Below, in pieces: positions 1 to 64,000 of a stretch of DNA of 64,000 bases. A model generated the notes under the pieces. It ran no database searches and had not been told where the DNA came from. It was given only the letters and a program-made list of their open reading frames with translations. The translations under genes were made by a program, and so were the position numbers. The stretch spans positions 11,248,411-11,312,410 of the forward strand of contig OZ005690.1 of the NCBI GenBank assembly GCA_963930775.1, in the 5' to 3' direction. Origin of the DNA: Cliona cf. orientalis. Lineage: Eukaryota; Porifera; Demospongiae; Clionaida; Clionaidae. How positions within the stretch are numbered: position 1 is the first letter of the stretch; each line of letters begins with the position of its first letter.

Positions 1-32
1 TTCAGATTTAGTGATACAGAAAATTAGTTATA

Positions 33-421
33 GAGGTTATTCAAATGATGTCATCAATAGGGTTAAATTTATTAATTATGCTTTTTATAGGTTTTGTCAA
101 TTTTTTAGGAGCATTCAGGGTAGTCCAAACAACTCAGATCTCAATTGTAAAAAGCTAAAAGTTGACAGTTGATTTTTTTAAATTTCTCAAAGTTTGGTCT
201 TTTAGCATCAGTATGTATGGCGGGTGGCAAATTTTGCCACCCACAATAATTATAAAGTCTATGTGAATAGCTTTACTTTAATATTTTTTATAAAATCAGC
301 TGTTAGGAGTTAGGCCTCCATATTTTAGATTCAAGTTACCTGGGCTACCATTGTTATCTGAAAAAAATTACGATGGTTAATTATGAATTTTAGAATGGCG
401 ATGATGTCATCAAATAACCTC
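33..421. repeat. TIR element (MITE), TA target site
   Basis: Inverted termini GAGGTTATT (33-41) and AATAACCTC (413-421) are flanked on both sides by TA, the target duplication of Tc1/mariner-type elements. Imperfect complementarity continues inward through copies of GATGTCATCA. There is no coding capacity, so this is a non-autonomous element. Confidence 0.6.
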
Positions 422-423
422 TA

Positions 424-1006
424 TAGCTTGGTATTGTGGAAGAAACTCACTCTGCTGGGCTCTAAAGATAGTTAATATACAGAGGCCCCAGGTTCAGCAG
501 TAACCTAAAGCAGTATTGAAGTCCCACTATCATGCTATTTGCAAGTGCTATCCAACAGTATTTGTAACACAATCATAAATAAAACCATTGCAAGGCAATA
601 TGGCATACCCATCCAAACCACTTTCTCCATATAAACTTAATACAAACAAAAATGACACTTCTGTGCGACCAATTTACATGGTTAAGAGGTCAATTGATAG
701 CTCATTCTGTGAGCTATCTGGTGCAATTTGTTTCGTGATTGAACTCCTAACCAGAGCTGAGATATTGTAGATTATCTTGGGACCCTTGGTGGCCCATAGT
801 TTGTATGGTGCCATGTCTGTAGTACTGTGCAAGGAGCAAAAAGAGAGACAGTAGTGAGTAACTTCAAACGGTTGTAGAACCAAGAAAATGGAGTAAATCC
901 TCAGCAATATGCATATTGTTCGGCTGCTCTAAGGTTGCTCTTCATGCCTGTAGCATCCTTGCACCAGTTTTCAGAACTTTTCGAAATTCTTTGGACACGC
1001 TAAGGG
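424..1006. other. Intergenic, nothing recognisable
   Basis: Short open frames on both strands (588-770 plus, 674-907 minus) overlap each other and show no domain or codon pattern that I recognise. I see no RNA gene or clear repeat. Confidence 0.5.
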
Positions 1007-1976
1007 GGCTTTCACAAACTGAATTTGCTCACGCTTACCGTCATTGTGACGCTAAGTCTAGACCCCCTCCCCCCCTCTTAGCGTCACACATATAAGGCCA
1101 TGCAAAGTTAATCTTCTGTTTCTCGTCCCCGCTTGCACGTACATCAAACCCCCCGTGTCTAGCTTTGATATTCAGATTTTGGCCGGGTGACGTCATCATA
1201 ATTAACCATTCTGGGGCGTGGTCTCGTCGTTAGTCGCTCGATGCCTTAGTGGATGCTCTACAAATGTCGAAAATCGATTGAATGCTCAGCTTCTACCAAC
1301 AATATTGGTCAGAAAAGATCATCAATAACTGCTGTGATACTGGAAATGGAGCAGATATAGAGCTATTCATTGTTAGAGTTGCCATTTCAGCTTGTTAGCA
1401 ATTAATGGGTGTGGCTAGGGGTGTGGTATCAAATATCAAAATCATCCGTGTCCCTTATGTGCTTTGGAGTATCATTGGCCTATAGGACGAGAAACAGAAT
1501 ATTTTATTTGTGTGGCTTAATATGAGTATAGGTAGCCGTAGTAGCATAGATTATATAATCTATGGTAGTAGTAGGCCAGCTACAGCTATCATCCAGCCCT
1601 GGCATCCCATCTAGCTATGCCACGGTCTTTATTAGCCTCGTCCCCAGGCCCCTCCCAACGCGTTGGGAGGGGCCTGGGGACGAGGCCCGGGCTAGGTCTT
1701 TATACACTGATGACGCATGGCTATATTAAACTGTATGTAACATATCAGGATTGATTTATACTTACCAATGAGTGATCTTCAATACAGTCCATGACAGTTA
1801 CTGAACCATAGATTATATATAATCTATGACTGAACTCAGTGACATTGCGGGTCGATGGTGAGCATTAATTAGAAAATTAGCGTCATGCCCCCAACCCCCC
1901 CTCCCGTACCCGTATCCCCGGCCCCCCTTAGCGTCATAATGACGCTATGCGTTAGCAAATTTAGTTTGTGAAAGCC
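1007..1976. repeat. 970-bp element with ~50-bp terminal inverted repeats
   Basis: The left end (1007-1056, beginning GGCTTTCACAAACTGAATTT) and right end (1927-1976) are inverted copies with only a few mismatches. Both contain the sub-palindrome GCGTCAtnaTGACGC. The interior has C-runs next to each terminus, AT palindromes (1546-1565, 1806-1829) and a 50-bp perfect palindrome, but no gene. It is probably a non-autonomous DNA transposon. Confidence 0.8.
1636..1685. repeat. Perfect 50-bp palindrome
   Basis: CCTCGTCCCCAGGCCCCTCC plus five bases is followed immediately by its exact reverse complement, with no spacer (centre between 1660 and 1661). Related hairpins with the same CTCGTCCCCAG core lie at 34666-34707 and, degenerate, at about 57588-57634. 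This indicates a small mobile foldback family nested in the larger element. Confidence 0.85.
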
Positions 1977-2239
1977 GCTGCGCGAAGTCTAGATCCAAGT
2001 TCAACACTTGACAATGTAGCGGGCTGATGATGGTTCCTGCGGCGCAGCAATAGGTTCAGCCTCCTAGTTCGAGGCGTTTGAAATGGTGTCGTTTCGAAAT
2101 CGTCGTCGCTGTCGGAGTGCACTTTCTAGTTCTGCTGTTGATTTCCGTTCCATTCCGCGTTCCGCGCCGCGCGCACAAGGTGACGCGTGACGCGCGATAT
2201 TTGAAACGTGCATTAGTGTGTGAGTGTCCCTAAACCATC

Positions 2240-3215
2240 ATGACATCTGCGGAGCCTCGTAGAAAAGCTCCATATGCAGCCGATCTTAGGTGGAGAATGG
2301 TTCAGGAGAGAATTGGGATGGAATTGCCATATCGCACCATAGCTAGCCGGAAATCTCAATGTTGCTCTGGGTACCGTGTACCACATCAACCGTCTCTTTT
2401 TAGATACTGGTGATGTGCTAGCAAATAAGCTCCCCAAAGGACAGCTCTCAGGACACTTAACCATTCTGATGAGCTTTTTATTATTGGCTTGATTATTGAC
2501 AGTCCAAGTCTGTACCTAAGTGAGCTTTGTCATGCATGCTGTTGAGGATGTATTTGGAAAGTGTATTTCTCCATCTGCATGCTGTGTGTAAAGTTATTCA
2601 CAAGCATGGATTTACTCGCAAGAAGTTGCAGCATGCAGCCAAACAGCGATCACTCCACTGAGTATTGTGGAGAGTACATGGCTGAAATTCAGATGTACCA
2701 TGCACCGTGACTGCTTTGTGTTTATTAACGAAACAGGTTGCAGTAGCAAGAATCATACATGTAGATACAGCTATGCCATGAGAGGGGAGAGGGCTGTGGA
2801 TCATAGGTGGCTTCATAGGGGTACAAGAATATCAGCTATTGCTGCTATGTCAACTTCTGGCATTTTGGCTGTAGAGCTAATGTCAGGATCAGTCAATGGC
2901 GATAAATTTTTTGATTATGTAAGAGGATCCCTAATCCCAGAAATGCTACCATTTGATGGCGAGAATCCGAAATCGATTGCTGTTTTAGACAACTGCTCGA
3001 TCCATCATGTTAGATACGTAATGATCCAATTGTTCAAATACAGCCCTGACTTCATGCCAATAGAGAAAACATTCAGTTTTGTTAAGTACTACTTGAAGGA
3101 CCACGACGACCTGTGGCAATCCATGAATGATCCAACAATTCTTATTCAAGCAGCATTCGACAGTGTGACTAGTTCACAATGCTATGGATGGATTTCAAGT
3201 AGTAGGTATCCTTAG
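2240..3215 (+). pseudogene. Decayed Tc1/IS630-type transposase (HTH + DDE_3)
   Basis: From ATG 2240 the product begins with a helix-turn-helix segment (around RTIA...VALGTVYHI) that changes frame near 2350. The longest remaining frame, 2667-3215, carries the transposase core: a block starting FINETG, then VLDNCSIHH, then YSPDFMPIEKTFSFVK. The family (Tc1/mariner-IS630, DDE_3) normally has an aspartate in the first motif; here it is Asn. The stretch between the second and third motifs is about 20 residues too short. With several frameshifts, a lost catalytic residue and a deletion, it cannot encode an active enzyme. Confidence 0.8.
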
Positions 3216-3321
3216 ATACACAAATTAAAGTCTATCAATAGCTATAATTTTTGGTAACAATAATAATTATGTACAGTCATGTATTGTATCATGCATACAT
3301 AAAAGATGAATGATTATTGGT

Positions 3322-3519
3322 TTAGAGCTTCCTAATGTCAGATAATATTATTGTTGCTTGCAACTCATCATACTGATCTTTGCTGATAGCACCACAATCG
3401 AGTAAGGCATGCCACTTTTGAAGCTGGTCAATACACTTTGACCTGATGCTGACTCTACGTCCAGGTGACGTAACTAAAGTGGCGATACTGGCAGGAGCTA
3501 TGGTATAGATGTAGTGCAA
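3322..3519 (-). pseudogene. Short ORF fragment with helical C-terminal segment
   Basis: A 65-codon minus-strand frame ends in a stretch (CIDQLQKWHALLDCGAISKD and following, closing with LSDIRKL) that reads like a short amphipathic C-terminal domain of SHOCT-like character (weak resemblance only). Upstream, a Ser/Thr-rich frame (about 3520-3570) is offset, suggesting a frameshift or an intron. I do not recognise the gene. It is probably the tail of a degraded gene. Confidence 0.3.
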
Positions 3520-3790
3520 GTGGTTGAGCTGGATGTAGTAGCTGAAGATGGAGCAGATGTAGATGCTTCATCATTTGCAGAGCTTGCATGAAGATGACTG
3601 GAAAAATCGTTCTTTAGCTAGGAGCCTGTGTGATCGAGTCATGTTTACCTATCTCTATCATATTATTATGGGCCCATGCTCTCTTCTCTGTAGAATATCG
3701 ACTGCCGTGTATTATCTATTTGTTTGTATATTTCATCCACTTTAGCCATCTTTGCAGTATGCTTATCATACTGTGAGGAACCAGGCTTAT

Positions 3791-4220
3791 TGGGCTATTC
3801 CATTTAATAGCCATACACCCCCTATGGATGACTAGTGAGGAAAATTTAACCCCTGGACATAATTAACTAGCAACCATCCCCCCTAGACGGTCGTTAATTA
3901 GGTCACTGTTCCCCCAAGACATAATTAAGAACATTACTACTCCCCCTGGATTATTAATCAAATCAAGTTTTGTTCCCCCTGGACACAAATTAATGCGTTA
4001 ATTTATGGAAGGGAAATCACCTAAAGGAGCAAAGTGCCCCCCTGGACACCACAATTAGTGATCGTTTCACCCCTAGACATAATTAAATTTGACCAAAATA
4101 CCCCCCTTCCCTTCATTAAAATCAGTGTTTTACCCCCCTGGACAAGCCTCAAAATACCCCCCTGGACATTCGTTAGCAGTCATTCATAGGGGGTGTATGC
4201 TTATTAAATGGAAGAGCCCA
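3791..4220. repeat. 430-bp TIR element filled with CCCCCTGGACA units
   Basis: The ends 3791-3830 and 4181-4220 are inverted copies of about 40 bp (TGGGCTATTCCATTTAATAG and onward, with few mismatches). The interior is an irregular series of about ten copies of a C-run plus TGGACA, often followed by TAATTA, all in one orientation at 25-50 bp spacing. I see no coding function. Confidence 0.8.
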
Positions 4221-4418
4221 TTGGATGCTTTAGCTGTGGGGGACTTTGATCTTGATCGCTTGGATCCCCTTTTACCTTGTTTATCCTTTGAGGATTCTCA
4301 GAGAGAGTTTTGCAACCAGTTTGTGGATCTCCTGGAAGAGTTAACAGGCTTTAAGAGGCAACATTTCCTTACCTGTCTGAAGGAGAGAAGATTTTCACCT
4401 TTCCCAAAGAAGTACTAG
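4221..4418 (+). CDS. Unrecognised C-terminal coding fragment
   Basis: The frame downstream of the TIR element encodes about 65 residues with protein-like composition (LDALAVGDFDLDRLDPLLPC, then an FCNQFVDLLEEL helix-like part and a basic end) and stops at 4418. It could be the last exon of a gene whose upstream part was displaced by the element insertion. I do not recognise a family. Confidence 0.3.
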   Translation: MDALAVGDFDLDRLDPLLPCLSFEDSQREFCNQFVDLLEELTGFKRQHFLTCLKERRFSPFPKKY

Positions 4419-4734
4419 TGAAAGTCTGGGTACAGATAGTCTCAACATTTCCCTTATCGGGAGATTGAACTATATTATTGCACCTGTCTCATGCCCGAGA
4501 CATATCGAGATAAAATGATTGAACGCGAACAATTTGACTAATTTATGGTTTCATTATAGACTACGTTGGTGTGATATCCATCCCAGAACATTGGTACTGC
4601 AATTATTGCAAAAGGAACACTTCATAATACAATATAATAATACTATAATAATATGTTATTCTTTCATTTTCTTGCCAGTTCCAACTTGTTATTTATATAC
4701 CCCCAGTATACATGTAGCTACTTTGAGTAGAAAT

Positions 4735-5045
4735 TTCTAGGATATTTGGTAGGGTTACCAAAGTTCATAGGATATTTGGTGTGGGGGTGTCAAAATCTCT
4801 AGGATATTTGGTAGGGGGCACCAATCAATTGAAAATCCCTAGGAAATTTGGTGTGGGGGGATCAAAATTTCTAGGATATAGGATAATAGGGCCTGGGGGT
4901 ACTAAACTTCCTAGGATATTTGGTATAGGGGGTACCAGAATTCCTAGTTCGTAAAGGGGTCCCGGGTGCCAAATATCCCAGAGGGGTGCAGAATATCCTA
5001 GGATGTATGGAATGGGGGTGCCAAATTTCCTGGGGTGCCAAATAT
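4735..5045. repeat. Degenerate minisatellite, about 35-50 bp period
   Basis: About eight imperfect units of CTAGGATATTTGGTA followed by a G-rich stretch and a TACCAAA-type stretch. Read on the minus strand it stays open (4825-5055) and gives a repetitive Pro/Ile/Leu-rich peptide with NILG/PP steps. That openness follows from the repeat and is not evidence of a gene. Confidence 0.75.
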
Positions 5046-5457
5046 ACTGTGACAATGGTAGCTACTGGTACGGAGATTGAACGGCACAGACATCAGCGTT
5101 ACGGACGGCGGTAGCTAGGAGGAGAGGATACTGGAGTGATACGTGATGGCCACTGGTGTGACAAGGGTCTGATCATGAATTTTAGCGTTATGACGACATA
5201 GGTTACATCATGCATAATTACTTAAAAAGTAAATTGCTACTGGGGAGGTCGATTTTGATTGATTTAATAGCGATCGATTGGTAAAGATCGTCAGCGCTTG
5301 TTAATTACATAGGTTTGGTCATGATTGGTCACTTCCTTATCCATATATCTGTTCCACGTATAATACAGTCTACAGTCCACAACAATATCTTGGCCAACTG
5401 TACAAGTCTTGGTGATCTTGACTCAATAACTTGATTATTCAGATAGCTACACACAGA
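5046..5457. other. Upstream region of receptor R1
   Basis: Between the minisatellite and the first exon of R1. A weak TATA-like GTATAATAC lies near 5358, about 100 bp before the start codon. Nothing else is recognisable. Confidence 0.35.
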
Positions 5458-8400
5458 ATGCCTATCAAGAAAAGGTTCAAATTTCTTATTGGCCATGGGC
5501 AGCAGCCTTCCTACTCCAACGGTTTAAATTTGATGTTAAAACTCTGGATTCTCAGCTGCTTCAATGGAGTCGCCATAGGTAATTAAATGTGTCATTAATA
5601 TTAATTATCACCAAATTATGTAAACAGGCACATTGACATTATCTCCTATGAGTGTGGCTCCAGTGTGTCGTGTTGGGGATCCACTTCAGCTGACATGCAC
5701 AGCATCTGTGGAATTTATAAGATGGAGCATCATGGTGATCAATGAGCAGGGTATAGAAGAAGAGCTAACAGCTAATATCAACTCCAGAGATCCCGCTCAG
5801 CAGATGACACAACAAGTAGTGAACTCCACTACATTCACTTTCATGAGAAGTTCCGCTCAAAATGGACCTCTGATCTGTACATTATCTATTGACTCAGTTA
5901 GCGCTGGTTTGTATGGGACACTAGTTCACTGTTTGGAGATAGGAGGCTCAATGGCATCCACTTCAACTACTATTGACATTATTGAAGTCAGTTATGGTGA
6001 GTTTTTCATCATACATCTTTATGATTTCGTGACTTACTAATTAACTATTATAGATCAGTACACTCTAACACTACAAATAACTTCACAAGATTATTCAAGT
6101 GAAAATGTTACTGTCACCGTAGAGTGGGGTCAACAAGCTGGTGCTATGTATACAGTTACAATATTGCCTATGGTACCCATCACTTCTACTGGAACTACAA
6201 GTCGCCAGCTGACAATTTCATATAATACCGAATATACCTTCAGTGTTGAAGCCATCAGTCCACTTAGTACATGTGGGATAAATCCTACTGCTTCTAAAAC
6301 ACTCAAATATGGTTAGATATATTTTATTATAGCTATTACAATAGTAGAGGTATAATAAATATATTATCACAGTTAATTGTGGATATCCAAATTTGCTTCC
6401 AAGAGTTGAGAATGCTTCAGAATCTGCACCAAGAATTGATTCAGCTTATGATGATAATGTTATACCGCTGGAGGGAACTAATATCACCTTTAGTTGTCCT
6501 CCTGGATCGGTACTCAGTGGACCTAATTTAGCAACCTGTGCAGAGAATGGACGGTGGGAACTTTATCTCAATGGGCTAACATGTGCAATAACGAAAGGTT
6601 ATTATAATAATAATAATATTATGTACATATTAATGGCACTATAATATTAATTATGCTTCCTTAAAGACCCAGAATACAATTAGCTAAAAAAATTATGGAA
6701 GATTAATAATAATATTATAGTAATTAAGGTGATAATCTGCATGAAGGTATCCTGCTAATATATGATATGGACAAACTTAATGTGTCATCAACAGATGAGT
6801 ACAGAAAAGTTCTGTATGCTAGCTGTGTAATGGTAAATAGCAGTGACTTAATTCAATTTCTATAATACTCAAAGCTTTTCTGTGCAAGTGATGCACTTCA
6901 TCAGGATGAACAAAAACAGAAATCTTAAAATAATAAAAGAAGAGGAAAAACGGATTGAGAACAAGAAAACATGACTCCAGCAATACGACAGATGTTAGGG
7001 CTATAGCTACCTTAGTCAACATACTATTTATCTCTGTTTTTCTGTTGCTGGAGTCGTGTTTTCTTGTTCTCAGTTTTCTATCTCACTCCATTTTCCTCTT
7101 CTTCTATTTAGCTAATTATGATTTCTATTTTTGTTCATCCTGATAAAGTGCATGCATCACTTGCACAGAAAAGCTTCGATGAATTGATGTATTAAAGAAA
7201 TTGAATTAAGTCATTGCTATTTTCCATTACACAGCTAGCACACAGAACTCTTTTACACTCAGTTGCTAATATAATATTATATGGACAACTCATCAACTGA
7301 TCGAGTTGTTCAAAACAAAGAAGTCCCAAATATGCAATTATGATAACATGTATGAAGTATAGTCAATTGTATATTACAGTATAATAATATTATAGTAGTA
7401 TGCCTTATCAAGGCCATGTTTACAAACAATAAAATATGAGCCATGAACTGTACTCCTGACTGCATATTACTGTAAATCCATTATAATGTTGAGCTATAGT
7501 ATCGTTATAGGTAATAGTAGGAAAATGTACTGTAATGGTTGTAAACAAAATTTTCGTTTCCTAGGATAGTATACAATAGTATTAATAAAATTAATTTTGA
7601 AAGCTGTTTATCATGTTGATCTATTTTCCTACAGCTATATCATGTACAGTGATTATGAACACTGCACCTGTAGTCTGTGGCCATCCGTTACAGGATAGGG
7701 TATCTACTCCTGATAGTGAAGGCATAGAGATCATGAATTATGTGGCTCCAGCTATAGAGGGAACTACTGTCACTTTTAAGTGCCTTTCTCAGTATGATCT
7801 TATTGGGCCTAACACCACAGTATGTATGGAGAATGGAGAATGGGAACCGGATCCTAGGGAGGTGGAATGCAAAGGTAAGGCATATGCAACAAAATTATTA
7901 ACCCTCACCACAAAGGGGGTAGTAAATTTTTACGATGATAATAGTACAATCGCTTGGCGATTTTTGTCCATCCACCCTGTGTTAACTGGTATACGGATCG
8001 TCTAAAAGAAAGTAGACTCGGCATAAAAGAATATTAAGTGGTGTAGTATAGTGTGCAGCTGTTGCTAGCCATGGTGTTACCTCAGCTACACGACTGATTG
8101 CCATAATATGGCATTCTGTGTACGCTTTGCTGGTCAGTTGTCAATGCAGTGGACAGTCACGAGTGTAAGCAGGCAGTGGCTCTCATGTACATAATTCAAT
8201 TCACAGAGGCTTTCAGTTTATAAAGTGACATATAGCCAGGTGCCACTCCCCTACTCCTAGATCATGCACTAACTCTGAAGGGATTCGAACAGTACCATCC
8301 TCTACCAGAACTCTATTCAGGTGCAGGGTATGTACAATGTTAACATCCTGTCATAGTGAACAAGCATACACAGTGAGCCATGCTATACACGCATGGGAGT

Positions 8401-8835
8401 CGTGCATGTAGTAGTCGAGGGTTCTGCAATCCAGTGCATTCATTAATTTTGTGATTGGGAGCTAGAGTATTCAAAGTAATTAGACTATTATAATATAATA
8501 TCAGATACTGTCACTTCATTTTAGAAAATTCAAAGAGGGAGGAATCAAGATCTCAAGATGTACTCGTGGTGGCATTATCAACTACCATTGCAGTATGTGC
8601 TGTGATTTCCATTTTTACTTTCATTGCTGGATTCCTATGTGGTCACTACTTTGGAAGACTGAAAGAGTCTCAGACTCCAGAAAATTTACCAGAACCTCCG
8701 ATACTACATGATAGGACACCGAGTCTAGATCCTCCGATAGCAAGTCAACCAGTTGCAGTACCTGTTTATGAAGAAGTCGAGCTAAAAGAAAATGCAGCAT
8801 ATCAAACTTTCAAGTTCACAAGTATTGAACAATAA
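5458..8835 (+). CDS. Receptor R1: Ig-FN3-CCP-CCP-TM with YEEV/NxxY tail
   Basis: Six exons by GT-AG sites: 5458-5578, 5628-5996, 6054-6311, 6373-6597, 7650-7874, 8525-8835 (1509 nt, 502 aa). Exon 1 holds a hydrophobic leader. Exon 2 encodes an Ig-like domain (QLTCTA, RWS, then a LSIDSVS...VHC strand). Exon 3 is FN3-like (VTVTVEW, YNTEYTFSV). Exons 4 and 5 are Sushi domains (TFSCPPG, GEWEPDP). Exon 6 gives a short stalk, a transmembrane helix (STTIAVCAVISIFTFIAGFL) and a cytoplasmic tail ending in VYEEVELKENAAYQTF. YEEV is of the Src-SH2-binding type, and the two tyrosines (YxxV-x7-YxxF) have ITAM-like spacing. The second CCP exon could also start at 7635. Predicted type I membrane receptor; ligand unknown. 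Confidence 0.8.
6790..7255. repeat. Long foldback element in R1 intron 4
   Basis: Arms of about 190 bp (roughly 6795-6985 and 7038-7255) are inverted copies, sharing for example GTTCATCCTGAT / ATCAGGATGAAC and TTGCTGGAGTC / GACTCCAGCAA. The short open frames here (6819-7022, 6955-7143) are products of the inverted repeat. Confidence 0.75.
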
Positions 8836-9112
8836 TAATAATTAAGGTGTGTGCAAGATCCATGCACTATAATAATATTATAGGGATCGAGTCCCTTGAA
8901 AAGAAAATCCATGATAATTCTCATAGGAATTGATCATGCAGTAATAACAATATTATACTTTGTGCTGCAACCATTAATTTATGTACACATGCACACTTAA
9001 TATATAATATTATATACCTCAGATTATATCAATAACAGCTATTATAAATTTAGGAATAAAATTTTGGATGCTACGATAGATAATACAATTTTCTGAGTGG
9101 GATTATTCTATC
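8836..9112. other. R1-R2 intergenic
   Basis: AT-rich, with several TAATATTATA palindromes that recur throughout the window. No gene is seen. The R2 start codon follows at 9113. Confidence 0.4.
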
Positions 9113-12100
9113 ATGAAAACATTCAATGACATCTCTGTCAAAATTTTGCTATCAGTTTTAATCATCCTTCAAGTGGAGAGAGGAACAGGTAAATTTTATA
9201 ATAGCTGAGCCATAATATTTAATTTAGATGGTATCATGGCATTGCAGTATGTGCAGGTCAGTTGACATTAACTCCTACGAGTGTGGCTCCAGTGTGTCCT
9301 ATTGGGGATCCACTTCAATTGACATGTACAGCATCTGTACAGTTCATAAGATGGAGTATCTTCCGTGTCATAAATGATCAGGGCACACCCTCTGAGATCA
9401 CTAACTCTGTGCTCATAGATAATAGTGATGATAATCAGATGAAGAGCCGCGAAAGAAGTGGATGCCACTACATTCACTTTCATGAGAATTTCTGCTCAAT
9501 TGCAAGGAGCTTCACCTCGATCTGGTCTCTGCATTTTCCATTGCATGACTCAGTTAACTTTAGTTTGGATGGAGCAATAGTACGCTGTTTAGATGTAGCA
9601 AACCCTATAATGACATTGGCTTCGACTAACATTCAAATTGTTGCTATTGGTGAGTAGCTATTATAATAGCTACTATTCAACAGTTGGGTGCCACTTATAA
9701 TAACAAGTATAAAAAACAATTAAATAAAATTGAAGGATGAAGTAGGGATGGCAGTGCCAAAAAGTACACAAACAAGGTTTGTAGGGATAACGTATCACAT
9801 TCACTATTCATCCCTACGCTTGCTTTTCTCGATAATTAACGTCATACACTCCCGATTCAGTATGTAAAGTGTTACTATATTATTTTGATATTAATCCATG
9901 TATTGATTTTCCATTCCTGCATGCATGTGCCCCATATATAATACGTATGTGCACGGCTACTCAAAAAGCAAGCGTAGGGATGTATAGTGGATGTGATACG
10001 TTATCCCTACAAACCTTGTTTGTGTACTTTTTGGCACTGCCATCCCTACTTCATCCTTCAATTTTATTTAGCTAATTGTTTTTTATACTTGTTGCTGTTC
10101 TTTTTTTAGTGCCCCCAGGGTATTTCATGCATGATAGTCATTAATTTTCATCAATGTCACCTAGCTAACTAATCCCGTGGAGACAGAGGCCTCGGCATGA
10201 GACTCACCATGGTGACCAGATATTATGGTTTGCCTATTCATCATTATAAAATGCATGGAACCAGCTTCTGGACCTAGCTATATCCAACTGTGCTTTAACA
10301 ATAATGTATTATTACAATATTATAGGGAATTAAGCAGGTACATCACTGATTCAGCATATCTGTGCGATCCTAGCCTTTGAGTCAGGTAGCTATGGTACTA
10401 CCCCAAACACACCGTGAGCCAAGTTCAAACTTGAATACTCCTGTAAGTTCAAATCCCAGGCCGTCTTTTGATAGCTAGCTAGGACGTCTTCTTTTGCATT
10501 ACACACTATTGAACACGCATCAGTGTAGTCTCGAATCCAGACCCCTCCCTTTCCCGCAGCGCTGGATGTATTGCATCACCAGCACGCGGAAGGAAGGGTC
10601 TGGCAACTCTTGCACGGTTTTCGTGTTCTCTAGAGGAATTTGCATAGAGCCAATGGGGTGCGAGATGTCATGTGACTTTCAAATTATGGACCGCAGGAAC
10701 GCGCGATCGCGGTTGACTTGGCATGCACTGATATGGCAATACTGTAAGTGAAAAGTTATGGCTGAGTTTATCGACGCAGTAGACTACTAGAGAACACGGC
10801 GAAGGAGATGGGCTACACAGCACTCCGTGATAAGCCCGAGAAAGAAGCTGTTTTTCTAGGAAAAGACGTCTTTGTGTCTGTGTTCAGTGATAGTCCTGAC
10901 TCGACGTGGAGCTGTGTTAGTCGTCTATGCTTGCTCGATCGAGTCTTCAGGTGGCGAGCAATAGCATAGCGAGCACCATTTCATGGCTGTGAAGTCGATA
11001 TGTGAGTCGCGCGAATTTTAATAACGCCAAGAACAAAATTTTAAATTATAATGAAATTCCAATCATGTGACTATAGCTTTAATTGCATACCAAACGCAGA
11101 CCCTTCCTTCCCGTGCTGGTGATGCAATACATCCAACGCTGCGGGAAAGGGAGGGGTCTGGATTCGAGACTAGCATCAGTGGGGTTCTCGAGACAACTCG
11201 GGTAACCAGTGACCTGCGATTGAAGCCACGCCCCTCGTTATCTCGATCCTGAAGCTGGCTAGATCGGCAAACTTGAAAGATTAGAAGGCTGTTTAGAACC
11301 AAGTAGCGACGAAAACCTTCCGTTTCGGGAGCGTATTTTATAAGCCAGTAAGTGTATCGTTGGTAATAGCCACCATAATCGACAGTTCACTGAGCTGATC
11401 AGCTGAGCGCTTGAGCAGGTCCTGGATCAATCGTGGATGCGCCGGCGCATGCGCGCCACTGACAGCGGTCACATGACTTCACCATGGCAACACCTTATGA
11501 GCATGCGCAATATATGACAAAATGGCTAATCGGACACACCCACTCGCAAAATGCCCTGTACACACCCACAATTAAATCGCTGTCCTGATAACACAAAACG
11601 AGCGTGCCACAGACGTGCGCGCTCCAAAATGGAGTGGATTTACACTCGAACTAAGGTGAGCGGTCATGGTAGTCTTGAGTTAGCCCAAGAAAACAGAAAG
11701 AAAGAAAGAAAGAAAGAAAGAAGAAAGAATGAGAAAAGGCTATTTTTTTGAACATCTGGTTCTGACATATACAATTGAGTTGATGAATGGTCTTGGTCTT
11801 GTTAGATCGATAATTTGCTGTAGATTCTGATTTTGACACTTAGAAATCTCACAGAGTTACCTGTTTTGAGATATTTGGATATTTGTAATGTATTATATAT
11901 ATGGAGTATCCGTGCCATCCCTACTACTAATTTAATATTATGATACCGGTATAGATCAGCTGCAGTATGCACTAACACTTCATACTTTTGAAAAATATTC
12001 AGTGGATAATATCACTGTCACTGTGAAGTGGATTCAACAACTGGGGCTAGTATACAATGCCAGTGTTACAGTAGTGCCTCTGGCACCCTTAATGTTCAAT

Positions 12101-15100
12101 GGATCTGGAAGCTCGAGTGTTCAATTGGTGCTTGAATACAACAGTGTTTACAACCTCAGTGTTGTGGCTGTTAACGTTGCTCCTTGTGTGGGCCATACTG
12201 AAATCAGCTTCATTGCACTAAATTATGGTGAAGGCATAATTTTTCCGCCCTTTCATGCACACACAATCGTGCACATCTTAGAGGAGCATCATGAGTCAGA
12301 CCACTGATCACTAGAATAAGTTATTATAGTGTTAGTTGACCTATAAATAATATAATACTGGGTCTGCTATGTAGCTCGTATGTAGATTCTATAGAGGCCC
12401 GGGCTATAATATGAAAATACAAGTACAGATCCAATATTATCCATTTTGGAAAATATCTTTGATTTCAACATTAGTTCTAATCAAAGAAGTTTTGTTTTCT
12501 TGGGGAAATTCAGATGACTCTATTGTTTCTCCAGCTAATTGTGGATATGCCGAGTTGTCACCACCGGCCAATGATTCTGTCCCAGCACTTGAAGCCTTAG
12601 GTGATAGTGACCTACCAGTTCAAGGAACTACCTTCACTTTCAGGTGCCCTCCAGGATGGGTACTTATGGGACCTAATTCAACAACTTGCACTGAGACTGG
12701 AGAATGGGAACCTGACCCTAGCGAAGCTATGTGTATGGGTAAATCAGGTATGGTGAAACATTTCAAGTTCTATATAATAATAATAATATTATGTAGTTGC
12801 ATGTGAGGATCCACTTCAGAATCTCAGTCTGTCCACGGGAATGCGACTTTCCTTAGACGTTCAAGACCACCGTGAGCCAGCTACTGTAGGAACAACAATC
12901 TCATTCAATTGCTCACGGCCTGAGAAAGTATTAATAGGACCTAATATTATGGTAATATGTATGGATGATGGACAATGGGAGCCAAATCCTCATCAAGTCC
13001 AGATTAGTTATAAAGGTAATTAAATAATTAATTTAGATTCATTAATAGTCTAAATTTATCCTATTTATGGAACCAAGAGTAAATCTTTCTCACTTATTGT
13101 GAATAGGGAAATTAGCGCTTACTTCAACAACAGTATTATTATTAATAATCATGTCAAAATTTTCCCTCCCAATTCTATTGAGATGTAAAACCAGTGTTCC
13201 AACATCATCAATTAAAGGTTTATACTAACTACCTGCAGAACATTAACCATTTATAAGGCAATGTATACATAGCCAGTAGATAACAACAATTATGACATAA
13301 TACGTACAATGTCATGGAAAACTATAATAATTGTTGCGTTTACACACAGTATCATGTGATGCACCCAAGGCTGATGAAACTGTACATTATTTGACCAACG
13401 ACTCCATAACCCTGGAAGGATCAAATGTTACCTATTGGTGCAGCACTGATGTTCAATACGATATTGTATTCACCTCTGTGTGTTACAAAAATGCAAGCTG
13501 GGCTCCAGATCCTATCAGTCAATGTGCTGCTCTCCAATCAGGTAGACTAAAGTATGTATAAAAAAGGGCTTATCGAACCACGGGATAGAGAAGTGCTTAG
13601 TTTAAGCTTACAACATTGACTCTAAAATTTAATGTTGGTGGATGGCCTGATATAATACAATAATATTATGTGGGAGACGGCGAACAATAATGTTATTAAG
13701 ATTTTTAGTATTGAATTCTAATTAAATTCTTGTATATAGGTGAAGAGGGATTGGATATTGTCAGATCTTTGAAAATTGCTGGTGGTCTCCTTGAAGCATT
13801 GGCAGTAATCTTGTTGATACTTGTAACCGTAGTTGGGAGTGTTTTTTTTTTTTTTTTTTTTTTTTTTTTTGTCTATAATATTTTCTGATGCTTGAAAAAT
13901 ATACATCAGTGGTGTACATGAATAGCTAAAGCTAATACTGGCATGACACCATACAAATAACTAGTAAGGTAAATAATATTATATTAATAACATAAATTAA
14001 TAATAAGTTTGGGTTATAATAACTGTTTAAATGTGTAAAATGACAGGGCAGTTTGAGTATTTGTAGATTGAGAATTCCATAAAGAGATGGAGTGAGGAAA
14101 GAAAGAGTACAGAAACTGAGAAGTATTTGCTCTGATATTCTCTAATGTGAAGTCGGTGACCTGCCTAGTGTTGTAGGCAGGTGATTTGACTTGGACAGGA
14201 GCTGACTGGCAATCTGTCAAACCATGTACGATTTTGTAGAGATGGCAAAGTTTTGCTTGTTCACGACGCTCAGCAAGTGATGGGGTTTCTGCTTGAACTA
14301 ATAGCTGTTGGTAAGGGCAGGACCAATCTCTGAAGCACATGCGCAGAGCAAATTTTTGTGTTTGTTCGAGAGACTGGATGTCCTTGGCAAGGTATGGGTC
14401 CCATACGACAGACGCGTACTCGAGGTGAGGTCGAATAAAAGTCTTGTACAGTCTGAGTGCAGTTTCAGGCGCACAGAGATGAAACTGGCGATACAAGAGA
14501 CCTATGAGTCTGCGAGTTTTAGAGCAAATGGTGGTTATATGAGATGACCACGACAGATCACATGTTAGTTGGATACCCAGATACTTGACAGACTTAACTT
14601 GTGTTAAAGCAGTACTAGTGTTCGAATCGATATAGAGAGTTGGTGGTGGGATAGAACGAAAACGCTTACGAGATATTAACATGAAGCAGCATTTGTTGGA
14701 GTTAAGTTGAAGGTGGTTGCCAGCCACCCATGTCGAAATGGCAGTAATGTCCGACTGCAGTACGATGTAGTCTCAGGCCGGTGAGGAGATTGTGCGGTAG
14801 AGCGTCATGTCGTCTGCAAATAGCGTTAGTTTGCTAGGAGCAGACATGAGAGAGGTGACATCGTTGATGTATACGAGGAAGAGGAGGGGTCCCAAGACAG
14901 ACCCCTGTGGTACCCCTGAGATAACTGGCACGCTAGAAGATTGATCCCCTCCTACAGCAACAACTTGTGATCTGTTCGCAAGATAGCTTTGAATCCATGT
15001 TAGCACGTGTTTGTCAAGTTGAAGGTTTGTTAGCTTATTCAGAAGAGGAACGTGGGGTACAGTGTCAAACGCTTTGCGGAGGTCGAAATACACCGAACAG

Positions 15101-17928
15101 ATTTCATTACCATCGTCGAGTGACTTCAGACAGTCGTGAATCAGTGTGCAGAGGGCGGAAACAGTTGAGCGGTTGGGCATGAATCCCCATTGGTGAAGGG
15201 ATATTGGAGAGTTAGTAGCCAGGAAATCGAACAGAAGTGTATAGATATGGCGTTCAAGCACTTTACTCACGATGGGCAATATGGAAATTGGGCGATAGTT
15301 AGAGGCTAAAGCGGAGTCACCAGACTTGAAGATCGGTGTGATCCGAGCGCACTTCCAGTCCGTCGGAAAGCGCCCGCTCGCGATCGACAAGTTGAATAGT
15401 TTCGTCAGACTCGGTGCGATAAGCACAGCGGTTGACCGCAGCATAATGGCCGATATTTTATCGGGTCCGGTGGATTTTGCAGGATCGAGGCTCAGCAGTA
15501 GGTCCGTGACCTCTTCTTCAGTGCAGAGGAGGTGCGGGGGACATTTGCTTGGATCGAGGCGGGTTGGTTCGGTCAGAGGACAGAAGGAGTCGTTGAAACA
15601 ACTGTAAAAGAATTCGTTAAGTAGTAACGCTTTGTCCGAGTTGGAGGTCGCAAGAGTCGGTCCGTTCTTCAGGGCCGGGATTGAGCTTTCTTGTCTCCGG
15701 ATTAGCTTGACTGCTTTCCAAAAGTCTTTTTGAGACGAGTGACCTAGATTGCGAAAGTATTTAGATTTACTTGTCCGTAGCATGGCAACAACTCGGTTTC
15801 TTACACATTTGTATTTTGTTACAGCAGCTTCCGTCTTCGTCTTGCTGGCGGCACGAAATAGCGTGTTCCTTTTCCTCATCAGCTGAATGATGGGTTTTGT
15901 TAACCAGGGTAGATTCTTTCGCGGCTTTAGAGTCGAGCTTGGTATGCACAAGTCCATAATACGCATGAATATGGAGCGCCATGTTGACCAGCACTCATCC
16001 ACGTCTGCATTCAGAAAGACTGAGTCCCAGTCGATCTCGGCAATCATATCGAGGGCCAAATTGAAGTCCGCATAATCGTATCTCCAGATTTTCTTAGCCC
16101 TTCTTATAGGGACCGGCTTAGTCTTGAGATTTTGTAGCGAGAACAGGATCCCATTGTGGTCGGAGTTGGCTAGTGGGGGCAGAGTTTCGCATGATGATAA
16201 GGCCTCAGGTGACGACAGAAAAATTAAGTCAATGAGAGAATTAGAGCAGTGGGTGGGTGAAGTAACAACTTGTGTGAGACAGAAGCTAGAAGTAACCGTA
16301 TGCAATTTAGAAAACAAAGGGTGAGTATTGTCTAAAAAATTAACATTAAAGTCTCCCATGAGTACAAAATTAGAAAGTAACAGGGTTTCAACATGGGTAA
16401 ACAGAGTGGTTAAAAGAGTATCAAAAATACCATAAGGGCTACTGGGAGGTCTGTAAAACAGGGCTATAGTTATGGGTGTTACTGTTGTAAAGATAGAAAC
16501 AATTAAGAGTTCAAGGTCAGGTGAACCAGAATACAAAATGTTATGGCTATAGCATGTATTAACATAAATTAGCACTCCACCACCATGTCTATTTCGATCC
16601 AGGCGAATTATTTCATAGTCCTGAATACGTAATTCACTGTTTAGAATATCAACATTGGTCCACGTTTCTACGATACAGATAATGTCGGGTGTGTATAGAG
16701 CACAGGCAACACGGAGGTGGTCAATTTTGGGCAATAGGCTGCGAGCATTAAAGTACAGAACAGAAAATTTAGGCAAGTAGGGCGTGCAGGAGGTTGATGG
16801 AGGGGGAGCAGTTACGTCACCTGGTGTGGTGACTGAGCCATTGAAAAAGAATGGTTTATGTCAAGTTGAGATGGGGTGGTAGACTGGGATTGCACATCTT
16901 CGATTGCTGCTGGAGCTTGAGCACTATCGTTCGACTCGAGATTGGGAAGGGTTGTGGATGCAGCAGTTAAGTTGGGTGCATTGTTGGAGGTAGAAGGGGT
17001 TTGCAATACACTATCACTCGGTTTGGTGCAAGGCTCAAGTTTCCAATTTGTCTGTAAAGAGACCTTATCCCATTCACCTTCTAACTTGCATAACAGGGGC
17101 TCTGTTCCTTTGAGTAGAAACCACCATCGGTTAGTATCAGATCTAGTTTTTTTGCGTACCAAGATCTGATTCCCAACCGTGGTCAGTTTCTGCAGGGTAG
17201 AGGCAACTGCAGTAGTTGATGTAGCCTTCAGAGTCCCCCATACTCTTCTCACTCCCTCTACTGGTACCCTTTCTCGACTAGTACGAGCTGGAATATCAGC
17301 ACTGTGCGTAGCGGTCGTATCGGTTGGCTCGGATGGACTCGGAGTCTGGTTGCTTCGGTTCGCGTCTTTGTTCGTCAGATTGCGGTGGCGAGCTTGTTGG
17401 GCTGGCCTGCGAGCGGCTGCCTTCGAAGCGTAGGTCGACTTTGCCGGAGGTCTGTTCGAGCGGAGTGACGAAAGTTCCGAGGTTGCGGCAGCCAGGGTCT
17501 CCTTTAGCTGCTTCACCTCCAATTTCAGCGCTTCGACAGCGTCCGTTAATGCAGTAGCGACGCTGAGTTCACCATTTGCATAATAATAATTAGTGATAAT
17601 CACTAATAAATAACATGACATTGTCAAAAATACAGAAATAGAATCTGATCTTGTTTCAGAATCAGATGTTGCACTTCACCAGCCAGAATTGGATCCATCA
17701 GTTGTCAACGAGTGTCCTCCACCAATACCTCCCAAGAAAATACAATACCATGATTTTCCTGAAGATTCAAAATGTCATCAAGTATATGCATGGCCTCAAA
17801 TTGTATTGTCATTAGCATCTATTCACATTACTTATCTGTATCCATATATAGAATCTGACATAAACTTCCAGCACAGGATCCGGAGGATCTATCAATGCAA
17901 CTTCACTGATTCATTATTAAAGACATAA
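9113..17928 (+). CDS. Receptor R2: Ig-FN3-CCP-CCP-CCP-TM, interrupted by a LINE
   Basis: Exons 9113-9188 (leader), 9257-9649 (Ig), 11955-12227 (FN3), 12535-12738, 12797-13015 and 13350-13541 (three CCP), TM exon from 13740, and a last exon 17660-17928. The TM exon (SLKIAGGLLEALAVILLILV) runs straight into T29 at 13842-13870, the probable 3' tail of an antisense LINE. No consensus donor remains, so a functional transcript is doubtful. The Ig exon stays open, but about 28 residues in the middle (from about 9441) are in a different frame from the paralogues. The second CCP lacks its last cysteine (ends QISYKG). The last exon encodes PPPIPPKKIQY, a class II SH3-type motif. Probably a recently damaged paralogue of R3. 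Confidence 0.65.
9684..10121. repeat. Foldback MITE in R2 intron 2
   Basis: Arms of about 120-140 bp (9705-9823 and 9963-10093) are near-perfect inverted copies containing TAGGGATGGCAGTGCCAAAA and AACAAGGTTTGTAGGGATAA. Outer ends are GGGTGCC... / ...GTGCCCCC. Non-coding. Confidence 0.85.
10518..11190. repeat. Inverted-repeat element in R2 intron 2
   Basis: Arms 10521-10604 and 11092-11186 are inverted, sharing GCAGACCCTTCCTTCC, GATGCAATACATCCA and GGGAGGGGTCTGGATTCGAG. The interior is richer in GC than its surroundings and contains no convincing gene; the ORF 10494-10751 is a by-product. Confidence 0.8.
11191..11954. other. Rest of R2 intron 2, with a GAAA microsatellite
   Basis: An (AAAG)n run of about eight units lies at 11696-11728. 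The remainder shows no gene. The FN3 exon of R2 starts at 11955 after GGTATAG. Confidence 0.6.
14014..16776 (-). pseudogene. LINE ORF2: AP endonuclease + reverse transcriptase, one nonsense codon
   Basis: The N-terminal APE-type endonuclease shows FNARSLLPKIDHL, CIVETW, GGGVLIYV, FYRPPSS, GDFNVNF and SDHNGILF. The reverse transcriptase shows NYRPISILPIVSKVLERHIY, FDLRKAFDTVPH, GVPQGSVLGPLL and the catalytic FADD. The frame is broken by a single TGA at 14773-14775, just after FADDMTLYR. It then continues in the same frame for 237 codons to 14014 (KYLGIQLTCDLSWSSH, LRLYKTFIRPHLEYAS). No other damage is seen, so the insertion looks fairly young. There is no ATG at 16776 (TTG there), so initiation would need ORF1-linked recoding or a start further upstream. 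Confidence 0.85.
16812..17575 (-). CDS. LINE ORF1 (coiled-coil protein)
   Basis: Minus-strand frame ending at 16812. The N-terminal part is a predicted coiled coil (VEALKLEVKQLKETLAAATS) followed by a basic, Ala/Arg-rich segment. A middle conserved-looking block (GNQILVRKKTRSD, WWFLLKGTEPLL) and a Ser/Thr/Pro-rich C-terminus follow. ORF1 proteins of LINEs bind the element RNA. The frame is open to 17627, but the most upstream residues probably come from flanking DNA. It ends in a frame different from ORF2, which is open upstream of its first clear motif, so the two overlap slightly. Confidence 0.7.
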
Positions 17929-18173
17929 TTATTGTGTGTTGCAGCTAGATCTAATAGTTATGTGAAACTTATATAAATATCAACAATTATTACTCTTGCT
18001 GTTCATGATTTTGCCATAATGACTTACTACGTAACTCTCTATTAATACTGTTTAGTTGTGATCTAGACTATCAGGTATAAAAGGAATTGTTGTGTATACT
18101 GATGTGCCACTTGCTAATATCAAAGTCAGATTGACACCATAAGCATTGTAACACTATACCTACAACCATCAAG
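17929..18173. other. R2-R3 intergenic with TATA box at 18076
   Basis: TATAAAAGG (18076-18084) lies about 90 bp before the R3 start codon. The next 60 bp (18085-18150) closely match the R4 upstream region at 22590-22650. Confidence 0.6.
18076..18150 (+). promoter_or_regulatory. R3 core promoter and conserved 5' block
   Basis: TATAAAAGG is followed by GAATTGTTGTGTATACTGAT and a TTAATATCA / AGATTGACAC pair. The same string, with small indels, precedes R4. Shared promoter or 5' UTR sequence shows that R3 and R4 were duplicated together with their upstream region. Confidence 0.6.
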
Positions 18174-21100
18174 ATGACAGCAGGTCGGACTTATTTCGGT
18201 GCATGGAAGTCTTTGCTCTTCTTCAAAACTACTTTTATTCTGCCACTGCTGGTTCTTGGGTACTTTGAAGGAATTGTGACAGGTATGGTCTGGCAACTTA
18301 TAATTTGGTATAGAGAGGAACTGGAGCATTAATTAGCCAATGTGCATTAATTTGCCAGGTATGGTGATATTATTATCTCCTATGAGTGTGGCTCCAGTGT
18401 GTCATGTTGGGGATCCACTTCAGCTGACATGTACAGCTTCAGTTGAGTTCATGAGGTGGAATATTTTACAGTCTAATGAACAAGGCATATTAGAAGAAGT
18501 TGCTAATGCTCAAATCAATGCCAGAGATAGCATGCAGATATCACAAAGAGAAGTGGATTCTGCCACTCTCACTTTTATGAGACTTTCTGCTCAAGGAGCT
18601 TCACCTCTAGTCTCTACATTATCTATTAACTCAGTTAGCATTGGTTGGAATGGAACAGTAGTGAACTGTTCAGATGTAGAAAATCCAATGACATCAGCTT
18701 CAAGTACTATCCAAATCATCGACATCAGTCAAATCAGTGAGTTAATTAATCAGTCACACTAATAATATTATTATTGTCCATAATTCCATGTTATTTAACG
18801 ATTTGATAGGTATCCAACATACTCCAGTCTTAAGTATTTCAGAAGAATATCAGGCTGATAATGTCACAGTCACTGTAATATGGGCCCCTGCTGAACTGAT
18901 GGATGATATCACATTTGCCACCAAAGTGTCACCTTTGGTGCCCATAATATCCATAGGAAGTACAAGTCGTCAGCTAATAATTTCATACAACACTGAATAC
19001 AACCTCAGTGTTGTAGCTGTTGCACCTTGTGGAAATGCTACTGCTTCCAGAATACTGAATTATGGTGAGATCTCATGATCAATAATATTATGAGATTCTA
19101 TAGCTATACAATTATATATTAAACCAATTATTGTTGGCTTGAATCAGTCCTGTGCATCATTGCACTTCGGGGCATATTGCTACATGGCCGCTTGATCTGG
19201 GCCAGTAGCCAGGTTGTTGGGGGGAGGGTTTATGTGCATAGTACATGGCATTGCTTTGCAATTGAGTCTATTAAGTGTAACATTAGCATGTAGCATGCTT
19301 TTCACACATGCTTAACAAACTCTATTCTTGCAGTATACCGGTATTATCTGCCTGCCTAACATACGCCTGTATATAACCACACAAACGTAATACAATGTCA
19401 TGATCTGATGTTCCTCTTTTTCTCTAGCTAATTGTGGATCTCGATCTAGAGTTACTCTTGTTGTTGTAACTATATAGCAATAACTCTGTCCCAAGTATTA
19501 TAGCAGATTTCAACTTTCTTTGGGCTCAGATTGTACTTAGGTAAACTCTAAAACCACATCTGCTCCAAGGCTTATGGAGTACTTGTGGTGTAGTGGTCTG
19601 CTCTTAATTATCTTTTCTGTATTCCTAGTCATGCAGTTACTGTGTAGTGAGCTGAAATCTACTAGCCTCTACCATCCCCTATAGGCTAGGCTATAGCTAG
19701 AAATATAGAGGCTAGAGGCTAGAAATGTACTGTGTTTGCAATACAGTAAATCAGTATTATTGAAGAATTTCATTTGTGCTACAGTTGCATGTGAGCATCC
19801 ACTTCTGAACGTGTCCTTGGAATCATCATTAAACGTTATGGATTACAAAGAACCAGCTATTAATGGAACAATGGTTTCCTTCAACTGCTCTCAGCCAGGA
19901 GAGGTATTGATAGGGCCTAGTACAGCAACTTGTATGGAGGATGGACTGTGGGTACCCAATCCAGATCAACTCCATGGGAACTGTAAAGGTATATACCCGG
20001 TAATAATATTATAGCAAACTGTTTTCAGTACTACTCTCTCTCTCTCTCTCTTTCTTCGCTCCCCCTCTCTCTCCAAAAAAAAGATGTTTGTGAGTAGTGC
20101 CATTTTCTCCCCTAGGCCTCCCAACTGCAATTTGAGATCAATAGCCAATGTACCAAACTTCTTGAATTAATGTTTGTTACCCACTTCACATTAACTATAG
20201 TAACAAACCTATATATAAAGTTTTAAAAAACTAGAACCTCCCTACTCAAATACTGTTTACAGTGTCATGTGGCCCCCTCGATGAGACTAACGAAAACGTG
20301 ATTTTTTCAACCAACAACTCCACATTGGAAGGATCAACAATTTCATTTCGGTGTATGAATGAGCTAATGGGAACTGACGTATTCACGTCTAGATGCTTCA
20401 GGAATGCAAGCTGGGTTCCTGATCCCATCAGTCAGTGTGCTGTGGATGGAGAGAACGGAATATCACACAAGTCTTAGACTGTGGCGATTACTGGTAGTCT
20501 TTTCGGAGTATTGGCAGCCATCGTGTTGCTACTCTTAGCAGCTGTAGTTGGGATCGTTATTTTTGTCAAAAAAGGTGCTCAAAATTGAACCGTATAAATA
20601 CCAGTATATTCTAGATACAATTAATCCGTAAATTTAAATGTCTCTGCAGGCTCACTTTGGAGATCACACAGAAGGAACATGGCGTAAATAATTATCATAT
20701 TATTATCATCATAGTGATCAATGTTTGATTGCCTAATTCCCATGATTTTCCATAATTCTATTTCACGCAAAACAATCAGTCTTTGATACCAAATTTTCAT
20801 GAGAAATATTGAATATGTTAAAGCCTAGAATGAGACTAGTTCTAATGTTGCAGGTATAATTTTGAACTTCACAAGAAATACAAGCATACTGTTCACGAGC
20901 AGCAAAATGAGGTATGAACTATACGCAGCTGTTTATGCATCATGGTATACTTCTCATACACAATCATTATGATACCGTATAGCGGGAAACTTTCGAGGGA
21001 GAAAACATTCACGGATTTCGCGATTTTTCAGCCATCCGTGAAAGTTTTCTCCACGAAATTCTAGGTACGCCACACCCATCATGCAACCAGTTTTAACATT

Positions 21101-22042
21101 CCACGAAAGTTTTCTTGGCAAAATGCTCCTTTCCTACCGATCTGTAAAAGTTTTCTCCCTCGAAAATTTCCCGCTATATGATAATCTTTTCCTGTAGGAC
21201 ATAAAAGATGATGTTGTGTATGCTGTGTTAGGCCCGCTTTCCAGTAATCAGTCACAAAATCTAAAGACTTCAATATTAAACTTTGATGAGAGCAGGGTGG
21301 AGTATGCAAAGATTAACTATAATGTTACTGTGCCACAAAATCCTGTACCTATTCCATCAGTGGAAAAACCAGCAAAATCTGACAAAGGTAGCTAGATTCT
21401 CTACTCAGGCCATGCAATAGCTACATTCCTAGGTTTCCATAATTGATTGAAAACACTAGGAATGGGCCTGGAAACAATGTTTGATGTGATTTCAGTGGAC
21501 AATTGAAGCTTAGTCTAGCTAATTAGGCAATATTTTTCCTGACCTGCAGACATGTTGTTGAATCTCGACAATCTGCTGATTCAGCTAAAAGATAAGATCA
21601 CTGAGAAATGGCACCAGTTTGGTGTTGCTCTTGGAGTAGAAAAGGAGATACTGGATCAATATCTCAAATATCCTCCAGAGCAGAGTATCATGGAAATGCT
21701 GGACCACTGGTTGAGGAGTTGCGATCTTGAGGAACGGAATTGGAGAGATGTGGCAAAAGCTTTGAGACAAATCGGACATCATCAGCTGGCTAAGGAAATT
21801 GAAAGCATTGATAAAACAGGTCATGATTTTGCATGCTATATAATATGGTAATCTGTGCAGGAATACATCTACTTTATTCTTCTTCCAACTGAATACATGC
21901 AGAACCTGATGATGTTCAAGGTAATGTGCTTCAAAATGCACCGCCAGAGTCAGATCCAGCCATCAACAAGTCTCCACCGACAAAGGATTTCAAAGATATC
22001 AGTAACCCTGAAGACTTTCAGCATGGAGATTTCATTAGGTAG
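18174..22042 (+). CDS. Receptor R3: Ig-FN3-CCP-CCP-TM-ITIM-ITIM-Death domain
   Basis: Exons 18174-18282, 18359-18736, 18810-19064, 19785-19988, 20263-20441, 20478-20574, 20650-20683, 20854-20911, 21198-21387, 21550-21819, 21903-22042 (1914 nt, 637 aa). Order: leader, Ig (37-162), FN3 (163-247), two CCP (248-375), TM helix (VLAAIVLLLLAAVVGIVIFV), short linker exons, then an exon with VVYAVL (Tyr446) and VEYAKI (Tyr474), both fitting the ITIM consensus. A Death domain follows (about 502-591: LLIQLKDKITEKWHQFGVAL, IMEMLDHWL, NWRDVAKALRQIG). The CCP2 exon reads into the TM region across an in-frame TAG (20475), so the model needs a 36-nt GT-AG intron (20442-20477); otherwise a soluble protein results. 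Likely a membrane receptor coupling an ectodomain to phosphatase-type and Death-fold adaptors (inference). Confidence 0.75.
19428..19478 (+). pseudogene. Relic CCP exon in R3
   Basis: After a good acceptor (TTTCTCTAG) the sequence CTAATTGTGGATCTCGATCT matches the start of the first CCP exon of R4 and R8 (ANCG...). It diverges within 50 bp and meets a stop. R3 therefore lost a third Sushi module. Confidence 0.6.
20978..21178. repeat. MITE with TATAGCGGGAAA termini
   Basis: Inverted ends TATAGCGGGAAA...TTCGAGGGAGAAAA and TTTTCTCCCTCGAAAATTTCCCGCTATA. The interior repeats the AAAGTTTTCTCC motif. It lies in the R3 intron and ends about 20 nt before the acceptor of the ITIM exon. Confidence 0.85.
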
Positions 22043-22689
22043 GCGATAAGTTACATGCAATGTGGCGGCTATAATATAATTATTATTATTGTACAAAATT
22101 AATAAGAATTGTGATGATCTGCTCATAATTCACACTTTAAATATACCTGCAGATTTAATCCCCCAACATTGAAAGATTGATGCAACTGAGTCTCATACTA
22201 TTAAATTTACTCGCTATAATTTTCAGTAGACACAACAGTGTATACAATAATATTTTGTAATTATATTTAGTGTTAATTAATTGATTTTGTGTGAAATACA
22301 TATATACATGCAATATCTGGTAAAGGTCGATAATAGTATCAGTATAGTAATAATATTGTGACGGTTCATAACAGCTACTATGTTTACACATAAACTACAC
22401 AGGTTGACCTTAGCTATAATCATAGTTATGATCCCTGTTATCCAAAGTACAAGAGAAATACATTGTATACGTAGTGTGGGTTAATCACCGCCATAATCAT
22501 TAATGTTGTTGATGAAAAATTTTCATCAACAACATTAGCTAATAATACTTGGTTGATAACAACCATCCATTATGTACAAATGCATCACATGAATTGTTGT
22601 GTATACTGATATGTCCCCTGTTAATATCAGATTGACACTCTAAGAATTAAGAGGAATAATTATATAATTATGTTAATATCAATCGCGAG
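22043..22689. other. R3-R4 intergenic with 37-bp hairpin
   Basis: A perfect inverted repeat with a one-base loop is at 22501-22537 (TAATGTTGTTGATGAAAA and its complement). The block 22590-22650 is the R4 copy of the R3 5' sequence; no TATAAAA is visible here. No gene is seen. Confidence 0.6.
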
Positions 22690-24823
22690 ATGATGGCAGA
22701 TCAGACTGTTTTTGTCGTGCACAATTGCAAGTTCATGTTCTCCTTCAAAGCTACTTCTATTCTGCCACTGCTATTTCTTGGGTGCTATGAAGGAATTGTG
22801 ATAGGTATGGTAAGGAGTTATGATAGCTAAATCATAACGGTAACTTAGGCACAGAGAGTGGAATTGGATCATTCATTGATTAGCCAATGTGAAAGTTCCA
22901 AATAATTTTTACAGGTCAGTTGACATTATCTCCTATGAGCGTGGCTCCAGTGTGTAGTGTTGGGGATCCACTTGAGTTAAAATGTACTGCAGTGCTAGCT
23001 GGATCTGTACAGACCATAAGATGGAGTATCTTTCGTGTCATAAATGATCAGGGAACACTCTCTGAGATCACCAACTCTGTGCTCATAGATAATAACGACG
23101 CCCATCAAAGGAAAACTAAAGAAGTGGCTTCCGTCACATTCACTTATGCAAGAATTTCTGCTCAAAGAGCTTCACCTCTGGTCTCTACATTATCTATTGA
23201 CTCAGTTAGCATTGGTTTGAATGGAACAGTAGTACGCTGTTCAGATGTGGCAAATCCAATGATATCAGCATCAACTACTATCTACATAAGATCTGCTGCA
23301 AATAGTACCATAACACTAAGTAAGTTATGAGCCTTATGATTTTTAAGAAATCATTGCGACCATTATAGATCAGAACACTCCATCCGTGAATGTTACATCA
23401 GTAGAGTATGACGTTGATAATACGACAATCACTATGAAGTGGCCTCAACAAGTTGGTGTCATATTATATTATAATATTACTGGAGTGTTACCTCTAGGCC
23501 TGGTATCCTTAACACTCAGTGAAAACACAAGTCTTCGATTGGTGCTTAAATATAATACTGAGTACAATCTCAGTGTTGTGGCTGTTTTTCCTTGTGGAGT
23601 CAATGCCACTGCTGTCATTACTCTTTACTATGGTAACTTAAGGTACCAACAATGCATAATAATAATAAGGCCATACCAAGTTAATTTTTTGTTTCTCGGA
23701 TTCGGCGGGTCTGTTTTTGGCTGATTTGAAAAAAAAATAAAATTTTTTTAATTAACATTCCTCACATTATGATAGTGACAGGCCAGGAGTACTTTTCAAA
23801 AAGAGCACTCTTGGTCTACTACTGATAGTGCTATAAGCTAAACAATCATCAAAACTGCTCGAGAATGTAAATATTCACTACTAAAATGATAGCTGGCTGT
23901 CTGTGGACTAGTGATGCTCACGATTTACTAGGCCACACCTCCTGTTAATTATTTTTTTTTAATTTTCATGCCAACCACCCTGGTCTGTTTCCAGCTCCTG
24001 TTTGTCCGAGAAACAAAACATCAAATTGGTATGGCCTAATATACACCGGACCCTTCTTTTGATTTGTACAGCTAATTGTGGGTACCCAGAGTTACTATCA
24101 GCAGTTAGTAATGATTCTCAGGTCCCAGACATTGTGGGGTATGATACTCTTATACCAGTAGAGGGACGTACTGTCAGTTTCAGTTGCCCTCCTGGACTTG
24201 AACTTAATGGATCTAACTCAGCAATATGCACAGGGAATGGAGAATGGGAACCTGACCCTAGCTGGCTAACATGCAATGAACCAGATTCAAAAGGTAAAAA
24301 GCTCTATTATGCGCTATAATGCCATGCAATAACAGAATGAGTCCGTGCCCCCTAGGCCTATTATAGGGCTCTATTATAAACTCACAACCGTCCATAGCGA
24401 AAACTATATAGATTATGTAACTACATTTGCCAGTGTGGTAAACTAATCGGTAATCTTAATGAGTATTGGCTGAAATTATAAACTTATCATCCCCTATATA
24501 GTGGAAACACTATCCAGTAAAATCTTTTGCAGGTATAATGATAATATGCATGCATGCAACTCTCTGAATTTGTAGGTGCATTAAGTCAAATTGGAATAAT
24601 TGCTGCGGCGGCTTCATCAATAGCTGCCGTATTTATTTTTGCTTCAATTCTGCTTTTCATTGGTTGTCTTTGGAGGAGATTCTCCAAAAAGAGGAAGCGA
24701 CTGATTGACAGACTTCCTCCATCAGTTACATACAGGAAGCAGCTCCCTCACTATGACGTCGTTCAGTTCCCACCCAAACAGGAACTGCCACTGAAACCTA
24801 ATGAATCTTACCATAGCAGATAA
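22690..24823 (+). CDS. Receptor R4: Ig-FN3-CCP-TM, short basic tail
   Basis: Exons 22690-22804, 22915-23319, 23369-23632, 24072-24293, 24576-24823 (1254 nt, 417 aa; a second ATG at 22693 is possible). The leader is hydrophobic (SILPLLFLG) and near-identical to that of R3. Ig domain 39-173 (LELKCTA, IRWSIF, VVRCSD), FN3 174-261 (TITMKW, YNTEYNLSVVA), one CCP 262-335 (SFSCPPG, GNGEWEPDP). TM segment IGIIAAAASSIAAVFIFASI is followed by a strongly basic RRFSKKRKR stop-transfer. The 60-residue tail contains tyrosines in VTYRKQL and HYDVVQF, but no ITIM, Death domain or NxAY repeat. Confidence 0.8.
23669..24036. repeat. MITE, GGCC ends, TAA target duplication
   Basis: Termini GGCCATACCAAGTTAATTTT... 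/ ...AATTGGTATGGCC, with inner TTTGTTTCTCGGA / TCCGAGAAACAAA, and TAA on both flanks. GGCC ends with a 3-bp TAA duplication suit the PIF/Harbinger superfamily. Located in R4 intron 3. Confidence 0.8.
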
Positions 24824-25357
24824 TGATGATCAGTCAGAGTTTCAGCACAACTAGTCTTGCTATGGAGTATACTATTAATATTATCATGCATATTATGCTA
24901 TCATAATTGATTATAATAATTTTTTTTATTATATTGTACTTTGCAAATCAGTTGTCCAGTGGAAAGGGTTTAATAGGCAGTGGCTTTCAAGTGCTTAATT
25001 GAGTTATACTACGAGACACAAAGGCTGTCAGTTTATAATAATATTGACAGAGTCAGCATCCAGTTGCTATTTTCTAACTTCCTAGACAACTGGCCTGCAA
25101 AGCACAGTATACTATACCAGCTCCCACTGTAAATTAAAAGCTTAAGATATATATCCAGGCCCTGCAGTGACCATAAATTAATATGTCATTGTGGTTGAGT
25201 GGTTGAAAAGTTATTGATAATTGAAATATTCAGCTGTTATATATATACATTAAAATGCATGGGCAAATAATGTTATTATATAGCTGTAATATCTGATTTT
25301 AAGAGTCACCAATTACATTAATTTTTAACACACTGGTTGATGGAGTTCATGTCTGAC
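24824..25357. other. Convergent R4/R5 intergenic
   Basis: 3' sides of R4 (plus) and R5 (minus). The stretch 24944-25040 matches noncoding DNA near R1 (8130-8226: shared GGCAGTGGCTnTCA and GCTnTCAGTTTATAA), so it is duplicated noncoding or repeat sequence. No gene is seen. Confidence 0.5.
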
Positions 25358-27986
25358 TCATTGATTCAGTTCTGTGATTATGGACTTAGATGAGAGATAA
25401 GCCACATTCTCTCTCAACTTGAAATCCTTTTTCTGATGTGCTTCATCACGTACCCGTGGTAATACATCCTCATAAATAGGTACATTGCGAGAATTATCAC
25501 TTTGGCTACTGTAACAACACTTTCCTTTACCATGGCAGTGCCCACACGCAAACCCTACGACGAAAAAGGTAACCGATAACACGAGGATTACTATTGCTGA
25601 GAATGATGACACCACTGAAATGATGTAGACAGGCACACCCATTTGTAAACACGTCGATTCTTCCATCGGAGGCTTCTGAATCTCTGCATGTCATAATATG
25701 CATTGTATAAAAAATGAATACAAGACTGTCCCTAAGCATTGATAAGGGACCCTCCTATGTAATAATAAATTATCATCTGTTACTCATGAATGAGTAAGAT
25801 TGCGGGGAACCTGGGATCTATGTATGTCTTCCTGATCTTAAGAGTTTTAGCAACGTACCTCTGCATTCCACCTCTCTGGGATCTGGTTTCCATTCCCCAT
25901 TCCCCATACATGTTGAGGTGTTAGATCCAATGAGAATACGCTCACGAGGACACTCAAATGTGATGGTAGCTCCCTCCGTCACTGGATCCAAGTAACCAAT
26001 GAGAAATATTTTTAAATTAGAACCATTAGCTGTACCGCTGAATGGATAGCTACAAGTTGGTATATCTAGAGAGTAAATGAGATAAACGGTAATGATTGTA
26101 GACGTATACTGGCACAACTATTTGTAAAGTCGAGGCACTCATGAAGTATGAAAATTTATTATAGCAAGGACTTAAAAAATTTCTCATCAGATAGACATTA
26201 ATCCCAGCTGCAATCTTACTCAGTATAATATACTAAATTGCTGGGATGAAGCTAAAAAAAGAACTGTTATCAAGGGCTTATGTGACGTACCTCTGCATTC
26301 CACGTCTCTGGGATCTGGTTCCCATTCCCCGTTCCCCATACATGTTGCGGTAGTAGACCCAATGAGAATATTATACTCACGAGGACACTGAAATGTGATG
26401 GTAACTCCCTCCGTCGCCGGATCCAAGTAACCAATAACTAATATTGTAGAACCATTAGCTGTACCGCTGAATGGATAGCTACAAGTTGGTGTGTCTAGAG
26501 AATAATCATAGATAGCTATATATAATAGAGATTTTCTATGATCACACTGTCCCAACGATCACAGACCATAAACAAAGTTTTGGTGATATGAATACAGTGC
26601 ATACATCATCAAAAGTGAAAGATTAATTAGTGCTGCAATCTGACAACCTAGATGTGATAAACACCTAAGTTTTATATAATATATTATTGTTATTATAGTG
26701 CTTTAGCCGTATAATATGCATTAGTCAGCTCAGACACTGATCTTTTAAAATTAAAATTCACAAACAATACTATTGTATGCCAAAAATTATTAATTTGTGC
26801 ACGGTAGGACAAATAAAAAAAAGCAAATTTTACCTTCACATAGCAGTCCATTTGGGTCAGGTTCCCATTCTCCATTCCCTGTGCATATTGATGAATTAGA
26901 TCCAGTGAGTACCAGTCCAGGAGAACAGCTGAAAGTGACGGTACTACCCTCTATTGGTAAATCATCATCACTCAATACTTTTGGGACAGATCTAGAATAT
27001 CCACAACTTGATGGTAGCTCTGGGCGTCCACAATTAGCTATTACAGAAATAGTAATGGTACCATTAACACCCAATCATGATTCAAGAACTAACACATTCA
27101 TGTTAATACACATAATAATATAATAGTATCTTACCGTACTGCAGCCTAATGGAAACAGTGATATTATCTCTACAAAGTGCAATAGCTTCAACACTGAAGT
27201 TGAAGTCAGTGTTATATGAAATTGTCAATTGAAGACTTGTATTTCCATTATAAATTAAGGGTACCCAAGGTGATATTTTAATAGCGTAAGTGACACCAAC
27301 TTGTCGAGCCCACTTCACAGTCACTGTCACATTATCAGCATCATATTGTTCTTCTAAAATGTTCAAAGTTGGAGTGTATTGGAGATCTAAAAATTATAAT
27401 TTATGGAATTATCATAAGATTCTGAGTTAGGAATCCAACAAACCAGCTATACGTAGATGAATTACTCACTTTGACTGGTGTCAATGATTTGTATAGTAGT
27501 TGAAGCTGATAACATTGGATTTGCTACATCTGAACAGCGTACTACTGTTCCATTCAAACCAATGCTAACTGAGTCAATAGATAATGTAGTGACCAGAGGT
27601 GTGGCAAATTGAGCAGAAACTCTCATGAAAGTGAGAGTGGTAGAATCCACTTCTCTTTCTGACATCTGCATGCTGATATCTCTGGCATTGATTTGAACAT
27701 TAACAACTTGTTCTAATATGCCTTGTTCATTATCCTGTAAAATATTCCATCTTATGAACTGTACAGATTCAGCAGTACATGTCAGCTGAAGTGAATCCCC
27801 AACACGACACACTGGAGCCACCGTCATAGGGAACAACGTCAACTGACCTGCATATATATCAGCCTTTTTTTAATGATAATCTTTATGTAATAAAACATGA
27901 TTACCTGTCACATAATAATTTTCGCAGCAGATCAGAATCAGAATGGCGGCATAATATGGTGACAATCTTTGGGTTAGCAATTCCAT
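25358..27986 (-). CDS. Receptor R5: Ig-FN3-CCP-CCP-CCP-TM with YEDV/NVAY tail
   Basis: Minus-strand exons 27986-27905, 27847-27470, 27386-27135, 27037-26834, 26494-26291, 26065-25859, 25683-25358 (1653 nt, 550 aa). Leader with AAILILICC; Ig 28-153; FN3 154-237; CCP1 238-305 (ANCGRPELPSS, GEWEPDP). CCP2 and CCP3 are near-identical to each other (both begin PTCSYPFSGTANGS), showing recent duplication of one exon. The last exon encodes a TM helix (SSFSAIVILVLSVTFFVVGF) and a tail with IYEDVLPRV and RENVAYLSS. Same tail class as R1, R8, R9 and R10, but in the opposite orientation. Confidence 0.85.
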
Positions 27987-28635
27987 GATAGCCTAATAGT
28001 GCTTGCACCCCTGCCTACGTATACTTTAAAGGGCTTCAAGTGATATGTATGTTATGGTATTACGTATTACACTAGCTATATTAGAGGATCTATAAACAAA
28101 ATGTTGTTTTTTAAAAGCAAAGGATTGTTTGTAATAATGTTCATGTCCCGTGGCAGCTCAACAGCAGAGAATACTGCCATATGGGTCAAAATAAAATTAA
28201 ATATATTATATTATTATATTACATGTATAGGGGCTGGGGTAGCCATATTATTATGTATGCATACCTATAGCTAGCTATGAATTATACGATCTGTGTATGC
28301 ATTCCTAAACTTTTCCGTTCAATTTTTCACTGAAATCTGCTTAGCTGTATAATATTATAATATCAGCTTATAATAAACTTGTGTGAGTATCTAGCTTGCA
28401 CTGATTATATGGCGGATAATCATGACATTGTATCATAGGTTTGAACTTCAAATCATGCGCGCAATTGGTACAGATAAAATGATATTATTATTATCATTAT
28501 AATATTATTATGATATATCAAAAGATCAAGCTTACAAGAATACTATCATGGCTACACGTACGGCCACAGCCGACACATTCACAACAGTAGTGTTCATTAA
28601 TTTTACTATTCAGATCTAGAGAGTTCACCATGTAT
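27987..28635. other. R5 upstream / gene 6 downstream, AT-rich
   Basis: Contains several TAATATTATA-type palindromes. A weak TTTAAAG on the minus strand (about 28025-28031) lies some 40 bp before the R5 start codon. No gene is seen. Confidence 0.4.
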
Positions 28636-31600
28636 CTATTTTCTTTTAAGAGCAGCTGCATGATGATGTTGTGCTTGTTTCAGCTCGACCAGCTCAGTCT
28701 TCAATGTCTCTATCTATTATAATCATAATAATATTATAGCATCAGGTAAACAACTTGTGTGTATAAATACACATTGTCATAATAGTACATGTATTGATTG
28801 GACATACAATCACTAAAGCTTAATAAAATTCTGGAAGCAATCTTCCTCATCCAACCTCGTGACAATGTCCCCCCTCCAACATAAAGCTCTCGACATCAAC
28901 AATATTAGCTATTATGATTGATATCTGGTGTTTTCATGGTAAGATATATTTTATTAGAAACTTATTATTCTTGGGTATTTGTTGCAATTACCTATTCTAG
29001 CCTTACTAGTAGTTTTATAGGGAGGACTAAGATAATTATGTACTCTTAATAGTTACCAAACACACAATATTATTAGCAATAATAAAATTGGTAAGCACAT
29101 CAATTTTGGTTTCCTATCCCAAAATATTATTGTATTAGTGTAAACTATTGTACTAAGTACACATGTGTACTTTGTAATAATATGGGCAAATCAATCTCAC
29201 CACATCCTCAGGCTTGCTGGATGATAAAATTTAATAATATCCTTATTATTAATTGGAACACTTACACAGGAAAAAAAAGTGTGTTTACAACCATTGTAAT
29301 GTAGAAATTTACAGCCAATTTGCTATCCTTGAAATTTTTTGCAACCTATGTATTTCTGAAATACAATAAAAATACAATGTAGGGAAAATCTGTAGGCAAT
29401 TAGCACTGATTACATCCTGATTGGCACGTATTTTACAATGATTGTACATTGACTCTACAATCCATGTGTTTTAAATTACAACAATTTTACAATGTTCAGA
29501 GCTCTTGTGCCAAAATACAATCATCGTATTGGTACAATTTTGTTAAAATTTAGCATTGTAAAAGTATTGTATTTTTGGTCAATTTACATCAAATTTGGAT
29601 GATATTACAATGGTTGTGAACTGAAAATTTTTCCTGTGTTATTTTAAGTGTGCCCGTCTTCGAATAAATTATAGCTAGCAAATTGGGGCAAAATTGTGGG
29701 TTGTCCAATCCATTCCTCTTTTGTGAGACCATAATTATTATAGGATCAGATTTGTGTTACCTTTGCATACAAACTTTATACTACGTACCTGTCTAGTTGC
29801 TTCATATTTTGAAGTTAGTAATTCATCCACTTTGAGTTGCAGTTTAGTACTTGTTTCTTTCAGTTGTCTTCGCGTTTTTTGTAGTTCTTCCTGTTGCGAC
29901 TGTAACTGCTTCTTCTATATATTTTTTGATATTCAGATTATAATATTATAACTAGTACTATAATAATAAACATATAATATTATTTCATTAATTTGAAGCT
30001 AGATGAACTATATTATATCAATCCTATACATTGAACACTGGACGTAGTAAAGTATGTCAGCCATATTTAATTTATTCACACTTGCAGGGATTATTGATAG
30101 TGCAGTGACAATTGCAAGCATGATACCTAGATATGGTACAGCTCATGCACAGTGCAGACTAGTCTTACTTAATAATTCACAGGCCACAATATCACCAACA
30201 ATTAAGTAAACCTTTTATCATTTATAAGGTCATGCGCAGCATGTATACTATTATCAGATTCTAATATCCTGTGCATTTCCCCCCTATTTTCAACAAGAAA
30301 TTTAGTCATTACACATGCATATGTATATATGCGCACCATATCATCTTCCAAGTTTTGTTTTTCTGTTTTTAAATCTTCTACCTGTAAAAAAAGAGTCATA
30401 ATAGTAACAAAAACTACAGCCACAGTACTTAAAAGCCTGTAAACTATACTCTTTCATAGACGACCCATGCATCCACTTACTAGCTGTTATTGTTAAGTAA
30501 TTAGCACGGCATTATACTAACTAACTTGATACAGGAGAGGAACATTATCCTTTCCCGACAAAAACTTAACATGCAAAATATTGCATATTCATTACTATTA
30601 TACATACGCTTGAGTGGTGTGTGCTATTAGCTATATATAGTCTGGCGACAAAATTCTACAAACAAAATATTTTACTGCCGGAAATATCCCAATCTACAGT
30701 ACAAATACATCAGTAGGATGACCTTCAACAGCACATAATGAATTGATCTTTTTCAGTGGTATAGCAATGTAAACTGAGAGACTCCCACTCTACTATACAT
30801 GTAGCTGCAGCTCAGAGGAGGTACGAAAATGTCATGTACCCAAGATAATCAGCTAAGTCATCACTTTATCTTCATAGATTAAACTTTAATGGGCTCATGC
30901 CAGGCATACCAGGACACCAGGTATGCCTGGTATGAGTTCTAAACCATGACTGTACACAAATTAATTACATTACCTCTTTATATTTATCTCTTAAGTGCTG
31001 TTTTAGTTCATCTTTCTCCTTATTTAGATTCTTTATCTGTAAATAATATACAGCAATACAGTGTATAGTATAGACTGAAATGTTTTTGAAACTCATAGTT
31101 ATGCGGCAAAAGTATAATCATCCTATCACTAAATAAATAGTCTATGATTATCCAGAGAAGTTTGAGTTCATAACAGCAGCTATCTGATTCTGCATGCATT
31201 ATTATGCACACTACAAAACAAGACACATAACTTACTTCTATTAAAAGTTACATTTCATGGGATGATTGTAGATTGCACACATGAAAAGAAAAGATGAATT
31301 AATTACCATTGCATGTAATACACTGTATATACCCTAAATATAGCTTAGCAGTGAAATATAAAGTTTTACACTTACTTTTGTGTTGCCTCCCACATACCAT
31401 AAGAAGTATAAACACAGTTAGTGCAGCAATTATGAAAATAATCACAGGGACAACAATGGCAGCAGTAATGGGAACAGTACACGACTCTAGAGTAGCATTA
31501 TAGAATGTATAATGATACATATATTAATAATATTATTATTGTACGAAATCATGCTGATTCAGTTTTAATTAGTACCTTTTCTTTACTCATGTATTACAGA

Positions 31601-33154
31601 TAATATTTAATTTAATGGTATTATCACATTCGATCTTACCCCTAGTTAAATTTTCATTCCCTGCTGGACCAGGTGTTGTCGCTTGACCTGAAGGATCAGC
31701 ACAGCTTTCAATAGTCGTCATAATGGAGAAATCTGCAAATAACATGCATAATAACTTAATATAATTACTATAATATGCTACTTATTGTAAACAACCCAGT
31801 CTAAGACTTACGTACCTGACACTGGAATAATGACAGATTCTGAGGTTGAACGACCAACATTCTCACATGTGAGTATAATATTACTTCTGGAGCTTGAAGC
31901 AGCAAGAGTGAAATTGCTAGTAATCAGTCTGATGCCATTTGTGTCGGAATTATCTGTGAGCACAGCAGACGCACTGGAGCCATCCACACTACGCCTTGTC
32001 AATGGAGGATCACTTGACGTAAAGACTACTCTGTTTCCATCACTAGTTGACCATGCGAGTGAATTTGAATTCACTGTTGTACAGGTGCAAGTCACAGTCT
32101 CTCCAGAACACACTGTTTGCTTGCCACAGACAACAGAAGTAGTATCCACTGCATCAAATAATATTATCATAAACATAATATTTAGAGACTGAGTCCAAGG
32201 TCTCTACGCGTTTTAAGAGACCCAAAGGCCCGAGGCTGCAGCATCCTGAGCGCAGTGAGGGTGCTACTAAGGGCCTGAGGGTATCTTAAAAGCGTAGAGA
32301 CCATTGGACGACGTCTCTAACTGATTTAGAATATAGCAACTGTAACCATGACATTTAGCCTGGGGACTGGGCTACTGTTGCACTGTGCATCTTTCTTTGC
32401 CCTTAATTGGCAGCTCAATAATAGACCTACCTCTCTAAGAGGTCTATAAGTGAACTGAGAGGTCTCTAAGTGAAATAATGGACCTCCAACTGACCAATCA
32501 GATTGCTATATTTGTTACAACTATATTCTAATGAATAATTATGAGGAAATTTCAACCAAGAGAACAACTTTGCCACCTGCTCACTTTTAATTTGCATGTC
32601 CTTTGCCATTGCATACCGCATTGGAATTTTCTGCAATAAAGAGGTAGCTGGGCTTGGCGAAATTGTTGTCCAGCAAAAATTTCCACATAATAATAGATAC
32701 AAGCAAGGGCTTATCTCGCTGCCGAAGGTAGCAGCAATGAGATAAGCCCTTGGTATAAGATATCACATACCAGCTAGAAGAAATGTTATGGAGGAGTTTG
32801 TACCAAAGTTAATGTTGTGACACTGTACGGACGGAGTTGGAAAGTTGGACTGTATACTGATACGTAACTCGGACACAATGATTTCATCAATCATGGCATT
32901 GATGAGTACAGCCACAGTTTGGCTGTTTCCAACTGCAGACAATCTTGATCCAGCAGGTTCAGCCGCTGAAAATTCCAACCGCTGGCCGCCTGTTCCAATG
33001 TATTCATTGCTAGTCCAGGCCATGCTGTTAGAGCCCCTCACTGTACACCTGAACACTACCATTTCATCGACGTAAGCAACTTCAACGCCATAGAGTGTTG
33101 AGTGGAGGGTGCTGGTTAGCTCCTGTGATGCAGCTCCAGTAGCCAGGAGAAGCA
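28636..33154 (-). CDS. Two-Ig membrane protein with intracellular coiled coil (5' end missing)
   Basis: Minus-strand exons 33154-32771 (Ig1: VVFRCTVRGSNSMAW...SVQCHN), 32148-31816 (Ig2: VTCTCTTVNSNSLAW...IILTCENVG), 31732-31640 (stalk), 31486-31376 (TM: VPVIIFIIAALTVFILLMVC). Phase-0 coiled-coil exons follow: 31036-30974 (21 codons), 30381-30337 (15), 29914-29789 (42), 28713-28636 (ending in stop). The first exon starts in phase 1 with a hydrophobic VLLLATGAASQ; I did not find the exon carrying the start codon. Exon 30381 also reads through to a stop at 30202, giving an alternative end. Phase changes from 1 to 0 between the TM exon and the first coil exon; a 2-nt exon (31237-31236) would fix this. 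It is unlike the R family in domain sequence. Confidence 0.6.
29265..29638. repeat. 374-bp MITE, copy 1
   Basis: Ends CACAGGAAAA / TTTTCCTGTG, flanked by TTA on both sides. A near-identical copy in the same orientation is at 35970-36342. The interior is rich in TACAAT motifs. Located in an intron of the coiled-coil receptor gene. Confidence 0.85.
30889..30937. repeat. Short hairpin
   Basis: Inverted CTCATGCCAGGCATACC / AGGTATGCCTGGTATGAG around a short loop, in an intron. Confidence 0.6.
32184..32317. repeat. Foldback MITE
   Basis: AGAGACTGAGTCCAAGGTCT and TCTACGCGTTTTAAGA are mirrored by TCTTAAAAGCGTAGAGACCA / TTGGACGACGTCTCT. Further inverted repeats (AAGGGCTTATCTC / GAGATAAGCCCTT) lie at 32704-32753, also in this intron. 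Confidence 0.8.
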
Positions 33155-35150
33155 CTGCAGCATGATATTAGTGTAGTTATATTATATTATGAGCAAGATA
33201 ATGGTGATTTAAGTGACTACATTAGATCATCAATATTAATTTCTAAGCATGATTTTTCATACAGGTTAATATCTTACAAATTTATTACAAATTTGTCGTA
33301 CCTAGTAGCAATTTCAAATTTGTCTCCTATAAGAATGAAAAATATTATTGATAATACTATACTCTATAATTATGATCCATTCACCCGCCCCCTCACTCCT
33401 CTTTGTTATTAATCAGCACTATAATCTCTGTGGGTTGGGGGATGGGCCCGGCTACTAATAATTGTCAGTTTGTCCACTTATCAGTGTTTATAGTACAGAT
33501 ACTGCGCTGTAGTGTAGTGGTGTACATGCCGACGGGTGGGAGGGGGTATATACGTAGCTAAAAGTGTACACATAGCTACAGGCAAGCAAGAAACTGTCAA
33601 AGTATGCAATGAATCATATAATATTATAGCTAGCACTGTAGAATTCAAGTGAATACCGAATGTGTAGGCTAAATGGAGCAGAATCAGAATTTCAATACTG
33701 AATCTATGCTGAAATACTGTGACGTTAAGGGGGGGATAAAAATTAATGCTTATGTCATAATGACGTTAATTTTTCCACAAAGACTTTGGATAAGCCCCCT
33801 TACCTATAGCCTGTCACAGTATGCATGTTTAAATTTCACTACACTGTCACATGTCAGCCAGTTAGGTACTGTAACACTGTCTACATGGAACAGTACCTAT
33901 AGGCTATTACACTAGCTATTAGTAGTATTACATGTATACTATAGTACGTACACTTTCACTAGCTTTATGCATCCACCTACTTTCGATATTATTAACTTGC
34001 ATCCATGGCAGTTAAACAACTACGTAGTTGTTTAACTGGCTACAGTACAGTAGTACTAGCTATACTGCAGCGTGTAGTTGCTTAGACATAACTTTTGTCT
34101 AGATTTTTCTTTGTCTATTATATTAAAGACAATTTGAAAGTTTTATGCTGTAGTCTCATTCTGTTCTGGTTATTACTCGTTGTACCTTTGGTACACTCCC
34201 ATCGGATACATTCCTTATTTTAATAACTGCATGCACATCTTTTTGTGTTGGCAAATTTGGGATTCTGATAGTACATGCCTACAGGTTTACATGGCCCTGT
34301 TCCAGACACGGATTGTGTATTATTATTATTATTAAAAGAAGGATAAAAATACATACCTACCAACCATCCAGCTTTCTGCTTGATTTCAAGCAAAAATGGT
34401 ACCCATCCCTCGCAAAAATCACTAAATCCCTCATTTTTTGTGAGAACCTGGCCCATATATGCTAATACATTTTGGAGAAGCTAGTAGCATTTTCAAGCAA
34501 AAATGCCCCAAATCAAGCACATTTTATACAAATTTCAAGCACAAGACTATCCGCAGGTTGGCAGGTATGAAAATAGGGTATATAAAATGCAAGCTGAATA
34601 CCTGTAGAGAGCTATACGTAGAAGAGTAGCATGAGCAGCCGCGCTCGGTCTCCGAAAGGGCCCAATAGTCTAGTCCCCAGACCCTCCAGTGTCTGGGGAC
34701 GAGACTATGGCCGCCATCCAGTTCGAATCATTGAATTATTACCGTTCAATAACTTACCAGCATTTCCTTTATGAAAGTCAAGATAGAAAGATAGTGTAGT
34801 TAAGTACGAATCAACCTATTTGTCAACCGAAAAGAAGGTTTCATCCGGGAGTCAACTCTGATTCGTTCAATGTCAAAATGATCGAGCCACACCCATAATA
34901 AGACAGTTACTGACTAACTGTAGGGGAGTAACCTTAATTCACAAGGTATGAACCATGAATAATCATCCAAATTCTTAGAAAGAATAACAAATCAATGAAT
35001 AAACTACAAGAGTATTATTGCACACACAAGTCATGACAACAAAATTAATTTAGACATGAAGTTGTTCAGGAAAAATTCATGGCTTCATGCCTGCAGCACT
35101 GAGCTGTATATATTGAGAACAAAATAATGTGTGCATGCATGCATTGATAC
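33155..35150. other. 2-kb intergenic with small palindromes
   Basis: Expected to hold the unseen first exon of the two-Ig gene. A perfect 30-bp palindrome is at 34009-34038 (CAGTTAAACAACTAC + complement). A TIR-like remnant with TTAAGGGGG / CCCCCTTA ends is at 33725-33809. The TAGTC(T)CGTCCCCAGAC hairpin is at 34666-34707. No convincing coding region is seen. Confidence 0.5.
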
Positions 35151-38100
35151 TTATTTCTTCGATGGTAATGGTAGTGGTAATTTTTGATGTTTGCTGCTAT
35201 CTGCACCTTGTCCTGTTTGAGGATCCATTGATCCAGGACCGGGTGCTGTATCTTGCTTTTTCACAGGAACTATTGGTTGTTTATTAGAATCCTTCACCAC
35301 TGGATCAGGTCCTTTTTTAGGATCAATTGGTGTCTTAATATCTTGCTTCTTCACTGTTGGCTGCTTATTGTCAGAGGGTGTCTCTAACTTTTCACGGGTG
35401 TCAGCTTCAGGAAATTTACCTTAATGTATTACAGTCATGAATAAAATTTCATCAACAATGCAAAATGCTAGAAGCTGTCATTTTCATTATTTATACTTTA
35501 TCAATATCCTTGTCTACATGTCCGGATCTATTTCCAGCTACACTGCATCACATGATACTGAAAGCTGGGAATTGAGTGCGGATGGACCCTAGCCAGGATT
35601 CTATTTCGAAATTTTGGTTTGGGGTGGAAGGAGCGTGGCACTTTCACACACAGTCCCCTCTCATTAATTGGGATTTAAGTGCAACATGGTGTACTCTTTG
35701 ACATTAATTTAGAAGAATGCTATTTGCATAGCACCCGAATAGTACACGTTCCCCAACTCGATCCTCCCTCTCTTCTTTTGGGGGAGAAGCTGGGTGCTTT
35801 TGGGGGAGGGGGGAAGCTTCCTCCTTGCCCCCTATAGATAGAACCCTCCTAGATGGGACCGGTACCAATAGGTGGGAATGGGCTGGGGACGAGGGATATG
35901 ACCCAGCATACCATATGTACCATGTAACCGTTATCTAGCAACTCAGGCTAGCCACAGGCATGCAAGTTTCACAGGAAAAAAAGTGTGTTTACAACCATTG
36001 TAATGTAGAAATTTACAGCCAATTTGCTATCCTTGAAATTTTTTGCAACCTATGTATTTCTGAAATACAATAAAAATACAATGTAGGAGAAATCTGTAGG
36101 CAATTATCACTGATTACATCCTGATTGACACATATTTTACAATGATTGTACATTGACTCTACAATCCATGTGTTTTAAATTACAACAATTTTACAATGTT
36201 CAGAGCTCTTGTGCCAAAATACAACCATCGTATTGGTACAATTTTGTTAAAATTTAGCAATGTAAAAGTATTGTATTTTTGGTAAATTTACATCAAATTT
36301 GGATGATATTGCAATGGTTGTGAACTGAAAATTTTTCCTGTGTTTACAGCATTAACCACAACGTGGCTGCATGTGTATCTGCATTATGTGTCTAGGGCTC
36401 CCTTCATTTCTTACTTCACGATTGTGATTGATGTTCCTAGAATCATCCGCAGGCCCTTAATATTTTAAATATCTTGTGCAATGCGGACAAGATCGGAGAG
36501 CTTGGAGATAATTATAAGACTAAACAGGGCCGGTGGAACCGGTCCGGTTGCTCCGGTTTTGGCCGGACCATTTTTCAGCTATAATAATCACTCAATAACA
36601 TGCAGTTTCACTTTCTGCCGACGTAGTCTCTACGTCAATCAAAAATCGTCGAGGAGAATAGCTAACTACTAAACATGCCAACGTACGACGCGCACGATCG
36701 ATCCGCACCCAGACTCCACCTTGGGACGCGCGATAGGTTAGGGGGTGGGGTCTGGGGATGAGAATTAACTTAATCGATCGAATAGCAGCTGCACGTGCAC
36801 GAAAGTTGGGCATTGGATAATAGCAAATACCGGTATGGCGCTTTAGTGAATAATAGTGATTGTGATTTATTAACTGTAGTGCCAAATAGTTTGTCTCTAT
36901 GACAGTTTTTGTTATAATAATAATATTATGCATTTAAATTTCTTTTCAATAATGAATTAGCTATTAATTTTGTGAATAAAGATAGGCATGGCCTGACCAA
37001 TGTAAACTTGCTTCCACCGGCCCTGCTAAATGATGCACCAGTTTCCTCTCAATAATAATTATTGTAGGGTATATCTCACATGACTAGCTAGCATAGGCGT
37101 AGGAACCATGGGGGCTCCGGAGCTGGTGCCCCCTATGGTTTCTGATAGTTACATAGCTAGGTACAATTTTATACACACTGATCATACTGCTCTACTTGCC
37201 TATCATAGTTATTGACCAACTCCCAAGGTTTGTATGCAGTATAGAAGCACAAATCCCGAGGGCAAAGCCTGAGGGATGAGTGCTTCTATACTGCATACAA
37301 AGCAAGGGATTGATCAATAACTATTTTCTAGCCCATTGTTTCCATGGATACAATAAACATGTTTTTAGCCCCAAGAACTGTATGATTGTTTGCTCTGGCC
37401 CTCAGGAACTGTATAATAGTAAACATATGGACATGAGCCCTACAAGGAGGGACTGTATCACATATAGCAGTACCTTGTATACCTTAGTAACCACATAGCA
37501 ATGGGCTAGAAAGATCTATAGAACTCCCCTTTACCAAACCATCATCCTATCCCTCTGCTACGTAGCTAGCATGGAATTTCTACCTGTTTTATAGATCTGA
37601 ACAACATCCAGTGCTAGCTCATGAAAGTTGATAGACTTCAGCACGTATGCCACGTCCCTCCAGGTGATCTTTTCGTCAGAGTACTTCAGCCAGTAGTCAA
37701 GCACTTCAACGATGCAGTTCTCTGGGAAACAGGTCTTAGCGATGCTGTCCAGTACCACTTCATCGATTTCAATGGCCTCTCCGAACTCTCGCCACTTTGG
37801 GCCAACTTTATCCCGCAGTAGAACCACCAGCCTGTTCAGAGTGACATCAAGACTATTGTCTATGTGTGCATGTGTGTATGTACATGTATGCATGTTTACC
37901 CCGCGCGCATGCGCAAGGGGTAAAGCAATCGGTTTGTATGTCTGTTGTTGTTGTTGTTGTTGTTGTTGTAGTTGTCGTCGGCACGAAAATCGCCAGATCT
38001 CGAGTTCTAGGCGTCTGTGCGTGTTGTAAGCACAACCAATCGATAGATATCGGTGAAAAACTGGTTTGTACGCGCTTCGAATTGCTCAAAAAGGCTTACT

Positions 38101-41100
38101 AGTGCTACAAATCGTGCATTTTCTGTTCTGCATGCCTGTGGTTTGTCGACCACACCCACTCTTTTAGTATGCTGATGCAACTGCGCATGCTCAAGCTCAG
38201 TGTTGAAAAGGGTCGTCAAGTCATAAAACAGCTTTGCCCAAGTTGCAATATTGCAGAGTATTGCAGAGCGCGCGGGGTATGTGCTCTACAGAGCTCTAGT
38301 TGTTTATGTTATGTGTGTGCATATGTGCATACATATATGTATTTGTTGGTTGTTGCCTAGCAACCAAAGTTTCCTTATTTAGTTACTCGGAGTTCAAACA
38401 TCTGTGCCATAATAAAAAAATAATGTTATCATTATAGAAGAAGTATGTTTCCTATGTAGTATATTATGAGACATGCATGCTTGCTGTAAATAACAGTCAT
38501 GATATTATTGTGGAGTGTTGAATAATAAATAAATATACCTTTTACTATCATAATGCTAGTAGGATAGTCATGTTGGCTAGGCGTATATAATAGTAGTGAT
38601 CCCCTAGCAGTCAGCGTTTTTTAGGCAATTACTGGCTACCAGTCACTAGATAAAAACTCAGATTTTCATGCATGTAGGAAATATGTAGGATAGGGCAAAA
38701 TTTTCTACACATTTCATTTATTTTACAAAAATTCTGCCCTATCCTGTGCCAAACATATGTCAGAAAGCTTGACATGTTTTGGTAAGCACGACATAAAGGA
38801 AATCTTATTTTTGGTCCAGTGAGTGGGGTGTGGGTGATCATAATAATAATAATTATAGGGTAGATCAACAATGAGAGGGGGTCATGGACCAACTGTTAAG
38901 ATAGCTAGCTCATGGGGGTGCATTCAACCATGCCCCTGGAGTTAACGTCTTGCAACTATCAATAATTACTATGGTGTACATATGTGTGTGTACAATTAGG
39001 GCAGTAATGAGTACTCTTACTTGTATGGGTATGGTTAGTAATAGCACGAGTGATAGCGAGTGCTATTTGGGTGTACAAATACACGTAAGAGCACGTATAC
39101 TGTTCCTGCCCTAATTGCATGAGCATTAATAATTGCCCTAGGCTAAAGCAGGAGTACTAATTACAGAGTAAGAGTACAATTACAGGCCTTGCAACTATTC
39201 ATTTGTTATGGTGTACATACCTCGCTTTTGTTGCCCCTCCAGTTGTGTATCTTCGTAGCAGATATTCAAGTTATAGTCAATCAAAGAGTATTCCACATCT
39301 TGTTTTGGATTAGCAGTGTCGGCTGCTGTTGGTTTCTTTTTCGTATGTACCTCGGTAGCACTATCGTGCTCAAGATCCGCATATACCAGTCGGCTTTCCG
39401 GCTGATGGGGATGTCCCTGAAATTAAGTGAAATCTGTCTACACCTGTTCCTCCAAGCTGTTCTCTTATCTTTCAGTATAAATATTCCCATGTTTTGCGTA
39501 TGTTTTCTGTATTTTTCAGTATCTTACAAAGAGCTCCATATACGATGTATGTACTGAATACCCCCAGTTTTCAGTATTTTTTGATTTTTATGGTCAGAAT
39601 TCAGTTACTGTAAAAAAACTGACAATTCTATATGCTTGGAGGCACCTGCTACATTAACTAATATAATGGTCATGCATCTTTAGTTTGGGCCAACAATCAG
39701 TATAGCTGCAATATAAAGGTGATTGCTTTAAAAGGATTTTTATCATTTGGAACTTAGCAGTCTTATACGAATTTCATGTCTAAACTATACCTTCCTTTCA
39801 ATAGATTTTTGGGAATAAATTGAATTGTAGCATAACATTAAGTATTACTTTGCTATATGCATGCATACACAACATAATATTCCCTTGAGTCCAGTTGTAA
39901 CAATTATGGACAATTAACTATCGTGACAACTACTTTCAGTAACTGTTACTTCAACAATCAATTGACTCCATTGTAACAGCTAGTATAATGGCCTGTGTAT
40001 ATATAAGCATCCATGTACGGGTGCTTAACCTCGACTCAACTAAAAATTAATTTTAGCACTTTTGGGCACTTATGTGTATGCCCCTTGAAACTTGGTAGAG
40101 CGGTGCTTATAAATTATCCAGCAGTGCATGTATAAGTACTTTAATTAAACGGCCGAGAACACTATAATATGGTACATATACAGAGTTTAATGGTTACAAT
40201 ACCTTATCCAGATATTTGGCAGTAAGTTGTAAATCTTTTCCACTCCTGCAACAAGCAGATAAAATCAATGTAGTAGTGTACACACTGTGCCAAGATTTAC
40301 TTACTTTGTGCGTGGGTTTATCACGCTACACCCTGCATGTGTGTACAAATTATGTAAAATAAACTCTAAAACTTAAAAACAGTGATCTATTTTTAATTGG
40401 TGAATAATACTGAAATTGGATTACGAATAATTGGATAGCATTTTTAGTCACTAACCTTTCTTGCGCAGTAATACAGCTATCACTATGGCAATGATAATGA
40501 GAACTAGTACCAGTGGTACAACGATTCCAATCATTTGGCTAAGATCAGCTGCACTGGAATCAATACCTGCAGGTTGATAAAGAAAGATATACAATGAAGG
40601 GCTGAGAAGTAAAGTGGTCTAACCCACAAATCTTGAGTTAGACACCTCTAGTCTTGAAATACCATTATAATGTGTTTCTGAAGAAGCTAAAGTTTCATAT
40701 AATTTTGGACAATTTGGTAGAGTAAAAATTATGCAGTTTTTATCCAATTTTTGTGCTATTAATTTTGGATAATTCAACGTTTTCAATTTTGGGTTAGACC
40801 ACTTTATTTCTGAGCCCTTCAATTATTACTATTATTATACTAAACATGCAGTATGCATAGAAAGCCGAATATCTGTTATACTTATCATAATAATAATAGT
40901 ATTATTTATATTCACATTTGGGTCCCAACCATAATACTGAAACAGTTTACACGTGTTTGTGTACTAAACCATGGATCGGTACACGTCCCTCACAGTTACA
41001 CTAGCATAACAATGTTGTTGACAAATAACCGTAGGAGAGTTGTTAAATGATTGTTATCTTGAGTGAATTGGTTCTATACACCAGATACTAGTATTCGTAT

Positions 41101-42409
41101 CCCTAATGGTATACCAACAACATGAATACAATACTCATGTACGAGGCACAACTCCATGAAAATAGCTAGCATCAAAAAATATTATATATATGGGGTATTA
41201 CTATTGGATGAGCCATTAACCTGTACACATTAGTCCGCTTGGGTCAGGTTCCCATTCTCCGTTCCCTGCACATGTTGCTGAATAAGGTCCAGTGAGTCCT
41301 AGTCCAGGAGGACAACTGAAGGTGATGGTACATCCTTCTATTTGTACCGAATCTGAGCACTTAGCAGTCATGGTTGGTACAGAGCTAAAGCTAGAATCTG
41401 ATTCATTACTCATCACAGAATCATTACCAATGGTTGATAGCAGATCTGGATAACCACAGTTTGCTGTACAAATTTAATATCAAAAATACACATTCATGTG
41501 AATGTGATGATTACTGGCAAGATTGTATAATAAATACGTGACTAACTTAGCCTCACCAAAATTCAGCATTTTGGAAGCAGTAGCATTCCCACAAAGTGCA
41601 ATAGCTACAACACTGAGGTTGTATTCAGTGTTGTATGAAATTATTAGCTGACGACTTGTACTTCCTATGGATATTATGGGAACCAAAGGTGACACTTCGG
41701 TGGAAAATGTGATATTATCCATCAGTTCAGCAGGGGCCCACATTATAGTGACTGTGACATCATCAGCTTGATATTCTTCTGAAACACTTAGCACTGGAGT
41801 ATGTTGGATACCTATCAAGCGGTTAAAAAACATGGCATTGTAGACACAATAATTTTTAGTGTGACTGATTAACTCACTGATTTGACTGATGTCAACGATT
41901 TGTATAGTAGTTGAGGATGATATCATTGGATTTGATACATCGGAACAGTTCACTACTGTTCCATTCAAACCAATGCTAACTGAGTCAATAGATAATGTAG
42001 AGATGAAAGGTGTGTCAAATTGAGCAGAAGTTCTCATAAAAGTGAGAGTGGCAGAATCCACTTCTCTTTGTGACATCTGCACGTTGATATCTCTGGCATT
42101 GATTTGAACATTAGCAACTTCTTCTAATATGCCTTGCTCATTAGACTGTAAAACATTCCATCTCATGAACTGTACAGATTCAGCAGTACATGTCAGCTGA
42201 AGTGGATCCCCAACATGACACACTGGAGCCACACTCACAGGAGACAATATCAACTGACCTGTAAAAAGGCTCCCTAATTATTGATGCGGAACAATTACAG
42301 TCTAAAGCTTTAATTTAATACCTGCTACATTGTTTTCAAGTATCACAAGGCTAAATAAAGTCCAGTAAACTTTAAATGAGGTGGACTTGTACAGAAAGCG
42401 AAGTGCCAT
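35151..42409 (-). CDS. Receptor R7: Ig-FN3-CCP-TM-ITIM-ITIM-Death domain, Pro/Lys-rich tail
   Basis: Minus-strand exons 42409-42322, 42258-41878, 41811-41557, 41463-41221, 40566-40456, 40332-40305, 40245-40203, 39416-39221, 37859-37584, 35419-35151 (1890 nt, 629 aa). Leader; Ig 30-156; FN3 157-241; one CCP 242-322; TM (MIGIVVPLVLVLIIIAIVIA) with an RKK stop-transfer. Two small linker exons have the same phases as in R3. The next exon carries LVYADL (Tyr395) and VEYSLI (Tyr426). The Death domain (449-540) includes LVVLLRDKVGPKWREFGEAI, VEVLDYWLKYS and ITWRDVAYVLKSI. The C-terminus is repetitive in Pro/Lys (PVKKQD, DPKKGPDP). The last acceptor (ATTAAG) is weak, so an additional exon is possible. 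Same architecture as R3 but on the other strand, with one CCP fewer. Confidence 0.8.
35970..36342. repeat. 373-bp MITE, copy 2
   Basis: Near-identical to 29265-29638 and in the same orientation, with CACAGGAAAA / TTTTCCTGTG ends flanked by TTT. Located in the last R7 intron. Confidence 0.85.
36525..37025. repeat. hAT-like non-autonomous element
   Basis: Termini CAGGGCCGGTGGAA and TTCCACCGGCCCTG are perfect 14-bp inverted repeats, flanked by CTAAA on both sides (5-bp target duplication). CAGGG ends suit the hAT superfamily; the 5-bp duplication is shorter than the usual 8. Non-coding. Confidence 0.75.
37205..37325. repeat. Foldback element
   Basis: TTTGTATGCAGTATAGAAGC / GCTTCTATACTGCATACAAA with outer ATAGTTATTGA / TCAATAACTAT, in the R7 intron between the Death-domain and last exons. 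Confidence 0.8.
37890..38290. repeat. MITE with TACCCCGCGCGC ends and a GTT microsatellite
   Basis: Perfect 12-bp termini at 37897-37908 and 38268-38279, with weaker pairing outside. A (GTT)n run of about nine units is at 37941-37968. The element begins about 30 nt upstream (in the sense of R7) of the Death-domain exon acceptor. Confidence 0.7.
38290..39220. other. R7 intron, no gene seen
   Basis: Contains an imperfect inverted pair of AGGATAGGGCA / TGCCCTATCCT (38685-38743) and a mirrored AATTAGGGCAG / CTGCCCTAATT pair around 38994 and 39107, both probably small repeats. No coding signal is seen. Confidence 0.45.
39550..40202. other. R7 intron between ITIM and linker exons
   Basis: AT-rich, with no coding signal, repeat family or RNA gene that I can identify. 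Confidence 0.45.
40595..40821. repeat. 227-bp MITE next to the R7 TM exon
   Basis: Ends TGAAGGGCTGAGAAGTAAAG and its imperfect complement, each followed by GGTCTAACCC / GGGTTAGACC. It begins 29 nt upstream (R7 sense) of the TM exon acceptor. Confidence 0.85.
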
Positions 42410-42560
42410 CTTTTCGCGTCCATTGACGCGTCAAGGGAGTGGGCGGAGCATGAACGCCGCGCGGCGCAAGTCCCGTGCTATCAAGAGTAAAAATTATTAA
42501 TGGTGCTAATCTCTTCCGTAAAGGAGAGCAGAGATCGTGGAGTTGATAAACACGATCGAT

Positions 42561-45492
42561 ATGGTAGAGAAAACTCATTCCGTGCAGCAAGTCCTGGCGT
42601 CAATAATTCACTTCACTCTATCATCATGGATGACTTACAGAATTTTGATTATTAGCTGCTGGTGTGAATTAGGAGCAATAGGTGAGAATATTGAAAAATT
42701 AGTGCTACTACAATGTTCTACAGTGGTTCAATCACTTTTATTAACTTATAATTATTTTCTTACAGGTCAGTTGACATTTTCTCCTATGGAGGTGGCTCCA
42801 GTGTGCCGTGTTGGGGATCCACTTGAACTGACATGTACAGCATCAGTAGAATCCCTCCAATGGAGCCTGACGGTGGTCGATGAACAAGGGAGGGATGAGA
42901 ACATTCTCATGTTTATTACTGCTAGTGCTCCTTCTCCTCAACCACCACCAATTACAGTGAATTTTACCACATTCACTTTAAGAAGAATTTCTGATCAAGG
43001 AGCTTCACCTCTGGTCTCTACGTTATCTATTGATCCAGTTAGCATTGGTTTGAATGGAACAGTAGTGAACTGTATGGACGCAACAAGTTCAATGACACCA
43101 TCTTCTGAATCAACTACTATTCTCATAATTGATATCAGTATGCAAGTTAACTACCCACTTAATAACTTACCATCTTAAATTAATATTATGTTCATTGTGT
43201 TCATTAGACCAATATATCCCAAGATTGCAAGTTATTTCTGAAGACTATTCACCAGATAATGTCACAGTGACTGTGGCATGGACTCAACAGGCTGGGGCAA
43301 TGTACGATATCGGGATAATACCACCGGCGCCCATTGTGTCTACTGGAAATGTGAATAGCCAGCTGACAGTTATTTATAATACTGAATACAATTTGAGTGT
43401 GGTGGCCTTCACTCCTTGTGGAAACACCACTGCCTTCATCACACTACTTTATGGTAAGGCATTATTCAATACCGTGTGACACACAATGAACTATCATATC
43501 ACTGGCACAATATCAAGTATAACTACTACTCTCATTCTGTAGCTAATTGTGGACATCCAGATCTAGAGTCACTGTGTACGATTACTAATTGTACTCCAAC
43601 AATCGTTATCGAGAGTAATGAGGTTTTACCAATAGAGGGAAGTACTGTCACCTTCAGTTGCCCTCCTGGACTGGTACTCACTGGACCCAGTTCAGCAACC
43701 TGTGCAGGGAATGGAGAATGGGAACCTGACCCAAGCCAGCTCATGTGCAATAAATCGAGTGGTTAGCACTGTTAAGATAATAATAATATTATGAAGTGAC
43801 ATTATTTGAAGTTGCTTTCTGTATACATAATAATATAATTATATAGAAACAAAGATTCTCTGAGGACAACTTAACTGTTCGACGAGATCAAGTTTAATTT
43901 TAGTTCTCCATAAAGAATCTATGTTTCTACTGTTAAGATAGTTGTCTGCCAGCAACATTCAAAGGGTGCCTACAGTCAGTACTTATCATGATGTGTTTTA
44001 AAATGGAGGAAGTGTTTATTAGGAGTCATGTCATTGAGGCTTTCACTGTCTCTAAAAGTTAATTTGAAGTATGCAAACTTAGGTACATCAGCCAATTCAA
44101 CGCACCTGTTACTGGCATGTTAAATATACACTTTGGTTGTTCTATTTGTATAGCTAGCGATTTAGAACATTCTATGTTTAAATAATAAACATAATCATTA
44201 TGAATTGATCAAATTTATGATCAGATTCATGTTTATTTGGATAGTAATCAAGACTACAGTACTAGACTGTGATAATAATAATTAGCTACAGATGCCCCCT
44301 TGCTCATATCTTATAACTTAAAAAACTGAAATTTGATGTTAGAACAGGACTACATAATATCAAGGGCTTAAAGAAGCCCTTGATAATAATTATGTACTAT
44401 CAACAATTAGTTTCTCTCTCCTTATCTTACAGTGATTTGTGGCCACCCGTTCCAAGACAGGGTGTCTGTTGACGACTCAGTGATAATCAGGGGTTATATG
44501 GAACCATCATTGGAGGGAGCTGTTCTTTCCTTTGCTTGTCCTCCTCAACATGTTCTTATTGGACCTAATACCACGACATGTACGGGGAACGGAGAATGGG
44601 AACCAGACCCAAGGGAAGTGGAATGCAAAGGTATTATGCTATGCTATAGCTAAGTACAGTCGTCTAAGAGTTCAGGTTCACATGTACATGCATGTAGAGT
44701 ACATCATGCCATATTGATCTATCTATGGCAATATCATTAGGTTTAGATCGTAATAACACACAAGATCTAGAATCAAGAACCTCACACGAAATACTAACAG
44801 CAGCAGTATCATCCTCAGTGGTGGCATTTCTTGTGATATCTGTTTTGACTTCAGCTACTGGAGTAGCTTGTGGTTACTACTTCATAATATTGAGACGAAG
44901 ACGCAAACAGTCTTCTTTATCAAATCAGCCTATGCCTCTGTATGAGGATGTGATCTTGAATGTATTGCCCCAAGCTAGTGCTGTGGAGCACCAGGAACTT
45001 CAACAAGGTCTTGAGTTGAAAGAAAATGCGGCATATGGAACAGCAAAGCCTACAGACCAAGCTACAGACCCTCTGCATCATGAAGCACTACTTAGTGCTG
45101 TGGAATACCACCTGGAACAAGGGCTGGAGTTGAGAGAAAATATGGCATATGGAACAGCAAAGCCTACAGACCCTCTGCATCATGAAGCACTATCTAGTGC
45201 TGTGGAATACCACCTGGAACAAGATCTCGAGTTGAAAGAAAATGTGGCGTATGGAACAGCAAAGCCTACAGACCCTCTGCATCATGAAACACTACCTAGT
45301 GCTGTGGAACGCCACCTGGAACAAGGGCTGGAGTTGACAGAAAATGTGGCATATTATGGAACAGCAAAGCCTACAGAGCGTCTGCATGAGGATAATATGA
45401 ATGCACCACCTAGTTCTATGGAGCACCAGGAACAAGGTCTCAAGTTGAAAGAAAATGTGGCATATGGAATAACAAAATCTATGACTCACTAG
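42561..45492 (+). CDS. Receptor R8: Ig-FN3-CCP-CCP-TM, tail with five ENxAY repeats
   Basis: Exons 42561-42681, 42766-43137, 43208-43453, 43543-43761, 44433-44630, 44741-45492 (1908 nt, 635 aa; ATG 42630 is an alternative start giving a more typical signal peptide). Ig 41-164, with a proline-rich insert (SAPSPQPPP); FN3 165-246; CCPs 247-385; TM around SSSVVAFLVISVLTSATGVA with an RRRRK-type stop-transfer. The 200-residue tail has PLYEDVILN, then five copies of a unit of about 34 residues centred on LELKENVAYGTAKPTD, each with an NxAY tyrosine motif. R8 is head-to-head with R7, 151 bp between start codons, so they may share a bidirectional promoter. Confidence 0.85.
44998..45480 (+). repeat. 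In-frame coding tandem repeat (102-bp unit)
   Basis: ENxAY motifs at about 45024, 45138, 45240, 45342 and 45456 are spaced 114, 102, 102 and 114 bp apart, always in frame. Units differ by a few bases. The same unit occurs twice in R9 and three times in the R10 region. Confidence 0.9.
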
Positions 45493-46472
45493 TGTTAAGC
45501 AATAATGTATATAACTGTTACAATGTTATGCATAGGCTTTGCAAGTATTTGAGTTGCAGTTGAAATATTATGGGTAATGGTCATCATTTCTAGAGCTACC
45601 AATAACTTTGCACTACTGACAAGGAGTTAGGTAATTAGTTAATTAGTGGTTTTGCACACACATGTGTTGTTTACTACAAGTACAGTGCAGTGAGTGCGCG
45701 TTAATTAACACTAATTTAGCAACCCGAAGGCCCATTATGGAAAAGGTCGTCACAATAGTTGATTAACAAGGAGTTACTCCAAAGTACTTCCGTTTTATGT
45801 GCACGTATTTCATCCATGGAGGCTCTGTATCTGATATCTCTTCTGATTCTGTTATGCTGCTCTGAAGTCACAATAGGTAAGAGCTCTTATTAATTTATCG
45901 CCACCACCCATGTACATTAATTTTATGGAGTGGTTGCTAGGGGCTATATCTTGGAAACTATGGCAGCTACTTGAATGAAATAAGGATCGGACCAGTCTGG
46001 AGTCACCATGGAGCTTAGTCTATAAGCCAATCCCAAGCACTTTAAGTGTAATAGGGGTAGTGTTATAGATTCTACTAGCTACAATCTTCAAATTGATATC
46101 TAAAACTTACCTTTTGTTCACTTTTAATAGTTCAAATTTAATAGTCTCTAATATTATTATGCAGATGTGGTAACAGTGTCCCCCTCTGGAGTAGCTCCCC
46201 TGTGTTATGGAGGTCAGCTGGAGTTGATGTGTACCACGAGCACAACTGGATTGTATCTATAGAATTTTGAATTCGACACAACATCCGTGCACCCAGCTAC
46301 AGCTATGATTGTATAATTATGTAGCTGCTCCAAACTGAAAGCTCGATAAGAGTATTATTAACAAACCACTAGTATAAATTATACAGATAATATCAACAAA
46401 ACAATCAATATCAAATCCATGGGGCAAAAATTTATGTTGGAGGATCGCATACTGAGTTTTCAAGAAGAAGAG
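45493..46472 (+). pseudogene. R8-R9 spacer with relic leader and Ig exons
   Basis: ATG 45816 opens a leader (MEALYLISLLILLCCSEVTI) with a good donor at 45877. An acceptor at 46164 leads to an Ig start (VTVSPSGVAPLCYGGQLELM), but a stop follows at about 46260 before the domain is complete. This is a truncated extra 5' end of the family. Shorter relics recur at 50115 and 53680. A TGAGTGCGCG... / GGTCGTCAC noncoding block is shared by all three spacers. Confidence 0.65.
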
Positions 46473-49400
46473 ATGAAGTGTTTCAAATTCCTGATGCTAT
46501 CATGCTTCATTTTCACATTGATTCTGAGCTGCTGTAGTATTCTAATAACAGCTGACACAATGAAAGGTATGTAAAAAGCTAGTAGATCTATGCATCGTCA
46601 GCGGCTGCTTGCATCATGCACTAGTTTAATATTGGTATACATAGTTGTATGATTATTGCATATAACTCAGGCTCATTCAATATCCCTTTAGTATGTCCCG
46701 GAAAGCAATTAACACTTGAATGTAAGAGTTCTCTCCAAGATAACTTCATATTGGAATGGAACGTTTATGTTCCTTATCGCAACAAGACGTACTCTAAACC
46801 TTTTTCAAAAGATGGGGTCAGAGATCCTACAACAGTTGAAATTGAATCGATGGTCACTCTGAGTTTTGATCGCATTTCTGAATTGGGAGACCTTCCACTA
46901 GTTTCGCAGCTGTCAATCAATAATGTATCTGTGAACTTAAATGAAACAAGGATTAACTGTACAGAACATGATGACGACAATAATAATAATATTATTATAC
47001 TGACAGTCATCCATATCATTAACAGTGATTTTGGTAAGTAAACTCCATGGTATCAATAATATTTCTCACCAGAATGTCAACAATAATACTATATTATACA
47101 GAGTATCCTCATTCTCCACAAGTACAAAAAGCAGTCAGAAAATCAAATGAAAATAATGCCACTGTAATTTTGGAGTGGATTCAGGAGGTTGGTGTATTGT
47201 ACAATGTTAGTGTTACTCCCACTCCACTGGAGAGCAGTTCAAGTGGGGCTACGAGTCAGTTGGTGGTACTCTACAACACTTCATATCATGCGACTATTGT
47301 AGCCACACTTTGTGGAAATAATGTGAACAGGACAGCCATTAATATCTCCATAGATCAACCAGGTGCGTTAGATAAATGTAAAACAACATTATCTATAGCT
47401 ATTTAGATCCTATTTGTAACAAATACAGTGATCTGATTGGTTGAATTGCATGCAGTATATATCTATCCTTCATAAGATCCCTTGTGAGCCCCATAAAAAC
47501 CTTGTAAGCTCCATAAAAAACCTGGTAGATTTTGTTTGCCTATGGCTAGTTTATTGCTAGGCAACTGTTTATTTACAAAGCCTTTGGGCATTGTTGCTAG
47601 GATCTAAATTAGTTAGACACTGTTTAGTCGGTTTCTACGTGATTTAGAAGACCTCAGGGCTCAGTAGAACCCTATATAGGTCCTTGCTTCGCTCAGGATT
47701 CTACACAGAGCCCTTCTGTCTTCTAAATAACGTAGAAACCTCCTAAACAGTGTCTAACTATTATTATACATAATTATATAGAAGGGTATTATTATTAGCG
47801 CAGTGTGATGATTGAAGGGCTGCAGGGTATAGTGATGAAAAAAATTAATGTGGGACAATTGTAGAATGAAAATATATTATATAATCACTTACACGTAAAC
47901 AACCTTGTGACTCTTCTGCATGTAGCTCACACATTTAAACAAACAGCAAACAAGCTAATACAACATTGGGAGTTGATTCATGCACCCCAGTAGTACTAAT
48001 ACTAGCCTTAAATTACTGTAACAGTGAGATTACCGAGTAATCGATGATAGTGATGATGTGTGTGCTGAACTACATGCAATAACAATAATATACATAACTG
48101 TACATGACAATGTCATGCAATTGAGCATGCTGTTCCCAATTTCACTGCAGTGTATACTGCTGCTTGGTAAACAGCACAGCGCTTGCTTAGTAGGTATGTA
48201 ATTATAACCAGTGCCTGATGAAATATAATTACGATAAAATCACTGTATTGTACTATTATTATGTGCAGCAGCTATCTTTAGCCTATAGTTTCTGTTGCAA
48301 TTAATTTTTTATTTGCCTGACGATTATTGAGTGTGTTAATCAAGATCTTTAGTATACATTCTACATGGCATTTTACATCAATGTGCATGGACAGTCAGCC
48401 TTTTCATAGTTGTATTATCTATATTATTATGACTTAATATGTTAAACAGCTACTTGCCAGTATCCAGCTATCACTTTGCACATGTACATTTCGGGTGCTA
48501 GTGGTGTGGCAGTTGTTTTTAGTTGCTCAAGACCGGGAGAAGTAATTGTAGGAATGAATACATCAACATGCATGGACAATGCCAGACACAAATCAAGTAC
48601 ATTATTATTTTGGAGTGCAATGGTATTATTAACCCAATAATAAAGTAACAATGAAGGGCCAAGAACCACTATTATATCAAAGTTAACATTTTTAGTTGAT
48701 TCTCAGTCCTTAATTCACTGAGTATATAAATGTATCTAATACAGTATCATGTGGAGCACCTGAGATTGACGATAGCATCAACATAGTATCATCGAGCTAT
48801 GCCAATTATTCAACTTTGGAAGGATCAGTTGTCACATTTTGGTGCATAGGTCATGGTCGCCTTGGCAACGGTACCAACACGTTCTTTTCAGTGTGCCATC
48901 AAGATGGAAACTGGACGCCTAATCCTGTCGATCAGTGTACCACTCAACTATCAGGTATTAATTCTTACTACAATAATGGAGTGCAAACCATAAGTTAATA
49001 TCATCCATGGATATAGCATTACATCAGCATAATGTTATGGTTTGCCCAGCTGGTCTTAAATGCGGCATGTGCATGGCACAATAATTAAATCCATAGTAGC
49101 ATGCAATCATTACTTTTCTGAAAGGAATTCTTGCCCAGTATAAATTAATGTTATTCTATTATAAGGGTATCGAATAGGCACAGACACAGGCGAATTAAGA
49201 AAATGGTTCTGCATATAAATATTTTACATGCAGAATGGAGAATGGGAACCAGATCAAATGGGATGCAGAATGTAATGGTATTATATGCCGTGCTACACTG
49301 TAGTAGAGCTCTGAAAATATTCCAATACTTTTGATATGTAAACAGTACATCACATCATGTTTGATATGCAATATTATCAAAATTTTATAGGTTTAGAAGC

Positions 49401-49788
49401 AAGATCTTCACATGTACTACTAACAGCAGCAGTGTCATCTACAGTAGTGTTTCTGATGATATCCGTTCTGACTTTAGCTACTGGAATAGCTTGTGGTTAC
49501 TACTTTGTCAGACAAAGACACAAACAGTCATCTTCATCAAGTCAGCCTACGGAGCCTCTGTATGAGGATGTGATCTTGAATGCACTACCCCAGGCTAGTG
49601 CTGTAGAACACCACCTGGAACAAGGTCTCGAGTTGAAAGAAAATGTGGCGTATGAAACAGCAAAGCCTACAGACCCTTTGCATCATGAAACACTACCTAG
49701 TGCTGTGGAACACCACCTGGAACAAGGGCTGGAGTTGACAGAAAATGTGGCATACGGAACAACAAAATCTATGACTCATCAGTGTTAA
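46473..49788 (+). CDS. Receptor R9: Ig-FN3-(decayed CCP)-CCP-TM, two ENVAY repeats
   Basis: Exons 46473-46566, 46671-47033, 47102-47362, 48745-48954, 49391-49788 (1326 nt, 441 aa). The start at 46473 is chosen because it is conserved in R10 and R11; an in-frame ATG lies at 46419. The Ig domain (LTLECKSS, LEWNVYV, RINCTE) and FN3 domain (ATVILEWIQE, LYNTSYHATIVA) form a subtype distinct from R1-R8. A CCP exon at 48450-48622 has lost its Trp and last Cys and is 173 nt long, out of frame; skipping it keeps the frame. A further CCP relic (GEWEPDQ) is at 49234-49275. TM (STVVFLMISVLTLATGIA) and tail with PLYEDVILN and two ENVAY units. Confidence 0.7.
47610..47760. repeat. Foldback MITE in R9 intron
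   Basis: TAGTTAGACACTGTTTAGTC / CTAAACAGTGTCTAACTA, with inner GGTTTCTACGT / ACGTAGAAACC and TTTAGAAGAC / GTCTTCTAAA. Confidence 0.85.
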
Positions 49789-50677
49789 GCAATAAATTAA
49801 AATGTAGAACAATTTATATCATGCATAGGCTTTGCAATAATATTATTGAGTTGCAGTTCAAGTGCGGTAGTACTATATTATGATGGGTAATGGTCATCAT
49901 TTCTAGAGCTACCAATAACTTTGCACTACTGACAAGGAGTTAGGTAGTTCGATAATTAGTGGTTTTGAGTGCGCGTTAATTTTCACTAATAATAATTATT
50001 AAATTTTAGCAATCCAGCCCCGTTATGGAAAAGGTCGTCACCGTAGTATAAGCGCACTAGCAAGGAGTTACTCCAAAGTATTTTATTTGTGCACGCGATG
50101 TATCTATGGCAAGTATGGAGGCTCTGTATCTGAGATCGCTTCTGATTCTGTTATGCTGCTCTGAATTATCCAGGTGTGGTGACCTCTGGAGTAGCTCCAG
50201 TGTATTATGGAGGGCAGCTGGAGTTGATGTGTATATACCACGAGCGTAACTGGAATGTTTCCATAGAATTTTTTATCTGCATGATTCAACACAACACCCG
50301 TGCACCTAGCTACAGCTATGATTGTATAATTATGTAGCTGCTCCAAATTGAAAGCTCGATAAGAGTATTTAATATCTAGTATCTTATAATTATACAGATA
50401 ATAAAATTATAACAAAACAACAACATGATCGATCAATATTAAGTCCATGAGGCAAAAATTTATGTTGGAGGTTATCATACTGATGTACATTACTACATGT
50501 ACACTAGACTAGTACTTAATGTTGCAATCAGCGGCTAAACTTCCCGACTGAGCCACAGTTATACACAATCAACTATTATCAAGGTAAATCAAGCAGGCAA
50601 ATGAAACTTAATGATTATCATAATAACGTCAGCTCATACATGTACTGACGCAGGTGCAGTTACTAGAAGAAGAGGAG
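49789..50677 (+). pseudogene. R9-R10 spacer with relic leader fused to Ig start
   Basis: ATG 50115 opens the same leader as at 45816, but the leader now runs directly into the Ig-start sequence (GTGACCTCTGGAGTAGCTCC), the intron between them being deleted, and the frame stops soon after. The rest is noncoding sequence shared with the other spacers. Confidence 0.65.
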
Positions 50678-53064
50678 ATGAAGTGTTTCGAATTCCTGAT
50701 GCTATCATGCTTCATTTTCACATTGCCTCTGAGCTGCTGCAATATTCTAACAACGGCTAACACAATGAAAGGTACATAAAAGGCTAGTAGATCTATGCAG
50801 TATTATCAGTGGCTGCATGCATTGTACTAGAGTAGTTGTATGATTATTGCATATAACTCAGGCTCATTCAATATTCCTTTAGTATGTCCTGAAGAGCAAT
50901 TAACACTTGAATGTCAAAGTTCCCTTCAAGATAAATTCATATTGGAATGGAACGTTTATTTTCCTTATCACAACAAGATGCCCCACAAACTATATTCAAT
51001 AAATGGGGTCAGAGATACTAGAATATTATCTGAAATTGAATCAATGGTCACTCTGAGTTTTATTCGCATTTCTGAATCTGGAGACCTTCCACTAGTTTCG
51101 CAGCTGTCAATCAACAATGTATCTGTGAACTTAAATGAAACAAGGATTAACTGTACAGAACGTGACGACGACAATAACAATATTATTATACAGATAGTCA
51201 TCCATATCATTGACAGCGATTTTGGTAAGTAAACTGGTATCAATTTTCTCACCAGAATATCAATTATTATATTATACAGAGTATCCTCATTCTCCACAAA
51301 TACAAAGCACGGTTGAAAAGTCAAATGAAAATAATGCCACTGTAATTTTGGAGTGGATACAGGAGGTTGGTGTATCGTACAATGTTAGTGTTACTCCCAA
51401 TCCACTGGAGAGCAGTTCAAGTGGGGCTACGAGTCAGTTGGTGGTACTCTACAACACTTCATATCATGTGAATATTGTAGCCACACTTTGTGGAAACAAT
51501 AGGAATAGGACAGCTTTTGATATCTCTATAGATCAACCAGGTGCATTTGACATAAATTATTATCTATAGCTAGCAGCGTATTAATAATTATAACATCCAT
51601 TATTAATTAGTGTGATAATTGAAGGGCTGCAGGGTGTATATAGCTATGATGAATAATGTGGGAAAAGTCTAGAATGAAAATACATTCACTGTACTTTTCT
51701 CTAGTTAGCTATTATCATGATTACCGTATTTCTTCTAAAAATTCGGCCCTTCTAATTATTCGGCACCCCTTACCGAATGATTGAATATAGTCTCTAATTT
51801 TTCGGCAAAGGTCGTGATTCGTATATGCTATAAACGGGAATGGAATGCGCACGCAGACAGAATGTTGAATATCAACCTCTTATAATTCGGCGAAGCTAAA
51901 GCAATATTATTATTTTCATGCCGAATTTTTAGAAGAAATACGGTACTAGCCTATCTATTTTCGCCTGACGACCTTTGTGGATGCATAAGTTCAGAGGTAC
52001 CGCCTGTGGGAACGCGAGCTGCACGCAAGCACAAGAATACAGTTTTTTTTATCACCGTTGAAGTGATGTCCCATATTCATGGCATGGATGCATGTATAAT
52101 ATCATGACATGTTTTAATATGAGTATTATGATTTGAATCATGTATATATTTAATATGGATGTGTGCATTGCTCTTGAGTATCATGGAGGTGTATTATAGA
52201 TGTGTATCATGACATGTATTATGAGTATCATGGAGGTGTATCTATTTATTGGCAATATCCATATTAATGCTCTACACAAGTACATAGAACAATCAAAGTA
52301 AAGTGTGTGCCACTAACAGCTGCGTTGAATTGGCTGATGTATCCAAGTTTGCATAATCTTCAAATTAACTTTCAGGAACAGTGAAAGCCTCAACAATACA
52401 GCTTCTAGTAAACACTTCCTCCTTTTTAATTTCACATAAGATTGTGATATCAATATTATTTTTTCTCTCTCCATGATTCCCTTATAGTGACATGTGGCCA
52501 CCCATTCCAAGATGGGGTATCTATAGATAACAACTCAGTGATAATCAAGGGTTATATGGATCCATCATTGGAAGGAGCTATTCTTTCCTTTGATTGTCCT
52601 CCTCAACATGTTCTTATTGGACCTAACACCACGACATGCATGGGGAATGGAGAATGGGAACCAGACCCAAGAGAAGTGCAATGCAAAGATATTATGCTAG
52701 GTAAGTACAATAGAGTTCAAGTTCACATGTATATGCATGTAAAGAGTATATCACACCACGTTATGGCAATATCAAATTTTTTGTAGGTTTAGATCATAAT
52801 AATACACAAGATCTAGAATCAAGAATCTCACATGAAATACTATTAACAGCAGCAATATCATCCTCAGTAGTGGCATTTCTGATGATATCCGTTTTGACTT
52901 TAGCTACTGGAGTAGCTTGTGGTTACTACTTTATGCGGAGACGAAGATGCAAAGAGTCATCTTCATTAAATCAGCCTACGCCTCTGTATGAGGATGTGAA
53001 TGTGCTACCTATAGCCAGTGCTGTGGAACACCAGGCCACCTGGAACAAGGCCAGCTTGAGTTGA
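50678..53064 (+). CDS. Receptor R10: Ig-FN3-CCP-TM, tail truncated by frameshift
   Basis: Exons 50678-50771, 50862-51224, 51280-51540, 52488-52700, 52787-53064 (1209 nt, 402 aa). Leader, Ig and FN3 are close to R9; the CCP exon (TCGHPFQDGVSIDN, GEWEPDP) is close to R8 CCP2. Its original donor is mutated (AAAG|GT to AAAGAT) and a GTAAGT 12 nt further on replaces it in frame. The TM segment (SSSVVAFLMISVLTLATGVA) is intact. After YEDVNVLP a small indel near 53035 shifts the frame, and translation stops at 53064. Three further NxAY units (ENVAY, ENVAY, ENMAY) remain open in the other frame, 53061-53315. The encoded receptor keeps YEDV but loses the NxAY motifs, unless this is an assembly error. 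Confidence 0.7.
51722..51945. repeat. 224-bp MITE, ATTCGGC type
   Basis: Perfect 26-bp inverted ends starting TACCGTATTTCTTCTAAAAA. The interior repeats ATTCGGC in both orientations (at least four times). Intron of R10. Confidence 0.9.
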
Positions 53065-53315
53065 AAGAAAATGTGGCGTATGGAACAGCAAAGCCTACAG
53101 ACCCTCTGCATCATGAAGCACTACCTAGTGCTATGGAACACCACCTGGAACAAGGGCTGGAGTTGACAGAAAATGTGGCATATGGAACAGCAAAGCCTAC
53201 AGAGCATCTGCATGAGGATATGAATGCACCACCTAGTGCTATGGAGCACCAGGAACAAGGTCTCAAGTTGAAAGAAAATATGGCATATGGAACAACAAAA
53301 TCTATGACATATTAG
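53061..53315 (+). pseudogene. Out-of-frame remainder of the R10 tail
   Basis: An 84-codon open frame with three KENVAYGTAKPTD-type units that match the R8 and R9 tails. It follows the R10 stop directly in a shifted frame. Its conservation suggests that the shift is recent or polymorphic. Confidence 0.8.
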
Positions 53316-54104
53316 TGTTACTAAAGCAATAATGTATAACAATTACAAATGTCATGCATAGGCTTTGCAAATAATATTGAGTTGCAGTTCAAATCCGGTA
53401 GTACTAGTATTATGATGGGTAATGGTCATCATTTCTAGAGCTACCAATACCTTTGAACTACTGACAAGGAGTTAGGTAGTTCATTAGTTAGTGGTTTTGC
53501 ACACACACGTGTTGTTTACTACAGTGAGTGCGCGTTAATTAATACTGATTTAGCAACCCGAAGACCCGTTATGGAAAAGGTCGTCACGGTAGTTGACTAG
53601 TATAGTATAACCGCACTAGCAAGGAATTACTCCAAAGTACTTCAATTTTATTTGTGCACGTGATACATCTATGGCAAGTATGGAGGCTCTGTATCTGATA
53701 TCGCTTCTGATTCTGTTATGCTGCTCTGAATTTATATGCAGTTAAACTGCATGATTCAACACAACAGCCGTGCACCTAGCTACAGCTATGATTGTATAAT
53801 TATGTAGCTGCTCCAAATTGAAAGCTCGATAAGAGTATTATTAGCAAACCACTAGTATCTTATAAACATAACAATCAATATCAAGTTTATGTTGGAGGAT
53901 CACAATGTCATACTGAGTTTTCAAGAAGACATGTACACTAGACTACTACTTAGTGTTGCAATCTAAACTTCCCGACTGAACCACAGTTATATATACGATC
54001 AACTATCAATAATATTTATCAAGGTAAATGAAAGCAAGCAAATGAAACCGACTGGCCAGCTTGTACGTGTACTGACGCAGGTGCAGTAACTAGAAGAAGA
54101 AGAG
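53316..54104 (+). pseudogene. R10-R11 spacer with third relic leader
   Basis: ATG 53680 opens the MEALYLISLLILLCCSEF leader again, but the Ig start is now deleted altogether and the frame runs into ATGATTCAACACAAC noncoding sequence. Otherwise the same spacer as at 49789-50677. Confidence 0.6.
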
Positions 54105-54989
54105 ATGAAGTATTTCGAATTCCTGATGCTATCGTGCTTCATTTTCACATTGCTTCTGAACTGCTGCAGTATTCTAACAACAGCTAACACAATGAAAGGT
54201 AAAAAGCTATATAGTAGATCTATGCAGTATCATCAGCAGCTGCATGCATGCATGACTAGTTTAATAGTAGTAGTTGTATGATTATTGTATATAACTCAGG
54301 CTCATTCAATATCCCTTTAGTATGTCCTGAAGAGCAATTAACACTTGAATGTCAGAGTTCCCTTCAAGATGACTTCGTATTGGAATGGAATGTTTATGTT
54401 CCGTACCTCAATGAGACGTCCCACAAACTATATTCAGTAAATGGGGTTAGAGATACTAAAATAGTTGAAATCAAATCTATGGTAACTCTGAGTTTTAATC
54501 GTACTTCTGAGTCTGGAGACCTTCCACTAGTTTCACAGCTGTCAATCAACAATGTATCTATGAACTTAAATGAAACAAGGATTAACTGTACAGAACGTAC
54601 TAATGACAATAACAATATTATTATTCAGACAGTCATCCATATCATTGACAGTGATTTTGGTAAGTAAACTGGTATTTCTCATAATCACCAGAATGTCAAC
54701 TATAATATTATGATAATATATTTTATACAGAGTATCCTCATTCTCCACAAGTACAAAGTACGATTAAAAAGTCAAATGAAAACAATGCCACTGTAACTTT
54801 GGAGTGGATACAGGAGGTTGGTGTATCGTACAATGTTAGTTACTCCCAGTCCACTGGAGAGCAGTTCAAGTGGGACTACGAGTCAGTTGGTGGTACTCTA
54901 CAACACTTCATATCATGTGAATATTGTAGCCACACTTTGTGGAAACAATAGGAATAGGACAACCATTGATATCTCCATAGATCAACCAG
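54105..54989 (+). pseudogene. R11: truncated copy of R9/R10 (leader, Ig, FN3 only)
   Basis: Exons 54105-54198 (leader), 54300-54659 (Ig, intact) and 54731-54989 (FN3). The FN3 exon is 259 nt against 261 in R9 and R10 because two bases are missing in the NVSVTP region (near 54840), which shifts the frame to an early stop. The homologous downstream intron continues to about 55440, interrupted by a MITE, and then stops at a pogo-like end. CCP, TM and tail exons are absent. A dead 3'-truncated duplicate. Confidence 0.8.
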
Positions 54990-55007
54990 GTGCGTTTGAC
55001 ATAATAA

Positions 55008-55287
55008 GGCCAGTGTTAGTTGTAAACGTGTTTCTGGTCACCCGCCCGCATGCTATTTTGGAGGCCGCCTGTTTTGGCCATTATTATCATTATTTGGCAC
55101 TGCGCATGCTCAGCTCAATTACCAAAATTAATGTCACCATCCTGTCTGTGGTTTGTCCAGGAAATGTTCAAATTGTACAGGATATGCTGAGGTAAAATAA
55201 TGGAATAATGAATAATGATAACCACCCGCCCGCATGGCTAAGTGAGCTCTGATGTGACCAGAAACACGTTTACAACAAACAGTGGCC
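55008..55287. repeat. MITE, GGCC ends, TAA target duplication
   Basis: GGCCAGTGTTAGTTGTAAAC / GTTTACAACAAACAGTGGCC, followed inward by GTGTTTCTGGTCAC / GTGACCAGAAACAC, flanked by TAA. Same terminal and target features as 23669-24036, different interior. Confidence 0.8.
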
Positions 55288-55443
55288 TAACTAGCAGGGT
55301 ATTAATCATATAGTACATCCATTATTAATTAGTATCATGATGATTGAAGGCTGCAGGGTGTAACTATCATGATGAATAAAAAAATTAATGTGGGAAAATT
55401 GTAGAATGAAAATACATTCACTGTACTTTTCTCTAGCTAGCTA

Positions 55444-56066
55444 CAGTCAACTCTCTCTTAGCGGACGCTCCGAATAGCGGACTCACACGTTATAGCGGAC
55501 ACTGCTCCATGCACGGATTGATTTCCCTATTATTACTGTACAAAAAAACTCCCGAATAACGGACTTTCTGATTTCCGGACAACGGACACTTCGGATTGAA
55601 CGCTGTAATACAATACAATAATAATTGTTTCCTGAATAACGGACAGTGGGCGGGGCATAACGATCAATAGGCGGGGCATAGCATGCATGCATGGCATCAT
55701 CCAAGTAGTCGGTGAAGAAGAAGACCCATTTGTTGACATTGATGACGCAGTACAGTTAGGTTCTCTGATTCAAAGTGCCATGGGTGTATCAATTTGCTCT
55801 ACCGAGGAGTATGTTGCTGGAGAAGATGCTATCCCTGCATGTGTGTGCTGACTTTGATTGTGAAGACTGGGATGAGAATTGGTTGAACAGTTTGAACGTC
55901 GACAATCCCGATTCTGATACTGAGGAAGTAGATTATGATCTACTACCGCCACCACCCAAATTAACATGTTTTAAGCAAGCTATTGAAGCTCTGGAGGATG
56001 TACAAGCATTCTTGGAACACCGAGGCTATGTTGAGCTAGCAACATCTGTAGGAAAAGTGATGATTA
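55444..56066 (+). pseudogene. Pogo/Tigger-like transposon remnant
   Basis: Begins with CAGTCAACTCTCTCTTAGCG, followed by GCGGAC repeats at 55463, 55478 and 55495, typical of pogo/Tigger 5' ends. It then jumps to the C-terminal part of a transposase: VVGEEEDPFVDIDDAV, then (after a frameshift near 55810) an acidic DFDCEDWDENWLN segment and a helical end (ALEDVQAFLEHRGYVELATS). The HTH and DDE catalytic regions are deleted. Its 5' end marks the breakpoint of the R11 duplication. Confidence 0.7.
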
Positions 56067-56620
56067 AGGTACCATTTAATTGCGTGGGCGTGAGCGTCAG
56101 GAATGGCTAATTCAATTAGCGAATCGTGAAGGGGCGTGGCCGAAGAGGCCATACGAGTGCTTTTGGTCGAAGGTGGGCGTGTCCAGAATCGGCCAGGGAT
56201 GATTATGCGTGTGTAATTAGCGACCGGAAGTGGCCCCTGAAGAAAAGGCCGGTAATTGCCCACATCAAAGCAAGATCAAAGCATTCTTTCTTAACTATTA
56301 ACCGCAACGACAAATTACACACTAAGTAGAAAAAAAAGCAAATTTAAGGTAGCATTAAAGTGCGTGGGCGTGAGCGTCAGGATTGGCTAATTCAATTAGC
56401 GAATCGTGAAGGTGCGTGGCCGAAGAGGCCATACGAGTGCTTTTGGTCGAAGGTGGGCGTGTCTAGAATCGGCCAGGGATGATTATGCGCGTGTAATTAG
56501 CGACCGGAAGTGGCCCCTGAAGAAAACACCGGTAATTGCCCACTTCAAAGCAAGATCAAAGCATTCTTTCTTAACTATTAACCGCAACGACTTAAAATTA
56601 CACACTAAGTAGAAAAAAAG
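56067..56620. repeat. Tandem duplication of a ~280-bp unit
   Basis: Two direct copies (about 56067-56338 and 56345-56617) share GCGTGGGCGTGAGCGTCAGG, GAAGAGGCCATACGAGTGCT and TTAACTATTAACCGCAACGA, differing by a few substitutions. The parallel ORFs at 56126-56329 and 56406-56612 result from the duplication and are not treated as genes. Confidence 0.85.
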
Positions 56621-56887
56621 AAAAAAGGAATAGGGAAGAAGAAAAGTCTTAGGGGTCTATAAAGCATTTTATGCCACTTTTTTTTATATGGGCATGCAGA
56701 ATGGGTCAAAATTAGTCATTTGATGTGACAGAATTTTGATTCACACCTTACAACTAAAGTTACAGCACTTTAAAGTTACCCCATATGTTTGTATAGGAAG
56801 CCATGCATTTGCAATGTTTGCCCCTACGGATCGCGGGGTACGTTGACGACCCTGTACCTTCCGCACGTGGTACCTAGGAGTATAGGC

Positions 56888-57442
56888 ATGGCAGCAATCA
56901 GAGAGGCAAAGTATACAGTTTGTACTTATTGTAGAGTCACTATTACTCCCTACAAGAAACTGCTTGAGCATATTGCAGCAGCACACAGGGGAAAACGTCC
57001 ATTTGAGTGTCTTCAGTGTAGGAGAACCTTCACTCAGCAAGCTCATCGAGATGCACATTCAAGGATACATACAGGAGAGAGACCATATGTTTGTGACAAG
57101 TGTGGAGATTCCTTTAAGCAATCTGGACACCTTCAGCGTCATAAAAGAAGATACCATCAACCAGTCTGTCAGCTTCCTTTCAAATGTGACAAATGTTCGT
57201 CCACATTTGCCCAGAAGTGGGATCTGGATATGCATGATCTAGCCCATCACAAGAAAGGACTAGAGGCTAGACCATATGAATGTCACAAGTGTGGGCGTGC
57301 TTTTACTCAACCATCAAACCTCAAAAGACATCTAAAAAGAGTTGATTGTACAGCTAACTGCAAATGTGAGGAGTGTGAACAAAATTTCAGTTCTGCAGGC
57401 CACCTTAGACTTCATATGTCAAATGTGCATGGCAAACCATAG
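56888..57442 (+). CDS. Single-exon C2H2 zinc-finger protein
   Basis: From ATG 56888 (MAAIREAKYTV) an uninterrupted 184-residue frame encodes six fingers: CTYC...H, CLQC...HSRIH, CDKCGDSFKQSGHLQRH, CDKCSSTFAQKWDLDMH, CHKCGRAFTQPSNLKRH (last ligand Cys) and CEECEQNFSSAGHLRLH. One canonical HTGERPY linker joins fingers 2 and 3. The frame is open upstream to 56789, but that part is repeat sequence. C2H2 arrays usually bind DNA. No introns, and flanked by repeat copies, so it may be a retrocopy or a gene carried by the surrounding element. Confidence 0.8.
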   Translation: MAAIREAKYTVCTYCRVTITPYKKLLEHIAAAHRGKRPFECLQCRRTFTQQAHRDAHSRIHTGERPYVCDKCGDSFKQSGHLQRHKRRYHQPVCQLPFKCDKCSSTFAQKWDLDMHDLAHHKKGLEARPYECHKCGRAFTQPSNLKRHLKRVDCTANCKCEECEQNFSSAGHLRLHMSNVHGKP

Positions 57443-58869
57443 ATAGTTAGCGATACTGCATTCCTAACATAAGTTTCTACACACTAATGTGCTATTAGTT
57501 TCAGCAGATGATTTCCTATATGAATATGTGTGGCAGGTATACTGATCATGGAATTTCTTCTGGCCAGCATGCACTGTAGGAACCTACCTAGTCTTGTACC
57601 CAGCCCCCTTTCACGCATGGGCAGGCACGAGACTAGGAACCTATTTCTGCTAGACCCACTTTCGGTACATTTAACGCTTTCTAGACAACTTTGTGTACAT
57701 TGCTTGTTCTATACTATGCTAAACTTGAAGGTCGTTTTTCGGACAGTTCTTTTTTTCTGCTTAGTGTGTCGGCTCGCTTGTTACACACTAATTACACACT
57801 AATTAGAAAAAAGAAAAAAGGAATAGGGAAGAAGAAAAGTCTTAGGGGTCTATAAAGCATATTGTGCCACAATTTTTATGTGGGCACGCAGAATGAGTCG
57901 AAACTAAGGATTTGATCTTGGGGAATTTTGATTCACACCTTAGAATTAAAGTTACGGCCCTTTGAAGTTATCCCATATGTTTGTATAGGAAGCCATGCAT
58001 TTGCAATGTTTTCCGCCCACGCGCTACGTGAGGGGCGGGGCCACGTGCGCACATCAACGTGACGACCATTACCCACTTTGGCCAAAATTGATGCATAGGC
58101 TGCCTGCTTGCATTGTATGGCTCTACTATGCATCCAGCTCAACTATGTGGTGGTTTTCGGGCAATTTTTTTTTCTGCTTAGTGTGTGGTCTCCTTGAAAA
58201 AAAAATTACACACTAAGTAAAAAAAAAAAAAAGATTTAATGTAAATAATGTTTAAGACTCTGGGAAGCTATCTGCGACAAATTATTCATATGAGCACGCA
58301 GAATAACTTGTACCTGGAAATTTCTTGGAAGCGGAATTTTGATTCACACCTTAGAATTAAAGTTACGGCCCTTTAAAGTTTTCCCATATGTTTGTATAGG
58401 GAAGCCATATGTTTGCAATGTTTTCCGCCCACGCGCTACGTGAAAAACGGGGAATACCCGTGGTGTGCGTTATTTAGAAACTCCTTCAAAATTGGAGTAT
58501 AGGCTGTTCGCTTGCTTTGTATGGCTCTACTGTGCATCCTAGGTGTATTATGTGGTTTTCTGGACAATTTTTTTGCTTAGTGTGCACGCTAGCTTGAAAA
58601 TTAAACACTAAGTAGTTACACACTAAGTAGAAAAAAAGATACAAAATTAATTCATGGAGGGATTGGGAGCACTTGGAAACGTAATTTTTACATGGGCACG
58701 CAGAATGGGTCGAAAAACGAGATTTGACATGAGAAAATTTTGATTCACGTCTTAGAATTAAAGTTACGGCCCTTTAAAGTTCACCCCATATGTTTGTATA
58801 GGAAGCCATGTCTTTGTAATGTTTTGAGTCCCGGTGTGCGTTATTTAGAAAATCGCTAGGCCAGTACAT

Positions 58870-59660
58870 GCATAGGCTACCATATCCATACAGCTGGTAT
58901 TGTATCCAGAGGCTTGCTGAATGGATGGAGAATCAGCCACAACAGTAGCTCTCCCGTTTTTGCTGAGAGGTAGGTGGCATAATACAGCTACAATTTTACA
59001 TTGTACATGCATGGATGTGTGGGAAAGTACATCGAGTTGAGGACGTGATATGTTGTGTTGTGCTTTTCCCCTAGCCTTGTGTTTGTGCTGTGGTGATCTT
59101 GAGTACTAGTAGGAAGTAACGTGTTGCAGGGGCCACTGGTACTGAACCTCAACACTGATCATATACTCTGAGTTTTCTAGGCTCTACTAGGAGTATATAT
59201 AGCGGACGGCCTGCTTTCATTGTATGCATGGGTCTACTATTAAGCATCCAGCTCCACTATGTGGTGGTTTCTTAGATGTTGTTACCATAGTAATGTATGA
59301 TTTCCAACAAGCTCTAACTGCGCTGCAGGCGCAGTTAGAGCGGGTGGAAATCATCTAAGGTACTTGGTATTGTTACTATGGTATACCAATGCTAAATCGT
59401 ACAGGCACTGTACACTGATTAAATTATTGTGGGCTAGGGTAGCTGTTTTGAACATGACTTGACTATGGATGCTCTACTGAAGAATGGTTTTAGTGACATT
59501 AGATGTTGTTACCATAGTAATAATATACATGTGTGTATACCAAATGTACATAAAGTATTGCAGTGTATGTATCTGCATGGTAAACGATCAATATAAAGTT
59601 AGCCTAAGTGCGTATTAATTTGTGCAAACCTATACAATGCAGGTATGTATACCCTTATGT
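58870..59660. other. Gap between repeat copies with foldback
   Basis: A foldback at about 59270-59395 has TTGTTACCATAGTAAT / ATTGTTACTATGGTA arms and a core GCTCTAACTGCGC / GCGCAGTTAGAGC hairpin. The TGTTGTTACCATAGTAAT string recurs at about 59503-59522. No gene is seen. Confidence 0.55.
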
Positions 59661-60138
59661 GCCACAGTTGTTTTTTTTTCTGCTTAGTGTGCACGGTAGC
59701 TTGAAAAAAAACAAAAAACTTTAATTAATTAATTCAGGGGGGAATTGGGAGCACCTGGAGACATAATTTTTGTACCGGCGCGCAGAATGGATCAAATGCA
59801 GAGATTTGACCTTCAGGAATTTTGATTCACGCCTTAGAATCAAAGTTACGGCCCTTTGAAGTTTCCCCATATGTTTGTACAGGGAAGCCATGCGTTTGCA
59901 ATGTTTCCGCCCACGCGCTACGTGAGGGGTGGGGCCACGCGCGCACATAAACGTGACGACCTTTACCAACTTTTTGACAAAATTGAAATTTAGGATACCT
60001 GCTTGCATTGTATGGTTCCACTATGCACCCAGCTCGATTATGTGGTGGTTTTTGGACAACTTTTTTTTCTGCTTAGTGTTCTGGTCGCCTTGAAAAAAAA
60101 AAAAAAAAAAAAAAGCCTTATTAGGCCTAATTAAGCAT

Positions 60139-60857
60139 GTGGGCGTGTTCCTGGCACTGTGTGGAGTGCGTGCGTGTGCGTTAATGCAGGTTTTATTGCT
60201 TCCGATTGGGCGTGGCTTCACGGGCCAGTGCTTGGACATCGGCGCCTGGGACTTGGCCTCGGCGATAGATGGGCGTGTCCCGGAAGCGGTGGTGACCTTT
60301 GAACCCCGCGAGGAGGCTTTGGGGGCGTGGCAGGAGGTCAAAGGTGAGGCCATGTCTGTTAATGAGGCACTGTACGGCGGTGCGATCGAGGGGCCTGTAC
60401 GGCTGGACGGAAGCTGACGATGGTTTGAAGCGGATGTGGTTGCGATGACGTGTTGTTACTCCGCCCACACAGGAAATGAGGTGAGCTCTTGCGTGGGCGG
60501 TGTGGCAGAACGGCCTCCAAGTGTTTGTGTGTGTTTTGGCCTTGAGGAAGCTGTGTGTTTTAATTGGGATTGATTGTGGGCTTCCGGTGGACATCCGGTG
60601 GTTAGTAGGCACTTGATTGAGAATGGTGGTCCTTGGGGAACAGGGTGGGGCTGTTTTGGGCGTGGCCTGGCCCCTCCCTTCCGGCTCGGCTTCCGGTCCA
60701 TGGAGGATATTAAATGAACACTTCCGGCTCTAGCAGCCACACCCCTGAGACCTGTGCAATTAAAAGGGCGTGGTTACACAACATGCACCTCACTAATGAC
60801 TTTGATGTGGTTTAGGTGTCATATCCCCCACCTCACGCCCACGCAATTTAATGGTAC
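60139..60857. other. GC-rich block, no supported gene
   Basis: Distinctly more GC-rich than its surroundings, with GGGCGTG(G/T) repeated many times. Overlapping frames on both strands (60139-60417 plus, 60193-60612 and 60456-60740 minus) are probably a composition effect. Confidence 0.45.
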
Positions 60858-61132
60858 CTTAAATAATTAAATAAATAATCTAATTCATGGGGGGTTTGGG
60901 AGCACTTGGGGGGATAATTTTTACATGGGCACGCAGAATGGGTCGAAACTAGAGATTTGATCCTGGGGAATTTTGATTCATGCCTTAGAATTAAAGTTAC
61001 GGCCCTTTAAAGTTTTCCCATATGTTTGTATAGGGAAGCCATGCGTTTGCAATGTTTTCCGCCCACGCGCTACGTGATGGGCGTGGCTAAGCGCGCACAC
61101 GAACGTGACGACCTTTTCCCTATTGCTCGTTC

Positions 61133-61142
61133 TATAAAAAGC
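61133..61142 (+). promoter_or_regulatory. Probable TATA box of the Helitron gene
   Basis: TATAAAAAGC lies about 218 bp before the Rep start codon, after the last copy of the ~250-bp repeat. Confidence 0.5.
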
Positions 61143-61350
61143 ATGTGCGCAGGCGTTTACGCTCTGTTTCTCGTGTGTCTTCTTGACTGCCGTTTCTGAA
61201 AAGAACCAAGCTCAGGAGGCCACAATCGAACTTATCTTCGTTTATAAACTGTTGTAAGTGCTGAAGAAAAAAATCATTTTGACAGATTTGAATTTTTTCC
61301 TACCTGTTTGTTGACTATTCCAATCAGTGTGTATTGTACCGGTGTACGTG

Positions 61351-64000
61351 ATGTCTTGCCCTACAAAGCCGTGTAAGGAATGCGGGGAAGCCAACCACTT
61401 TCGTGCTATTGCTTGTATTAATTGTGGGGAGAGTTTTAGGAAGCGAGGTAGACCACAGAAAACGGCTGAAGCTGATGGCTTTTCGGTAGGCCGTAATGGT
61501 GGTAGACCCCGCTATACTACTAGAGAAAGCGGCTCCTTTGTTAGTGATGGTCGTCCCCGTGGCACCACCCAGGAAGCAGGCTTTGGTGTTAGTGATGGTC
61601 GACCGCACGGCACCACCCAAGAAGATGGCTTTTTTGTTGGTGATGGTCGACCACGTGGTACCACAAGAGAGGCTGGTAGCAATGTAAGTGGTGGACGACC
61701 ACGCAACACTAGGCGATGCCCAGAATTTGACAATACCATACAGCTTCCAGCTGATTGGTGTCACTCAAATGAATTGGTGAATATTGATAATGACCTACTA
61801 GATGTGTGTGCACGTAGAATTTCACAGCAACGTACCTTTGATAGGAAACCACTGGGTTTAGCTGTGTGTTATGGGTGTGGGCATCTGTTGTGGAGTACTG
61901 TTGATGGTGTCCACACCTTTCTTATGAACAAACCAAGTGGTATGAGTGAAGATGATGCACCAGCAAGTGCTTATTTACGAGCTGTACCTACTTGTACAGC
62001 AGGATTTGTGTATACTGAGAGGGGTACATCAACTAAAGAGCGATGGTATTCATGTGCCTATTGTAGATCCAGTACTATTCCATCCAGCCAGCATGTTGGC
62101 TGTGTTCTTGATCCTAGTTTAAATGTGAAGCCTGTGGATGAGTGGGATATGACCTTTCCTACTGAGATACAGTCGCTAACAAACCAATATGAGCGTGGAC
62201 AGATGTCCATCTGTGGCCTGTTTTCCAGCACTGTCAGGGAGGCAAGCATGACGCAGTATCGCCATCTTCAAGGTGAAGTGAATGCTATCACAAAACTAGA
62301 CAAACATTACCATGGCCTATTCAGTTTCCTAGCCGTTAAAGACAGTGATATTTGGGAAAAAAGCCCCTCACCTGCATCGTCCCTGCGTATCAAAAGAGCA
62401 GTACGGTGGATGCATGCTAACAACCACCTTTATTCCAAATTTTTCTCCCAGTATGAGACACTCATGCGGTACTGTAAGCCCAGCTTCATCAATCCCAAGC
62501 TTTTAGAGGACCAAAGCATATCACTCGAAAAGCTTTTGGAAGATGAGGCTGCTGCTATGGCTTTCCCATTGGATGCAAAATATTTTGATGATTTTCCTGT
62601 CATACGGAGGGATATGCATGATGATATTGCTGGCCGTCAGTATCCCCGTCCTGAATTGGCAGAAAATCTAGTAGGCCTATGCAAGGCTAAGTATGGGGAA
62701 GAGTTCCTTGACTGTAAGGCTTTTCCATACCTCCACCCATGGGGCTATGGGGGATGGTATCACAAGTGCCCCGTTCCATTTAATGCCCATGTTAAGATGA
62801 GGCTCTTTGATGTGCGTGGATTTTATGCTGAGGATCGTTTGTATCCTTTCTTTAAGTATGACTACATGCTGAAAGTCCGCCTCCGCATGCATGAGGCCCG
62901 TAAAGTTGTCGAAGTACAAAATCTATCCGAACCCCTCACTGCAGAACGACTATCTGATCCATACTCAGTCTATGGGACTGAAATCCCAAGGATTATTCCT
63001 GGTAGCAAGGAGTTTTGGAGGTCATTTGGCCTTGATCTTGTGGCCTTTGTAGAACAGAGGGGTTTGCCTAACTTTTTCCTCACCCTCACAGCCTATGATG
63101 GGTGGCCCCAAGTACAAGCCACTTTAAGAGATGGGTGGGGTGCACGTGCTAGTGAGCTTGAGGTGCAAGATCTGGCCAAAGACCTCTCTGATAGGCAGCC
63201 TGTTGGATTCAAACCTCAAATCTCTGTATTAGCTGCAGAGAAGAGGTATGACTGGTTTATGAATATTTTGAGATCACCTGAAGGTGGCCCACTTGGAGTA
63301 GTAACTGATTCTATTGTCAAGAAGGAGTACCAGCGCAGAGGTGCAGTTCACTGGCACATGTTGATCTGGGTAGAGCCAGGGACTGCTCCTCCGCATGCTG
63401 TGATGGCAGAGATGCCACGTGCAGCTGATACTAGTGATGTAAGGGCTGCTTACCTTAGGAAACTTATTGAAAACATGCTCCAGCACAAAACATGTTACCC
63501 ATCCCGTTGTTTCAAGGGTAGTCATGGGAAGGTACTATCCAAGTGCAAGTATGGGTTTCCATTTGAAGTCCCCCATGAAACTGTCTGTCTTGATGAAGAT
63601 GGAGTTAGGTACTTGTATGTGCGTCGACATGACGAAGATAAAAATGTAGTACCTTACAACCCCGAGATAGCAATCCTCTGGGGTGCAGCTCACAACGTAC
63701 AGATTGTGTCCAAGCATGGTTTTGAGATGTACTTGGCCAAGTATATCTCAAAACCTGAGCCTAGTCTGAAGATAGAGCTCCCTGAGAGGTGTAGTGATCC
63801 CCAGAGATTTCTCAGAACACGTGTTGTTGGCTCAGTGGAAGTGCTTGATGTGCTCATGGGCTTCCACCAGAATCAAATGTCTAGGCAAGTGATATTTCTG
63901 CAGACTGAGCTCAATCCTTGCCAAAGAATGCTGAAGCCAAAGTTTGAGCTTGATTCACTTTCTGAGGATAGTGAGGACATTTACTTGCAGACCAAGCTAG
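61351..64000 (+). CDS. Helitron Rep/helicase, N-terminal part (runs off window)
   Basis: ATG 61351 opens a frame without a stop to the window end (883 codons). Residues 4-31 hold CKEC...CINC, a possible zinc ribbon. About residues 32-115 carry six GRP cores (RGRPQK, GGRPRY, DGRPRG, DGRPHG, DGRPRG, GGRPRN) in a 16-residue repeat, an AT-hook-like array. The Helitron_like_N region follows (LHPWGYGGWYHKCPVPF, NFFLTLTAYDGWPQV). The HUH nickase motif is RRGAVHWHMLIW (His667, His669), and the tyrosine motif is MYLAKYISK (Tyr794, Tyr798). The helicase domain should follow beyond 64000. Rep nicks and joins DNA for rolling-circle transposition. The frame is undamaged, so the element may be active. Confidence 0.9.
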   Translation, partial: MSCPTKPCKECGEANHFRAIACINCGESFRKRGRPQKTAEADGFSVGRNGGRPRYTTRESGSFVSDGRPRGTTQEAGFGVSDGRPHGTTQEDGFFVGDGRPRGTTREAGSNVSGGRPRNTRRCPEFDNTIQLPADWCHSNELVNIDNDLLDVCARRISQQRTFDRKPLGLAVCYGCGHLLWSTVDGVHTFLMNKPSGMSEDDAPASAYLRAVPTCTAGFVYTERGTSTKERWYSCAYCRSSTIPSSQHVGCVLDPSLNVKPVDEWDMTFPTEIQSLTNQYERGQMSICGLFSSTVREASMTQYRHLQGEVNAITKLDKHYHGLFSFLAVKDSDIWEKSPSPASSLRIKRAVRWMHANNHLYSKFFSQYETLMRYCKPSFINPKLLEDQSISLEKLLEDEAAAMAFPLDAKYFDDFPVIRRDMHDDIAGRQYPRPELAENLVGLCKAKYGEEFLDCKAFPYLHPWGYGGWYHKCPVPFNAHVKMRLFDVRGFYAEDRLYPFFKYDYMLKVRLRMHEARKVVEVQNLSEPLTAERLSDPYSVYGTEIPRIIPGSKEFWRSFGLDLVAFVEQRGLPNFFLTLTAYDGWPQVQATLRDGWGARASELEVQDLAKDLSDRQPVGFKPQISVLAAEKRYDWFMNILRSPEGGPLGVVTDSIVKKEYQRRGAVHWHMLIWVEPGTAPPHAVMAEMPRAADTSDVRAAYLRKLIENMLQHKTCYPSRCFKGSHGKVLSKCKYGFPFEVPHETVCLDEDGVRYLYVRRHDEDKNVVPYNPEIAILWGAAHNVQIVSKHGFEMYLAKYISKPEPSLKIELPERCSDPQRFLRTRVVGSVEVLDVLMGFHQNQMSRQVIFLQTELNPCQRMLKPKFELDSLSEDSEDIYLQTKL

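Follow-up and report, generated by a model that had tools for sequence, protein, structure and literature searches.

R3 gene model

The window (64,000 nucleotides of Cliona cf. orientalis, contig OZ005690.1, positions 11,248,411 to 11,312,410) holds the gene R3 at 18174–22042 on the plus strand. All ten exons lie where the earlier note had placed them, with GT-AG junctions and compatible phases, and encode, in order, a signal peptide, an Ig fold, an FN3-like domain, two Sushi repeats, a transmembrane helix, two ITIM-like motifs, and a Death domain. Exon 1 (18174–18282) carries the start codon and a signal peptide, the latter judged by eye, and a similar exon is present in the paralogues L029 and L033; exon 2 (18359–18736), a V-like Ig domain, assigned by fold model and Foldseek; exon 3 (18810–19064), an FN3-like domain, assigned by fold model with weak Foldseek matches; exon 4 (19785–19988), Sushi (CCP) repeat 1 (Pfam PF00084); exon 5 (20263–20574), Sushi repeat 2 (Pfam) together with the transmembrane helix, whereas the family copy R2 has these two on separate exons; exon 6 (20650–20683), a basic juxtamembrane segment, near-identical in L029 and L033; exon 7 (20854–20911), another juxtamembrane segment; exon 8 (21198–21387), the ITIM-like motifs; exon 9 (21550–21819), the Death domain; exon 10 (21903–22042), the C-terminal tail with a normal stop.

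The frame is interrupted by a TAG at 20475–20477 (codon 387 of 650), inside exon 5 between Sushi 2 and the transmembrane helix. Upstream of it R3 is fully open, and the exons downstream are otherwise in frame and unbroken. Because the TAG precedes the helix, R3 as assembled could yield at most a soluble ectodomain. At the aligned position a sense codon stands in both nearest paralogues, L029 and L033, which are broken elsewhere, L029 by a frameshift and a stop in the Death exon, L033 by a frameshift in the Ig exon; all three copies of the R3 subtype are disrupted. Removal of the TAG by splicing of a spanning 36-base GT...AG stretch was considered and rejected: both paralogues use this stretch as coding sequence, and a length of 36 was judged insufficient for an intron. 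Any larger intron would eat into Sushi 2.

Ectodomain

Two stretches of R3 match PF00084 as Sushi repeats (28.4 bits in total; cut-off 20.7), and the Pfam scan of R3 gave no match for an Ig or FN3 domain. The predicted AlphaFold models support the Ig and FN3 identities of exons 2 and 3. Structure prediction, which the earlier note had called for, supported the Ig domain in three of five models above 84 (best pLDDT 84.7), and the FN3 domain in the best of five models only (pLDDT 89.6; the other four 57–72). The Ig model matched V-type Ig domains (Foldseek E 2.9e-4, probability 1.00, TM 0.56). Matches of the FN3 model were weak and to Ig-like/FN3 sandwiches (best E 6.6e-3), and the TM-score against one chain of 8d7e (CNTFR alpha with Fabs) was 0.74; a Pfam fn3 match was obtained in one of nine window paralogues (E 0.014).

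Cytoplasmic tail

In the R3 tail (about 230 residues) the Death domain was the sole Pfam match above cut-off, and neither ZU5 nor TIR was found. The Death domain proposed for 21550–21819 was confirmed by PF00531 at 28.4 bits with the whole tail and 31.5 bits with the domain alone (cut-off 22.6), which gives R3 the cytoplasmic Death domain of a Death-domain receptor. Among solved structures this domain comes closest, by weak matches, to FADD (E 0.022) and Fas (E 0.11). A Pfam Death match (E <= 1) was present in 16 of the 17 family members scanned, the best at 4.6e-8; the Death domain of window copy R6 scored 21.5 bits, just below the cut-off.

The motifs VVYAVL and VEYAKI, with tyrosines 28 residues apart, are present in exon 8 as claimed. 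At least two ITIM-like matches occurred in 1,106 of 20,000 shuffles of the R3 tail (232 residues), so that the pair is mildly unusual when taken alone; it is more than chance because the motifs are conserved across the family. A motif pair precedes the Death exon in 25 of the 29 loci examined and was not found in L063, L064, L065, and R6. In these 25 loci the ITIM-receptor signature, a conserved [ILVS]xYxx[ILV] in the tail, is fitted by 22 first sites and all second sites, and the two tyrosines are spaced by 22–31. At the first site, position -2 is I/L/V in 22 loci (I/L/V/M in 24) and position +3 is I/L/V in all; at the second site, -2 is V/I and +3 is I/L/V in 25/25. Alanine occupies +1 in 22 first and 24 second sites; the motifs mostly read [ILV]xYAx[ILV]. 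The motif profile was built from 14 of the 25 pair-bearing loci; the 11 outside it were recovered too, including the two that diverge most, L066 at 30.0 bits and L069 at 28.9 bits.

Receptor family in the genome

Death-exon matches reached 70 bits in 91 of the 150 scored, and 45 of the 91 lie in one 2.9 Mb stretch of contig C2. Of the 16 copies aligned, seven have an open frame from the Ig through to the Death exon, possibly an overcount, since the aligner may bypass a stop by way of a small spurious intron; L039 and L040 were left out of this number for doubtful mini-exons, which also occur in parts of the L034, L036, and L037 models. Intact-looking members include L031, L032, L034, and L035 (C2:11.03-11.34 Mb). 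The open-frame alignments cover the queried exons, an additional Sushi exon of some copies lying outside the queries. A candidate signal exon was found in one (L031) of four open copies searched, with L036–L038 outside that search. For R4 (window 22690 on) only chance mini-exons could be fitted past the first Sushi, and no tail is claimed.

Members of the family have an Ig-fold ectodomain and a single pass through the membrane, with transmembrane segments read by eye in the paralogues; in R3 itself the stop lies ahead of the helix. The dN/dS ratio is 0.07–0.49 in the Death exon (28 pairs) and 0.06–0.63 in the ITIM exon (values obtained for 24 of 28 pairs), lower ranges than the 0.35–0.87 of the Ig exon (15 pairs). 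When the whole R3 model was compared with a set of 5.8 billion proteins, which may hold few sponge proteins, none of 7,998 scored candidates reached E <= 0.001; the search thus gave no relatives beyond its own genome for comparison.

Candidate signaling partners

The partner search proposed in the earlier note succeeded in part: an SHP-2-like phosphatase and DED domains are present, and no FADD orthologue was identified. The phosphatase gene (C8:9936138-9938107) has two SH2 matches followed by a PTP match. Its second SH2 with linker matches PTPN11 at 6e-62; the isolated PTP segment matches LAR (3.5e-46, two stretches summed) better than PTPN11 (7.6e-34). As this segment is closer to receptor PTPs, the SHP assignment is based on the SH2 part and the gene order. 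DED domains gave 65 matches in the genome (E <= 0.001), and on C9 and C10 DED and Death matches are separated by a few kb; among the DED/Death matches of the genome, no gene joining DED and Death was found. The genome also includes a mitochondrial contig, whose cob, atp9, and nad4 genes identify the host as a sponge.

Discussion

We consider R3 to be, somewhat more probably than not, a disabled copy, with a nonsense codon ahead of its transmembrane helix, of a genuine and expanded sponge receptor family, whose intact members would be type I proteins with an Ig-FN3-Sushi ectodomain and a tail carrying the conserved motif pair and then a Death domain. The combination of ITIM pair and Death domain in one tail behind Ig-FN3-Sushi, as described for R3 in the earlier note, thus holds for the family and fails for R3, where the TAG had been missed. 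The position of the TAG, directly after the last Sushi and ahead of the helix with everything upstream open, would also suit a functional soluble receptor, the whole Ig-FN3-Sushi-Sushi ectodomain being secreted as a decoy. This is improbable: five introns lie downstream of the TAG, so that nonsense-mediated decay is expected if sponges behave as organisms elsewhere, and the breaks in L029 and L033, which lie elsewhere, point to decay of the subtype. It is unlikely, too, that the TAG is polymorphic or assembly-specific and that other haplotypes encode an open receptor, a reading consistent with the unbroken exons past the TAG and with dN/dS of R3 against L033 (0.31 in the ITIM exon, 0.28 in the Death exon). 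Against it, a search of the assembly with the R3 exon region gave seven matches, namely R3 itself, one at 92%, one at 90%, and the rest at <=82% over shorter parts; besides R3 itself none is near-identical, so that a second haplotype of R3 is not readable from the assembly.

For intact members, a mechanism can be proposed in which ligand or cell contact would cluster the receptor and a Src-type kinase would phosphorylate both motif tyrosines. The phosphorylated pair could then dock the tandem SH2 domains of the SHP-2-like phosphatase, which, given the inhibitory sign presumed for an ITIM pair, would restrain signaling from the adjoining Death domain; an unrestrained Death domain would nucleate Death-fold adaptors by Death-fold assembly. 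Two other readings of the tail were weighed. YxxI/L/V is the AP-2 consensus, and each of the 50 motifs in the 25 loci conforms to it, so that both members of the pair might be endocytic sorting signals of a Death-domain receptor with regulated internalisation and no phosphatase docking; we doubt this, since the conserved hydrophobic residue at -2, the alanine at +1, and the constrained spacing are needed by ITIM/SH2 docking and dispensable for AP-2. Or the pair may recruit SHP-2 as a positive component, with the Death domain in non-apoptotic (NF-kB-type) signaling and the receptor activating; several Death-domain proteins, e.g. MyD88, are indeed no death inducers, and we give this reading a low probability. 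The family may, as the earlier note proposed for R3, be an early inhibitory/death receptor design.

A limited literature search, in the text available of its sources, found no receptor with an Ig/Sushi ectodomain that joins ITIMs to a Death domain, in line with the earlier note, which knew of no standard class with both behind Ig-FN3-CCP. Receptors that combine ITIMs with Ig/Sushi ectodomains have been described before, in Botryllus (PMC12065747). The fester co-receptors (FcoR) of B. schlosseri (fuhc locus) are alike in being a one-locus family of type I proteins that have both Ig and Sushi domains and whose tails can bear ITIMs or hemITAMs; their order as described there is Ig, Sushi, two C2-type Ig, without mention of FN3, as against Ig-FN3-Sushi-Sushi plus Death in the sponge family, and the term "death domain" is absent from the available text on FcoR (PMC12065747). 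Compared by that description, the sponge family lacks the Ig-Sushi-Ig-Ig arrangement with ITIM/hemITAM tail that marks FcoR (PMC12065747). Sponge Ig-TIR receptors and a differentially expressed gene of Dysidea avara with Ig domains and CARD likewise join a sponge Ig ectodomain to an immune signaling domain, with TIR or CARD where the Cliona family has Death; ITIMs are not mentioned in the available text on the D. avara gene (PMC6208332).

UNC5 netrin receptors have a ZU5 before the Death domain, which the R3 tail lacks by Pfam. The TNF-family death receptors (Fas, TRAIL-R) are also transmembrane proteins with a cytoplasmic Death domain, and have a cysteine-rich TNFR ectodomain; the sponge family differs by its Ig-FN3-Sushi ectodomain and separate ITIM exon, and the Pfam scan of the R3 ectodomain exons gave Sushi only and no TNFR cysteine-rich repeats, Ig and FN3 being assigned by fold. 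LILRB and SIRP alpha, tandem-ITIM receptors of vertebrates, share the Ig ectodomain and the tail ITIMs, as tandem [IVL]xYAxx motifs, and to our knowledge have no Death domain and no Sushi repeats. The Hydractinia Alr proteins have Ig-like ectodomains and a clustered locus; we know of no Sushi or Death domain in them. In the sources as available, LILRB is described with Ig ectodomain and tail ITIMs (PMC11999971), TRAIL-R as binding SHP-1 via its own Death domain (PMC10967194), and the Alr candidate allorecognition genes as having ITIM and ITAM motifs (PMC12065747).

The apparent novelties are a Death domain in an ITIM receptor and the host phylum, Porifera. More tentatively, and with only a modest chance of being right, the 2.9 Mb stretch of C2 might be a sponge immune/allorecognition complex, a birth-and-death array of Ig-FN3-Sushi chains with a tandem-ITIM phosphatase brake and a Death trigger, beside neighbors with the same ectodomain and a tyrosine-repeat tail, like the paired receptors of vertebrates and tunicates. 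According to the available text of a 2025 review, ITIM/ITAM signaling is the point on which allorecognition converges, from cnidarians to mammals, and no conservation is seen among the sponge, cnidarian, and ascidian candidate proteins (PMC12065747). Our limited search of the literature, as far as its sources were available, met no other receptor that carries inhibitory-type motifs together with a Death domain. With its conserved ITIM pairs, and with an SHP-2-like phosphatase encoded in the same genome, the sponge family would bring ITIM/ITAM signaling to Porifera as well, and it offers testable partners and a candidate gene complex.

Gene structure of R3

The flagged receptor gene R3 comprises ten exons (window 18174-18282, 18359-18736, 18810-19064, 19785-19988, 20263-20574, 20650-20683, 20854-20911, 21198-21387, 21550-21819 and 21903-22042), with GT-AG at every junction and a reading frame that runs to a normal stop. 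Identical exons were obtained with a purpose-written splice-aware aligner, the query being the R3 protein with X in place of the stop, and the gene limits in the earlier note were correct. A single in-frame TAG is present at window 20475-20477 (codon 387 of 650), in exon 5, which codes for both Sushi 2 and TM; it lies after the second Sushi repeat and before the TM helix. The claim of a receptor at R3 holds for its exons and Death domain and fails for an intact gene. As assembled, R3 would give a soluble Ig-FN3-Sushi-Sushi protein, or be null. The closest copies over 20263-20700, the paralogous loci L029 (92% identical) and L033 (90%), both carry a sense codon at the TAG site. The subtype formed by these three looks decayed, since L029 is broken in the Death exon (frameshift and stop) and L033 in the Ig exon (frameshift).

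Sushi 2 and TM share one exon in R3, L029 and L033 (window 20263-20574) versus two in R2-type copies (window 13350-13850), so an intron has been gained or lost inside the family. The intron upstream of the R3 ITIM exon holds an insert (window 20973-21183), missing in both paralogues, with 44-base inverted arms (86% complementary); it looks like a MITE.

Domain assignment

The Pfam Death check proposed for exon 9 (21550-21819) gave a match, at 31.5 bits as an isolated domain and 28.4 bits within the tail, and of 17 Death exons from the family put through the scan, 16 matched at E <= 1. In a profile search of solved structures, FADD (E 0.022) and Fas (E 0.11) came nearest to the Death domain, weakly in each case and with unrelated proteins at comparable E-values. 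Sushi in R3 was matched by Pfam at 28.4 bits; neither the Ig exon nor the FN3 exon of R3 was matched in the Pfam scan. Among nine window copies, weak matches of the Ig exons were to Ig_3 (two copies, best E 0.045), Lep_receptor_Ig (one copy) and ig (one copy), counted per Pfam family so that members may coincide, and one of the nine FN3 exons matched fn3 (E 0.014). Structure prediction, with nine window rows as input for each exon, supports an Ig V-like fold for the Ig exon (pLDDT 84.7; three of five models alike in confidence) and, with less certainty, an FN3-like sandwich for the FN3 exon (pLDDT 89.6 in the best of five models, 57-72 in the other four); a structural search with the FN3 model returned no match at E <= 0.001.

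The ITIM pair across the family

A typed consensus of Death exons was the query for the family search, in which 150 of 496 candidates were scored; 91 of these matched at >= 70 bits, spread over nine contigs, with 45 on C2 at 11.03-13.89 Mb. The region upstream of the Death exon was checked in 29 loci: R3, L028-L040 (13 long), L058-L071 (14 short, ~1 kb covered) and the window copy R6. The ITIM pair (VVYAVL and VEYAKI in R3) was found in 25, and the DNA examined upstream of the Death exon in L063, L064, L065 and R6 showed no motif pair. The first 14 loci are biased, since the ITIM exon was part of the query by which most of them were retrieved; among the 14 picked mainly on Death similarity, the pair is present in 11. 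The strict pattern [ILVS]xYxx[ILV] holds at the first site in 22 of the 25 (M, M and C at -2 in the other three) and at the second in all 25, with a spacing of 22-31. Taken alone, the pair in R3 is no more than mildly unusual (1,106 of 20,000 shuffles); conservation across the family is what bears the argument.

A third ITIM-like motif (IVYADV, IVYTDV) occurs in an extra exon-like ORF upstream of the ITIM exon (L034 6963-7091, L035 6804-7052). The R6 Death exon (window 37582-37845, minus strand) scores 21.5 bits, slightly below the Pfam cut-off, and is preceded by a poly-Q stretch within the same ORF.

Intact copies, dN/dS and possible exon exchange

Sixteen copies (R3, L028-L040, R2, R4) were aligned exon by exon. 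Seven run from Ig to Death without stop or frameshift (L031, L032, L034, L035, L036, L037, L038), some small exons of L034, L036 and L037 being doubtful; the count may be too high, as the aligner can skip a stop via a small intron. R3, L028, L029, L030 and L033 are broken; R2 carries frameshifts within the Ig exon and ends past its TM exon, adjoining a LINE; L039 and L040 align poorly, L040 with one stop; no tail was found in the R4 alignment. Four open copies were tried for a first exon, and L031 alone yielded a candidate.

The dN/dS values are low for the Death exon (0.07-0.49, 28 pairs) and the ITIM exon (0.06-0.63, a value being obtained for 24 of 28 pairs), and those of the Ig exon are higher (0.35-0.87, 15 pairs): the receptor is conserved inside and variable outside. 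The ranges overlap, and not the same set of copies was compared for each exon. L033 is a mosaic of Ig/FN3 of a different subtype (1165-1916) and R3-type Sushi, TM and tail (2665-6024), which suggests exon exchange or gene conversion; ectodomain exons therefore seem to be exchanged between copies.

Neighbouring elements

A LINE-type element (window 14014-17675, minus strand) separates the TM exon of R2, the copy upstream, from the R3 start; in its ORF 14773-16860 Pfam recognises a reverse transcriptase (97.6 bits) and an endonuclease (45.5 bits); cytoplasmic exons of R2 were looked for and none found. Ig-FN3-Sushi neighbour genes with a different tail (window 44698-45492 and 49342-49788, plus strand) continue after the TM into repeats, for example ENVAYGTAKPTD; a Pfam scan of ORF 44698-45492 gave no match at E <= 0.01. 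The same ectodomain with differing tails recalls, by analogy, paired receptors. Two ORFs flank the receptor array, one of DDE_3 transposase type (window 2592-3215, plus strand; 52.5 bits) and one with C2H2 zinc fingers (window 56774-57442, plus strand; 68.1 bits).

Candidate partners and mitochondrial contigs

The search for an SHP-type tandem-SH2 phosphatase yielded a candidate at C8:9936138-9938107, with two SH2 matches and then a PTP match in succession. Its second SH2 and linker match PTPN11 at 6e-62; for its PTP segment taken alone, LAR-type receptor PTPs (3.5e-46, summed over two stretches) outscore PTPN11 (7.6e-34), and the label 'SHP-2-like' therefore draws on the SH2 half together with the gene order. 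SH2 and PTP matches also lie near each other at C4:7.45 and 7.51 Mb. DED domains gave 65 genome matches at E <= 0.001. PTP-domain matches are numerous and clustered on C15 (1.17-8.29 Mb), and SH2 matches are clustered on C7 (1.9-2.1 Mb) and C12; the genome seems rich in tyrosine-phosphorylation genes.

Contig C149 (19,633 bases) encodes cytochrome b, ATP synthase subunit 9 and a subunit of NADH dehydrogenase that we read, from its protein sequence and position, as nad4; tRNA-Thr and tRNA-Pro lie between these genes or overlap them. C111 has two equal-scoring atp9 matches 19,633 bases apart. According to PMC2444032, every demosponge studied but Amphimedon queenslandica has atp9 in its mtDNA. 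These findings support a sponge as host, and most probably a demosponge.

Proposed mechanism

Past the gene anatomy, we infer every step: ligand would cluster the receptor, a Src-type kinase would phosphorylate the two paired tyrosines, a tandem-SH2 phosphatase would dock on the phosphorylated pair, and Death-domain assembly would thereby be controlled. The main rival takes the YxxI/L/V motifs as endocytic signals, a form they share; conservation of a hydrophobic residue at -2 and of alanine at +1, together with the narrow range of spacing, speaks for SH2 docking over endocytosis, without proving it. The earlier note knew of no standard receptor class with tandem ITIMs and a Death domain behind an Ig-FN3-CCP ectodomain. 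Among the matches listed from open-licence PMC papers, the text available described no receptor that combines ITIMs and a Death domain with an Ig/Sushi ectodomain (PMC12065747, PMC6208332, PMC12909245, PMC11999971, PMC9505182, PMC2248247, PMC8242945, PMC5094078, PMC10967194, PMC2444032). R3 is a broken member of a genuine sponge receptor family that has expanded and whose tail is unusual.
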